From Cornus controversa (lineage: Eukaryota > Streptophyta > Magnoliopsida > Cornales > Cornaceae): DNA of 64,000 nucleotides. The stretch lies in the NCBI GenBank assembly GCA_026545225.1, contig CM048845.1, forward strand, positions 57,140,033-57,204,032, in the 5' to 3' direction. A program made the translations under genes and the position numbers. Positions 1 to 64,000 of the stretch are shown piece after piece (positions within the stretch are counted from its first letter, which is position 1; each line of letters opens with the position of its first letter). The notes beneath the pieces are model-generated. The model was not told where the DNA came from, made no database searches, and saw only the letters and a program-made list of their open reading frames with translations.

Positions 1-2401
1 TCACACATGTGTGTGCAATGCAAGATCAACTAATCTCAATGGGCCCCATAGGTAACAATACATGCATAACTAAAATAGAATGGACTGCAGTTTTCGAACA
101 ATCAAAATTCAGGTTTTGCACAATCAAAGTTTTCAATCATGCGAAACCTACTTTTCGCATGATCGAAATGTTTCGCTCAATCAAAGTTCGTGTGAAGTAC
201 TATTGAAATTTCACTAGAAATTGGACCCTCTTCTATCGAAATTCACGATACCATTTCGCTCAATTGAAGGCATTTCAATTGTTCGAAATAGAGATTTCAC
301 ACGATCAAAAATACCTTCGGAAGAATTCATGATTTATCACACTTGGTTCATTTTACACTCAAAATCCATTCTAACACTCTAGGATCATCCATACAACCTT
401 ACAATCATAAATGAGACGTAACTTACTCATCATTGAACACATTCCCAAGATCCATAAGTCAGCCTCACATAAATACACAAATGATTCAAAAACATACATT
501 TCATTAAAATGGCCTTCCAAGTTTATAGTCATCATTTGAATTACATGTTTGTGATGTAAAAATAAAGCAATTCATCTGTGACTATGCCTACAAAAAAATT
601 AACATACCACAAGTTGGCATGGATAGTCATATACAGAATATCCAAAAATATATCCAAAATACCAAAAGGAACTCCACTTGGACGTTCATACACATCCATC
701 ATTGGTGCCTTATCTGTAAAAAAATTTGGTGGAGAAGGGTGAGCATGCAACTACGCTCAGTAAAAATGCCCCAACCCACCTAGGCATTGACCCAACACCG
801 ACCTACATGATATGCAATCATGATGTCACTACACTCCATGACATATATCAATGCTCTCATGTTCAACACTACACAAATGTAATTCAACAAATATGCATTT
901 AAACAATATAGCATGCTTAACAATTAAAATACATAAGCATCAAGATATTTATATATTCCTTGGTCATAAACTAATACATAGATATGATTAGTCAACTTCA
1001 ATGATCATGTGGTGTTAGGAAACTTTGATGACACCGAAATGTTGGTTAACTCTGATAATACTTGTATGATTGAGAATTTTCTATGGTCATACATTCCTAG
1101 CATTATATGAGCCTTGCACTACTGATTAGGCAACTCCAATGATCACTACATGTGGCGTATGATTGGGCATCTCTAACGATCATTCCATTGTGAGTATTCT
1201 CACCATTTCAAATACATGGTTGGTAACCTTTGAATCCCATGTATATCATACCTAGACAATACTTTAATAAACATGTATACATGCTCATAAGACATATATA
1301 CATCACATAGCATATAATTCTCATGTTATTTAATGCACATTCTTGCTATAATGATTCTAGTATGTATTTCATCTAGTCAATACCCATATAGTCACATATA
1401 TGCTTCAACTCATGCATATTGATCACATATGCATATAATACACCACGTAGCAAAACATGCTCTCATTTCACATATATTACAAATATAATTGCACAATTCA
1501 TCACATAACATGAATTAAACAACTCTAGCATGCTTAATTACACAATATAAATAGGGAAAGGATAATTCACTCAACTCCCACCACTTACCTATACATGCTA
1601 GCACACTTTACACAATCTCATATTTACCCAAATCCTAGAATAGATGACTAAGAAGGAAGAAACACCACCCCTACCACAAGTTTGGAGCTTTTCCTAGCAA
1701 GCCCTAGAATTCATCAAACTTCAAGTTTCTCCAAATTGCACTTTCTTTTCGTAGAACCGTAGATCGGAACAAGGAGAACAAACTTCCCTTCTTGGACGAA
1801 GTCCAAATCTAAACTTTAATCACCCTCAAGGAAGACTTTGAACCTATAAAAGTGAAGAGGAATATGAGGGGAATAACTTTCTCTCTTGGAGCAAGCTCCA
1901 AATCTCACCCTAAGATGCTCAAAATAAAAGAAAAAGATTAGAGAAGAAAGAGAGCTTGAGAGAGCATCAATGGTTGATTTCTATCTCTATATTCTATCCC
2001 ATCAATATACACTTATGTGTATTGACACCTCACCAAGGAAAAAATGGCTGTTTTGCCCTTAAGTCACTTAACGTACCTCCCAAGCTCTGTTTTCGATTTC
2101 GAAAGCAGCTTCGGCTCTGAAATTACTTTCTTAACTCATTAAATATTTTATTTAGTCTAAAATCAAATTTTAATATTATCCAAAAAAAATTGAATTTCCA
2201 GGCCCACCCGACCTGGTTCTCGGGCCCCGCCGACCTAAGATTCTCAAATTTACCAAATCACTCCCAAAACTTTCCAGAACCTCTAAAAAAGTTTCCAAAT
2301 ATGTTTCCTATATTTAAAATATGCTAAATATCATTAAAATACATTTATGGAAAAAATGATGAATAAAATGAAAATGGCCAAAATTGGTTCTGGTCTCTAC
2401 A
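1..2401 (-). repeat. 3' LTR of the Tekay-like element (left end off-window)
   Basis: Aligns base for base, with indels, to 7478-9959 (shared landmarks: the ATGCGAAACCTACTTTTCGC block, the AATAGAATGGACT block, and the terminal GGTCTCTACA). Read on the minus strand it begins TGTAGAGACC. It lacks a block of about 70 bp present in the other LTR near 7893-7965. Divergence between the two LTRs is visible throughout, so the insertion is old. Confidence 0.88.
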
Positions 2402-2413
2402 ACCTCCCCACCT
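2402..2413 (-). promoter_or_regulatory. Polypurine tract of the Tekay-like element
   Basis: On the minus strand the purine run GGTGGGGAGGT immediately precedes the TGTAGAGACC start of the 3' LTR. Position and composition match the plus-strand primer site of LTR retrotransposons. Confidence 0.75.
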
Positions 2414-2444
2414 TCAAGTAATTTCGTCCTCGAAATTAGAAATA

Positions 2445-3944
2445 TACCTCAAGTAATAAACAGCTGGGGATATTTTGAACAAACTTCTTGTTCCCATTCC
2501 CACGTAGCCTCCTCGACTCTGTGATGCCTCCAAAGTACTTTGACTAAAGAAATAGTCTTGCCTCGAAGTACTTGGTCTCTAGAGTCCAAAATCAGAATTG
2601 GCCTCTCCTCGTACTACATATCCTCTTCCACCTCAAGATCTGTCCAATCTAGAACATATGAAGGATCCGACTCATACTTTCTCAACATCAAAACGTGAAA
2701 AATATTGTGCACACTTGACATTTGTGGTGGCAATGCCAAGCGATATGCAACCTCACCTATACGATCCAATATTTTGAATGGACCAATAAATATGGTGCTA
2801 GTTTTCCACTACACCCAAATCTTATCAAACCCCATATGGTGAGACTTTTAGAAAGACATGGTCCCCTACCTCAAATGCCAAAGATGGTCGCCTTCCATCA
2901 GCATAACTCTTCTGGCCACTCTGAGCCATAAGCAATCGTTGCCTTATTATCTTTATCTTCTCTGTAGTCTCTCAAACTATATCCACTCCCAAGGTAATAG
3001 TCTCACCAACCTTTATCCAACAAACGGGTGACTTACAAGGTTGACCATACAAAGCCTCGAATAGAGCCATCTCAATACTAGCTTGATAGCTATTATATAA
3101 TGGAAGGTGATCCTCCAAACTACCACGGAAATCAGTCACACATAACTGAAGCATATCCTCCAAAATCTGTATGGTACGCTTTGACTGACCATCTATCTAA
3201 GGATAGAAAATCGTACTAAAATCGAGGTCTATATCAAGTGTAGCCTAAAAACTCTCTCAAAACTATGATGTAAACTGCGGATCTTTATCAAACATAATAG
3301 CACAGCACCTCATGCAGTCTCAGAGTTTGGTCAATATATAACTGACTAAGAGTATCCATATCATCTGTTACTCGAATTAGAAGAAAATGAGTCACTTTGG
3401 TCAACCTATCCACAATGACCCAAACTGCATCGTGACTCTTCCTCGACTTTTGTAACCCGATCACAAAGTCCATAGTGACATGTTTCCACTTCTACATAGC
3501 TACTGGTCATGGTTGCAACAAACCCGCTGATCTTTGATGCTCGGCCTTCACTTGTTGACAAGTGAGGCATCTTGCCACAAACTGTGCTACGTTCTTTTTC
3601 ATACCCTTTTGCCAATATTGCCTACGAAAATTGTGATACATTTTGGTGCCACCGAGATGCACTGCAAGTCTAGACCTATGAAACTCTTTAAAAACTTCAT
3701 CACTACAAGGCAATGGTACTACCATTTTTCCTTTGAATCTCATGTCACCATTGGAATGAACACTCCAATTTTCTACCACTTTGCAACCCGAGATTCGAGT
3801 GCGAATGTTCTCTATCTCACTATTAAGTCTTTGCTCCTCAACCACTCTACCCACAAAAGTTGGTTGTGTAATGAGTGTGAACATTGTCACCGGTTCACCA
3901 CCCTCACTAAAGTACAATCTCATTTTTGAGATGTCTTCCATCAT
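2445..3944 (-). pseudogene. Integrase with chromodomain-like tail (Tekay-like pol, 3' part)
   Basis: The reading frames covering 3944-3288 and 3163-2445 give the integrase zinc-binding region (a His-containing LGGTKMYHNFRRQYWQ block followed by CLTCQQVKAEHQ), the first catalytic Asp (MDFVIGLQKS with a following VDRLTK), and the downstream FEALYGQPCKSP block. The last part reads FHVLMLRKYESDPSYVL and ends with a TWEWE block, typical of the chromodomain C-terminus of plant chromoviruses. The function would be insertion of the cDNA and targeting to modified chromatin. Several frameshifts and stops break it, so no functional product is expected. Confidence 0.82.
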
Positions 3945-5177
3945 CTTTCACTCTCGGATAGCAATGTTTGCCAAAGTAACATGCGATTTTTTGCTCAAAG
4001 CATCGGCAACCACATTAACTTTCCTCGAGTGATACTGAAGATCAAAGTTGTAGTCTTCCATGTACTCCACCCACTTCCATTGTCTCATATTCAAGTCCCT
4101 TTGTGTGAAAAGGTACTTCTAGCTCTTGTGATCGAAGAAAACTTCAAACTTTTTTTCCATACAAATAATGTCTCCACATCTTTAATGCAAAAATTACCGC
4201 TGCTAACTCCAAGTCTTGAGTTGGGTAATTTTGCTCATGTGTCTTCAACTGTTAAGAACTATATGTCTCTCGATTTACATTAGTACACATCCCAATCCGT
4301 CCCTTGAAGCATCAATAGATTACATAGCCCAAACCACATTTGAGAATTATCAGTATAGGAGCGCTAGTAAGTTTACTCTTTAACCCCATAAATGAGTGCT
4401 CTCAAGTATCATCCCACACAAACTTAACTTCTTTACAAGTAAGTTTAGTTATCGGTGCCGCTAACTTTGAAAAGTATTTTACAAGACGTCGGTAATAACC
4501 CGCTAGTCCCAAGAAGCTATGTATCTCAAATAAGTTATTTAGCCTTTCCTAATTCATTACCACCCCAATCTTAGAAGGTTCTACGAAGACTCCTCCTTTC
4601 GACACCATGTGTCCAAGAAACTTTACTTCCGTTAGCCAAAATTCACACTTTTCATATTTGGCATATAAACAGAGCTCCCTCAAAATCTATAACATGATCC
4701 TCAAATGGATTTTATGCTCCTTTATAGAAGGAGAATAAACGAGAATGTCATCCACGAATACCACCACAAATCTGTCCAAGTACTCAATGAAGATTCGGTT
4801 CATTAAGTCTATGAATACCACTGGTGTGTTTGTTAAACCAAATGGCTTCACTAGAAACTCATAGTGTCCATATTTAGTTCAAAAAGCTATCTTCAGAATG
4901 TCCTCTTCCCTTATCGTCAACTGGTAATACTCTGACCTCAAGTCGATCTTTGAAAAGCACGTTAAACCCTTGAGTTAATCAAACAAGTCATTTATCCTTC
5001 GCAAATGATACTTGTTCTTGATCATTGCTTGGTTCAATTTCTGGTAATCTATACACAACTGCAAAGATCTGTCTTTTTTCTTAGCAAATAAGACCGGAGC
5101 TCCCCAAGGTGATGTACTAGGCTGTACAAATCCCTTATCTAACAATTCTTGCAATTAATCCTTTAACTCTTTTAATT
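3945..5177 (-). pseudogene. Reverse transcriptase and RNase H (Tekay-like pol, middle part)
   Basis: Minus-strand fragments show [12 protein letters not shown] near 4940 (RT motif A), [12 protein letters not shown] near 4755 (the YxDD box as FVDD), CEFWLTEVKFLGHMVS near 4630 and SFLGLAGYYRR near 4500. RNase H follows with [17 protein letters not shown] near 4130 and VVADALS near 4010. The order and motifs are those of gypsy pol. The frame is interrupted repeatedly by stops and shifts, so it is a dead copy. Confidence 0.8.
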
Positions 5178-5911
5178 CTACCAGAGCCATTCAATATGGT
5201 GCCATGAGATGGGTGTGGTACCGGGAGCAAGATCAATGCTAAACATTATATCCCTCATCGGAGGCAACTCTATCAAGTCTCTTGGAAATACATCTAGGAA
5301 ATCACATACAACTGGTGGAAATTCTCCCTGAATCATAACCTCGTCATCCTCGGCTAACAAGCTAGCTAGGAAACACCCAATCTCGTTCCGAGCACGTGAA
5401 CTAAACAATGATTGAATGTAGAAATCATCACGCTCTCTCACAAAATAGAAGCAATCACCCTCGGGTGTGTACACTATTACTCTACTATAGAGATAATTAT
5501 TCATGGCTCTAAACATAGACAACCAATTCATACCTAGAATGACCTCAAAGGTGGTTATGTCTAGCAACATAAAGTCGAACACTAGCTGACGTCCCGCAAC
5601 TTCAACCTCGCAAGCCCAACACAATCTACCCAGTGTAACTCTACCCCCAACAGGCTTATCAATGGACAATGGTGACTCCAATGATGACACCTCCAGCCCC
5701 AAGGTACAACAAATGCAGCAGATATGAATGAATGAGATGCACCCGAATCTATCAACACCCTAGCCCACAAGCTAGAAACTAGGAAAATACCTTTGACCAC
5801 TGACAGCCCTAGTACCTCCTCTACCTGAGCAAACATGAAAACATGGCCCTGAGTCTGCTGACCATGCTGGATAGTCCCCTGAAATCTTGATTGTTGACTA
5901 GAAGCAGGCAT
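5178..5911 (-). pseudogene. Aspartic protease and linker of the Tekay-like polyprotein
   Basis: The frame 5911-5582 contains ARVLIDSGASHSFIS, the D-S-G active-site triad of retroviral-type proteases, preceded by a short linker. The frame then shifts near 5650 and continues in 5702-5178 with VEVAGRQLVFDFMLLD and DVILGMNWL-like protease sequence, then the LPPMRDIMFSIDLAPGT linker that precedes RT in gypsy polyproteins. It would cleave Gag-Pol in the particle. The shift inactivates this copy. Confidence 0.82.
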
Positions 5912-6049
5912 AGAACCTCTCTCTACCCAAGAACCCTGAACTGAATGTGCAGGCTAGGGCAGTGGCAACACCCTATGGCCAAACTAAACTGTAGTAGCTG
6001 ATACGGTCCTCTACTGAGACCTCAAATCACTATGTGTACCCTGCGTCTG

Positions 6050-7032
6050 TGGGCATTTTGTCCTAACATGTCCCGACTAATAGCAATGGAAGCATATCCG
6101 CTCCACTCCCGATATCACTAGCACAGATGTCACAACCTGCCTCTGAGGGCACTCTGATCTGTAATGACTGGACTACTAGCAGTGATAACACACCATCGTA
6201 GACCGTGAAGGTCAGGTAGACAAAGTCGATGGTGGTGCCGGGAGAGCCTACTACTGCCCCTGAGAACGCGATGCACTATCTCTGTGCCTTTTTCTCCCAC
6301 GACCACTAAAAGATGTTCTAGAACTCTTAGCCTGATTCCTTTTTTCTCTAGCCTTCTGATAGTCATTACTGACCTCCTCTACCACCCTGGCTTTCTCCAC
6401 TACCATAGTATAACTTGTCAATCCCAAGACCGTAATCCTATCCTTTATAAAAGATTGGAGACATCTCACGAACTTCTTCACTTTTAGTTCCTCAATAGGG
6501 ATTATTTTTGGTGCAAAATGAGCCAAGGATGTAAATTTGGTCTCATACTCCATCACTGTCATATCATCTTGTTGCAACTCATAGAATTCTTGTCTCAAAC
6601 TGTCTTTAACCATTATCGAAAAGTATTTCTCAAGAAAAGAGCTTGGAACATATCTTAATCCATCACCCTGATGTCATGGTAGTTCCTGATAAACTTTCAC
6701 CAATGGTTGGCCTCACACGTAAGATGATGGGCAGCCATTTTCACCTTTAAATCTTCCTCTACCTCTAGAGCAGTAAGGAGCTTGACCATGTCATCCAACC
6801 AATTCTCAAGTACCATAGGGTCAGACCCTCTAGCATATGATGGCATACTGTGCTTCTTAACATTGTTCAAGGCCACTATCATTCAACTAAGAATGGCTCT
6901 AGGTGGAGCCTGATACTCCTCATGCGTTTCTGTCGCAGTTTGTCGCATGGTTGCGACTATGTCGTGTATAAACTGTTCTCCATCAATTAGAGTTGCTGCC
7001 GGTACTCTCCCGCAAGCTCTTCTTGGCGGCAT
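6050..7032 (-). pseudogene. Gag nucleocapsid of the Tekay-like element
   Basis: The minus-strand ATG at 7032 opens MPPRRACGRVPAATL, the usual start of Tekay-type gag. Downstream come NWLDDMVKLLTALEVEEDLKVK and the RQEFYELQQDDMTVMEYE block (Gag capsid-like, 6613-6500), a basic stretch near 6300, and a zinc knuckle near 6090-6050 (CFHC, stop, SGH, C pattern) in which a probable Trp codon is now a stop. A stop also lies between the N-terminal segment and the second frame (about 6885). Gag packages the RNA into particles; this copy is broken. Confidence 0.8.
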
Positions 7033-7244
7033 CTTGCTATACATATGTAACAAGAAGATTCAATACTAAAAATTTCATGCTCATGTAGCTCTCATCATGC
7101 TTTCACAACGTCATGCCAAGTTATTCCATAATTAGCATGTTATAAAGACTTAAGCAAGTAATCATGTTTCACATAAACAATTCATAAGCCTCAATTTTAA
7201 TTCATTATTCTTAAATTTCAACATTTGTCCCTACGTATTCAAAT

Positions 7245-7262
7245 CTAGCACTTTGATACCAA
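7245..7262 (-). promoter_or_regulatory. Primer-binding site (initiator Met tRNA type)
   Basis: On the minus strand the sequence reads TGGTATCAAAGTGCTAGA, close to the usual plant TGGTATCAGAGC site complementary to the initiator tRNA. A second, weaker GATACCAA copy lies at 7360-7367, directly against the LTR edge, because the LTR-end/PBS junction is partly duplicated. Confidence 0.6.
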
Positions 7263-7369
7263 GTAGTCACACTCTAATTTTTGACTCCGGGGAACCGAGG
7301 GGTGATCTTGTCACACATTATCACCTAGCATCAATAATCTCTCTATGGTATTCCATTCGGATACCAAGT

Positions 7370-9959
7370 TGTCATACCCCAATTTCTGACTCCCAGAGAC
7401 TGAGGGTAAATCCATCCATTAGACTTTAATAAACTGTTTTAACCTTTGATTTGCCGCGGAAGCTTAATCACATTATCATACATGCATATGTACAATGCAT
7501 CATCAAGTAATCTCAATGGGTCCTATAGGTAACCATACATGCATAACCAATATAGAGTGGACTACAGTTTTCACACAATCAAAATTCGGGTTACGCATAA
7601 TCAAAATTTTTGATCATGCGAAACCTACTTTTCGCACAATCGAAATGATTCACTCAATTAAAGTTCGTGCGAAGTACTATTGAAATCCCACTGGAAATTG
7701 GACCATCTTCTGTCGAAATTCTCAATACCATTTCACTCAATCAAAGGAATTTCGATTTTGTGAAATGGGAATTTCGTATGATTGAAACTGCTTTTGGCAG
7801 AATTCCAGAATCATCACACTTGGTTCATTTTACACTCAAAATCTATTATAACACTCTAGGATCATTCATACAACCTTACAATCATAAATGAGACATAATA
7901 TCACCATACATATATTCCAAATCATGCATTTGAATTGAATCATACATTTATCCCAAATCTTACTCATCATTGAACACATTCCCAAGATCCATAAATCATC
8001 CTCACATAAATAAAAAAATGGATCCAAAAACATACATTTCATTAAAATGGCCTTCTAAGTTTATAGTCATCATTTGAATTACATGTTTGTGATCCAAAAA
8101 TAAAGTAATTCATCCATGACTATACCTACAACAAAATTAACATGCCACAAGCCGGTATGGATAGCCATATACATAATATCCAAAAATAGATCCAAAATCT
8201 CAAAAGGAACTCAACTTAGATGTTCATGCACCATCCATCATTAGGGCCATATATGTAAAAAATTTGGGGGAGAGAGGTGAGCATACAACTATGTTCAATA
8301 AGAGTGTCCCAACCCATCTAGGCATCGACCCAACACCGACCTACATGATATGCAACCATGATATTGCTACACTATAGGACATATATCAATGCTCTCATGT
8401 TTAACACTTCACAAATGCAATTCATTAAATATTCATTTAAACTATATAGCATGCTTAATAGTTAAAACACATAAGCATCTAGATATTTACATCTTCTTTA
8501 ATCATAATCCAATACATAGACATAATTGATTAACTCCGAAGATCATGTCGTGTTAGGCAACTCCGACGATACCAAAGTGTTGGTCAACTCCAACGACACT
8601 CGTATGATTAGGCATCTTCGACGGCCATACATTCCTAGCATTATATAAGCCTTGCACTAGTGATTAGGCAACTCTAACGATCACTACACTAAGGTATGAT
8701 TGGGCATCTCCAAAGTTATCCCATTGTGAGTATTCTCATCCCTTCAAACACATGGTTGGTCACCTCCGAATCCCATGTATATCATACTTGGACAACACTC
8801 CGATAAACATATATACATGCTCATAAGACACATATACATCATATAACATATAATTCTCATGCTCTTTAATGCACATTCTTGCTATAATGATTCTAGCATA
8901 CATTTCATCTACTCAATTCCCTTATAGTCACATATATGCTTCAACTCATGCATATTGATCACATATGCATATAATACACGACATAGCAAATTATGCTCTC
9001 ATATCATATATATTGCAAATATAATTACACAATTAACCACATAACATGAATTAAACAACTCTAGCAAGCTTAATTACACAATGTAAAGAAGGGAAGGATA
9101 ATTCACTAAACTCCCACCACTTACCCATATATGCTAGCACACTTTACACAATCCCAAATTTACCCAAATCCTAGAATCGACGATTAAGAGAGAACAAACA
9201 CCCCTACCTCAAGTTTGGAGCTCTTCCTAGCAAGCTCTAGAATTCTCCAAACTTTAAGTTTCTCCAAATCGCACTTTCTTTTCGTAGAACCATAAATCGG
9301 GACAATGAGAAGAAACCTTCCTTCTTAGACGAAGCCCAAATCCAAACTTCAATCACCCTTAAATTTCAAAACTCTCTCGATGGGGACTTTGAACCCACCA
9401 AAGTGAAGAGGAATATGAGGGGAATAACTTTCTCTCTTGGAGCAAGCTCCAAATCTCACCCTAAGATGCTCAAAATGAAGGAATAAGATTGGAGAAGAAT
9501 GAGAGCTTGAGAAAGGATCAATGGTTGATTTATTTCTCTCTATATTCTATCCCAGCAATATACACTTATGTGTATTGACACCTCACCAAGAAAAAAATGA
9601 CTATTTTACCCTTAAGTCACTTAACATACCTCCCGAGCTCCGTTTTTTAATTCGAAAGTGGCTATGGCTCCGAAATCACTTGCTTAACTCATTAAACATT
9701 TTATTTAGTCCAGAATGAAAAAATAAATATTTCTCATAAATTTTTTTGATTTTCAAGCCTACCCAACTCGCTTCCCAGGCCCCGCCGACCCAAAATTTTT
9801 GAATTTACCCAAACACTCCCGTAACTTAGCGAAACCTCTTAAACAAGTTCCCAAACATGTTTTTCACATTTAAAACATGGTAATCATCAATTAAAATGCA
9901 TTTATGATAAAAATGATTAATAAAATAAAAATTGAACAAAATTGGTCCTGGTCTCTACA
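7370..9959 (-). repeat. 5' LTR of the Tekay-like element
   Basis: About 2,590 bp direct repeat of 1-2401. In plus orientation it begins TGTCATACCCC and ends GGTCTCTACA, so on its own strand it starts TGTAGAGACC and ends GGGGTATGACA, a proper TG..CA LTR. Its right edge abuts copia coding sequence at 9960. Confidence 0.88.
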
Positions 9960-11368
9960 GACTTAATCTGACGCAGTTCCATATTCGGGTTTGTCCTGCA
10001 CATATGCGGATAGGACAGGTGACTAAGTTAGAAGCAAGATCAAGAGTGTGTTTATTTGTAGGCTATCCAAAAGAAACCAATGGTGGTTTATTTTATGATC
10101 TTGAGGATAGAAAAGTATTGGTTAACACCAATGTTGAATTCTTAAAGGAAGATTATATTATAAACCACAGTCCCAAAAGTAAAGTTATCCTAGATGAGAT
10201 GTCACATTCCTTTAAAGACCCGATGGTAGATAAATGAATCAAAGATGATAAGACTGATGGAACACGAGAGGATATCACTATTACACCTTTATCTTTTAGT
10301 ACACCGATGCCCCGTTGTAGTGGGAGAGTCTTATGACAACCTAACAAATATATGTTTTTGGGAGAATTTTATGAGGTTATCCCGGATAAACATGAGTTGG
10401 GCCATGTGAACTACGAAGAAGCCATCAATGATATGGATGTATGAAACTGGCAAGTTGCCATGAAATCAAAATTAGAATCTATGTATTCCAATCAAGTCTG
10501 GGAACTTGTAAAACCACCTGCTAGGATCAAACCCATCGGATGCAAGTTGATCTATAAAAGAAAAGTGGAATAGACGAAGATATTGAGACATATAAGGCAA
10601 AGCTGGTTGCCAAAGGCTTCAGTCAACGTGAAGGGATTAACTATGAGGAGACCTTCTCACCAGTAGCCATGCTGAAGTCTATTCGGACTCTTTAACCATA
10701 AGTGCTCATTATGATTATGAGATATTCTAGATGAATGTCAAGACAGCATTTTTAAATGGCCATCTGGAAGAGGACAACTATATGAAACAACCAGACATGT
10801 TTGTGGTGAAAGGTCAGGAGCACCTAATGTGCAAATTGCAGAGATACATTTATGGACTCAAGCAAGCATCTAGGAGCTAGAATATACATTTTGATTAAAC
10901 AATCAAGGCATTTGGTTTTGATCAAAACATTGATAAGCCTTGTGTGTACAAGAAGGTACAGAATAGCATTGTGATCTTTCTTATTCTTTATGTAGATGAT
11001 ATTCTACTCATTGGAAATGATGTAGGGGCATTATCATTAGTAAAAATTTGGTTATCTAGCCATTTTGACATGAAAGATTTGAGAAAAGCTAGCTTCATCC
11101 TTGGGATTAAGCTTTTGCGTAATCGGAAGAAAATGATGATCGATTTATCCCAAACTGCATAAAGTGATAAGATTCTGGTCAGGTTTGCTATGCAAAACTC
11201 CAAGAAAGGATTCTTACCTTTCAGGTATGGAGTATCTTTTTCTAAGGCTCAGTGTCCCAAAACGCCTGAAGAGGAAGAGGAGATACGACAGGTACCATAT
11301 GCTTTGGCAGTAGGTAGTCTCATGTATGCTATGTTGTATATAAGACCAGACATATGTTATGCAGTGGA
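9960..11368 (+). pseudogene. Ty1/copia pol, integrase end to RT/RNase H (interrupted)
   Basis: From 9960 the frame reads straight into copia integrase C-terminal sequence (CPAHMR, then LEARSRVCLFVGYPKETNGG and a VNTNVEFLKEDY block). Further on are the RT blocks: WELVKPPARIKPIGCKLI-like at about 10500, MNVKTAFLNGHLEED near 10735, YGLKQAS near 10855, and LYVDDILLIGND near 10985 (the YVDD catalytic box). It ends at RPDICYAVEVM, where the solo LTR interrupts it. Several frameshifts and stops are present. The upstream half (gag, protease, integrase core) was displaced by the Tekay-like element and lies beyond the window. Confidence 0.85.
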
Positions 11369-13903
11369 AGTTATGCAGAGACCGTGCCCAATTTTGGCTA
11401 TTTTTTTGAATTTTTCATCATTTATTGCTTTAAATGCGTTTTAAATGATATTTAACATGTTTTGAATATGGGAAACATGTTTAGAAGGTTGGAATATGAT
11501 TTTGGAAACTTTTAGAAATTTTTGAAAAAGTTTAATTTTTTTTATCAAACCGGGACCTGGGATGCGACTTAAGTGAGCCTGGGAATTTGAAAAATTTTTA
11601 AAAAAATTTATTTTTGGAAATGACTTCAATGAAATGTTTAGAGTGTTAAGGAAGTGATTTCGAGTCCAACAGAGTTTTCGAGAATTAATTCGGAGGTCGG
11701 GAGGGTACGTTAAGTGGCCTAGGGGCAAAATGGTCTTTTTGCGCCCCTAGGAGTGAAATAAATATCCCAAGATCTGGGATATTTCATATTTACAGATCTC
11801 AATCTCTCTCTAAAAGTCACCACTTCATCTCTCTCCCTTCTCTCTAGATTTTAGGTCACTTGGGGCGTGATTTGTAAGATTCTGAAGAAGGAAAGTGTGT
11901 AGAGGGCATTGAGGGCTTCGGTTTGAACCGATCAAAGTCCATGTTTCATAAATTTGGAACGGCTGGGATTTTCAAAAGAGGGATTCAAAGCTTGGGAATT
12001 GAGGTAGGGGTGTTAGACTCATCTTTACTTTGATTCTATAGGTCACATATTTGTGACATGAAAGATAAGTTGAGATTTTTTGAGTTTAGGATTTTATGTA
12101 TATGTATGTATATATATATAAATGTGATTTATGCATATGTATAGGTCTAACATGTTAGTTAGCGCTCATATGTGTCGTATATGTGATATTGAGACTATGT
12201 ATGCTAATTGTTGAAAATGTGTTCATTTGGTGAAATATGAAAATGTGAGTGTTTATATATTTATGCATGAAAGATATAACTTTCTTGAAAAATGCATAAG
12301 CATGATGGCGCATTCGTTAAAATAATGAACCGAGAAACGTAAGCAGAGTTTGGGTGCCGAAGAGACCCTTACTATGAGGTGGTTTCATAAGCTAGTCCCC
12401 ATTGAATTGATTTTCGGACTTATGTGGTGTGAGTTTTACATTGAATTGTGACTTGATCAATTTGCTATATGTATGTATACATTGGAATGTGAAGCATCAC
12501 GCATGATTTATAAAATGTGATTGTTTATGGGTAAAAAGTATGGATATTTGTCATATACATTGTAATGACTTCATATGCATCCATGCATGGCCGCCTGAGT
12601 TAGAGTAGTTTGGGTGGATCATTCTTACTGAGCCACAGTAGTGCTCACCCTCTATATACAATTTTTTTTAGATAAGGCACCAATGGAGGATGAGCCATGA
12701 TTAGCTCAATGGACCTTGTTGAGTTTCTTTTGGACTTTTGGATCTTTTGATATGTATGTAGATGTCCATGCCGTTTTGTGGCATGTGGACTCTTTTGGAA
12801 AAAAATTTTCTTAAAGTTTGATAACATATTTATATTTGAATTTCATATGTATGTATAAGCCATGTTGGACATGTATGGAAGACTTTGAACATAATTGTAT
12901 AGCCATTAGGGGGGGACACGTGCCCAAAAGTGTCCATTTTGAATTTAAGGTGTGAATGACATATGAAATGATTTGTATGATTTCAATAGAAATGTATAAG
13001 GATTTGTGAGATTAAGGTGATATGACTGTGTGAATTAGGGTGTGTGTATGGAGATGTACCATTTGTAGATCCTTAGAATGTTGGGTGTAAGATTTTGTTT
13101 TGGAAATGAAAGTATTGTCGGTCAAATGAATACATTCTGCTCGGATTTTGGTAAATTTTTTTGAGGGGTCTACATAACTCCAAATGATCTAAAATTTTTA
13201 CCACATCTTCCCCTAGATGTCTAGTGTTCCTATATTTAATTTTGTGAAGTTTAGACAACCACAGAATTTTAAATAAATCGGACAAGATTCTGCCACCAGA
13301 TTTTACAATTTCTGTTGGGCACCAAATTGATTGTCAAGACTGTTTCGTTTGGTTAACATCTAACCATTAAGGTTAGCTCAAACTTCTTCTATGTTTAGTT
13401 TAGTTTCTATAAAATTTTAGTTTGCCTCATTTCAAGTTGAAATGAATTTTTTACCAATTTTTTTAGATTGCTACGCAGATTGCACTCTAGCAACGCAATG
13501 TTCACTTTGGAGTTACTGTAGCTTTTTAGCTACTACCTGGTGATGAGAAATCAGAGTTCTAAACCTATTCAAAAGGTCTAAATTATATTTTTAAGCGCCT
13601 TGGGACTATAGTAGGATGAGACAATGCTCCGAAAAAATTTTCAAAACTTTTTACGAAAAGTTACTATTCACGAGGGTCAAAAATCACTTTTATTTTAAAA
13701 TTGTTCGAAATGATTTCAACAATGAGGACCATGGTTAGTTATGCATATTCACTTAATTATATGCATTATGAGTTGCTTCCGCGGTTAAAAAAATTGGGTT
13801 TGATGTTAGATTTTTCAAAACGATTGTTTTGATTAGATTTCACCGTTCACCCCCATTTTTCTCGCTCTCAACCGGGTGTGGGAAATAGGGGCGTGACAAG
13901 TTA
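11369..13903 (+). mobile_element. Solo LTR of a Tekay-like gypsy element with 5-bp TSD
   Basis: The LTR spans 11374-13898. It starts TGCAGAGACC, ends GGGGCGTGACA, and is flanked on both sides by the same 5 bases, AGTTA (11369-11373 and 13899-13903). It resembles the LTRs of the element at 1-9959 read on the opposite strand (start, ACATGTTT blocks, the CAGTAGTGCTCACCC block near 12637). No internal coding sequence lies between its ends, so it is best explained by LTR-LTR recombination. Confidence 0.88.
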
Positions 13904-14513
13904 TCAGTAGGTTCCAGCCTAATCCTAGTCGAGACCACTAGACTATGATCAAGAGTATTCTTAAATATTTGAGGAGGACCAAAGATTATATGTTTGTTTA
14001 TGGAGGTGATGAGCTAGTACCAGTTAGTTATACAAATTCTGATTTTCAATCAGATGAGGATTCTAAAGATCTACCTCAAAATTTGTGCTTTGGCTATATA
14101 GAGGGGCTATAAGTTAGAGAAGTGTGAAGTAATCGTGTATTACTAATTCAACCATAGAGGTTGAATACGTTGCAACTTCTAAAGTAGGAAAGGAAGTCGT
14201 TTAGTTAAGGAAATTCCTCTCTGATCTAAGAGTTGTGCGACATGTAAGCTCTCCTATTGTACTTCATTTTGACAATAGTGGAGTTGTTGCTCAAAGCAAG
14301 GATCCCAAAAACCATAAGCGTGGAAAACACATTAAGAAGAAGTATCATCTAATAAGAGACATAGTGCAGAGCGGAGACGTAGTGGTAGCTAAGATCGCAT
14401 CGGAGAATAACCTTGTTGATCCATTTATTAAGGCGCAACCGATTAAAGTATTGATCGACATTTGGACAGCATTGGAGTTAGATATGAGGAAAACTGGCAA
14501 TAAAGTGCAATGA
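13904..14513 (+). pseudogene. Ty1/copia RNase H, 3' end of pol
   Basis: Resumes the copia frame exactly after the solo LTR and its target duplication: ILKYLRRTKDYMFVYGGDE, SYTNSDFQSDEDSKD, then a block with VVLHFDNSGVVAQSKDP and HIKKKYHLIRDIVQSGDVV ending ASENNLVDPF. These are the RNase H motifs that close copia pol. The middle part has stops, so it is dead. Together with 9960-11368 it shows one copia copy split by a later insertion. Confidence 0.83.
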
Positions 14514-16060
14514 CATTGGCTTATAAAATAAGAATCTGTTTGCTTATAAAAAAAATACTATTTATATATTATAAATGTTATATATTGATTCGATTCAAGA
14601 CCCGAATCGTAGTATCCATTGACTACACAATGACTTGGTACGTGCATGGTATGGTTACCAAAGCCGGGAGCATAAGTCATTTATATTGCATTATCATAAA
14701 ATATTTTGTTTGTTGAACAATAGTGGGTTGAATCCCTATTAATAAAGAATAGAACAGGATCGCCGATAAGTCATTATCAAAGTAATTGTGAGGTTGTCAT
14801 TGCAATTACTACATGTTAGTGTTATAGCGAATGTTATCCTCAAGTATGAAGGAGAGATGAACCCTAGGCATGGTTGGTTAACACTTTGATATATGCAGTG
14901 GGCCCTAGTATTTAAAATCCAAATATGTTGGGTGTTGGTTAATCATGTGCTTTGGAACATGCTACCAAAATTTACATCTATGCTAGCTAATTTATTATGA
15001 CTTGATTAGTTTAATCAACGGTAAATCCAAGTGCTTGATTTGGCTTTAATAAAATGGATATGCACATTAGCAAAGTGCATAAGTTTTATTAAAGACTTAT
15101 TGATTGAACAGAAAGTAATCAAGTGGCTTAATAAATATTCAATTGTTGATTTGGATTAAGAGCACTTATATGTCCATATCCAATTGTGCATAGAGGGGTA
15201 ATTTTGTATAATTAACACCGGTCTTGTGTGTTTAGACAACACAAGGTTTAAAGACAACACATGGTTCAACCATTCTCGATTTGGAGTGCAACCACACTTA
15301 TATAGTAGAATTAAGTTGTGGTTAATGGATTATTGTAATTTAAGGTCATGGGATAACCGGACCAATTATAATCGATTGAAGCCAATAAGAGTTTGGGTCC
15401 TTAAATAAGATCCTCACTTCTAACCCGTTGGGTCGATTTAAACCAATTGAATTTTTAAATGTGAATTGTTATAATGTGTTATGGGCATTTGTAATTTAAT
15501 TACATGCTAAAGGCACAAGTGAAATTATATATAAATATATTGAATATTTTAATATCCTGAAATATATATTAATATATATAATTTAAATATATACATAATA
15601 TCTTATTTTTCGTAGAAGAATATAAGATATAGAGTATGTATATAGTTTCTTTTTATATGAAGATATGATTTATCATATCTTATATATATGAAAAGGAAGA
15701 CTTGACTTGGAAGAGACTTTCCTATAAATATGACATGTTTTCTCTCATATCAAGGTATACATTTTAAGTAAAAATCAATTCACAAAACCAAGGGTTCTCC
15801 CATTGCTTCATCAACTATTGAAGACTGGTTGGAAAATTATCCCCATCATGTACTTAATCTCTGAATTCCTTATATTTCATGCAATCATATTCATGTTCAT
15901 GAAAAAAAAATTTTGTTGCTTGCATAATTTTTCATACATCAAGAGATTCGGTTTTATTTTAATGAACCACGCTTCCACAAACTATTTTGATGAGTTTTGT
16001 CAAAAAAACCTCTCAAAACCCCCCAACCCTATGAAACGACAAGAGTTAGAATAAAGGGGA
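14514..16060 (+). other. Probable copia 3' UTR and 3' LTR, borders uncertain
   Basis: No coding potential. A purine-rich AAGTATGAAGGAGAGA run at 14842-14857 followed by TGAACCCTAGG could be the polypurine tract and LTR start; an alternative start is TGTTGGGTGTTGG at 14926. A TATA-like CCTATAAATATG at 15721-15732 fits an LTR promoter. Without the matching 5' LTR in the window the ends cannot be fixed. Confidence 0.3.
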
Positions 16061-17953
16061 ACACATATACGTATATATATATTTATGGTTGCATGCCTTT
16101 TGCTCATGTGTAACAATTTGTAATTTTTAATATATTCGATTCATTGTTTGTTTGCATCAAATTGGTGTCTTTGTATGGAAATTGGTAGAATTAGAGAAAA
16201 ATTATTTCAAGGAGTTGAAAAAATATATATATTTCAAATTGGAGAAAAATTAGTTTAATGTTTAAATTAATTTTACCAATTTCAATTTCAATGCACCAAT
16301 TTCATGCAATTCAACATAACCTTTAAATACTGAGTTGATTACGCTTGATTATGTTCATTTGGAAGTGAAATATTCACATTATCCTCACCAACAAAAATAT
16401 GATTCTGTAAATTTTTTTAAAAAATAATACAATATATTCATTACTCACTCAAGAGTATCCTCTCTTCAAGAGTACGCCCGAATGAGAATCATTATCATCA
16501 TCCTCCCCTTCCTTGCCTTTATCTCGTACAAACGGGATTGGCCTAGCCCGAATATATCCAAAAATAATTAATTGTTTCAAACAGCACTTCACAGTTCACA
16601 ATACACGTAAGTGACTATGCTTAGCATTTCATTAGACAATAATCAAAACTTGTTCATAAAATTTTCTCGAGCACCCGAAGAAAAAAAAGGATATAATTAA
16701 TACAACGAATTGTTAATACAAAAAATAAATATATAATTCAACACTCCAATCAATCCCTCACATTTTTTTTTAATTATTCAATTATTTTTCTTTTTAATGT
16801 AATTAAAAACTCCAAGAGTAGACTAGCAATCCACAAACATAATTGGCCTGGACAGAACTTAAAAGCCCTCTCATCTACTACTCTAATAAATGGGCTTGCC
16901 CATTGAGCTTAACCAAGTTTGGGCCAGTCTTTCAAAAAATCATAGTCGTTCTGTAGCAGAAGTTCTCATGGGCATGAATTTCAAATCAATCCTTCCATAT
17001 TGTTATTCAAAATATATATATATATAGACATACACACACACGACTCTCAGTCAATCTATATGCATATTTTTCAATTCAAACATGAATCCAAATTATCAAA
17101 TATAAATTTAAGCTACACTCCTTAAATAATTGAGCTTATATATATTAATTACAAATCATTAATCCAAATTAAACCTATAAACAATAGACAAAATTTATTG
17201 TCAAATTTAATTTAAATCTCAAGTATAAGAGTAAAACTAATCTTCTATTTGAGTGTGCATTAATTAAGTTTAATTTAAATCTCAATTATATTATGGATCA
17301 ATGGCAAAGCTAAAATGACCAAGTCATGAAAATAGATCACAAAGCTCAAAGACATTGAAGATCAAGACTAAGAATAGTTTAGTCTTTTGATGAGAGTTAA
17401 AATATCTTGTAAAGTTATTTTTGAATATACCATGTTTGAAAGCTTATTACAGGACTTATTAGAGTTCCAAGACCTAATGCAATTCATGCATATCATTTTA
17501 AATATTTCTCGATCTATAAAAGTAGAAGAATATTTACGCTACACCCGGTAGAAATGCACCTAATGAATCTAGTTTGTGTGTGTACAACACATGCATTAAA
17601 CCGGCGCGTGTACAACACGCACATTTGAGATTCACCATGTGCACAGTGCACCAGTTGCATTGTAGAGATACACTGAAGTAGACCTTGAACTTAAATGAAT
17701 CATACTAGAAGGCTACTACATAGAGAGAAATTAAGCTCACTCTGAATTTAAATAGATTCAAATTACAAGATTGGACTAAATCGACTATTTTTTACCATGC
17801 CTTTGCAGACACTTCATTTTGCACCACTTTATAAATACATTTAAAGGTTTATTTTCTAAAAAAAATAAAGAACAAACAAGGGGAAAAAAAAAAGAAAAGA
17901 GTAAGAGAAAAGAGAAAAAAAAGTTAAAAAAAAAAAAGAAAAACAGCCCAAAA
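16061..17953. other. AT-rich noncoding stretch
   Basis: No credible gene, LTR or terminal inverted repeat was seen. It contains an A-rich run (17820-17940) and a short (AT)n at 17012-17024. Near 17576-17625 a GTGTACAACAC motif occurs twice. Confidence 0.5.
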
Positions 17954-18631
17954 ATTACTCCTAGGGGTGGCAATATTTGACACGACACGAACACAACAAG
18001 AAATGAGTCGATATGAGTTTGGGCTTATTGTATTTGTGTCCTTATCGTGTCTACACGATAGACCCAATAAGAAATCATGTCGTTTTCGGATTTGACCTAC
18101 TAACACGAAACTGATACAGTTGACCTAAATAAATATTTGTGTCATGTCGTATCGTTTTTCCCATTTAAATTAACGGGTCGTGTCATGTCAACACTACCCG
18201 TTAACCCGCATAACCCATTAATATTTATTAGTTTGTTTTAAAATCTAAAAAATATAAAGCTTAATATTGTAAATTTGTTTTAAAATGTTAAAAACATGTA
18301 AACATATATTTTTAATAAATATAAAAAATTTGTGATAAATATTAAAAAAAATTAAAATAAAATAAAGTAAATGAAATGAAATATCTAGAATGCTTGAAAT
18401 ATGGCACACACACTCCATAAAAACTAGACACAGTGATTTATAGAAGAAATTCCTTTATTTTAATCAATCATGTCGTTCACTAGACAACCTCATCATAAGA
18501 ATAACATATACAAAATGATAAGAAATTTGATATAAAGTTATTAATGTTCCTCAAATATCAAGGCTTACAAGTTACAAATGGGTGCATTAACTAACTAATA
18601 TGTTAGTCATCATCAACTAAATCACCCACTA

Positions 18632-18657
18632 TATATATGTGTGTGTGTGTGTGTTTG
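18632..18657. repeat. Microsatellite (AT)n(GT)n
   Basis: Alternating TATATATGTGTGTGTGTGTG inside the hAT element. Confidence 0.9.
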
Positions 18658-18985
18658 TGTCTCCACCATTATATAAAAATAATAATACCGATCAAAATAA
18701 ATCGGTCTCTACAATTTAATCCTCGTTTGAAAAATTAAATAAATTTTGGTCTTTATGAAAAATTTGAGTTATTACAAATATGTTATATATAGTATATATA
18801 CTGTTTGTGCTAGACTTTAATCGTGTGAGTTAGGTGTTATGAGTGTAAGGGTATGTATGAAAAGAGAGAGTGATGATTATTGAAGAAAATAATGTTTTTT
18901 ATTGGTAGATTTTGAAAATTTTGAGTATAAAATTTTCATTATGATGTACCAATGTTTACGTGAAAATTGGAATGGGAATACAAGA

Positions 18986-18988
<3 letters not shown>

Positions 18989-19031
<43 letters not shown>
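18989..19031. repeat. Microsatellite (AT)n
   Basis: About 21 AT units inside the hAT element. Confidence 0.95.
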
Positions 19032-19032
<1 letters not shown>

Positions 19033-19957
19033 TGTATATATAAATATAATTATATATGAATGATGGTCATAATTAGTCTTTAGTATCTCAAATTATATAG
19101 TATAACATGTAATCGTTATAAGTAATATAAGTTAAACTATTCTATTATATTTTCTCAAATTTTGATTAATTAGTTAAGTGTCTACAAAATTAATTAGAAT
19201 AATTGATAAGTTTAAACCATTTAATCTGAATATCTAGTTTTATGAAATTAAGTTTTTTTTATTGTCCCGAGATATATAGTATAACATATAATAGTTAAAG
19301 TAATATAAGTTAAACCACTCCTTAATTTTTTTTCAATAATACTTCAACATTAATATAAATTAAAAAAATATGTTAATTTAATGAGATATATATTTAATGT
19401 ATTAATGTTTTTATTTGATTTTAAGATAGTGAAAATTGTGTTACTAATTTAATTACTTAGTTAATATAAGTAATAACATTTGTTTGCTATATTAAAAATG
19501 AGGGAGAAATATTATTGTAATTTAATTAATGTTTCAAATTTTTATTATTGTAGATTAAATATTATTGTTATGACAGCTGTAAACAAAAAATATTGGTGGA
19601 TTAATGGTAAGAGTTTTTGACTGGTTTAGTTTTGGTCCCAGGTTCAATTCCTTACCATGGCATTGTTTTTGATAAAAGACTAACAAACAGTTTACACGAT
19701 TGTGTTCATGTTCAAACTAGCTATATGACACGTCGTGTTTGGATTGACTCATTTATTAGAATACTCGTAATACGAACACAACCCGTTTACACAATTGTGT
19801 TCTTGTTCAAACTATGTGACACGATTAGTTAAACGATTGTGTTCATGTTCAAACTAGCTATGTGACACAATTACTAATCGTGTCGTGTTCGGATTGACTC
19901 ATTTATTAGAATACTTCTGATACGAACACGACCCGTGAACACGATTTGTCACCCTTA

Positions 19958-20212
19958 ATTACTCCCCCTCTCTCTCTCTCATCCTATGTCCAAATTCATC
20001 TCCCTCTATACATTTATCAAAATACTCGTGTCTCGACACGAACACGGCATGATTTGCCACCCCTAATTACTTCCCCCTCTCTCTCGCATCCTCTATCCAA
20101 ATTCATCTCCCCCGTCACGACACGAACGGCCAATAATGGTTCCATAAATATCTCTCTCACACACACAAACACACTCTCTCTCTCTCTCTCTCATCCTTTA
20201 CCCAAATTCATC
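19958..20212. repeat. Triplicated CT-rich unit with a leftover hAT end
   Basis: A unit of the form ATTACT..CCCCTCTCTCTC..CATCCT..CCAAATTCATCTCCC appears at 19958, again at 20067 and, in part, at about 20165. Between the first two lies a fragment ending CATGATTTGCCACCCCTA (to 20066), which matches the right end of the hAT element next door. This suggests a second hAT copy reduced to its terminus. Confidence 0.65.
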
Positions 20213-20315
20213 CCCAGGGGCTGAAAACAATCACAATCCTCGTAAACACATGTCACCGTTAATAATCTTTGCATTGAATTCAATATTCCTCCTGTTCCCC
20301 AAAACAGTTCTATAA

Positions 20316-20713
20316 GACTCTGTGGTTAGATAGAAATAGGATGACAGGAAAAGAAATAATTTTTTTTTTTGAATATTTTAAGAATTTTGATAGAAAAAAA
20401 GAAAAATTTGGCTAGAAATCTTCCTAACTACCTAACTTTCTAATGAAATTTTCATACAAAAAACATAAAAAAAAATTTTTTTATTTCTTGAGAAAGTTTT
20501 ATAAAGTTAAAACAATGCCCTTTCTTTTTCTTTTTTTAATTTTAATACATTCCAAACTATAAAATTAAAATTTCCTATAACTTTCTTGGAAAAAAAAATC
20601 ATGCTAACCAAACGCATGTTGAAAATTTTATTTTTCTTTCATTTAGTTCACTTTCTTTCACATTTTTTTATTTTCATTTTTTGCCATTAGTTTCCTTCCA
20701 ACCAAACGGACCC
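20316..20713. mobile_element. Candidate MITE
   Basis: An AT-rich block whose right end reads CCAACCAAACGGACCC and whose left end, TCTGTGGTTAGATAGAAA, is roughly its inverted complement. No clear target duplication could be fixed, and there is no coding capacity. The remaining flanks, 20213-20315 and 20714-21071, hold nothing I recognise. Confidence 0.35.
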
Positions 20714-21080
20714 ATGAGAGAGACACGGAAAAAAAAAACTACACTACACTACTCTCTTTTTTTTTATTTTTACACTTTTTTCACACAAAAAAACTCCATT
20801 GGACATCCTGCCAATTTTCTATGCTCATATTCCAAGAAGGTAATCACTCATTCTGTTTTGACTCTCACTACGTAAATAAAATCACTCACACCCTATTTAC
20901 ATTTTATTATGAGAAGATTTATCATATATTCAGTATAAATATTCTGAGTAAATTTAAATCGTGTAAATACATTTCGTGTATGGTGGATCTTATCGAACTT
21001 GTATAACAGGCATAGTCACAATGCTGTGGATGCACTACACACTAATCCACCTCTTATACACTACTGATTCTCATTAGTAC

Positions 21081-21310
21081 GGAGCCGGATCCTCGGCTGT
21101 ATAGTGCAGTAATCCGAAAGTCTGTGCATCTGATATATCATCAACCAAAAGAAAATTAAATCATTAATAAAAGTTCGTAACTTTTACCACAAATAATATT
21201 TTTTGATGAAACTAATTTTTTTAAATAGTATATTCCGAGAGCTTCAATATGAGTATAATATAGGCTATGTTTTGACTTAAGACAAAAAAATTATGTTATT
21301 TATAATTCAT
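21081..21310 (+). repeat. Left terminal inverted region of the foldback element
   Basis: Non-repetitive terminal sequence whose reverse complement recurs at 28800-29122. Shared inverted blocks include the GGATCCTC end, GTAATCCGAA, ATAATATTTTTTGATGAAAC, CGAGAGCTTCAAT and TAGGCTATGTTTT. Confidence 0.8.
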
Positions 21311-21339
21311 GTCAAATTATAATATCCACATTATTAAAG

Positions 21340-23899
21340 TACTTTCCAAACACTTAAAAATATATATTTTTTTTATTTTTTTCCTTTCCAATTTTTTTTG
21401 GAACTCATGGGCACATTTGAAAGATATATTTTGCAAAAAAAAATAATAAAAAATTATATTCATATTTTTAAGCTAATTTATATTTCACTTTCCACACTTT
21501 TAAAGTACATTTCACAAATTTAAAGTTCTTTTCCACACATTTAAAGAACTTTTCCACACACCTAAAACAAATACTTTCTTATGTTTTTTCTTTCCAATTT
21601 TTTTAAGAACTCTTAGTCATATATGAAAGATGTTTTTGCACAAAAAATTCATTAAAATTTATATTCACATTTTTTAATCTCATTTTTTTTAACTTTCCAC
21701 ATTTTAAAAATACTTTCCACACACTTAAAACAAATATATATATATATATTTTTTCCTTTCCAATTTTTTTTGGAACTCTTAGGCACATTTGAAAGATGTA
21801 TTTTGCACAAAAAATCATAAAAATTTATATTCACATTTTTTTGGCTAATTTTTTTCTCACTTTCCACACTTTTAAAGTACTTTCCACAATTTAAAGTTCA
21901 TTTCCACACATTTAAAGAATTTTTCCACAAACCTAAAACAAATAATTTCTTAGGTTTTTTCTCTCCAATTTTTTTAGGAACTCTTAGTCATATATGAAAG
22001 ATGTTTTTGCACAAAAAATTCTTTAAAATTTATATTCACATTTTTTAATCTCATTTTTTTTAACTTTCCACACTTTTAAAGTACTTTCCACACACTTAAA
22101 ACAAATATATAATTTTTTTTCCTTTCGAATTTTTTTTGGAACTCTTAGGCACATTTGAAAGATGTATTTTGCACAAAAAATCATAAAAATTTATATTCAC
22201 ATTTTTTTGACTAATTTTTTTCTCACTTTCCACACTTTTAAAGTACTTTCCACAAATTTAAAGTTCATTTCCACACATTTAAAGAATTTTTCCACACACC
22301 AAAAACAAATCATTTCTTATGTTTTTTCTTTCCAATTTTTTTAGGAACTCTTAGTCATATATGAAAGATGTTTTTGCATAAAAAATTCATTAAAATTTAT
22401 ATTCACATTTTTTAATCTCATTTTTTCTAACTTTTCACACTTTTAAAGTACTTTCCACACACTTAAAAAATATATATATATATTTTTTCCTTTCCAATTT
22501 TTTTTGGAACACTTAGGCACATTTGAAAGATGTATTTTCAACAAAAAAATCATAAAAATTTATATTCACATTTTTTTGGCTAATTTTTTTCTCACTTTCC
22601 ACACTTTTAAAGTATTTTCCTCAAATTTAAAGTTCATTTCCACACATTTAAAGAATTTTTCCGAACACCTAAAACAAATAATTTCTTAGGTTTTTTCTTT
22701 CCAATTTTTTTAGGAACTCTTAGTCATATATGAAAGATGTTTTTGCAGAAAAAATTCATTAAAATTTATATTCACATTTTTTAATCTCATTTTTTTAACT
22801 TTCCAACTTTTAAAGTACTTTTCACACACTTAAAACAAATATATATATATATTTTTTTTTCCTTTCCAATTTTTTTTGGAACTCTTAGGCACATTTGAAA
22901 GATGGATTTTGCACAAAAAATTCATAAAAAATTATATTCAAATTTTTAGGAATAATTTTTTTTCACCTTCCACACTTTTAAACTACTTTCCACACACTTA
23001 AACACAAATATTTTTTTTGTTTTTTTTCTTTACAATTTTTTTAGGAACTCTTAGGCACATTTGAAGGATGTATTTGCACAAAATAATCATAAAAAGTTAT
23101 ATTCAGATTTTTTAAGCTAATTTTTTTCTCACTTTCTACACTTTTAAAGTACTTTCCACACATTTAAAATATTTTCCCACACATTTAAAGTACTTATCCA
23201 CACACCTAAAACAAAGACTTTTTTATCTTTTTTCTTTCCAATTTTTTAGGAACTCTTCGGCATATATGAAAGATGTTTTTGCACAAAAAATTCATTAAAA
23301 TTTATATTCACATTTTTTAATCTCATTTTTTTCACATTCCACACTTTTAAACTACTTTCACACACTTAAACAAATACTTTTTTTATTTTTTTCTTTATTT
23401 TTTTAAGAACTCTTAGGCACATTTGAAGAATGTATTTGCACAAAAAAATTATAAATTTTTTTTTTCACATTTTTTAGGATCTTTTTTTTCTCACTTTCCA
23501 AACTTTTAAAGTTTTTTCAACTAATTTAAAGTATTTTTCCACATATTTAAAACAAATATTTTTTTATGGTTTTTCTTTCCAATTTTTTTAGGAACTCTTA
23601 CGCATATTTGAAGGATGTCTTTGTACAAAAAAATCATAAAAAGTTATATTCACATTTTTTAGGCTCATTTTTTCTCACTTTCCACACTTTTAAAGTAATT
23701 TTCACACATTTAAAGAACTTTTCCACACACCTAAAACAAGTATTTTTTTTTTTATGTATTATCTTTCCAATTTTTTAAAAAACTTTTAGGCATATTTGAA
23801 GGATGTTTTTGCACAAATAATTCATAAAAAATTATATTCACATTTTTTAGTTTCATTCTTTCTCATTTTTCGCACATTTAAAGCACTTTTTCACACACT
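21340..23899 (+). repeat. Left arm: tandem about 182-bp monomers, dimeric period about 370 bp
   Basis: Repeats of a unit with CTTTTAAAGTACTTTCCACA, a T-rich run, CTTTCCAATTTTTTT, GGAACTCTTAG, CATATATGAAAGATG or CACATTTGAAAGATG, and TTCACATTTTTT. The CATATATG and CACATTTG versions alternate, giving a dimer spaced about 366-374 bp in the first four pairs. Short ATG-initiated frames within it are by-products of the AT-rich repeat. Confidence 0.88.
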
Positions 23900-23901
23900 T
23901 A

Positions 23902-26900
23902 AATGTGTGGAGAGTATTTTAATTGTGAGAAAAATGCTTTAAGTGTGTGAAAAAATGCTTTAAATGTGTGGAAAATGAGAAAAAATGAAACTAAAAAATG
24001 TGAATATAAATTTTTGTAATTTTTTGTGCAAACTACATCTTTCAAATGTGCCTAAGAGTTCCAAAAACAATTGGAATGGAAAAAAATATATATATTTGTT
24101 TTAAGTGTGTGGAAAATACTTTAAAAGTATGAAAAGTGAAAAAAATGAGATTAAAAAATGTGAAAATTAAAATTTTATGATATTTTGTGCAAAAACATCA
24201 TTCATATATGCCTAAGAGTTTCTAAAAAAATTGGAAAGCAAAAACATAAAAAAATATTTGTTTTAGGTGTGTGGAAAAGTACTTTAAATATGTGGAAAAT
24301 GACTTTAAATGTGTGGAAAGTACTTTAAAAGTGTGGAAATTGAGGAAAAAATTAGACTAAAAAATATGAATATAAATTTTTTGGATTTTTTTGGGCAAAT
24401 ACATCCTTCAAATATACCTAAGAGTTTCTAAAAAAATTGAAAATAAAAAAATAAATAACATTATTTGTTTTAAGTGTGTGGAAAGTACTTTAAAAGTGTG
24501 AAAAGTTAAAAAAAAAAAGAGATTAAGAAATGTGAATATAAATTTTTATGATTTTTTTTGTGAAAAAACATCTCTCATATATACGAAAGAGTTCCTAAAA
24601 AAGTTGGAAAAATAAAATATAAAAAATTATTTGTTTTAGATGCGTGGAAAATTACTTTGAATGTGTGGAGAAGTACTTTAAATTTGTGGAATGTACTTTA
24701 AAAGTGTGGAAAGTGAGAAAATGTGAGCCTAAAAAATGTGAAAATATTTTTTTATGATTTTTTTGTGCAAAAATATTCTTCAAATATGCCTAAGAGTTAC
24801 AAAAAAATATTGGAAAGCAAAAAACAAAAAAGCAATTGTGTTAAGTGTGTGGAGAGTACTTTAAAAGTGTGGAAAGTAAAAAAAAAAATGAGATTAAAAA
24901 ATGTGAATATAAAATTTTATGATTTTTTTGTGCAAAAGCATCTTTAATATATGACTAAGAGTTTCTAAAAAAATTGGAAAGAAAAAACATAAAAAAATAT
25001 TTGTTTTAGGTGTGTGAAAAAGTACTTTAAATGTGTGGAAAGTACTTTAAAAGTGTGAAAATTGAGGAAAGAAATAGACTAAAAAATGTGAATATAAAGT
25101 TTTTGGATTTTTTTAAACAAAAAGATCCTTCAAATATACCTAAGAGTTTATAAAAAAATTGAAAAGAGAAAAATAAAAAAAATTATTTGTTTTAAGTGTG
25201 TGGAAAGTACTTTAAAAGTGTGGAAAGTGAAAAAAAATGAGATTAAAAAATGTGAAAATTAAAATTTTATGATTTTTTGTGCAAAAACATCATTCATATA
25301 TGCCTAAGAGTTTCTAAAAAAATTGGAAAGCAAAAACATAAAAAAATATTTGTTTTAGGTGTGTGGAAAAGTACTTTAAATATGTGGAAAATGACTTTAA
25401 ATGTGTGGAAAGTACTTTAAAAGTGTGGAAATTGAGGAAAAAATTAGACTAAAAAATATGAATATAAATTTTTTGGATTTTTTTGGGCAAATACATCCTT
25501 CAAATATACCTAAGAGTTTCTAAAAAAATTGAAAATAAAAAAATAAATAACATTATTTGTTTTAAGTGTGTGGAAAGTACTTTAAAAGTGTGAAAAGTTA
25601 AAAAAAAAAAGAGATTAAGAAATGTGAATATAAATTTTTATGATTTTTTTTGTGAAAAAACATCTCTCATATATACGAAAGAGTTCCTAAAAAAGTTGGA
25701 AAAATAAAATATAAAAAATTATTTGTTTTAGATGCGTGGAAAATTACTTTGAATGTGTGGAGAAGTACTTTAAATTTGTGGAATGTACTTTAAAAGTGTG
25801 GAAAGTGAGAAAATGTGAGCCTAAAAAATGTGAAAATATTTTTTTATGATTTTTTTGTGCAAAAATATTCTTCAAATATGCCTAAGAGTTACAAAAAAAT
25901 ATTGGAAAGCAAAAAACAAAAAAGCAATTGTGTTAAGTGTGTGGAGAGTACTTTAAAAGTGTGGAAAGTAAAAAAAAAAATGAGATTAAAAAATGTGAAT
26001 ATAAAATTTTATGATTTTTTTGTGCAAAAGCATCTTTAATATATGATTAAGAGTTTCTAAAAAAATTGGAAAGAAAAAACATAAAAAAATATTTGTTTTA
26101 GGTGTGTGAAAAAGTACTTTAAATGTGTGGAAAGTACTTTAAAAGTGTGAAAATTGAGGAAAGAAATAGACTAAAAAATGTGAATATAAAGTTTTTGGAT
26201 TTTTTTAAACAAAAAGATCCTTCAAATATACCTAAGAGTTTATAAAAAAATTGAAAAGAGAAAAATAAAAAAAATTATTTGTTTTAAGTGTGTGGAAAGT
26301 ACTTTAAAAGTGTGGAAAGTGAAAAAAAATGAGATTAAAAAATGTGAAAATTAAAATTTTATGATTTTTTGTGCAAAAACATCATTCATATATGCCTAAG
26401 AGTTTCTAAAAAAATTGGAAAGCAAAAACATAAAAAAATATTTGTTTTAGGTGTGTGGAAAAGTACTTTAAATATGTGGAAAATGACTTTAAATGTGTGG
26501 AAAGTACTTTAAAAGTGTGGAAATTGAGGAAAAAATTAGACTAAAAAATATGAATATAAATTTTTTGGATTTTTTTGGGCAAATACATCCTTCAAATATA
26601 CCTAAGAGTTTCTAAAAAAATTGAAAATAAAAAAATAAATAACATTATTTGTTTTAAGTGTGTGGAAAGTACTTTAAAAGTGTGAAAAGTTAAAAAAAAA
26701 AAGAGATTAAGAAATGTGAATATAAATTTTTATGATTTTTTTTGTGAAAAAACATCTCTCATATATACGAAAGAGTTCCTAAAAAAGTTGGAAAAATAAA
26801 ATATAAAAAATTATTTGTTTTAGATGCGTGGAAAATTACTTTGAATGTGTGGAGAAGTACTTTAAATTTGTGGAATGTACTTTAAAAGTGTGGAAAGTGA

Positions 26901-28790
26901 GAAAATGTGAGCCTAAAAAATGTGAAAATATTTTTTTATGATTTTTTTGTGCAAAAATATTCTTCAAATATGCCTAAGAGTTACAAAAAAATATTGGAAA
27001 GCAAAAAACAAAAAAGCAATTGTGTTAAGTGTGTGGAGAGTACTTTAAAAGTGTGGAAAGTAAAAAAAAAAATGAGATTAAAAAATGTGAATATAAAATT
27101 TTATGATTTTTTTGTGCAAAAGCATCTTTAATATATGATTAAGAGTTTCTAAAAAAATTGGAAAGAAAAAACATAAAAAAATATTTGTTTTAGGTGTGTG
27201 AAAAAGTACTTTAAATGTGTGGAAAGTACTTTAAAAGTGTGAAAATTGAGGAAAGAAATAGACTAAAAAATGTGAATATAAAGTTTTTGGATTTTTTTAA
27301 ACGAAAAGATCCTTCAAATATACCTAAGAGTTTATAAAAAAATTGAAAAGAGAAAAATAAAAAAAATTATTTGTTTTAAGTGTGTGGAAAGTACTTTAAA
27401 AGTGTGGAAAGTGAAAAAAAATGAGATTAAAAAATGTGAAAATTAAAATTTTATGATTTTTTGTGCAAAAACATCATTCATATATGCCTAAGAGTTTCTA
27501 AAAAAATTGGAAAGCAAAAACATAAAAAAATATTTGTTTTAGGTGTGTGGAAAAGTACTTTAAATATGTGAAAAATGACTTTAAATGTGTGGAAAGTACT
27601 TTAAAAGTGTGGAAATTGAGAAAAAAATTAGACTAAAAAATATGAATATAAATTTTTTGGATTTTTTTGGGCAAATACATCCTTCAAATATACCTAAGAG
27701 TTTCTAAAAAAATTGAAAATAAAAAAATAAAAAACATTATTTGTTTTAAGTGTGTGGAAAGTACTTTAAAAGTGTGAAAAGTTAAAAAAAATGAGATTAA
27801 GAAATGTGAATATAAATTTTTATGATTTTTTTTGTGAAAAAACATTTCTCATATATACGAAAGAGTTCTAAAAAAGTTGAAAAAATAAAATATAAAAAAC
27901 TATTTGTTTTAGATGAGTGGAAAATTACTTTGAATGTGTGGAGAAGTACTTTAAATTTGTGGAATGTACTTTAAAAGTGTGGAAAGTGAGAAAATGTGAG
28001 CCTAAAAAATGTGAAAATATTTTTTTATGATTTTTTTGTGCAAAAATATTCTTCAAATATGCCTAAGAGTTATAAAAAAATATTGGAAAGCGAAAAAAAA
28101 AAAATCAATTGTGTTAAGTGTGTGGAGAATACTTTAAAAGTGTGGAAAGTGAAAAAAAATGAGATTAAAAAATGTGAATATAAAATTTTATGATTTTTTT
28201 TGTGTAAAAACATCCTTCATATATGCCTAAGAGTTTTTAAAAATTATTGGAAAGAAAAAACATAAAAAAATATTTGTTTTAGATGTGTGAAAATATACTT
28301 TAAATGTGTGGAATGTAGTTTAAATGTATGGAAGGTGAGTAAATGTGAGCCTAAAAAATGTGAAAGTAATTTTTTTATAATTCTTTTGTGCAAATACATT
28401 TTTCAATTATGCTTAATAGTTCCTAAAAAAAATGTGAATATAAATTTTTATGATTTATTTGTGAAAAAAATCTTTCCAACGTGTCTATAAATTGCTAAAT
28501 AAATTGTAAAAATAACATAAAAAAATATTTATTTTAAGTGTAAAAAAGTAATTTAAATGTGTGGAAAGTGAGTAAAAATGAGATAAAAAATGCGAATGTA
28601 AATTTTTATGATTTATTTGTGAAAAAATATCTTTTAAATTTTTTAAGCAATTTTTTTTATGTCCACAAACATTTAAACACATTTTTTTTTTATAAACATT
28701 TTTAAAGAATATTAAAATGTATATATTTTATGTGTAAGAAATATTTTAAATGTAGTGAAAATTTACTCAAATGTGTAAAATGAATGGGAA
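23902..28790 (-). repeat. Right arm: the same monomers in inverted orientation
   Basis: The complement of the left-arm monomer (AAAAATGTGAATATAA, TTTGTGCAAA, CTAAGAGTT, AAATTGGAAAG, AAGTGTGTGGAAAGTACTTT) repeated over 4.9 kb. The junction with the left arm reads CACACTTAAATGTGTG, a near-perfect palindrome centred at about 23900, so the arms abut directly. Monomers near the right end (28290-28790) are more diverged. Confidence 0.88.
24148..28240 (-). repeat. 1,092-bp higher-order repeat, about 3.75 copies
   Basis: Equivalent points lie at 24723, 25815, 26907 and 27996, giving periods of 1092, 1092 and 1089 bp. Each unit holds six roughly 182-bp monomers. Copies one to three are nearly identical over the stretches I compared; the fourth has more substitutions and small indels. 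This expansion accounts for most of the length difference between the two arms. Confidence 0.9.
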
Positions 28791-28799
28791 AATTTTTAT

Positions 28800-29122
28800 T
28801 TTTTTTGTCTTAAGTTAAAACATAGCCTAAGTTATACTCAAATTGAAGCTCTCGAAATATTCTATTGAACAAAATTAGTTTCATCAAAAAATATTATTTA
28901 TAGTAAAAGTTATTGAATTTTAAGTGGAAAGGAAAAAAGTGTAAAACATATATATATATACAGTGTACCGATATTATAAAATGAATCATCTATATATATG
29001 TATGCACATATAGATATTATAAACTATTCAAAATGAAACTATATATTTATAAGATAATAATATTTTATTACATTCGGATTACAGCATGTTACGCAGCCGA
29101 TTACCGCAGAGGATCCTGGTTC
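28800..29122 (-). repeat. Right terminal inverted region of the foldback element
   Basis: Inverted counterpart of 21081-21310. It is longer because about 120 bp of AT-rich sequence (about 28930-29070) interrupts the inverted match. Confidence 0.78.
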
Positions 29123-29131
29123 CATTAGTAC

Positions 29132-29541
29132 ACCACACAGGAACTCATAGAGCATACGCATATGTGCCCACTCTCACACACTTTTTTGTTTTTTATTATT
29201 TCTTCTCTTTACTTTTCTTTCCCAACACACTCCATCCAACCATCTGTGCACACACCCGCACATCAGTGTATACACCGCACCTTCAACACTCACACATAAA
29301 GGTTGACTACGAATCAAATTGAATCAGATTTGACGTAAATTCAATCCAATCCCTAATTTATGAAATTTTAATTCGATTTGGTCACGAATTAATTCATATA
29401 TGTGAAATAAAAAATTAGATTGAATCAAATTAAACAAATTGGATTTGTTCTAAACAATCCAATTTTTTTTATTTCTTAAACCATGATCTGTAGCCCAATA
29501 TCAAATTTAGAATGATTAACAGTCGCAAATTTAAATTTTAA
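29132..29541. other. CA/T-rich module and AT-rich debris
   Basis: 29160-29300 is a CACACA and poly-T rich module like those near 59.6, 60.4 and 61.3 kb. 29300-29470 is a GAATCAAATTGAATCAGATT-type repeat-like sequence that could be the start of a hAT-type element (TAAAGGTTGACTACG), but I found no matching right end. No gene is visible. Confidence 0.4.
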
Positions 29542-29828
29542 ATTATTGTAATGACCTATAATTTTTAAAAATTACATGTTGTTTTAAAAGAAATTCACAA
29601 ACAAATGTCAAGGTAGTATTCTTCACGAAATTCATATTTTTATTGTTATTTTTATTATTATTAAAATATTTTTTACAAATTTATTTTATAAGATAATTAT
29701 ATAAAGGTATAGATATGTATAAATTATACATATTGACATGTGTATAGAAACTCAATGAGTACACTTAATAAGAAAAAAATTAAACTCACAACTCTTAGGG
29801 TTCTCCAACAGATGTCACTATTGTTCTT

Positions 29829-29990
29829 TAGGTTACAACCCTTTCCTCTTACTAGAGTAATTATAAGGTCATAAGTTACAACCTTTCATCTTACTTGAGT
29901 AATGATTAGAGCTTAGGTTACAACCTTTCATTTTACTTGAATAATGATTAGAGCTTAGGTTACAGTCTCTTCATTGACTAAATTAATGAA
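29829..29990. repeat. Short tandem repeat, unit about 50 bp
   Basis: About three and a half copies of TTAGGTTACAACCTTTCAT followed by TTACTTGA.TAATGATTAGAG, between the two LTR-start copies. Confidence 0.8.
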
Positions 29991-30409
29991 TAGTTGATTT
30001 GTATTATTCTAACAAGTTTAACATTCTATATAAATGGGTGCTTGAGAAGACCTACATGATCACATGATAGTTTGTGATGACCTGTAATTTATTTTATTAT
30101 TATGAGATTGTTTTTATTATTATTATTATTTAAAAAAAATATTGTTACAAATTTGTTATGAGACCGTGATATAAAAGTGTGTGTGTGTATATATATAAGT
30201 GAGTGTGAAAAATAGTAATGTGGGGATATGAAGGGGTTAGTAATGATGAGTTATTTATTGCAATAAGTGTTACTTATTGTGTTGTTAATAGGGAGTAAAT
30301 CACTAATTAATAGGAGACTTTACAGCTTCTCAACTGATGCAAAATTTATATTTAATTATTATCTAAATTAAATGTCAGACCTTTCATTTCTCGTCAGTTA
30401 CAAAAGAAC

Positions 30410-30412
<3 letters not shown>

Positions 30413-30459
<47 letters not shown>
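30413..30459. repeat. Microsatellite (TA)n
   Basis: Over 20 TA units. A second TA run is at 30950-30976. Confidence 0.93.
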
Positions 30460-30460
<1 letters not shown>

Positions 30461-30945
30461 CAATAGATCTCTCTTACTTTCGACATAACATTCGCTCATT
30501 TAGAAATTAGAGAGAGAAGATGGAATGAGAGAAAATGTTAATCGACAGAGGAAAAGAGTTAGAATAGGTAGGGAATTTAAATGGTACTCTATTTTTATAT
30601 ATGCTAGTAGATGGAAGTTATAGAAGAAATATTTTTTATTTTTTATTCTGTTTTGTTATATACGTTCCTATATATATTCATATTTATGGAATTCATTTGT
30701 TAATGGGTCTATATAATTAATGATGTGGGTCTTGAAATAAGTTGTTAGTATGACAGTGAGTGATATACATATTGTAAACAATTAGTAAGTCGTTGACTTT
30801 TTTGTTTATATATGTATTTTATTTGGTTCTTGGTATATAATTAAAATGGTATATATATTACATTGGTATTACTAGTTGTTTATATATATACACGTGTGTA
30901 TTGTTTGTATGGAATCAATGGACCCAAATTGTGGGTAAAGGTAAC

Positions 30946-30976
<31 letters not shown>

Positions 30977-32295
30977 TCTTTAAGATTGTAAACTCACTTT
31001 TGTTATGTTTTAGTTTTATAATTTGAGATTACTTGTTTTGAATTAAGTTTAGCTAAATTTATAGTTATAAGAAATAAGCTCATTGTTGCTTTTGGGTGTT
31101 TTATTTATTGTTTAATTAATTATTGATCAAGTGAAATTTTATAAATGAATAGTGTTTTGAAGAGAGAAGTTTTATCTTCTGAATTCGGTGGTATTTAAGT
31201 ATTTGGTTTGAGAAATGGTACACAAATTATGTTTTGTTTATGAATGTGAATGAAATTTGATTGTGTGTGCTCATACATGTATAACCAGATGAAAATAGGC
31301 AGGGTTGTAATCCCTTCGGTCGAAAAATCGAGAACTGTTCGGAACTATAGTTGGATTCAGCGGCCCGCCGTGAGAATGACCAAAAATCTGCGGTGTGTGT
31401 GTGCGGTATACATGTTGAGGGGTTATATTATGGTTAATTTATCAATAATTGATTTATACTTGCACTAGTTATTTATTGAACGATTATTTGTAGGGTATAT
31501 ATGATGATGTTATAATAGTTTACTGAATATGTTCGGACTTGACTTTATGCTAAAATATTAAATGGCGGTTGCATTTTACAGTAGTTGTTTTATCATTATT
31601 ATTTTTATTTATGCCTAAATTTATATATATTTAAGTTATATATTTTTTTGTATGCTGTTTCGTGTATATATAGAAGTAGAGTTGTTGTTTTTCCTACTGG
31701 GCGATTGTTGTGCTCACCCCAAAAATATTTCAAGTCTGGTTGAAGTATGGAGTAGCGAAGAATTTATCAGAGGTTACTTGAGAACGTGTTTTGTCATAAA
31801 GAGTTTAAATGGAGGTTATTTTATTATAATATCTTTTGTAATTGGAAAGAAAAATTTTGGTTGTGGGTGTAAGATATTATTTTATTGAGATGAAATATTA
31901 AGTGAGAAAGTTTGTAGTTGAAATATTAACTCTATATGGTTTTAATTAACTAATATGTCTATTTTATTTAATTTTATTTTATCACATCTCAAAAATTCGG
32001 GGCGTGACAATTATAGTATTGATGGGAGTGATATGATGCAAGCATGAATGAACCCCAACATTCTGGTATTTCTTAATCACTAATTACCTAATAATAACCC
32101 CAACATTCTGGAATTTCTAGTAACAACAGTATTATAAATTTTGAATGAGACTATTTGCTGACTTAGGAGGGTGTATTCAATTAGGATTTTGAAAGACGTT
32201 TTTTAAGTGACAGACTTTCATGAATTTCTATGAATTTAAGTAGAATTTATGGATTTTTATATATTTTTAATACAGACTTTCATGGATTTCTATAG

Positions 32296-33789
32296 ACTTT
32301 TGTTACCCAAGAATTGACCCTAGAGGGGGGGTGAATAGGGGTCAATGGCAAACTATGATGTTTTCTCCACAAATTTAAATTGCAACAAGCAAATAAAATT
32401 ATGCAAATAATAGATAAAGACAATAAATAAATTACAAAATGATAAGGAGCTAGAGATAGAGAAAATCAAACGCAAGTGACTCAAGATGTAGCATGGTTCG
32501 GAATATCCTACTCCACGACTCAAGATCCCTCTTGAGATTTTTCAAATCCACTACAGCTTCTCCTTTCGGGTGGAGAGCAAACATTTACAATAAAGAACAC
32601 AAACTCCTCCTTTCTCTTGCTAAGTGAAGTCCTCCACTTAGTCTTCTAGGGTTCAACCAACTCTTTACAATGAATGATAAGAGAATTTGAAGTACAAATA
32701 TTTTATCTCTCAAAGATAAAATTCTCAAATGAAAGCTCACAACTATAGATATATATGATTCTCAAGTTTGAAGCTCAAGACTTAATTGAATAAGAGTGAG
32801 AAGAGTGAATCGTATATTGAATACTTGTATCTCTGGTAGTTGTATGTTTAAATGTAGAACAAGAGATGTATATATAGCCACTCTCACGAAAATAGTTGTT
32901 GGAAGGTGGGTGAAGACAATAAATGCACCAACTAGCCGTTTAATTTTGAATTTGGGGAAAAGCAGTAGACTTTCTGCTTGAAGCAGTCGACTTTATTTGA
33001 GCCTTCAAAAAGTCAGATTCAAGCTGCCTAAAAGAGTCGACTTTCTCTAATGCATAAGACGACTATTTTATCAAATCTCATAAACTAAAATAGAAAGAAA
33101 GTCTTCTATATGTTTTGAGATAGTCTTCTATCTTAGTGCTCTAGAAATGACATTTTCATAAAAGTACAAACTAAAATAAAAAGATAGTTTTCTATATGAT
33201 TTGAGATAGTCCTCTATCTTATTATTCCAGAAAAGTCATTTTCACAAAAGTTCATAAACTAAAATAGAAATATAGTCTTCTATATGATTTGAGATAGTCT
33301 TCTATCTTACTACTCTAGAAATGTCATTTTTGCACTGCCTAAAATAGTCGACTTTATAATTCAACTAAGTCGACTGATTTTGGAATTCATTTGAAAGGCA
33401 ACTTAGTCAAGACATTCATGAGCTAAAAAATTAATCTAAAAAGCTAAGAGCCACTTATGGAAATTTAGAAATATGATGCATGTGGTCTTAGATTCAATTT
33501 TAGACATTGAGCTTCAAACAGATAAATCAAATTTAGCTTTACAAAATATACCTAAGCTCTCACCATATCCTGTCTACCCCATTGCTTCTTTGTTTTGCAT
33601 AATACTTCAAGCTTGAGGTGCAAATTTCTTTTTCATTGATATTCACATGAGATGAAAGCTCATTTGAATATATATGATCATTCTAGTCAATCACTAAAAA
33701 CAAATGTTAGTAATTAACACCATTAATGGTTTGTTATCATCAAAATTACGAGATTACCCTTACGTTAAAATCTTTGGGTCAACAACTTT
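32296..33789. mobile_element. TG..CA insertion of 1.5 kb with 5-bp TSD (solo LTR or small LTR element)
   Basis: Spans 32301-33784, starts TGTTACCCAAG, ends TTTGGGTCAACA, and is flanked by ACTTT on both sides. The CTAGAGGGGGGGTGAATAGG block lies near the start. The interior has a repeated GTCGAC(T) motif (32986, 33029, 33347, 33373) and a roughly 85-bp unit around AAACTAAAATAGAAAGA..GTCTTCTAT..GATAGTC repeated three times (33085-33325). No coding domain is visible. Confidence 0.65.
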
Positions 33790-35116
33790 TCTTACAGATT
33801 TTTATGGATTTGTATAGACTTCTATTAGAGGCTTTGATGGATTTTTATAAACTTGTAATGACTTCTTCAATATATTTTATTTATTTGTATCATTGAATTA
33901 TATTTTTGCGTACAAGTAAACCAATGGTTCAAGAGACAGGTATAATGCAAAATGGATAAGTTATCATTTATGGTTTCTGCTATTTGGAATTATTTAATAG
34001 AATTATTAAGAACCTATACAAATTTACATATATCCCTCCTCAAAACAGTGCGAAGAATGATTAAGCAATATATGTCAAAATGAAAGTTGAAAGTATGATT
34101 TGGATTGGGCTAAATCATGTTCCTTCTTTTGTTATTTTATTATATGTTAAGCTAATGACAAAAAAGTTATACTCATGGTAAGTGGAATATTTTCATATTT
34201 TCTAATTTTTGTCTCATTGTATTCGATAGATAAGATATATAGACAGGTTGTTTTTTTTATAAAAAAGAAAAAAAAAATTATGCTATTGCGGCGAGCACCA
34301 TAATTTTCAGGAAAAGCAAAATTTATAACAAATGCAAAACAACTGTCATTCACAAAAATATAGTGACAAGTTTATAACAAGTTTGAAAGCAAAATTCAAA
34401 CAAAAATATTTAACTTTCATTACTCAATATCCTTAGTTTTCATTGTTATCATTGTGCCTAACATCTCTCCACATATTCAAAGATATAATAAATCTCCATT
34501 CATTAACATTATCTCATTGTTGCTCGTGTTCGAAAAAATTATTTTCAAAAAATTATGAAAGATAGCTCTTTACAAATAATTTTTTTTGTAACGGAGTTTT
34601 TAGAAAATGATTTTCATAAAACTTACAATAAAATAATTTTTTTTGTACAACTTTCTAGGTTTTCATTTATCTGAAACATAAAACTGTTTTTAAAAAATTA
34701 AACCAAATAGATTCTAAATATCTACTTTTGATGCCCCATAAAATATCTTTCATATGAAATTCTTTATAAAAATTATTTTTATTTTTATTTTGTATATTTA
34801 AAAGGTATATAGACATTTGTTTTATTGTATTTATGGCTTATTAAATGAGTATACATATGAGTATAAAATATGTACAAGTGTATATAAACATTGTAGCATG
34901 TTAAATGGGTATCTATATGAGAGTAATTTTGTAAAAGTGTATATGCATTGATATGTAATAAACTATAAATCCATACAACTTTTGATAAATTGTTTCAATA
35001 TTAAAGACAATGTGGACTGTGGGTATGGAAAGTACATGCCCTCAGTAGACCATTATTTTCAACGACAAGGTAATACCACCCTCACGAACCCTATTTTGTG
35101 TGTGTGTGTGTGTGTG
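33790..35116. other. AT-rich noncoding sequence ending in (TG)n
   Basis: Interior of the candidate Harbinger element. No gene is supported. It ends in the (TG)n(TA)n microsatellite at 35097-35121, the insertion site of the Tat element. Confidence 0.5.
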
Positions 35117-35121
35117 TATAT

Positions 35122-35435
35122 TGATGAAGCAAAAATTCACCCCGAGCTAGTCAAAAGCCAACCTATAAAAAAGGACAAGAGAAGAGTAGTCGAAAGGGCA
35201 CCGGCACGGTACCGGCCGACTACGCTTCGACGATCAAGTCAGAAATCGGAACGACTTCTAAAGCTGTCAAGGAATTCTGAGGGTATTAATTGCGTACCTT
35301 GGTATATGAATCGTCTAGTATTTATAGCGACCAAGTGACAGACGTGTCCTAGTAAAACTCTATCTCCTCAACCTGGTCAAAGTTTTCTCCTCTTCCACGT
35401 CACATGTCTCGTATTAGGAGTTAACCACCCCATCA
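35122..35435 (-). repeat. 3' LTR of the Tat-type element
   Basis: Matches 58390-58732 except that it lacks a 29-bp segment (around CTTTTCTCACTTGGGG in the other copy). A TATA-like box (CTATAAATAC on the minus strand) is near 35320. Confidence 0.88.
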
Positions 35436-35964
35436 GATGCCCCCTGTTTATGAGAGTCACTTGTCGAGTATCAAGAACACATTACATACACCCCATTTTT
35501 TTTCTTTTTTTTTTTTTTGCACGGACCCGATTCGGGCAACGCTCGGCCAGGGCGAGCAGCGCCCAACTTCCACCATGCTTTGCTCCACGCCTGACCTTGT
35601 ACATGCTCCTGCTCCGTGCCCGGCCTTATGACCGTTGGTTTGCTAGCCTTTGCCCTGCTCCTTATGACTCTTAATTTTCTAGTCGTTGTCTGCTGCTTGT
35701 GACCGTTGATTTACTAGCCGTTGCACCTGAACGTTGGGGAGTGGTATGCATTGCCTATATAAGTAGCTCCCTCTTCATTTATATCTGCATCAACTTAATT
35801 GCTTAATAGCTCATGCCTGATACTTTCATACACTCTTTCTCCCGCTGCTTGCACGTTATTGACCATAGCTTCAACAAGCAATCTCTAGAAAGCTTTACCC
35901 CCGGCTCACCCCTTGTACAAGTGTTCGAGTTTTTTCATTCCATAATGGTGGATTACTACGAGTG
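35436..35964 (+). promoter_or_regulatory. 3' region of the Tat element with a plus-strand promoter
   Basis: Just inside the LTR, a T-rich run (35494-35518) is followed by three loose copies of a TGACCGTTG.TTTGCTAGCC unit (35628-35725), then a TATA box (TATATAAG, 35756-35763), an A/C-rich leader and an ATG at 35945. It points away from the retrotransposon's own genes, into the antisense frame that continues at 50047 beyond the Athila insertion. I infer that it is the promoter of that antisense gene. Confidence 0.6.
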
Positions 35965-35968
35965 CTAG
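35945..35968 (+). pseudogene. First codons of the antisense gene, cut by Athila
   Basis: ATG at 35945 starts MVDYYEC and then a stop (TAG 35966-35968) at the very edge of the Athila insertion. Reading on at 50047 keeps the frame. This is the amino-terminal scrap of the gene described at 50047-51897. Confidence 0.5.
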
Positions 35969-35969
35969 G

Positions 35970-37542
35970 TGATAAGCACAGAATGTTGTGCATTCGGTCC
36001 TTCTAATTTACATATGTTAATCCTTTAATTATGTTTATATTAGTATTTTTATAGTTTTATTATGTTTTTGTCATTTTCAGATCCTTAGATGAAATAGTGG
36101 TTAATTCCATGGTTCTTGGGCTTTCAATGAGGCTTACATAAGAAGAAGAAATTGCCATTAGTTTGGGCCAAATTCCAATGATGAGTTCATGGATTGGGCC
36201 AAGCTATATTGAAGATTTAATGCAAAAGGGGCTAAAAATCTGAATTGGTTCATTCATTGGGTCAAGTACAAGTGCAAGACTAATCTCAAGCCCAAAATTC
36301 GTTCAAAATTCTAATCTGCTCACTGTTTGTATTTTGACCATAACTTCATGCTCCAAACTCCAATTAAGGTGATTTTTGCGGCTATGGAAAGATAAAAGAG
36401 AGTTCTAAATACGTTTAGTTTTGAGAAATCTCTAAATATGACATCTTGGTGGTTGAAAGTGGCCAAAACAGTAGGATAAATATTCTGGGCAGATTTTTCT
36501 TTGGTTGCTTTGAAAATTTTGTGACAAGTGACCAATGAGATGACAAGCAACCACCTCACTCAATTAATTCACCAAAGTGCTATACACATGGAGGGAGATG
36601 ATCCAATTCTTCTAAAATGGAGTACATATGGAGCTATTTAGGCCATAGGATGAGTTTTAGTGAAAGAAGTGGTGGACACTCATATTGCACTAACTTTGGC
36701 TATAAATGGAGGGGAATTGAGTAGTGTAGGGAAGAGAAGTGAGTGGAAATATTCTGCACACATATAGAAATATGAAGTGTTCTTCAACTATGAAGACTTG
36801 TAAGTTAGCCATGAGGAGCTAAAACTCTTCCTAGGGCATTGATGTAGCCCTAGCCAAGCATCAATGGTATGATAATAATATTTTTATTTGGGATTGTTAT
36901 ATATGTATAATAAGTTGTATAACTTTGAGGATTACATTTGTAATTGAAGTATAAAGTTATGTTTAATCTTGACTTCATTCTTCTCTTATCTTATAAAGTA
37001 TGAAAGTTATACAATAATTTTATTAGAACATAAATTCATTAGATTTGATAATTCATGCTTAAGGAAGATGAATCGTTCTACACTTTTAATTTCATGTTAT
37101 GTCTTTTATCTAAGTAGTTAGGTAGACGATTCATGCTAACTAGAGATGAATTATTCTTGTCTTTTGATTTATGTATTTTCTTGAAGATATCATGGTGGTA
37201 TGTGACAAATTCCATGAATCATGATTATACATATGTAACTTTCCCAAGTTGAAATATATTCTTCCATTGATGTGAGGCTAGTGGTGAAATCAATACCCTA
37301 GTCCCTCTTATATTTATCAATTCAAACTTTAACTAGTGCCATTTATTTTATGTTAAACAAATACCAAAAATATCAACCTCTCTTTCAATGAATCAAATGA
37401 GACTAATTTAATCACATTCTCTGTGGGATCGACACCTTCACAAGAGCCCTATCTTACAAAGATTCGTGCTATTGCGAGTGGTTTATTAAGAATTGGACAA
37501 GAATTATTTTGGTAAAACAAAATACCCTTTCCAAGCACAACA
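35970..37542 (+). repeat. 5' LTR of Athila
   Basis: Same length as the 3' LTR and about 99% identical by eye. The TATA box TATAAATGG is at 36701-36709. Confidence 0.95.
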
Positions 37543-37547
37543 ATTTT

Positions 37548-37565
37548 TGGCGCCGTTGCCGGGGA
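37548..37565 (+). promoter_or_regulatory. Athila primer-binding site (tRNA-Asp)
   Basis: TGGCGCCGTTGCCGGGGA, complementary to the 3' end of plant tRNA-Asp and standard for Athila, 5 bases after the 5' LTR. Confidence 0.93.
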
Positions 37566-38216
37566 ATGCTGATTAAATCTTGTTTGATTATAGTTAGGAT
37601 TTGTAAATATTTTGGTATATAATTTGTTTGTTAAGTGTGAAGGTACAAGAGTTGCTACAAGCTTTGAGAGTTGATCTTTCAAAAGAAAGTGGTTAAGTCT
37701 TGTATTTTACATTGTTTTAAATTTTTTTTTTAGTATATATATTTGTTTTGTTTGTTTTTGTGAATTGTCAAATCTCATGTTCAACATCGGCACCCTTGAG
37801 AGTTGATCTTTCAAGGGCATTGGGTAAGTTTTGCAATTTACATTGTTTACTTGTTTTCTTGCCGTTATATTTAGTGTGTTTGTTTGAGTATTACTACTAT
37901 TTTCATTCTAAAAAAAAAAAAAAGATTTTCTTCTCCCAAGGACTCAATTTTTAGTCACTCCGGTGAGTACCCTTTAATTTGAGTGGCGAAGGATAGTTAA
38001 TATGAAAGCTTGGATGTTCCGTCATTAAGCAAGCCTAGTGCTTCTCCTCCTTTCATATGTACTACTTTGTTCTCATTTTAAAGGCTCTTAATCGGTAATC
38101 TATTAATTGTAAAATCCAAAGAGAAGTAGTTTTTAAAATAAATAAAATAAAATAAAATAAAATTTTATTTTTTGGTTGTTTTTGTATGTTTGATTTCTTA
38201 TTTTGTTTGTTAGTTT
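37566..38216 (+). other. Athila 5' leader
   Basis: Untranslated leader between PBS and gag. A block around TTTGAGAGTTGATCTTTCAA is tandemly duplicated (about 37660 and 37792). No upstream gene is seen. Confidence 0.7.
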
Positions 38217-40658
38217 ATGTTTGGTCGTCGTTCGTTATCACTACCATTACTTCCATTAGATCCTAATCTTGAAAGAACTCTTAGGCATCTTAAAGGAACT
38301 GTAAGGGACTTTAATTTACCTAGAGAATCTTCAATTGAAAACATGGCAGAAGATGGTGTAAGACCAGTAATTGTAGAAGAAGTTGTACCACCCATAATGG
38401 TTGAGGAAAGACCAATGCTCCTTCGGGATCATTACATTCCTACCACATACAACTTTCCTTCAGGAATTCAATTACCAAATGTAACGGCCACCCATTATGA
38501 AATTAAGTCCAGTGTTATCCAAATGTTACCATCTTTTTATGGACTTAATAATGAAGATCCATATAGGCACCTTGATGAATTCCTTGAAATTTGCTCTACC
38601 CTAAGGATGCAAGGTTTTACTGAAGATGCCTTAAGGATGCAACTTTTTCCATTCTCTTTGAAAGACAAAGCTAAGCATTGGTTGAAATCCTTAGAAAATA
38701 ACACGATTACTTCTTGGACACAATTACAACAAGAGTTCCTCCAGAAGTACTTTCCTATAGGAAAAACCAATCAAATTAGAAAATCTATCACTGGATTTGC
38801 ACAAAGTGAAGGAGAACATTTCTATGAAACTTGGGAAAGATTGAAAGATCTTCTTAGGAAGTGTCCCCATCATGCTGTCCCAAAATGGCAATTGGTGCAA
38901 TGTTTCTATGATGGATTAACTGAACCACATAGACAAATGGTTGATGCCTCTTGTGGTGGAACATTCATGCTAAAGAGTGAAAGTGAAGCTTGGAAACTTT
39001 TTGAGAATCTTAGTGAAAATTCGATGCATCATGCTTCATCTAGTCATTCTAAGGTCAAAGGTCTCTTTGAAGTAGGCAATTCAGTAGATGTGTCTATTAA
39101 AGTGGATGCATTGTCAAAGAAGCTGGATCAATTGATGGCAGCAAATCAAGCACCTCCTACTCAGTCATCTGTGCCACCTGAGTTGTGTTCATTTTGTTCT
39201 AGTCCATCACATCATGCCAAAGATTGTCAAATCATTGGCCAATTTTCTGAACTTGGGCAAGAACAAGTGAATGCTACTTTCTCTAGACCAGGGAATAATC
39301 CATATTCCAATACCTATAACCCGGGATGGAGAAATCATCCTAATTTTTCATGGAGACCCCAAGCCACGGGAAATTCAAATCCTCAACCTATTGGACAACC
39401 CATACAGTCCAATTTTGCGTCCAATAGTCATCCTTTCAATCCCTCATCCAATTACCAACCTTCTCAACAACACCAGAACCAAGCAACTCCACTTCCTAGG
39501 CATTCAGCTTTTGAAGACAAGGTGTTGGCTGCATTGAGCAATCTTGAGTCAAATACTCAATTGCTACATTCTCATTCTCAATCCATTTCTAAGCTAGAAT
39601 CCCAAATCGGGCAAATAGCTAATTCTTTGAATAGAAGAGAGGAGGGAAAACTTCCAAGTCAGCCAGTGGTCAATCCTAAACCAAAAGGACAATACATGAT
39701 TGATGAGAATGCATCTAGTTCCTCTCATCATGAGCATGTCCAAGCCATCATGACCCTTAGGAGTGGGAAGGAGATAGATAACAAGATTGAGAAAAAGGAA
39801 GAGAAGAAAAATGAGATTCCAAAAGTTTCAAAAGAAATCCCTAAAAATCCAAATAATTTGCCCCAAAATTCAAAAGATTTGGTGAAACAATTGTCAAAGG
39901 ACAAAGAAGTCAGGAATGAAGTTCTTTCTTCACCTATTCCCATTCTTGGGACGAGATATGAGCCTAAAGCTCCATATCCTGAACGTCTCAAAGAACCATA
40001 CTGTTATGGAAAGCAAGGAGAAAAGATCCAGGACATGATGGAAGTTTTCAAGCAAGTTAAGATTAATCTTCCTCTTCTTGATGCAATCAAACAAATTCCT
40101 TCATATTCCAAATTTCTCAGGGACTTGTGTACACAGAAGAGAAAATCAAGGAGTCATGTTCCAAAGAAAATTCTTCTCACTGAGCAAGTTAGTTCCATAC
40201 TGCTGTACAATACACCTCCAAAATTCAAGGACCCTGGTGCTCCTACAATCTCGTGTGTCATTGGAAACTATGAAATTGGAAAAGCCCTACTTGATTTAGG
40301 TGCTAGTGTTAATCTACTTCCTTACTCAGTATACTCGCAGTTAGGCTTAGGAGAGCTTAAACCAACTCCAATTGTCCTACAACTTGCAGATAGATCGGTT
40401 AAGCAACCTCGAGGAATCATTGAGGATGTTCTCATCAAAGTAGACAAGTTCTACTTTCCAGTCGATTTCATTGTCCTTGACACCGAACCCGTCCAAAATC
40501 CAAAAAAATATATACCTATAATCCTTGGTCGACCTTTCTTAGCCACGGCTAATGCATGCATAAATTGCAGAACAGGGGTTATGGATATATCTTTTGGGAA
40601 CATGAATGTAAGATTGAATGTCTTCAATGCTTCACAACATCCGTCAGATGCAAAATAA
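38217..40658 (+). CDS. Athila Gag-protease
   Basis: An open 813-codon frame. The N-terminal region has the Athila-type Gag (DHYIPTTYNFPSGIQLP near residue 65, then MLPSFYGLNNEDPYRHLDEF and KHWLKSLENNTITSW). A zinc knuckle, CSFCSSPSHHAKDC (CX2CX4HX4C), is near residue 325 and a low-complexity Pro/Asn/Gln region follows. A Lys/Glu-rich stretch lies near 520-570. The aspartic protease active site LLDLGASVNLLPYS is near residue 690, with ILGRPFLAT near 770. Gag forms the particle and binds RNA; the protease matures it. The frame ends in TAA, and pol continues in the same frame 27 bases later, so pol may need stop readthrough or reinitiation. Confidence 0.93.
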   Translation: MFGRRSLSLPLLPLDPNLERTLRHLKGTVRDFNLPRESSIENMAEDGVRPVIVEEVVPPIMVEERPMLLRDHYIPTTYNFPSGIQLPNVTATHYEIKSSVIQMLPSFYGLNNEDPYRHLDEFLEICSTLRMQGFTEDALRMQLFPFSLKDKAKHWLKSLENNTITSWTQLQQEFLQKYFPIGKTNQIRKSITGFAQSEGEHFYETWERLKDLLRKCPHHAVPKWQLVQCFYDGLTEPHRQMVDASCGGTFMLKSESEAWKLFENLSENSMHHASSSHSKVKGLFEVGNSVDVSIKVDALSKKLDQLMAANQAPPTQSSVPPELCSFCSSPSHHAKDCQIIGQFSELGQEQVNATFSRPGNNPYSNTYNPGWRNHPNFSWRPQATGNSNPQPIGQPIQSNFASNSHPFNPSSNYQPSQQHQNQATPLPRHSAFEDKVLAALSNLESNTQLLHSHSQSISKLESQIGQIANSLNRREEGKLPSQPVVNPKPKGQYMIDENASSSSHHEHVQAIMTLRSGKEIDNKIEKKEEKKNEIPKVSKEIPKNPNNLPQNSKDLVKQLSKDKEVRNEVLSSPIPILGTRYEPKAPYPERLKEPYCYGKQGEKIQDMMEVFKQVKINLPLLDAIKQIPSYSKFLRDLCTQKRKSRSHVPKKILLTEQVSSILLYNTPPKFKDPGAPTISCVIGNYEIGKALLDLGASVNLLPYSVYSQLGLGELKPTPIVLQLADRSVKQPRGIIEDVLIKVDKFYFPVDFIVLDTEPVQNPKKYIPIILGRPFLATANACINCRTGVMDISFGNMNVRLNVFNASQHPSDAK

Positions 40659-40685
40659 TGCTTCTCCCTTGACATCATTGATGAA

Positions 40686-43600
40686 ATGGTTGAAGATTCA
40701 CTTTCATCCTTTTTATCGAAAGACCCTTTAGAGGCACTCTTGACTCACTATGATTTTGAAGGATATGACATCGAAAATAGTGAAGTCGATTCTGCATTTG
40801 AGATTGATACTATCATGGACTTTTCACCATGGAAAATGTCAAAGGAGCCACTTCCGTTATTGTCTAGTACTCCTCCAATTCCATCCCTTAAATTCCCACC
40901 CAAATTAGAGCTCAAACCACTTTCGGATAAGCTAAAGTACATTTTCTTAGGTTCTAATGAAACTCTTCCAGTTATCATTGCTTCGGACTTGACAAAGGAC
41001 CAAGAAAGTAGTTTGTTGACTGTACTTCGACTACACAAAAAGGCGATTGGATGGACTGTAGCTGATTTAAAAGGAATTGATCCTTCTATTTGTATGCATC
41101 GCATTCATCTGGAGGATAATGCTAAACCATCTTGTGAGGTACAAAGAAGATTGAATCCAAATATGAAAGAAGTTGTGATGAAGGAAGTAGTCAAGTTGTT
41201 AGATGCAGGAATCATCTATCCCATCTCTGATAGCAAATGGGTGAGCCCCATTCAAGTGGTACCTAAGAAGTCTGGAATCACCGTAGTTGAGAATTCGACT
41301 GGAGAATTAATTCCGCAACGTACAACAACTGGTTGGCGTGTGTGCATTGATTACAGAAAACTCAACTCTACAACTAGGAAGGATCATTTTCCCTTACCAT
41401 TTATTGATCAAATCCTAGAACGTCTTGCTGGTCAGAGTTACTTTTGTTTTCTAGATGGATATTCTGGCTATAATCAAGTAGCTGTCGATCCAAAGGATCA
41501 AGAGAAGACAACCTTCACATGTCCATTTGGAACATTTGCTTATAGACGCATGCCCTTTGGGTTATGTAATGCACCTGTAACATTTCAAAGGTGTATGATG
41601 TCTATTTTTTCAGACATGGTAGAAAAATTTCTTGAAGTTTTTATGGATGACTTTTCAGTCTTTGGACCTTCTTTTGAAAAATGTCTCCAAAATTTGTCAA
41701 TTGTTCTTCAGCGTTGTAAAGAGACAAATTTGATCTTGAGTTGGGAGAAGAGTCATTTCATGATAAAAGAAGGAATTGTATTAGGACACATTGTGTCAGA
41801 AAGAGGAATTGAAGTAGATAGAGCCAAGGTTGAACTCATTTCTAATCTTCCACCACCTACATCGGTGAGGCAAATTAGATCATTCCTTGGACATGCAGGA
41901 TTTTATCGTCGATTTATCAAAGACTTTAGCAAGATAGCTAAACCATTGTGCAATTTACTTGCCAAAGATACTCCTTTCAACTTTGATAAAACATGTCTTG
42001 AAGCTTTTGAAAAGCTCCGTTCTCTTCTAGCCTTTACCCCAATTATGAAACCTCCTGATTGGTCTTTACCATTTGAGATCATGTGTGATGCATCCGAATA
42101 TGCTATGGGAGCTGTCCTAGGACAACATGTAGATAAACTTTCTCATGTTATCTACTACGCTAGTAAAACCCTCTCAGATGCTCAGTTGAATTATACCACA
42201 ACTGAGAAGGAATTATTAGCCGTCGTGTTTGCCTTGGATAAATTTCGATCATATCTGTTAGGATCCAAGGTAGTTGTGTATTCTGATCATGCTGCTCTAA
42301 AGCATTTGCTAGCCAAGAAAGAAACCAAGCCCCGTTTGATTAGATGGATACTCTTGCTTCAAGAGTTTGATTTTGAAATACGAGACAAGAAAGGTTCTGA
42401 GAATGTAGTAGCCGATCATCTTTCTCGTATTATCATTAAATCCTCTGATTCCATCCCAGTTCATGATTCCTTTCCTGATGAGCAACTATTGATAATTACT
42501 GATGAGAAAGTACCTTGGTTTGCTGACATTGTGAATTACTTAGCAATAGGTAAAATTCTTTTGAATTGGACCAAACAAGAAAAAGATCAATTCTTTTCCC
42601 AAATAAGGAGGTATTTCTGGGATGATCCTGAATTATTCAAATACTGTCCAGACCAAATAATCCGTCGTTGTGTCCCTGAAAGTGAGTTTCAAAGTATTCT
42701 TACTTTTTGTCACACCTTAGCATGTGGAGGACATTTCAGTGCTAAAAAGACCTCTCAAAAGGTTTTACAAAGTGGATTATTTTGGCCATCATTATTTCGG
42801 GATTCTTATAATTTTTGTCGAGCTTGTGAGCGATGTCAGAAATTAGGATCAATGTCTAGGAAAGACATGATGCATTTAAATCCCATTTTAATCGTTGAAA
42901 TCTTTGATGTATGGGGTATAGATTTCATGGGACCATTTCCACCATCATTTGGATGTGAGTACATACTGTTGGCCGTAGATTATGTATCTAAATGGATTGA
43001 AGCGGTTGCCACCAAATCGAATGATCACAAAGTTGTGATTAAGTTTATTCAAACTAACATTTTTACTCGTTTTGGTACACCGAGAGCAAGAATAAGTGAT
43101 GGAGGTAAACATTTTTGTAATAGGTTTCTTCAAACCTTGCTCATCAAATACTTTGTTACTCATAAAATAGCTACACCTTACCATCCTCAGACAAGTGGAC
43201 AAGTTGAAGTATCTAATAGGGAAATAAAGCATATTCTTGAAAAAACGGTTAGGCCAGATAGAAAAGATTGGTCTTTAAGACTAAATGATGCACTTTGGGC
43301 CTATCGAACTGCCTTTAAAACTCCCATTGGAATGACCCCTTACCGTCTTGTTTACGGGAAAGCTTGCCATCTCCCAGTTGAATTAGAACAAAAAGCTCTT
43401 TGGGCCATTAAGAAATTCAATTTTGACATGAAAATGGCTGGCTCAACCCGAAAACTCCAACTGAATGAACTTGAAGAGATGAGAAATGATGCTTATGAAA
43501 GTGCCAAAATTTATAAAGCTAAAATGAAGGCATTTCATGATAAAAATATTGTGAATAAAACCTTTGTTCCAGGACAGAAGGTTTGGTTGTTCAATTCTAG

Positions 43601-43814
43601 ATTAAACCTCTTTCCTGGAAAGCTTCGTTCACGTTGGGATGATCCTTTCATAATTTCATCTGTTTTTCCCTATGGAGTTGTGGAACTTCAAGATCCTAAG
43701 AATGATAATCTTTTCAAGGTCAATGGTCAAAGATTGAAGCTTTATGTAGAAGATACTGTACAAGCAGAAGATGTTGAATCCGTTAACTTGACGGATCCTG
43801 TTTATTTTGACTAG
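40686..43814 (+). CDS. Athila Pol: reverse transcriptase, RNase H, integrase
   Basis: An open 1,042-codon frame. [22 protein letters not shown] near residue 220, [13 protein letters not shown] near 255 (catalytic Asp) and [10 protein letters not shown] near 316 (FMDD box). RNase [16 protein letters not shown] near 466, [19 protein letters not shown] near 505, [11 protein letters not shown] near 533. Integrase: zinc-binding HTLACGGH and [11 protein letters not shown] near 675-720, then catalytic Asp in [11 protein letters not shown] near 743, Asp in [13 protein letters not shown] near 803, and Glu in [11 protein letters not shown] near 848. All key residues I looked for are present, so it looks enzymatically competent. 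Initiation at 40686 is assumed; the frame is also open upstream to the gag stop. Confidence 0.93.
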
Positions 43815-44227
43815 AGATGCATCATCATGTCTACCCTAGACGATAAACTTGGGTCATTCACTCCTTTTGCTTGGCGAGGAGTATAAAGATGAGATTCCAG
43901 GAATTGGTTGTATATGCGAGCCATTAGGGACCTGAACCCAACTCAGCGTTAGGAAATGGCCTACCTAGCTTTATAGGTTTCCCTTTTGCACGAGTGGTAG
44001 CAAATAGCAATCGACGAGCTGGAACGGCATAACCAGCAGCTATCCATTGTTGAAGGAAGCTTGACCAGAAATGGTGTGTTCAACACGTCTTGACAATCTG
44101 ACGTTAAAAGAGTCATTTTTATAAATTTTGCATTTTCTTTTCTTTTGGTGATAAGATACAATAGTAGTATTATTACTATAGGCAACAGATTGCTTTAGCC
44201 CCAAATTTTTTTATTTACAGATTTTTC
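43815..44227 (+). other. Athila spacer with decayed frame
   Basis: The frame around 43905-44095 contains MAYLAL, IAIDELERHNQQLSIVE and other helical segments broken by several stops. This may be a dead accessory ORF. No recognisable domain. Confidence 0.3.
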
Positions 44228-44545
44228 ATGGATCCATCGTCTACCAATGATAGAAAAGTCAATTTGGTTTGGCGTCCAAAAATCAAAGTGACTTCTTTAT
44301 GGGATAAACTTTCATTGCACCTTCAAGAAGACATCCTTGCAAGGACGAGTGCATTTAATGGAAAGTCATCATTTGCTCGTAGATGTAAAGCCAAGCGTTT
44401 GGGATGGTGTAAGAGTTGTCTCTCTGAAACTTGCCCCGGATTGCAACCATTGAGCGATTATGGCCGACCATTCATGGTTTATTACTGTACTCCTCGTTCT
44501 TACCAGGATCGTGCTCGGTTGTATGGAAAAGATCCACCTCGATAG
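44228..44545 (+). CDS. Small Athila accessory ORF, unknown function
   Basis: A 105-codon frame starting MDPSSTNDRKVNLVWRP. It is basic, with an amino-terminal helical part (SLWDKLSLHLQEDILART) and a Cys-containing part (RRCKAKRLGWCKSC, then LSETCPGLQPL) that could bind metal. I do not recognise the family. It lies between pol and the captured LBD-type gene on the same strand. A purine tract (AAGTTTGGGGGT, 44594-44605) follows 49 bases after the stop. It could be a diverged accessory or envelope-position ORF of Athila, or a fragment of a captured host gene. Confidence 0.45.
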   Translation: MDPSSTNDRKVNLVWRPKIKVTSLWDKLSLHLQEDILARTSAFNGKSSFARRCKAKRLGWCKSCLSETCPGLQPLSDYGRPFMVYYCTPRSYQDRARLYGKDPPR

Positions 44546-45145
44546 GAAGACCCTAACTTGGGATGATATGTATTCTTGTCGTTACTTAGGATCAAGTTTG
44601 GGGGTAACTCATTTACTTTTGTCATTCTTGTTCACCTTTTCTTATGTATCTTTCTTTTATTTTGAAATTTTTAATTTTGTGTTAATGTCTGTTCTAAAAT
44701 TATTAGTTTTTTTTTCATTTTGATAAAAAAAAAAAAAATAGAATTCATAACGGTCTAGCATAGCCACCCATTCTCTGACTATGTATGTAGTACCAATTCT
44801 ATAATTTGTGATATGATTGATAAAGTTGATGATTTCTGTTTATTAAAGTCTGGTTTCGATACCCAGTACTGTCGAGATTGCTTCAACACAGTATGACTTT
44901 AATAAAGAAAGGCAACCCCTTTGTACTCTATACGTTAGCGTGTCTGGATAATCAATATCTTATCACATACACATCTTGAAAAATTGGGAACCACCAGTTC
45001 AGAGAATGAGAGAAAAGTAGTACCCGTGAAGATTAAGTTTAAAAAAAAAAAAAAAAAGAATTGAGCATGACATTTTTCATAAATATTTCAAAAGCTAGCA
45101 ATACATGTGCCATTGATTTTAACACTGACTTTCAATAGGCTGACA
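44546..45145 (+). other. Athila noncoding spacer
   Basis: Contains the internal purine tract at 44594-44605, A-rich runs at 44726-44740 and 45041-45059, and no supportable gene. Confidence 0.5.
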
Positions 45146-45690
45146 TTAATTTTGTTTTGAATAAGAAAAAGAAGGATTTTTCTCGACAATAGCTATGAGT
45201 CTCCCATGATTCTCCTGAATCTGCTCACCGGAACTCTGTAGCTCATCCAGCTTCGTCTTCATTTCATTAGAATACTCAGTTACAAGCTTTCACAACTGTT
45301 TATTCTCTGCTTTCAGTTCTCTATTTTTTTTCTGAGACTCCTTAATTCTTTTCTGAAGAACTTTAACGTTAGTTGTTAGCATCTGAACTTCAGTTATTCT
45401 TGCTAACAAACATTGGCCTATGTTTGAAATCGACGCAGCCGACCGAATGCTGAGAGTCAAAGAGTCATCAATGGCCATAATGTCAGACCTATTTGCTAAA
45501 ACTCTTTTATCTCGAGGAGTCAGCAAATTTTTGCTGCTCTCGTAGCAGTTGTATCATTCAGCATCACGGATTCCTCCACTAGGTGAGGATCAATAGAGGA
45601 TAGGAATGTTGCCTGCCCAACATTGGTTGATGGCACCTCCGACAACACATTTAAATCGAAGTGATTTTTGGAAACAAAAGAGGAAGCCAT
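45146..45690 (-). pseudogene. Antisense coiled-coil ORF inside Athila, two lesions
   Basis: A minus-strand ATG at 45690 starts MASSFVSKNHFDLNVLSEVP. After about 45 codons an A-run appears one base short, shifting the frame. The next frame (45526-45290) carries LTPRDKRVLANRSDIMAIDD and a heptad-like segment QKRIKESQKKNRELKAENKQ, then stops at TGA; beyond it the same frame continues as a further helix (KLVTEYSNEMKTKLDELQSS) to a TAA at 45146. The protein would be a coiled-coil of about 180 residues. Antisense extra ORFs are known in Tat/Athila relatives; whether this is one or a captured fragment is unknown. Confidence 0.5.
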
Positions 45691-46046
45691 TTTTGAGAGC
45701 TTGTGGTGAAGAAGATAGATAGATACAACAATGTTCCAATATTAAAAAAAAATCTGCTCTTCAAATGCATAAAAAATTTGCCCACCAATTATGCATCTCG
45801 AATTATGAAATTTGTCCAATCAATGCTTTTAGAGCTAGGTTAGGTCATTTTGTCAAACATAGATGGCTTGTTTGTCAATGACATCATTAAGTGTGTGGCG
45901 GCATGTTTGGAATATGTGCAATATAGGTACAATGCATGTGTGAGACACTCTTTTACCCCAAAAGTGAAAAGAATTTGTTTGATTAAAAAAAAAAATTTGA
46001 AAGAGTAAGTGTTAGCAATCAGTGTTTCTTCTTCGTGTTTTCCAAA

Positions 46047-46628
46047 ATGTCTAAAACTCCTTGTGGTGTTTGCAAATTCTTGAGAAACAAATGTGATAAG
46101 TATTGCATTTGTGCTCCTTATTTTTGCCATGAAGATAGTATAGACACTTTTGCTGCCATCCATAAAATTTTTGGGTATCGCAACTTCTCAAACATCCTTG
46201 CTCATCTCCCAGAAGAACATCGTGGTACAGCTGTTCTAACTATGGCATATGAAGCTCAAGCTAGGCTTCACGATCCCATTTTTGGTTGCGTTTCGTATAT
46301 TCTTTCTCTTGAATGGCAACTTCTTAATCTACAAGCACAACTGGTTTCTCTCAGTCACCTAGCAGCTCAAAACTTTGCTTCTAGCTCCTCCAGTGTAAAC
46401 CCTAATGATATTTTTGAAGGAAACTTTTCATCACATCCACCCGATAATCATGTTCAAAGCTGGGTTCCATCTGAAAATGTGGACATGGCACCACTACTGA
46501 ACCAAGACTTATGCAACAATTTTGACACCATGTCTTATTGTCAAAATCAGTTTATGGATCCAAACATCGTACAAGATTATGGTGATGAGTTCCAATCAAT
46601 TGTTTCTTCCTATCTACGTCATTCATAA
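46047..46628 (+). CDS. LOB-domain (LBD) transcription-factor-like gene captured in Athila
   Basis: An intact intronless 193-codon frame starting at ATG 46047. The LOB domain is nearly complete: the zinc-finger-like CX2CX6CX3C block (CGVCKFLRNKCDKYC), APYF, the block FAAIHKIFGYRNFSNIL (where plant LBDs usually have FGASN, here FGYRN), then AVLTMAYEAQARLHDPIFGC, with the invariant DP and GCV. The following LEWQLLNLQAQLVSLSHLA fits the LX6LX3LX6L zipper of class I LBDs except that the last Leu is Ala. A Ser/Asn/Asp-rich tail of about 90 residues follows. LBDs are plant-specific nuclear DNA-binding regulators. It lies between pol and the 3' LTR on the coding strand of a young element, so it is cargo, not a host locus. 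Confidence 0.88.
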   Translation: MSKTPCGVCKFLRNKCDKYCICAPYFCHEDSIDTFAAIHKIFGYRNFSNILAHLPEEHRGTAVLTMAYEAQARLHDPIFGCVSYILSLEWQLLNLQAQLVSLSHLAAQNFASSSSSVNPNDIFEGNFSSHPPDNHVQSWVPSENVDMAPLLNQDLCNNFDTMSYCQNQFMDPNIVQDYGDEFQSIVSSYLRHS

Positions 46629-48450
46629 ATTAAGCAACATGTTATTACTTTAGATGAATGATGAAATCTTGATTTTTTGTTCTTAATTTGTGTTTAACTT
46701 ATTTTGGATGTTCCGATTAATTTTGTTGCCTTGGTTGGTATGTATTGTGTTCTGCATGACAGGTTCTTGTATCCAAGTTTGGGGGGATGGCTAATCCTTA
46801 TGGATGCTTAACTAGTTTTTGATATTTCTACCACCACGGTAATATTGTTCTATCACTTACCATATACTTTATGTTTTTGTTACACATTGAGGACAATGTG
46901 TGATTTAAGTTTGGGGGTAAGGAAGAACAATTTTGTGTTGTTATGTTTTATTTGGAAAAAAAAAATTAAAAAAAAAATAATAATAATAATATATTGGTAA
47001 TTTTTACACTATGATTTGATTTTTCTATTTTCAATGTGCAAATAATTTTTGAAAATCTTGAAGCTGCAGTATATTTTATAGATTTTATCCTATCTTTTAA
47101 TTAGAATAAATTTCATGAATTTTAAAACTCAGAACAATATTATTCACGATAGCCCTTCGATATAATTTGAAATTGATGAGTGATTGCATGTTAGAAATCT
47201 GAAGAATAAAAGTGGAGATTTAACCCAGTGAGCTTTTGTGATATTCTTATTATTTTGAGGGTTAAAAGGTTAAATTCTAAAATTTTCATTGAGTTCGCAT
47301 AATTTGTTGATCGGTCTCATTATTTTTTTCTTTTGATCAAATATTGGGAATTTTATACCACACTATCTTTTAAGTTCATACTTGTTGAAGAATTATACTA
47401 ATCCTTGAGAAATGATTTTAGGCCATCTTTGGATATTTTTTAGCCTTTAAATTTCTTTTCTTGGTAATGCAATACCACTAGTGAACCCGTTGAGCTTTAG
47501 CTAACCTTCATTTCATAACCCTTTTATCAAAGTGTTTCGGAATCGATTTGATCAATAGATAAAAAAAAAAAAAGAAAAAAAGAAAAAAAATAGAAAAAGA
47601 AAAGTGAAGAAAAGAAGGTATGGATTTGTTGAAGAAGTGTATACAAAAAGAATTAATTGACAAAAGTAAGAAGAAGTTGAATGCAATGTGCTCTAAGGAA
47701 TTGACTTTTCCCAAGCATTCTCGAATACACATTTCAATTTCACCATCACCTCTTTATCCTCTTTTTACCTAACATTACATCCTAGTAAAAGCCCTATTTG
47801 ATCTCAAGGATGGTATGGTTCTAAAACAGTCATGACTGAGCTATAGTGTTGTGATATAAATTCTTAATGTTTGATATCCCTTTCATGAGACTACATATTC
47901 CTTTATGTATATGCGGTCCTTCAGATGAATCATATGTGAGATAATTTGCACTTGTTTACATTATTCTTCTCATATATACTTGAGTGAAAAATTAGCCAAT
48001 CTCTGAGTACTTTATTTTGAGTGAAATATCATATGTGAGATTTGAGATCAAAGCTAATTTTCTAAAGAAATCTGGACTGCAGTCGCTTTTAATTTGAGAA
48101 TTATATTTTCAGGCTATATTCACACACACACTCTGAGTTAATAATAGTAATGAAATTTTCTAATTTTTGGATAGTATTGAATCTTTCAACCTTTATTACA
48201 CACTGAAGTGGATTGAATAAAGTATTCTTGCCAGTTGCACATTAAATGGAGAAAATTTTATTGAGTATAATTATTATCACTTGATGTTTGTGGGTAACAT
48301 ATCTGTTAAACCCTCACGAGACTTCACTCGTCCACTAGGGATGCCTAGGGGTTTAAAAGGCTTGTTGCATTTGCTAAATGCAATCGTATTTCTCATGAAA
48401 GAGGAAAGTTGTTTTATTTTTCTTGTTGTGTATTGCTAAGGGACTAGCAA
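46629..48450 (+). other. Athila 3' noncoding region
   Basis: About 1.8 kb with no gene. It carries two internal purine tracts, AAGTTTGGGGGGAT (46775-46788) and AAGTTTGGGGGTAAGG (46907-46922), an A-rich and TAA-rich stretch (46958-46993) and another A-rich run (47560-47605). Confidence 0.6.
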
Positions 48451-48453
48451 TAT

Positions 48454-48468
48454 GTAAGTTTGGGGGTG
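48454..48468 (+). promoter_or_regulatory. Athila polypurine tract
   Basis: TAAGTTTGGGGGTG directly before the 3' LTR. The same core occurs at 44594, 46775 and 46907. Confidence 0.85.
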
Positions 48469-50041
48469 TGATAAGCACAGAATGTTGTGCATTCGGTCCT
48501 TCTAATTTACATATGTTAATCCTTTAATTATATTTATATTAGTATTTTTATAGTTTTATTCTGTTTTTGTCATTTTCAGATCCTTAGATGAAATAGTGGT
48601 TAATTCCATGGTTCTTGGGCTTTCAATGAGGCTTACATAAGAAGAAGAAATTGCCATTAGTTTGGGCCAAATTCCAATGATGAGTCCATGGATTGGGCCA
48701 AGCTATATTGAAGATTTAATGCAAAAGGGGCTAAAAATCTGAATTGGTTCATTCATTGGGTCAAGTACAAGTGCAAGACTAATCTCAAGCCCAAAATTCG
48801 TTCAAAATTCTAATCTGCTCACTGTTTGTATTTTGACCATAACTTCATGCTCCAAACTCCAATTAAGGTGATTTTTGCAGCTATGGAAAGATAAAAGAGA
48901 GTTCTAAATACATTTAGTTTTGAGAAATCTCTAAATATGACATCTTGGTGGTTGAAAGTGGCCAAAATAGTAGGATAAATATTCTGGGCAGATTTTTCTT
49001 TGGTTGCTTTGAAAATTTTGTGACAAGTGACCAATGAGATGACAAGCAACCACCTCACTCAATTAATTCACCAAAGTGCTATACACATGGAGGGAGATGA
49101 TCCAATTCTTCTAAAATGGAGTACATATGGAGCTATTTAGGCCATAGGATGAGTTTTAGTGAAAGAAGTGGTGGACACTCATATTGCACTAACTTTGGCT
49201 ATAAATGGAGGGGAATTGAGTAGTGTAGGGAAGAGAAGTGAGTGGAAATATTCTGCACACATATAGAAATATGAAGTATTCTTCAACTATGAAGACTTGT
49301 AAGTTAGCCATGAGGAGCTAAAACTCTTCCTAGGGCATTGATGTAGCCCTAGCCAAGCATCAATGGTATGATAATAATATTTTTATTTGGGATTGTTATA
49401 TATGTATAATAAGTTGTATAACTTTGAGGATTACATTTGTAATTGAAGTATAAAGTTATGTTTAATCTTGACTTCATTCTTCTCTTATCTTATAAAGTAT
49501 GAAAGTTATACAATAATTTTATTAGAACATAAATTCATTAGATTTGATAATTCATGCTTAAGGAAGATGAATCGTTCTACACTTTTAATTTCATGTTATG
49601 TCTTTTATTTAAGTAGTTAGGTAGACGATTCATGCTAACTAGAGATGAATTATTCTTATCTTTTGATTTATGTATTTTCTTGAAGATATCATGGTGGTAT
49701 GTGATAAATTCCATGAATCATGATTATACATATGTAACTTTCTCAAGTTGGAATACATTCTTCCATTGATGTGAGGCTAGTGGTGAAATCAATACCCTAG
49801 TCCCTCTTATATTTATCAATTCAAACTTTAACTAGTGCCATTTATTTTATGTTAAACAAATACCAAAAATATCAACCTCTCTTTCAATGAATCAAATGAG
49901 ACTAATTTAATCACATTCTCTGTGGGATCGACACCTTCACAAGAGCCCTATCTTACAAAGATTCGTGCTATTGCGAGTGGTTTATTAAGAATTGGACAAG
50001 AATTATTTTGGTAAAACAAAATACCCTTTCCAAGCACAACA
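48469..50041 (+). repeat. 3' LTR of Athila
   Basis: 1,573 bp, with TATAAATGG at 49200-49208. Differences from the 5' LTR seen by eye are few and mostly transitions. Confidence 0.95.
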
Positions 50042-50046
50042 ATAGG

Positions 50047-51897
50047 ATATTAGCTCCACCATGATAGAGTGCGAAGTGGAGGAGCTGGCGACTTTGTATT
50101 CTTTTTCGAAGGGGGTCGTGGCTAGGGTTCCCCTGCCTGCGGAGAGGGTGTACTCTGTCTGCCCCGGGGAGACATGTTTCTACGAAGGTCATTTTTTCTC
50201 ACGGCTTTAATTTCCTATCCCGGACTTTGCCAAAGAGTTACTCCGGGTAATTAATCTCTACCCCTCTCAACTTATGCCCAACTCTTGGCATATTATTATG
50301 GCCACTCTGGTGTTGTGGAAATCTTCCAAACTCACTTCTCAACCTACTATTGATGAGTTCCTTTCCTATTACACCCTTCTAAAGAGCAAAGACTGGTGCC
50401 ACATACAAAGCCTGTCTCGCGGCGCAGGGGGCCTGGCCAGAGGTTTGGTGATTCTTGACGATATCTAGCGGATAAAAAATTGGAAAAAACATTTCTTTTT
50501 CGTTTCAGGAAATTGGGAGCACCCTCCCTTCCGCATCCCTCGTACCTAGACTACTAGGAGCATGGCAAGTGAGCTCTTTCTACTTCCTAATTTATATATA
50601 TATATATTACCCATGCTATTGCCACTTTTCCTTTTCCATACTTCATGTAGACTTATTTTCATCTTCCAGCTGCTAGGATCGAGCCGACTGTGAGTAGCGA
50701 AGAAGAAGACATATTGGACATTATTTTTGAGCTCCCAATGAGAGACGCGATGGTCTTGACCTTGAACGAGGGGTTGAGTACGTTAGGCTATCCTGTTTGT
50801 ATGGCTAGAAATAGGCGAGGTAACCTAATGTTTTTTATCTTCCTTCCTTTCTCCTTTAATGAATCGTGTAACATGGTTTTGTGCTTAAACTCACAGGATC
50901 GCGGAGGAGCCCAGACAAAGACATTCTCACGTTAGCAAAGGGAAAAGGTGTTGAATTGTCTTCCTTCCCCTCTACTAAAAAAAAACCACGGAGGCCCGTG
51001 ATTATCAGGAGTACTGGTCCACCTGAAAGTGCAAGTGAGGACTTGTCTTCCCCACCTTCCATTGGGTACTCAACCCCGGCTATGAGTGCTCCGATTCTGA
51101 GCCCCGCCCCATTTGGGGTGCCTCCTACCCAGTTGTTCGCGGGTGGTTTCCTACCGGACCCAAGCATATTCGAGGTACCAGCAACACAACTCTTTGGCTG
51201 TGGTAGTTGTTCGCACGTGTCTTTTTCTCCCACTACCAGTCACACCAGGCTGCTGACCCCTACTACCAGCCACACTGGATCGCTATTGTCCGATACAGCA
51301 TTTGCTATAAAAAGAGCCGGGGAGTTTGTTCTTTCGGGCGATCTTAAGAAAGTGAATGCCATTGCCTCTTCTTCCTCTGCTGAATATCTGCTAGCTAATA
51401 TGGCTAAGGTGTGTCCCTTCTCCTCATGTTATACTTGAGTTCTCCCTTTCCTTCTCTTCTTTAAAGCGTATTCTTTCTCGTATGCTAAGCAAGGATTGAC
51501 TATTGCCCATGGCCTTTCCAATCGCCTCTTATGGACGGAGGAGGAACTAGAGAAGCAGAGAACCGCTTTTGCCACAGAACGTGCTTCCTTTGTCAGTGAG
51601 CGCACTACCTTCAACTCAGAGCTTGAGACCCTTTGTGCTTCTCACGCTTCACGCGATGAGGAGATAGACACCCTTAACTCTCAGCTCAAATATAAACAGG
51701 AGGAGATGGCTTGGTGGAATGCTGACCTACCCGGAATTAAAAAATTAGTTGTTGAGCATTTCAAGGATTCGCCTGATTTTGATAAGGCCCTCAATCAGTC
51801 ATATATCGACGGGTTTGAGTATTTTTGGGAGGTGGCACAGGATCAATGGCCCGATATGAATTTTTTCGACTTACAACTTGGAGACCCCGACTCTTGA
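50047..51897 (+). pseudogene. Antisense, intron-containing gene of the Tat element (gypsy-type transposon domain)
   Basis: On the strand opposite Tat pol. The first part (50062-50565) has the features of the plant 'putative gypsy type transposon' domain (PF04195): PNSWHIIMATLVLWK and a downstream WKKHFFFVSGNWEHPPFR block, with three in-frame stops, two probably from TGG codons. Later exons read 50670-50819, 50897-51408 and 51490-51897. Introns 50820-50896 and 51409-51489 are GT..AG and keep frame; the earlier one (about 50566-50669) has lost a canonical donor. The third exon is Pro/Ser-rich and the last is a coiled coil (TEEELEKQRTAFATERASF). The protein's role is unknown. Its amino terminus and TATA box are at 35756-35968, across Athila. 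Confidence 0.68.
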
Positions 51898-52099
51898 TTT
51901 GGTGTCTTTTCTTTTGGTATCATGTAATGCTCCTCTTTCGTGGAGGTTCCCTGTATCTTTCTATTTTAATCAATGAAAAATTATCTATTTCTTTTTTATT
52001 AAAATATGGTTTGCTTTGTGGAGATAATTCTCGCAGCTCAAAGGTTTATTTAGGTATGTTCACATACATTCTTGGAATTTTAACCCATTCTGCCTTTAT
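51898..52099. other. Spacer after the antisense gene
   Basis: Contains AATGAAAAATTATC-type AT-rich sequence and a possible polyadenylation region for the plus-strand gene. No ORF. Confidence 0.4.
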
Positions 52100-52570
52100 C
52101 ATAAAAGGCCCTCCATGGAGGCGTGTTCTTGTAGGGTAGTGTTTTTCTCCGGATTAATCCATCCCACCTTTTTCATCAAAGGCCCTCCGTGGAGGTGTGT
52201 CCCCGTAAGGTAGTGTTTTTCTCGGGATTAATCCATCCCGCCTTTTTCTTCAAAGGCCCTCCGTGGAGGTGTGTCCCCGTAGGGTAGTGTTTTTCTCGGG
52301 ATTAATCCATCTTGCCTTTTTCTTCAAAGGCCCTCCGTGGAGGTGTGTCCCCTTAAGGTTTTACCCCGTAGGGTAGTGTTTTTTTTTCTTGGGATTAATC
52401 CATCCCGCCTTTTTCTTCAAAGGCCCTCCGTGGAGGTGTGTCCCCGTAGGGTTTTGCCCCCACAAGGTAGTGTTTTTTTTTTCTCGGGATTAATCCCTCC
52501 CGCATTTTTCTTCAAAGGCCCTCCGTGGAGGTGTGTTCCCCTAGGGTTTTGCCCCCGTAGGGTTTTTGTA
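52100..52570. repeat. Minisatellite in the Tat 3' region, about 6 units
   Basis: Units around AAAGGCCCTCCGTGGAGGTG followed by GTAGTGTTTTT and GGATTAATCCATCCCGC begin at about 52104, 52178, 52251, 52326, 52419 and 52515. The last two spacings are longer because an extra CCCCGTAGGGTTTTGCCC piece was added. CCTCCGTGGAGG is itself palindromic. Confidence 0.9.
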
Positions 52571-52829
52571 TTCCGAACATAACAGCACGCTTTGAAATGA
52601 ATAACACTTTCCATTAACATTCTATAATAAAATTTACAAAAGAAAAATAGAACTGGACTTGCAACAGGAGTCCTGTTTTGAGGGTTGGCCATAAAACCAA
52701 CCTATGAAATAACACCTGAGCCTTGGCAATAAAGCCGACCTCTACAATAATACTTGCTGACTGTAGATGCAAGCTAAAAATAAAGAAGATGAGACGAAAA
52801 CTTACCAAAAAATAAGTCATGAAAAAGAG

Positions 52830-54084
52830 TCTTCACTGATAGAACTTCCTCAAATGCTCAGTGTTCCAAGGATGGGCCAACTGCTTTCCTTCTAAGGTTT
52901 TCAACCAATAGGTGCCTTGCCTTTGAGTTCTGATGACTCTATACGGGCCCTCCCAATTAGGAGCCAGTTTTCCAGTGTCGTGGGGTTTAGTGGCTTGAGT
53001 GACTTTATGTAGGACTAAATCACCAAGTTGAAAACTCCTTTGCTTGACCCTGGTGTTGTAGTACCAGGACATGGCCTGCTGGTACGCGGCCATCCGTACC
53101 TACGCTTCCTCCCTTTTCTCATCAATAAAGTCGACATTGGCTCTTAATTCCTCCTCATTATGAATGGGGTCATAATGTCTGGCCCAATGACTTGTCACCG
53201 CTCCTATTTCGACAGGAAGAACCGTTTTGCTTCCAAAAGTTAAGAAGTAGGGTGTCTCCCCTGTGGGGACTTTGGCAATGGTCTTGTAGGCCCATAAACG
53301 TTTGGCAGCAGCTCTAGCCATGCTTCTTTGGAGTCATCCAGGCATTTCTTGATCATTTTAAATATCATCCTATTGGCCACTTCAGCCTACCCATTGGCAT
53401 GTGGGTGGCTTGGTGAGGAATATCGATGGTTTATGTCGTGCTCAGTGCAAAAATTTTGGAATCGTTGGCTTTCGAATTGCTTTGCATTATCCATGATAAT
53501 GACCTTTGGAACACCAAACCTGCATATGATTAATTTCCACATGAAATTGATGACATTCCTTTCCCCAATCGTAGCTAAGGGCTCGGCTTCCACCCACTTT
53601 GTGAAGTAGTCAACTGCTACAATTACAAATTTTGTCTGCCCCTTTCCCATGGGTGGAGGGCCAACAAAATCCATTCCCCATTGGGTGAAAGGCCACGGGG
53701 CCACTATCGGTGTCAGCTCTTCTGGAGGCTGCCTCGGGATGTTGGTGAAGCGCTGGCACTTTTCGCATTTCTTGACAAAGTTTAGTGCGACCTGCTGCAT
53801 AGAAGGCCAATAGTATCCCTAGCTCCATATTGCTCTTTGTGGATTTCCTTCATGACATGCTGAGTTTCTCCTGTCGATACGCATCTTAGGTATGGCAAGG
53901 AGACTCCCCTTTTGTATAGGATTTTGTCGATCAGGGTGTACCTAGATGCTCTGTTGGATAGTAGTTCACCATCCCTTATGTATCTGACAATCGGATCTTG
54001 CCATTCCATGCCTTGGGTGACTTGGTTCACTTTGCATGATGTTGCTTCCGTTATACTCGGGTGGTCCATGCGCTCTACAAGCAC
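52830..54084 (-). pseudogene. Tat integrase
   Basis: Fragments in order on the minus strand: zinc-finger Cys pair CEKCQRFTNIPRQP near 53755, catalytic Asp in WGMDFVGPPP near 53680, second Asp in IIMDNAKQFES near 53485, SPSHPHANG near 53400, then RLWAYKTIAKVPTGETPYFL (53290-53235) and the C-terminal GDLVLHKVTQATKPHD with WEGPYRVIR, ending HLRKFYQ at 52833. Stops and shifts separate the fragments. It would insert Tat cDNA; this copy is inactive. Confidence 0.83.
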
Positions 54085-55900
54085 CCCCCTTCGGCAGCCT
54101 CTTGTGCTGTAGCCAATTAAACGAGAGCATCCACGTTAGAATTTTCACTATGGGGGACCCGCGTGATTGAAAACCTCTGGAAGTGGGTAACCAGCTCTTG
54201 TACTTTTTGTAGGTAAGATTTCATCCTTGTTCCCTTTGCCTCGTATTCTGCACTGACCTGTCGGGCAATCAGTTGGGAGTCGATATAAGCTTTTAACTAC
54301 CGTACCTTGAGAACACCAACTAATTTCAACCCCGCAATCAAGGCTTCGTATTCAGCCTCATTGTTTGTTACCTTGAACCCGAATTGCTGGACATAGTTGA
54401 ACGTTTCCCTTACTAGAGATCTGATTAGTATCCCTGCACTACTGGCTTGTGCGTTCAATGACCTATCCACAAATAATTACCACGTGCAATATGGGTCCAT
54501 TAGGTCCTCTTTGTCTTGTTGGACTGGGCTCTTCATCTCTCCCTGTTGAACCTACTCTTCTTCCCGGGGGTATGTAAATTCAATTATAAAATCCGCTACC
54601 ACTTGGCCTTTGATAGCTGATCTCGACGGATGTCAAGTTCTCCTAGTTCCATTGACCACTTCACAAGCCGTCCAGAGGTTTTGGGTTTGAAAAAGACTTG
54701 TCGGAGTGGTTGATCAGTTAGTACCACAATAGTGTGCTCTTGGAATTATGGCCTGAGTTTCCTGGCCGTCGTAACCAAGACGAATGCTAGTTTTTCTATA
54801 GAGGGATACCTTTATTCCGCTCCCCGGAGCACCCTACTGGTATAATAAACTGGCCTTTGCACTCCCTCTTCTTTCCGTAACAATGCAGAACTGACTGCTA
54901 CAAAGGAGACAGCCAAGTATAAGTACAATTCCTCTCCTACACGCACGCATGATAAGAGCGGGGGCGAGCTAAGGTACTACTTTAGCTCACTCAAGGCCTG
55001 TTCACATTCTAGAGTCCACTCAAAGGCCCGCTTAAGGATCCAAAAAAATAGGAGACACCTATCTGTAGAACGGGAGATTAACCGGCTTCATGCTGCCACC
55101 TTTCCTGTCAGCCTTTGGACTTCTTTAATGGTTCGGGGTGATCTTGTATCCAGGATGGCTTGTACCTTCTGTGGGTTAGCTTCTATCCCCCTTTTACTGA
55201 CTAGATAGCCCAGGAACTTCCCGGAGGATACCCCAAAGGCACATTTGCTAGGATTGAGCTTCATTATATACCTTCGAAAGACATCAAAGACTTCCTATAA
55301 ATTAACCAAGTGGCTGGCAGCCCTCTAGCTTTTGACGAGCATGTCATCAACATACACCTCCATATTCCTGCCAATTTGCTCTTTGAACATTCTATTCACT
55401 AGCCTTTGATAGGTTGCGTCGGCATTCTTTAGACCGAACGGCATCACCGTATAGCAGTACAATCCCCATTATGTTATAAAGGATGTCATTTCCTGGTCTG
55501 ATGGCCACATCAGAATTTGATTATATCTTGAGTAGGCATGCATGAAGTTGAGCCGCTCGTACCCCGCCGTCCCTTCCACTAGCATGTCAATCTGGGGAAG
55601 GGGGAAGCTGTCTTTTGGACAGACTTTGTTTAGATCAGTAAAGTCGACACACGAGCGCCACTTGCCATTAGATTTTTTAACCAGTACCACGTTTGCCAAC
55701 TAGTCCGGGTAATTAGTTTCTCGTACAAAGTTGGCCTTTAATAATTTCTCTACCTCCTCAGAAATTGTCATGTTTCTTTCTGGGGCAAAGGTTCTTCTTT
55801 TCTGTCTGACTGGCTTGGCAGCGGGGTCGATATTCAGTCGATGTACGGCAATGGTTGGATCAATCCCAGGCATATCCTCATGGGACCATGTAAACACATC
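54085..55900 (-). pseudogene. Tat reverse transcriptase and RNase H
   Basis: RT begins in 55897-55700 (TWSHEDMPGIDPTIAVHRLN) and continues in 55699-55469 (SNGKWRSCVDFTDLNKVCPK). Motif A reads LNFMHAYSRYNQI: the catalytic Asp usually present there is His. The YVDDMLVK box near 55350 is intact. RNase H sequence (a LLRKEEGVQRPVYYTSR-type block near 54870) and further remains run to about 54100. The changed Asp and many stops make it non-functional. Confidence 0.8.
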
Positions 55901-55918
55901 CTCATTTGTTCTGAGAAA

Positions 55919-56515
55919 TTACACCATCTCTTCCCGAGAGGTGGGTGAAAGTGACGACCCCAAGCTCACCGTCTTTCTTGCACCCTGTTCGTTCAAGTCA
56001 ACTTCAACTAGCTCTTCCATCGGCTCTGTATGACGGACCTCCTCTTTTTCTTCTACTTCTAGCCCCTTAATGTTCAGGGTTTCTGACATCTTCCTCTCCC
56101 TTAGGGAGGTGGCATAACATTCTCGGGCGGTGGCCTGATCTCCTCTTAGTTCCTCGATACCATGCTCGGTAGGGAACCGAACGAGGAGGTGATAAGTAGA
56201 GGTCACTGCTCTCATAGCATTTGACGTGGCCCTTCCCAGAATGACATTATACGTGGTTGGGTAGTCCACCATGAAGAAAGTTACCATCTTGGTGACTTGG
56301 TTGGGGCTTGAACCAACAATGATCAGGAGGTCGATTGAACCTAAGGGAAGGAGTTTCTCCCCAGAGAAGCCTACAAGCGGAGATTGAGTAGGCTTGAGTC
56401 TATCCCTCCCAATCTTCATTTGATTAAATGCATCTACAAAAAGGATATCTGTGGAACTACCGTTGTCAATTAAAACCCCCCTAATTGTGAAATTGGCGAT
56501 AATTAATGTTACCAT
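55919..56515 (-). pseudogene. Tat protease region
   Basis: A 198-codon open segment with the active-site-like RGVLIDNGSSTDILF (D-N-G in place of the common D-S/T-G) near its start and TYNVILGRATSNAMRAV downstream, where protease flap and second conserved block lie. Then an acidic linker leads to RT. Flanking stops cut it from gag. Confidence 0.78.
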
Positions 56516-56840
56516 GAGGGCATCATCGTGGGGTTGCTGAATTTTTTTAACGTCTTCCTCTAAAAAAGTGATGATCTAGTCGTCCAACCGAGGGCACTTG
56601 GCGGGTGACTGGCTCACCTCGCCGACTTTAGAGAAATTTTTGACTTTCCTTGCATGTGCTTTGCAAGCGGAATTAGACTCTCCACCGCCTCCGATTCCTC
56701 CAGAGATGACTCTAATTTCCCTTATTGGAGGGTTTTTGTAGGTCGCACCTTCATTCACGTCCTTGTTTATGAGTCTGTGTTCTCTGCCCCCCGCCGACCA
56801 CAAATCTCCACAATTGGCCCCTTTGAATCAAACTCTCAAT

Positions 56841-58173
56841 TTATCTTTTCAAATCTATGCATTCATCAGTATCGTGGCCATGGTCCCGATGGAACCTACA
56901 ATACTTATCACGGGATCTTCTGGCCGGATCAGTTTTCAACTTTGGAGGCCATGATACTACCGGGTTATCCTGGATGTGGAGGAGGATCTGACTTATCGAT
57001 GCGTTCAATGGGGTGAAACCGAATCCACTGTCATGATGCATGGTCTTATCGTTCTATTCTTGTACACTCTATCGTACTTGGGGTTTCGTTCCTCTCTGCT
57101 AGATTGCCCTCCCCTTTTTTTGTCCACCTTTTTGTCGCTATCACCTTTTTCCCTCTGGGCCTCAAGGGCATCTTCGGCATTCATGTACTTTTGAGCTTTT
57201 ATAAGCAGTTCGGACATGCTTTTAGGGGGTGCTTAGAAACAGAGTATAGGAATTTAGAAGGCAACAGACCTCCCATGAATGCTGTTACTGCCACCTTATC
57301 ATCCAAGGCATCCACTTGTAACATTTTCCTGTTGAATCGGTTGATATAATCTCACAACGATTCTCCCTTGGTTTGCCTTACATTTAGGAGATAGGTAACA
57401 GGTTTCCTATGCCTTCGGGCAGCAATGAAATTACCAACAAATAGTTGGCTCAGCTCTCTAAAAGAACGCATAGATGCTAGTTTTAAACTGTTGAACCAGG
57501 ACCTAGCAGAGCCTTTTAAGGTAGTGGGAAAGGCTCTGCATATGATCTCGTCGGGTACCGCCTGAAGATGCATCAACGCCTTGTAAGTTTCTAAGTGATC
57601 TAGCGGGTTCTTGGTCCTATCAAAGCTTTCCACTATGGGCATCTTGAACCTGGCGGGCAGGGGATAACTCATTACCCCTATAGAGAAAGGGAGGTTGGTT
57701 TGCTGGACCAAGTCCTTTACTGTGGCAGGACCCTTCCCCCTTATGGCATAGGCCATGCTTTCTATCCTGGCTCTCAAGTCTTGCATCTCCATGTCATGAT
57801 AAGCAAGAGGCCTAGAATTTTCATGGGGTTGGCTCCCTTCGGGCGGGACTAAATGGCTGTGATTTGTCCCACCTCTCACTTAACTCTGAGCTGCATCCTC
57901 CATTGGGACTTCGCTTTCTCGCCCAATACCGTCCCCCTCAAGATTAACAGGCCTTAGGTAACTTAGCGATGACATCGGCGCCATAAGAGGGAGGCGTTGC
58001 AGAATCACCGCATTTTGTAGGAGCAACTGAGCCAGACTTTGATTTAAGTTCCGGACCTGGTGCTCCAATGCTGCGACACACCCCTGATCATTTGGGACTT
58101 CGGGGTGTATCCCCGGAAAGTCCATCTGTCCAGGAGGCTGCGTGCCTCGTTGACTTGCGGGCACGCTGGTCAC
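56841..58173 (-). pseudogene. Tat Gag
   Basis: The start is probably 58173 (MTSVPASQRGTQPPGQMDFP). The capsid-like core sits at 57879-57352 (ARFKMPIVESFDRTKNPLDHLE and FPTTLKGSARSWFNSL). A Lys/Glu-rich part lies near 57200-57020, and the zinc-knuckle-like KYCRFHRDHGHDTDECIDLK (CX2HX4HX4C) near 56900. At least two frameshifts break it. It packages the Tat RNA in intact relatives. Confidence 0.8.
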
Positions 58174-58368
58174 CGGGTCCTATCCGGTTAGAGGGTTAGT
58201 ACCAATAGGAGGGTCTTGCGTGGCTGGAGGGTCGTTTCAGGCGAGAAGGTCCTGTATTGGAGGATCGTGGCTAACAAGGGGGTCCTGTATAGCCATAGTT
58301 TCTAATCCAGAGCGTAGATGCATCATGCTTCGTGTATGATTCGAGTAGAACAGTCAAAGTTTGTGACC

Positions 58369-58387
58369 GTTCCCACAGACGGCGCTA
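58369..58387 (-). promoter_or_regulatory. Tat primer-binding site
   Basis: On the minus strand, AGCGCCGTCTGTGGGAAC lies just inside the 5' LTR. The GGCGCCGTCTGTGGGAA form is usual for Tat-lineage elements. Confidence 0.8.
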
Positions 58388-58389
58388 AC

Positions 58390-58726
58390 TGATGAAGCAA
58401 AAATTCACCTCGAGCTAGTCAAACGCCAACCTGTAAAAAAGGACAAGAGAAGAGTAGTCGAAAGGGCACCGGCATGGTACCAGCCGATTACGCACCGACG
58501 ATCAAGTCAGAAATCGGAAGGGCTTCTAAAGCTGTCAAGGAATTCTGAGGGTATTAATTACGTACCTTGGTATATGAATTGTCCGGTATTTATAGCGACC
58601 AAGCGACATATGTGTCCTAGTAAAACTCTACCTCCTCAACTTCCTTTTCTCACTTGGGGTTAACCATCCCTGGTCAAAGTTTTCTCCTCTTCCACGTCAC
58701 ATGTCTCGTATTAGGAGTCAACCACC

Positions 58727-58732
<6 letters not shown>
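58390..58732 (-). repeat. 5' LTR of the Tat-type element
   Basis: 343 bp, TGATGAAGC..CCCCATCA. The TATA-like CTATAAATACC on the minus strand is at 58585-58595. Confidence 0.9.
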
Positions 58733-58763
<31 letters not shown>

Positions 58764-59338
58764 AAGAATGGATATATTTGTTTATAGATCAAAGATCCAC
58801 TGCACCCTCTGAAATTCGATTCTTGGTTTCGGTGTTGCGGTATAAACTGGACTATATGCCGAACTGGGTTTTGGCATTGATGATCTTTGATATATTGATT
58901 GTTTTGTTTGTGCAATTCGTTTGGTTTTGTTTGTACTTTGACTTTTTGAAAATCCTAATTGAAAATAAAAGAGAGAATCTAATAAGAGAGAAAAATACCA
59001 ACAGAGAAAAAAGGAGTGTACCTTGAGATAGACAAAGGTTGTTGGTATGCAGAAAAAAAAAACCACCAAAATCTGTGGGGGAAATGGTGGATTTGTTATG
59101 AACTTTGGTATTTATAACTTCCACCATAAAATTCACCAAAATTTACCACTTAATGAAATCCTTCAAAATCTATGACTTTTTGAATACACCTAGACTTTTG
59201 TAAACTTTTTTAAAATCTTAATTGAATACTGCCAGATTTATACGGACTCTTTAAAAGTCTATAAAAGTCTGGATTGAATACACACAGATTTTTAAAGTCT
59301 TTTAAAATCCTTTAAAATCTTAATTGAATACACCCTCC
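58733..59338. other. Right-hand part of the candidate Harbinger element
   Basis: (TA)n at 58733-58757, then noncoding AT-rich DNA and a subterminal zone (59160-59338) with four TTGAATACA motifs and ending TAATTGAATACACCCTCC. No transposase domain is visible. Confidence 0.5.
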
Positions 59339-59774
59339 TTACTCAACATAAATTTAAAATATTAATTAAACTACACAAAATACTAGTCATTAAGATGGAA
59401 CACCCTAGTTTACAAGTTTTGATGTTTAATTAACAACACAAATTTAGAATACTAATTAAAGTGAAGGAGTGTTTTTGTGTAACGGATCGGACTGATCAGA
59501 TTCTCGGATCGAATATCTGACCCTCCAATCCGTGATCCGATATGTTCTTAACGAATTCTTATTTTTCAATCCACCACCGATCCATTAGTTATTAGATGGG
59601 ATCAGATTTGCGCGGATTGGATCGAATTTAATTTATTGATACTCACACATACACACTCACGCGTACATTCTCACACTAGCGAGCGCACACATTTAATTTT
59701 TATTTATTTTTTTCTTTCTTTCTCTTATTCTTTTTTTATTTTTTTCCTTTTTATTGTTCTTCCTTTTACAAACA
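59339..59774. other. AT-rich DNA and CA/T-rich module
   Basis: 59461-59640 is rich in GGATCGGA/GATCGAAT motifs reminiscent of hAT-type subterminal repeats, with no ends found. 59641-59774 is a CACACA and poly-T module. No gene. Confidence 0.4.
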
Positions 59775-60383
59775 CATATACATAGGCTTGTAAACGAATC
59801 GGATTCAGATTCGAATCTAATCACGTCTAATCTAATCCGACCCGATAAGAGATATAGGTGATTTGATCTGATCCAATAACCCAACGGATTATATAAAATT
59901 AAATTCATATTTGATTTGTTATTATTCGGATATCTAAAATGATAACCTAATATGAAAAAGCATATAATTATTTTTTAAAAAAATTAATTTCAAAAGAGAT
60001 TAGCAAATAATAATTAGAAAAAAACTAGAGAAGAAAAATAAAATATAAAGAAAAAAGTAGTAGAAAAGTATTTAACTTTTTATTATAAAAAAAATATTAT
60101 AGAGAAAGAAAAAATAGAGGAAAGAATAAGATGAAAATAATGATAAAAAATATTTTAATAGTATATAAATATTATATGTTATAACATTATAATATATTTA
60201 TAATAAATTATATATTATATTATTTCAAATCGGATTGACTATGATTTATATCTGATTTGTTTAGCTAATAAACTATCGGATTCGGATCGTTACCAAAATT
60301 TTGAATTAAATATACAATCTATATTTTAATTATTAACTCGAATTTGGATCAAAATTTGATGCACAAGCAGGTCTACAAATACA
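59775..60383. mobile_element. Short hAT-type element with 8-bp TSD
   Basis: The element spans 59783-60375 (593 bp). The left end is TAGGCTTGTAAACGAATC and the reverse complement of the right end is TAGACCTGCTTGTGCATC. Flanks CATATACA and CAAATACA agree at 7 of 8. It has ATTCGGATC-like subterminal repeats and no coding sequence. Confidence 0.6.
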
Positions 60384-60522
60384 CACTAAAACCCACACAC
60401 ACTCACACCAACACATACACACACGTTTCACTGTTTTATTTTGTTTTTATCTTATTTTGTTTGTTTTCTTTTGTTTCCCTTCTGCACACATATGCATAAA
60501 CACGCACGACCTCCCCCCCACC

Positions 60523-60555
<33 letters not shown>

Positions 60556-60643
60556 TATTTTCACTAGCACACACGTATCTCACTTTTTCTCTTTTACTAT
60601 TTTTCTCTGTTTTTTTCTGGTTTGTTTTCATACACTGAAACAT
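60384..60643. repeat. CA/CT/T-rich low-complexity module
   Basis: CACACA runs near 60393-60425 and 60539-60556, (CT)n at 60523-60540, and T-rich segments between them. Frames across it are compositional. Confidence 0.85.
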
Positions 60644-61291
60644 ATACACATTAAGGTTGCAACTCGGGCAAGTTAGACAGGTTAGAAGTACAATTCAAGC
60701 TCAACTCTACATATATAATGTTCAACTCTATCCCGACTTTCAACCCAAACTACTCAACCCTAACCCAACCCATCCTTCAATTCTTAAACTCGGGTTTGCA
60801 ACTCGGGTTGAGAATTCGGGTTAGAAAGTCGGGTTAATTCAAATTATCTATATCACCAATCTTCATGTTGAAAATTTAAATTGATCTTTAATAAGTTTCA
60901 CATTAATTTCTCTTAAAAACAAAAAAAAATTAAGAACTTACTGCAAAATTCTAAAAAATTACAAACATTTTTTTAAGAAATTAATTATCCAAAGTGTTAA
61001 CATACAATAAATTAAGATTTAAATAAAAGAAGTTGAAAATAAAAAATATTATAATATAATATATTTAAAATAAAAAAAATATGTATAAAAATAATATTAC
61101 AATTCAGGTTCAAGTTGGGCTCGGGTTGTTAGCACCTCAACCCAAGCCCAACCCTAATTAAGTTCAGATTGAGGTTTTTCAATCCAAACTCAACCCTAAT
61201 TATAAAAATAGTTGTCCAAATTTTTAAAAAATTGGACTCGACTCAAGTTGAATTCGGATTGTCGAACCCAAATTGCACCCCTAATGCACAT
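60644..61291. mobile_element. Short hAT-type element with 8-bp TSD
   Basis: The element spans 60652-61283 (632 bp). The left end is TAAGGTTGCAACTCGGG, and the reverse complement of the right end is TAGGGGTGCAATTTGGG. Flanks ATACACAT and ATGCACAT agree at 7 of 8. Internal GGGTT/CAACCC motifs fill both subterminal zones. No transposase. Confidence 0.65.
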
Positions 61292-61577
61292 CACACCAGG
61301 AGTGAACACATTCATTTCAATTTTTTATTTATTCCTTCTATTTTTCTTGTCACACACGCCACGTATTTCATGTATACACTGTATACACACACTCACACCA
61401 AGCATTCACGCACATATACTAGCATGCACTCCAAACCACTTCAGTGTCTAGACAGATACGATTAAGTTACACTTCCTTTTAGTGCATCATTCATCTTTTC
61501 ATAAAATTCATATTTAGTTAATTAGCCGAAGAAATATGGTAAAGGAGAACTACAAATCAATTGTTTTCTTTCAAATT

Positions 61578-61627
<50 letters not shown>

Positions 61628-62035
61628 TTATTTAATTGGACTTTTCAAAATTGCAACTTATTCTAAAACTCATGCATTATTAAAATTTTAATAAGATCAA
61701 AACTCAATTTTCATGATTTTTAAAACGTAAAATTATCATCGAACTGAGGAGTTAAATATCTAATTATTTTCGAATCCACTTGATTGACATTGAAATGCCC
61801 AAGTGCATACATTTGGTTTTTAAAAAAAACCATTTTTCAAATTTGATTACAACTTTTTTGAGAAATTTTAAAGGACAAAGAAACAATAATATTATTTTAG
61901 AATGTGATAAACATAATATTTTGAGAATATAGCCTAACACTTTCTCCTAGTATAATTGAACCCTCAATCTCATGAATCTCAGTGATGTAGACTTACATGG
62001 CCACTGTAAGAAAAATACCTTCTCAAAAATTATTT
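61292..62035. other. CA/T-rich module, (TA)n and AT-rich DNA
   Basis: 61292-61440 is another CA/T-rich module. (TA)n runs at 61580-61625. 61626-62035 shows no gene or repeat I recognise. Confidence 0.5.
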
Positions 62036-62760
62036 TGAGAAACACTCCAAAATTTTCATTTTGCACAAAATCTGTTTTAGGGTGACCTAACACCTAAACC
62101 CAATGTTAGGTGATGACTCATGAATATCTATATAAGGCCCTACAATAATATTTTTGTTGCATTATCTCTACATTTCAATTCACGTTCCATTTTAAAACTC
62201 TCACTTTTCTATAATCAATTTTTCTCATCAGAACAATGCAGGTTGAAATATAGGTACGACAGTCTTCACAAGTTTTAACTCTGTAAAGTCAGTCGACCTA
62301 AATGAATATTATAGTAAACCAATCTATTTCAGTATGTTGGTCAATTTGAATTCTATGAAGTCGGTCAACTAAATTGCCAAATGTCATGTGTGTTGAGGAA
62401 TTTTGTGAACAATCAATTCAGTCGACTACTATATAACAATCAATCGACTATTTAACCAAATTAGTCAACTACATTTAAAGTCAGTCAACTACTTTATTCA
62501 TATTTTAAAATTTAACAGCTAGTTCAAGTATCTCTTAACGCATTAAATGCACCCATCCATACATTGATAATTGTGAGAAAAGAGAGAGTGCTCATAATGG
62601 TGGAATGGTCAAGATCTAGGAGAGATTTGTGTATACACATGTGTAATCGTGTTCCTTTATGAATTTATAGAGAGAAATTGAAGTCATGTGAAAAAATTGT
62701 GAGAAAAGAGAAAGTGCTTGTTGTGGTAGAGTGATCGAGAGAGCATAGGTGAAGGTGTTA
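62036..62760 (+). other. LTR-like fragment with TATA box and GTCGAC-type motifs
   Basis: CTATATAAGG at 62129-62138 followed by a repeated AGTCGAC/AGTCAACTAC motif (about 62290-62500). Similar GTCGACT motifs occur in the TG..CA insertion at 32301-33784. This may be an LTR of a related family; ends were not found. Confidence 0.35.
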
Positions 62761-63800
62761 GAACCGATCAATCAAAAATGACAATATTTAATTATAAGAG
62801 GAGATCATCATATAAATACATATAAGTGGTAAATAATAATATCTTGAAAAACATAATTACTAAAATTAAAAATAATTTAAAATCAAGACTTAGAGAGGCG
62901 TAATCGTTTTTTGAAAATAATTGAACTCTCTCATAGGTGCATTCGGAATATCAAACAGCAATAGTATCTCTGAGATTCAACTAAGCCAGATTCTACAATA
63001 TGTATGTCTATAGAGTAGCACCCTTTATGAACCCATGTATTAATCTCCGTCTAATCATATGTCCATAATAAAACCTCCACCAGAAGCTCTCCGAAATCTT
63101 GAGTTTAACTGTCTAAAACTTTATCAAAATCTCGTCAGATTCTAGATCTGGTCATCGGAGGCTTTAGCAGAGTCACTAAAATTTCTTTTGGACTTCATAG
63201 CTTCACTTATTATACATAGGACTCATCTCAACTTCTAAATTTGTCAATGTGTACTATATAGACTCAGGTCCCCTTTTATAAGCTCCATATTTATGGTCTC
63301 TATTTATAGGTAATTAAATAATGTATTTAGTCAGACATCCCAAGAGTAAAGAATTACAAATCATTTATGAGTGATTAAATAGATATAATGATAGAAGTTT
63401 AAAAGACAAAAGTTACAACATGTATAAATGATGGATTAATAACGAAATCTCAAAAGACATGAATTACAAGCGACCCAAGAGTCTTTTTATTCATAGATGA
63501 TAAAATGATATATTTAATCACTTAATCAACCAATTATAACTATTTAATTTTATAATCAATGAAGGGAGATGAAAAGTCATAATTGAGAGTTTAAAATATA
63601 TATAATTTTGACACACATTAAAGTTAAAACGAGATAAAAAGAAAAGGTGGTGTTGATATATATATATATATATATATATATTTTAAATAAATAAAATATT
63701 TTTTGTGGTTCTATGCATTATTTCTAAAATTGGATTGCAATGTAATTATTGTTAATTAATGGGTTGGGGTTATACTTGTCAATTGTGGTCTAATTGACAG
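62761..63800. other. AT-rich noncoding stretch with (TA)n
   Basis: No gene seen. (TA)n lies at 63655-63681. Confidence 0.5.
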
Positions 63801-64000
63801 TATAATATTTACACCGTTGGATTGTGATTTTTCAATTTTATTTGGTGGGATTTAATCCTAACCGTTGATATCTAGGTCTCCATGATAGGAAGGGAGACTT
63901 AGGTATTTTATTTGTAGAGAAATCGTTCCCCCCTGTTGTTGTTATAAATAAAGGTTTCATAACCCTTATTCAGCCCTATCAAAGGACAACTCTCAGAAAG
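63801..64000 (+). promoter_or_regulatory. Possible promoter running off the right edge
   Basis: Two ACCGTTG(GAT) motifs (63814 and 63860) and a TATA box, TATAAATA (63943-63950), followed by a pyrimidine- and A-rich leader-like end. It could be a host-gene promoter or the U3/R of another element. Nothing downstream is visible. Confidence 0.3.

Follow-up and report, generated by a model that had tools for sequence, protein, structure and literature searches.

An LBD29-derived open reading frame as accessory gene of an Athila-like retrotransposon family in Cornus controversa

How did an open reading frame (ORF) for a LOB-domain (LBD) transcription factor come to lie inside an LTR retrotransposon of Cornus controversa, and is it the chance load of one element or a gene that an element family has multiplied and kept? 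The ORF was found in a stretch of 64,000 nucleotides of contig CM048845.1, which was analysed as a whole and is referred to below as the window.

Structure of the element and its LOB-domain protein

The element in the window has the following features, given in window positions:

35965..35969, no strand: left target-site duplication, CTAGG, in flanking sequence
35970..37542, + strand: 5' LTR, 1573 bp, TG..CA ends, one of a pair found by BLAST
37548..37565, + strand: primer-binding site TGGCGCCGTTGCCGGGGA, directly after the 5' LTR
38217..40658, + strand: gag and protease part of the frame, 813 aa (Pfam Retrotrans_gag, E 2.3e-19; Asp_protease_2, E 3e-5)
40686..43814, + strand: RT, RNase H and integrase part, 1042 aa, in the same frame as gag, past one in-frame stop
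45149..45690, − strand: antisense, putatively coiled-coil ORF in two frames (broken in the window copy), about 196 aa and open in many other copies
45691..46046, no strand: intergenic gap of 356 bp between the divergent ORFs, a candidate two-way promoter
46047..46628, + strand: LBD29-derived ORF, 193 aa, with the LOB domain (residues 5-102) at 46059-46352
46319..46320, + strand: site of the lost intron, where host LBD29a and LBD29b are interrupted by 110 and 109 bp and the ORF is continuous
48456..48468, + strand: polypurine tract AAGTTTGGGGGTG, read from the sequence
48469..50041, + strand: 3' LTR, 1573 bp
50042..50046, no strand: right target-site duplication, ATAGG, matching the left copy at four of five bases

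The LTRs, the primer-binding site, the polypurine tract, the duplication matching at four of five bases and the order of the RT, RNase H and integrase domains identify the element as a Ty3/gypsy LTR retrotransposon, the complete order of gag, protease, RT, RNase H and integrase being that of Ty3/gypsy. The primer-binding sequence TGGCGCCGTTGCCGGGGA is present in the DNA and is a putative tRNA-Asp site, a kind typical of Athila; the carrier family is called Athila-like here. The two LTRs differ by 13 mismatches in 1573 bp (12 transitions and one transversion) with no gaps, in agreement with an earlier, preliminary description of this DNA that had called them nearly identical. The resulting K of 0.0083 translates into an age of about 0.3 My if 1.3e-8 per site is taken as the yearly rate, as in PMC5664825. 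Gag-pol forms a single frame that is interrupted once, by an in-frame stop after the protease region and before the RT region. The positions confirmed that the LBD ORF, on the element's coding strand, follows pol, which ends at 43814, and precedes the 3' LTR. Two more AAGTTTGGGGG motifs resembling the polypurine tract are found at 46775-46917, about 150 and 280 bp past the LBD ORF, and an A-rich stretch occurs about 330 bp after its stop codon.

A domain search with the 193 aa product returned PF03195 over residues 5-102 (E 2.4e-30), bearing out the LOB domain that had been read from the letters. The preliminary description had also listed the main blocks of this domain, including a partial leucine zipper. 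The CX2CX6CX3C cysteine block was indeed found as CGVCKFLRNKCDKYC; the strict LX6LX3LX6L spacing of the zipper, a feature of class I LBD proteins, was absent from the ORF, and a relaxed pattern matched neither the ORF nor residues 81-112 of host LBD29a. The sole PDB sequence match at an E-value of 0.001 or better was 5ly0, the LOB domain of wheat Ramosa2 (E 3.6e-24), and the same structure was the best fold match when the predicted model was used with Foldseek (E 1.1e-6). This AlphaFold2 model had a mean pLDDT of 61.8, with 10-residue means of 64-88 over residues 1-110 and values below 50 for residues 128-193, and it predicts that the LOB fold is retained by the element protein. The LOB motif GCGGCG, a candidate site of self-regulation, was absent from the six element parts scanned.

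Origin from the host LBD29a gene

Two intron-bearing LBD29 genes, LBD29a (C6:62965348) and LBD29b (C3:45730492), are present elsewhere in the host genome and carry GT-AG introns of 110 and 109 bp, respectively, after LQQQ or LQRQ. At this site the element ORF is continuous (LQQQ|VVNLQ), and its DNA aligns across the junction from exon 1 to exon 2 of LBD29a with 74% and 77% identity. The last residues of the C-terminus are nearly those of LBD29a, with the stretch before them missing, and no convincing match to the LBD29a UTRs was detected beside the ORF, outside the coding sequence. The spliced host LBD29a protein itself is 86% identical to an LBD29-like protein of Cornus florida and 78% identical to that of Nyssa sinensis. 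The element ORF thus shares with the host LBD29 genes (AtLBD29/LBD16 group) the LOB domain, an alignable C-terminal tail and the exon content, and differs from them in having no intron, a shortened tail, FGYS or FGYR in place of FGAS and a location inside an LTR element; its LOB domain has also evolved much faster than that of host LBD29.

In protein trees the ORF clustered with Cornus LBD29a and with P0001, an open 203 aa sequence that is 68% identical to the ORF, carries the same tail deletion and comes from a 936-base contig of another sample tagged 'lgn'. Support for this cluster was 88.2/96 when a second group of intronless LBD29-like sequences (see below) was included and 63.5/89 without it. 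Judged by its sequence, P0001 suggests that the LBD-carrying family either occurs in a further source or has an older subfamily. Among the best 120 of 517 matches in a profile search, all carried plant protein names, mostly LBD29-like, apart from P0001 and P0160 (48%). An AU test on 17 sequences, from which the second intronless group was excluded, accepted three positions of the ORF, next to host LBD29a (p 0.60), next to C. florida LBD29a (p 0.53) and next to the two together (p 0.13). Four other positions were rejected (p 0.0033 or less), namely beside Nyssa plus Cornus a, beside the LBD29b pair, beside Nyssa, and outside. The loss of the intron together with this placement indicates that the capture took place in the lineage of Cornus LBD29a and by way of a spliced mRNA, and both the intronless state and the mRNA route that had been proposed earlier are upheld by the host exon junction, the LBD trees and the topology tests. 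We regard the identity of the ORF and its origin from host LBD29a as practically certain.

The second group comprises five loci (L074-L078) that are older intronless LBD29-like relics with stops. Three of them were included in the trees and joined the element ORF with support of 96.8/99, which may reflect long-branch attraction. The relic at C9:40166842-40167375 (L074, L097, L098) is flanked by an RNase H on its upstream side (RT_RNaseH, E 4.1e-22) and, downstream, by the domain of a viral movement protein (PF01107, E 8.6e-15), and the genes around it appear to be of pararetrovirus kind, the nearest kind of the RNase H having been judged by eye. No movement protein was detected at any of the four other copies of the group, for which 801-base pieces 1.5-2.3 kb downstream were searched. 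By eye, the ORF found upstream of the C9 relic also occurs at the C6 copy, where it runs antisense to the LBD, and another flank is common to two of the four other copies. An endogenous pararetrovirus, suspected from the C9 locus as the carrier of this group, was accordingly not established, as the movement protein was absent from the pieces searched at the four other copies.

Copy number, linkage and maintenance of the frame

A search of the 772-Mb assembly with the ORF, in which 150 of 264 candidates were scored, yielded at least 79 LBD places in which no fewer than 159 of the 193 residues aligned at an identity of 74% or higher; shorter and split pieces came in addition. Identity was 97% or more in 37 of the 79 listed places, 90-96% in 27 and 74-89% in 15. 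From 66 of these places ORFs were retrieved, and 62 were whole and free of indels; the other four, two truncated and two with an indel, were left out of the codon analysis. Among the 62 whole ORFs, 44 had no stop, 60 started with ATG and 57 were distinct. LTR sequence followed the LBD on its 3' side in all 20 copies examined, in full length in 18, and the outer flanks of these copies represented 16 distinct sites, one flank being common to two copies. In three of the 20 the LTR was directly followed by another primer-binding site, indicating tandem elements. Three LBD copies on C6 (36349526, 36362118 and 36374711) are spaced 12592-12593 bp apart, with a primer-binding site directly after two of the LTRs, and are tandem elements sharing LTRs.

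The linkage was also evident from the RT side. In a genome search with the RT, 136 of 15072 candidates were scored, 63 with 90-100% identity (the family) and 73 with about 85% (a sister family). An LBD on the same strand was located 2.5-4.0 kb downstream (median 3885 bp) of 55 of the 63 listed family RTs, eight being without a listed LBD, whereas none of the 73 listed sister RTs had a listed LBD within 12 kb; the LBD is thus the hallmark of a single branch within a larger group of elements. A gag-pol frame of 1865-1866 aa without a stop in the matched stretch was present in 18 of the 63 listed family copies, and one further copy had a frame of the same length with a stop inside. The gag/pol frame, described beforehand as open, is therefore closed by its single stop in the window copy and open in those 18 relatives. 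These data confirmed that the LBD is an accessory gene of a retrotransposon family, present in most of its listed copies. The search for further copies that had been proposed for this locus accordingly showed that the LBD is copied along with the element, and the notion of a cargo of one young element had to be replaced by that of a family gene.

The LBD of the family is accompanied by an ORF on the opposite strand, about 360 bp upstream and about 196 aa long in open copies. No Pfam family was found for it above the cut-off, and a reading of the sequence by eye together with weak Pfam matches points to a coiled coil. A search with this antisense ORF listed 141 matches, of which 98 were kept and 43 dropped as presumed second pieces of the same loci. 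A divergent LBD lay within 3 kb at 85 of the 98 kept loci, and conversely the antisense ORF was present at 76 of the 79 listed LBD places. It occurred within 12 kb downstream of just one of the 73 listed sister RTs, and in that case it is part of an adjacent LBD element. The sequence that separates the two ORFs could serve as a two-way promoter. At 13 of the 98 kept loci no listed LBD was found; some of these are about 56% identical, e.g. C7:13974746, which is open, and they might represent the source of the antisense ORF or another element.

Two simpler accounts of the locus can be weighed against these data. That an ordinary host LBD gene adjoins the element or was invaded by it, or that the assembly joined unrelated pieces, found no support; it is contradicted by the LTR sequence that follows the LBD in every one of the 20 copies examined, which have 16 distinct outer flanks, and by the intron-bearing host LBD29 genes elsewhere, and its probability is negligible. 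Arrival of the element with an LBD from another plant family could be argued from P0001, the closest outside relative, which comes from another sample; the AU test, however, holds the ORF within the Cornus LBD29a lineage and rejects Nyssa, Nyssa plus Cornus a, LBD29b and the outside position, and on this placement a horizontal source was ruled out as very improbable.

Across the 57 distinct copies, the zinc cysteines C6, C9, C16 and C20 were kept in 52, 57, 56 and 54, respectively, C6 thus being absent from five, and G43, Y68 and R73 were present in all 57. The canonical FGAS block was replaced by FGYS or FGYR in 55 of 57. A change from FGAS to FGYR after capture, as already proposed, is supported in a stepwise form, since residue 44 is Y in 56 copies and residue 45 is R in 31 and S in 24.

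Indels were compared in 25 sequences, the window and 24 copies, after three copies with diverged flanks (L005, L006 and L025) had been dropped. Outside simple repeats, the 600 bp before the 582-bp ORF had nine distinct indels and the 1400 bp after it 29, while the ORF itself had none, an absence that is supporting rather than decisive because frameshifted copies appear as split search matches and were not sampled. Variable sites per kb numbered 119 in the ORF, 187 upstream and 196 downstream. When the three dropped copies were added in pairwise, non-independent comparisons, one ORF indel event (in L025) stood against 342 and 161 in the flanks.

Substitution rates gave a less strict picture. 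On the element branch since the split from LBD29a, dN was about 0.24 and dS 0.31-0.40, giving an omega of 0.61-0.82 with bootstrap intervals exceeding 1 in all seven copies tested; in copy L001, dN was 0.25 on the element branch versus 0.017 on the host branch. Variable sites at codon positions 1, 2 and 3 (91, 72 and 83) were nearly even, as in neutral sequence, pairwise omega among four copies ranged from 0.27 to 1.14, and codon maximum likelihood across the copies gave an omega of 0.67 with kappa at 1. Replacement to silent changes on inner branches were 28-30 to 3-5 in the LOB domain and 18 to 16 in the tail, and no significant overall difference between inner and terminal branches was detected (Fisher p 0.46-0.88). 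Stops occurred in 18 of the 57 distinct copies, with 5 of 15 stop positions recurring in more than one copy; at the tips, 27 were observed and about 26 expected from the 105-107 silent changes (about one stop per four silent changes). The tips thus look neutral, yet the long-diverged lineage is still open, whereas stops would be expected to have built up in a master lineage free of selection. We read these data as a frame that is kept open with a relaxed or re-tuned domain, rather than as strong purifying selection. The comparison of dN and dS across copies, suggested at the outset, gives weak evidence of residue constraint; maintenance of the frame is supported by the indel counts. Selection has probably kept the LBD ORF.

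Possible role and parallels in other systems

In Arabidopsis, LBD16, LBD17, LBD18 and LBD29 act downstream of ARF7 and ARF19, and any one of the four is sufficient for callus when expressed ectopically (PMC7412315). The best overall explanation of the present data, which we favour with some reserve, is that captured LBD29a serves the family as an accessory gene. Intron loss, tree, position and copy number show that in the Cornus lineage the element took up a copy of a spliced host LBD29a mRNA, downstream of pol and ahead of the 3' LTR. The LBD has since multiplied with the element as one half of a divergent cassette with the antisense, putatively coiled-coil ORF, its frame apparently staying open in the lineages that multiplied, as the data above support. 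The protein still matches the LOB fold, with a domain that has changed fast and a tail that is shortened. Such a variant LBD29 may act in trans in the host nucleus, by dimerising with host LBDs or by binding their targets, and could shift the auxin-LBD-driven proliferation of founder-cell or callus type in element-expressing cells. By analogy with the Arabidopsis proteins, this shift of host proliferation is a tentative proposal, to which we give less than even weight.

The passive alternative, in which a single capture in a master element was carried along with no function and has not yet decayed because many copies are young, agrees with an omega not clearly below 1, with the near-even variation over codon positions, with the neutral look of the tips and with the 97% or higher identity of 37 of the 79 listed places. 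It is at odds with 44 of 62 full copies being stop-free after a divergence of dS 0.31-0.40 and dN about 0.24 from LBD29a, with an ORF free of indels in 25 sequences whose flanks show 38 over 2 kb (frameshifted copies being under-sampled) and with the ORF standing behind 55 of 63 listed family RTs, and we consider it unlikely. If the ORF has a function, the element LBD might instead block dimers of host LBD16, LBD18 and LBD29 in a dominant-negative manner and not drive proliferation. The fast change of its LOB domain (the dN of L001 on the element and host branches), a tail shorter than that of LBD29a and the few copies lacking a zinc cysteine would fit such an inhibitor; the domain has not been dismantled, however, because 57, 56 and 54 of 57 copies retain C9, C16 and C20, respectively, and all retain G43, Y68 and R73, and this reading likewise appears rather improbable.

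Returning to a trans-acting variant of LBD29, it is conceivable, although distinctly doubtful, that an autonomous retrotransposon lineage keeps and re-tunes LBD29 because the protein drives cells into an auxin-LBD founder- or callus-like state that favours element expression and passage through the germ line. If this were true, the second intronless LBD29a-like group (C9:40166842 and others) would represent a second capture of the same gene.

Acutely transforming animal retroviruses carry a captured cellular growth gene. There, likewise, a spliced cellular growth regulator was captured by an LTR element and then altered; the LBD family differs in keeping its own gag-pol beside the gene, and a growth effect of its LBD is hypothetical. 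It may be a plant parallel to the growth-gene-carrying animal retroviruses. A captured developmental regulator, its parent gene in the same genome and an LBD-free sister family together provide a clean natural experiment, on which one can test if plant retrotransposons, like some animal retroviruses, exploit regulators of host cell fate in order to spread.

Among plant elements, Athila and other LTR elements with additional ORFs resemble the dogwood family in that pol is followed, ahead of the 3' LTR, by further ORFs in sense or antisense orientation (PMC7264820), whereas the sense ORF of the dogwood family is a recognisable host transcription factor and not an Env-like or unknown protein. The LTR-mediated retroduplication of NLR genes in pepper shares the capture of spliced mRNA in LTR elements and its multiplication, but about 72% of these captures reside in non-autonomous elements without gag/pol (PMC5664825), in contrast to an LBD at a fixed place in a family with stop-free 1865-1866-aa frames in 18 of 63 listed copies. 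Genes captured by LTR elements of rice and sorghum (PMC3726574, in part) are similarly host genes, some of them under purifying selection, and the words LOB and transcription factor are absent from the main text of that article, gene tables aside. In the open-licence literature on captured genes, LOB/LBD and retrotransposons, covered by titles and the starts of abstracts, no LBD gene carried by an LTR element was met. A retroduplicated gene within an LTR element is in itself an ordinary, already known kind of event; what is unusual here is that a family with stop-free gag-pol frames has a host transcription factor in most of its listed copies, the frame of this factor being largely preserved. 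Such element copies could raise the apparent number of LBD genes in Cornus genomes.

Other repeats were observed in the window. AT-rich tandem arrays with units near 350-370 bp and inverted arms between them extend over 21356-28084 (GC 0.22-0.26 in 4-kb bins), and a diverged direct repeat occupies 12-2167 and 7489-9720, about 7.5 kb apart, with 83-90% identity in the listed segments. A 251-bp repeat with 93% identity is found at 35122-35372, just outside the element, and at 58390-58640, 23 kb off.
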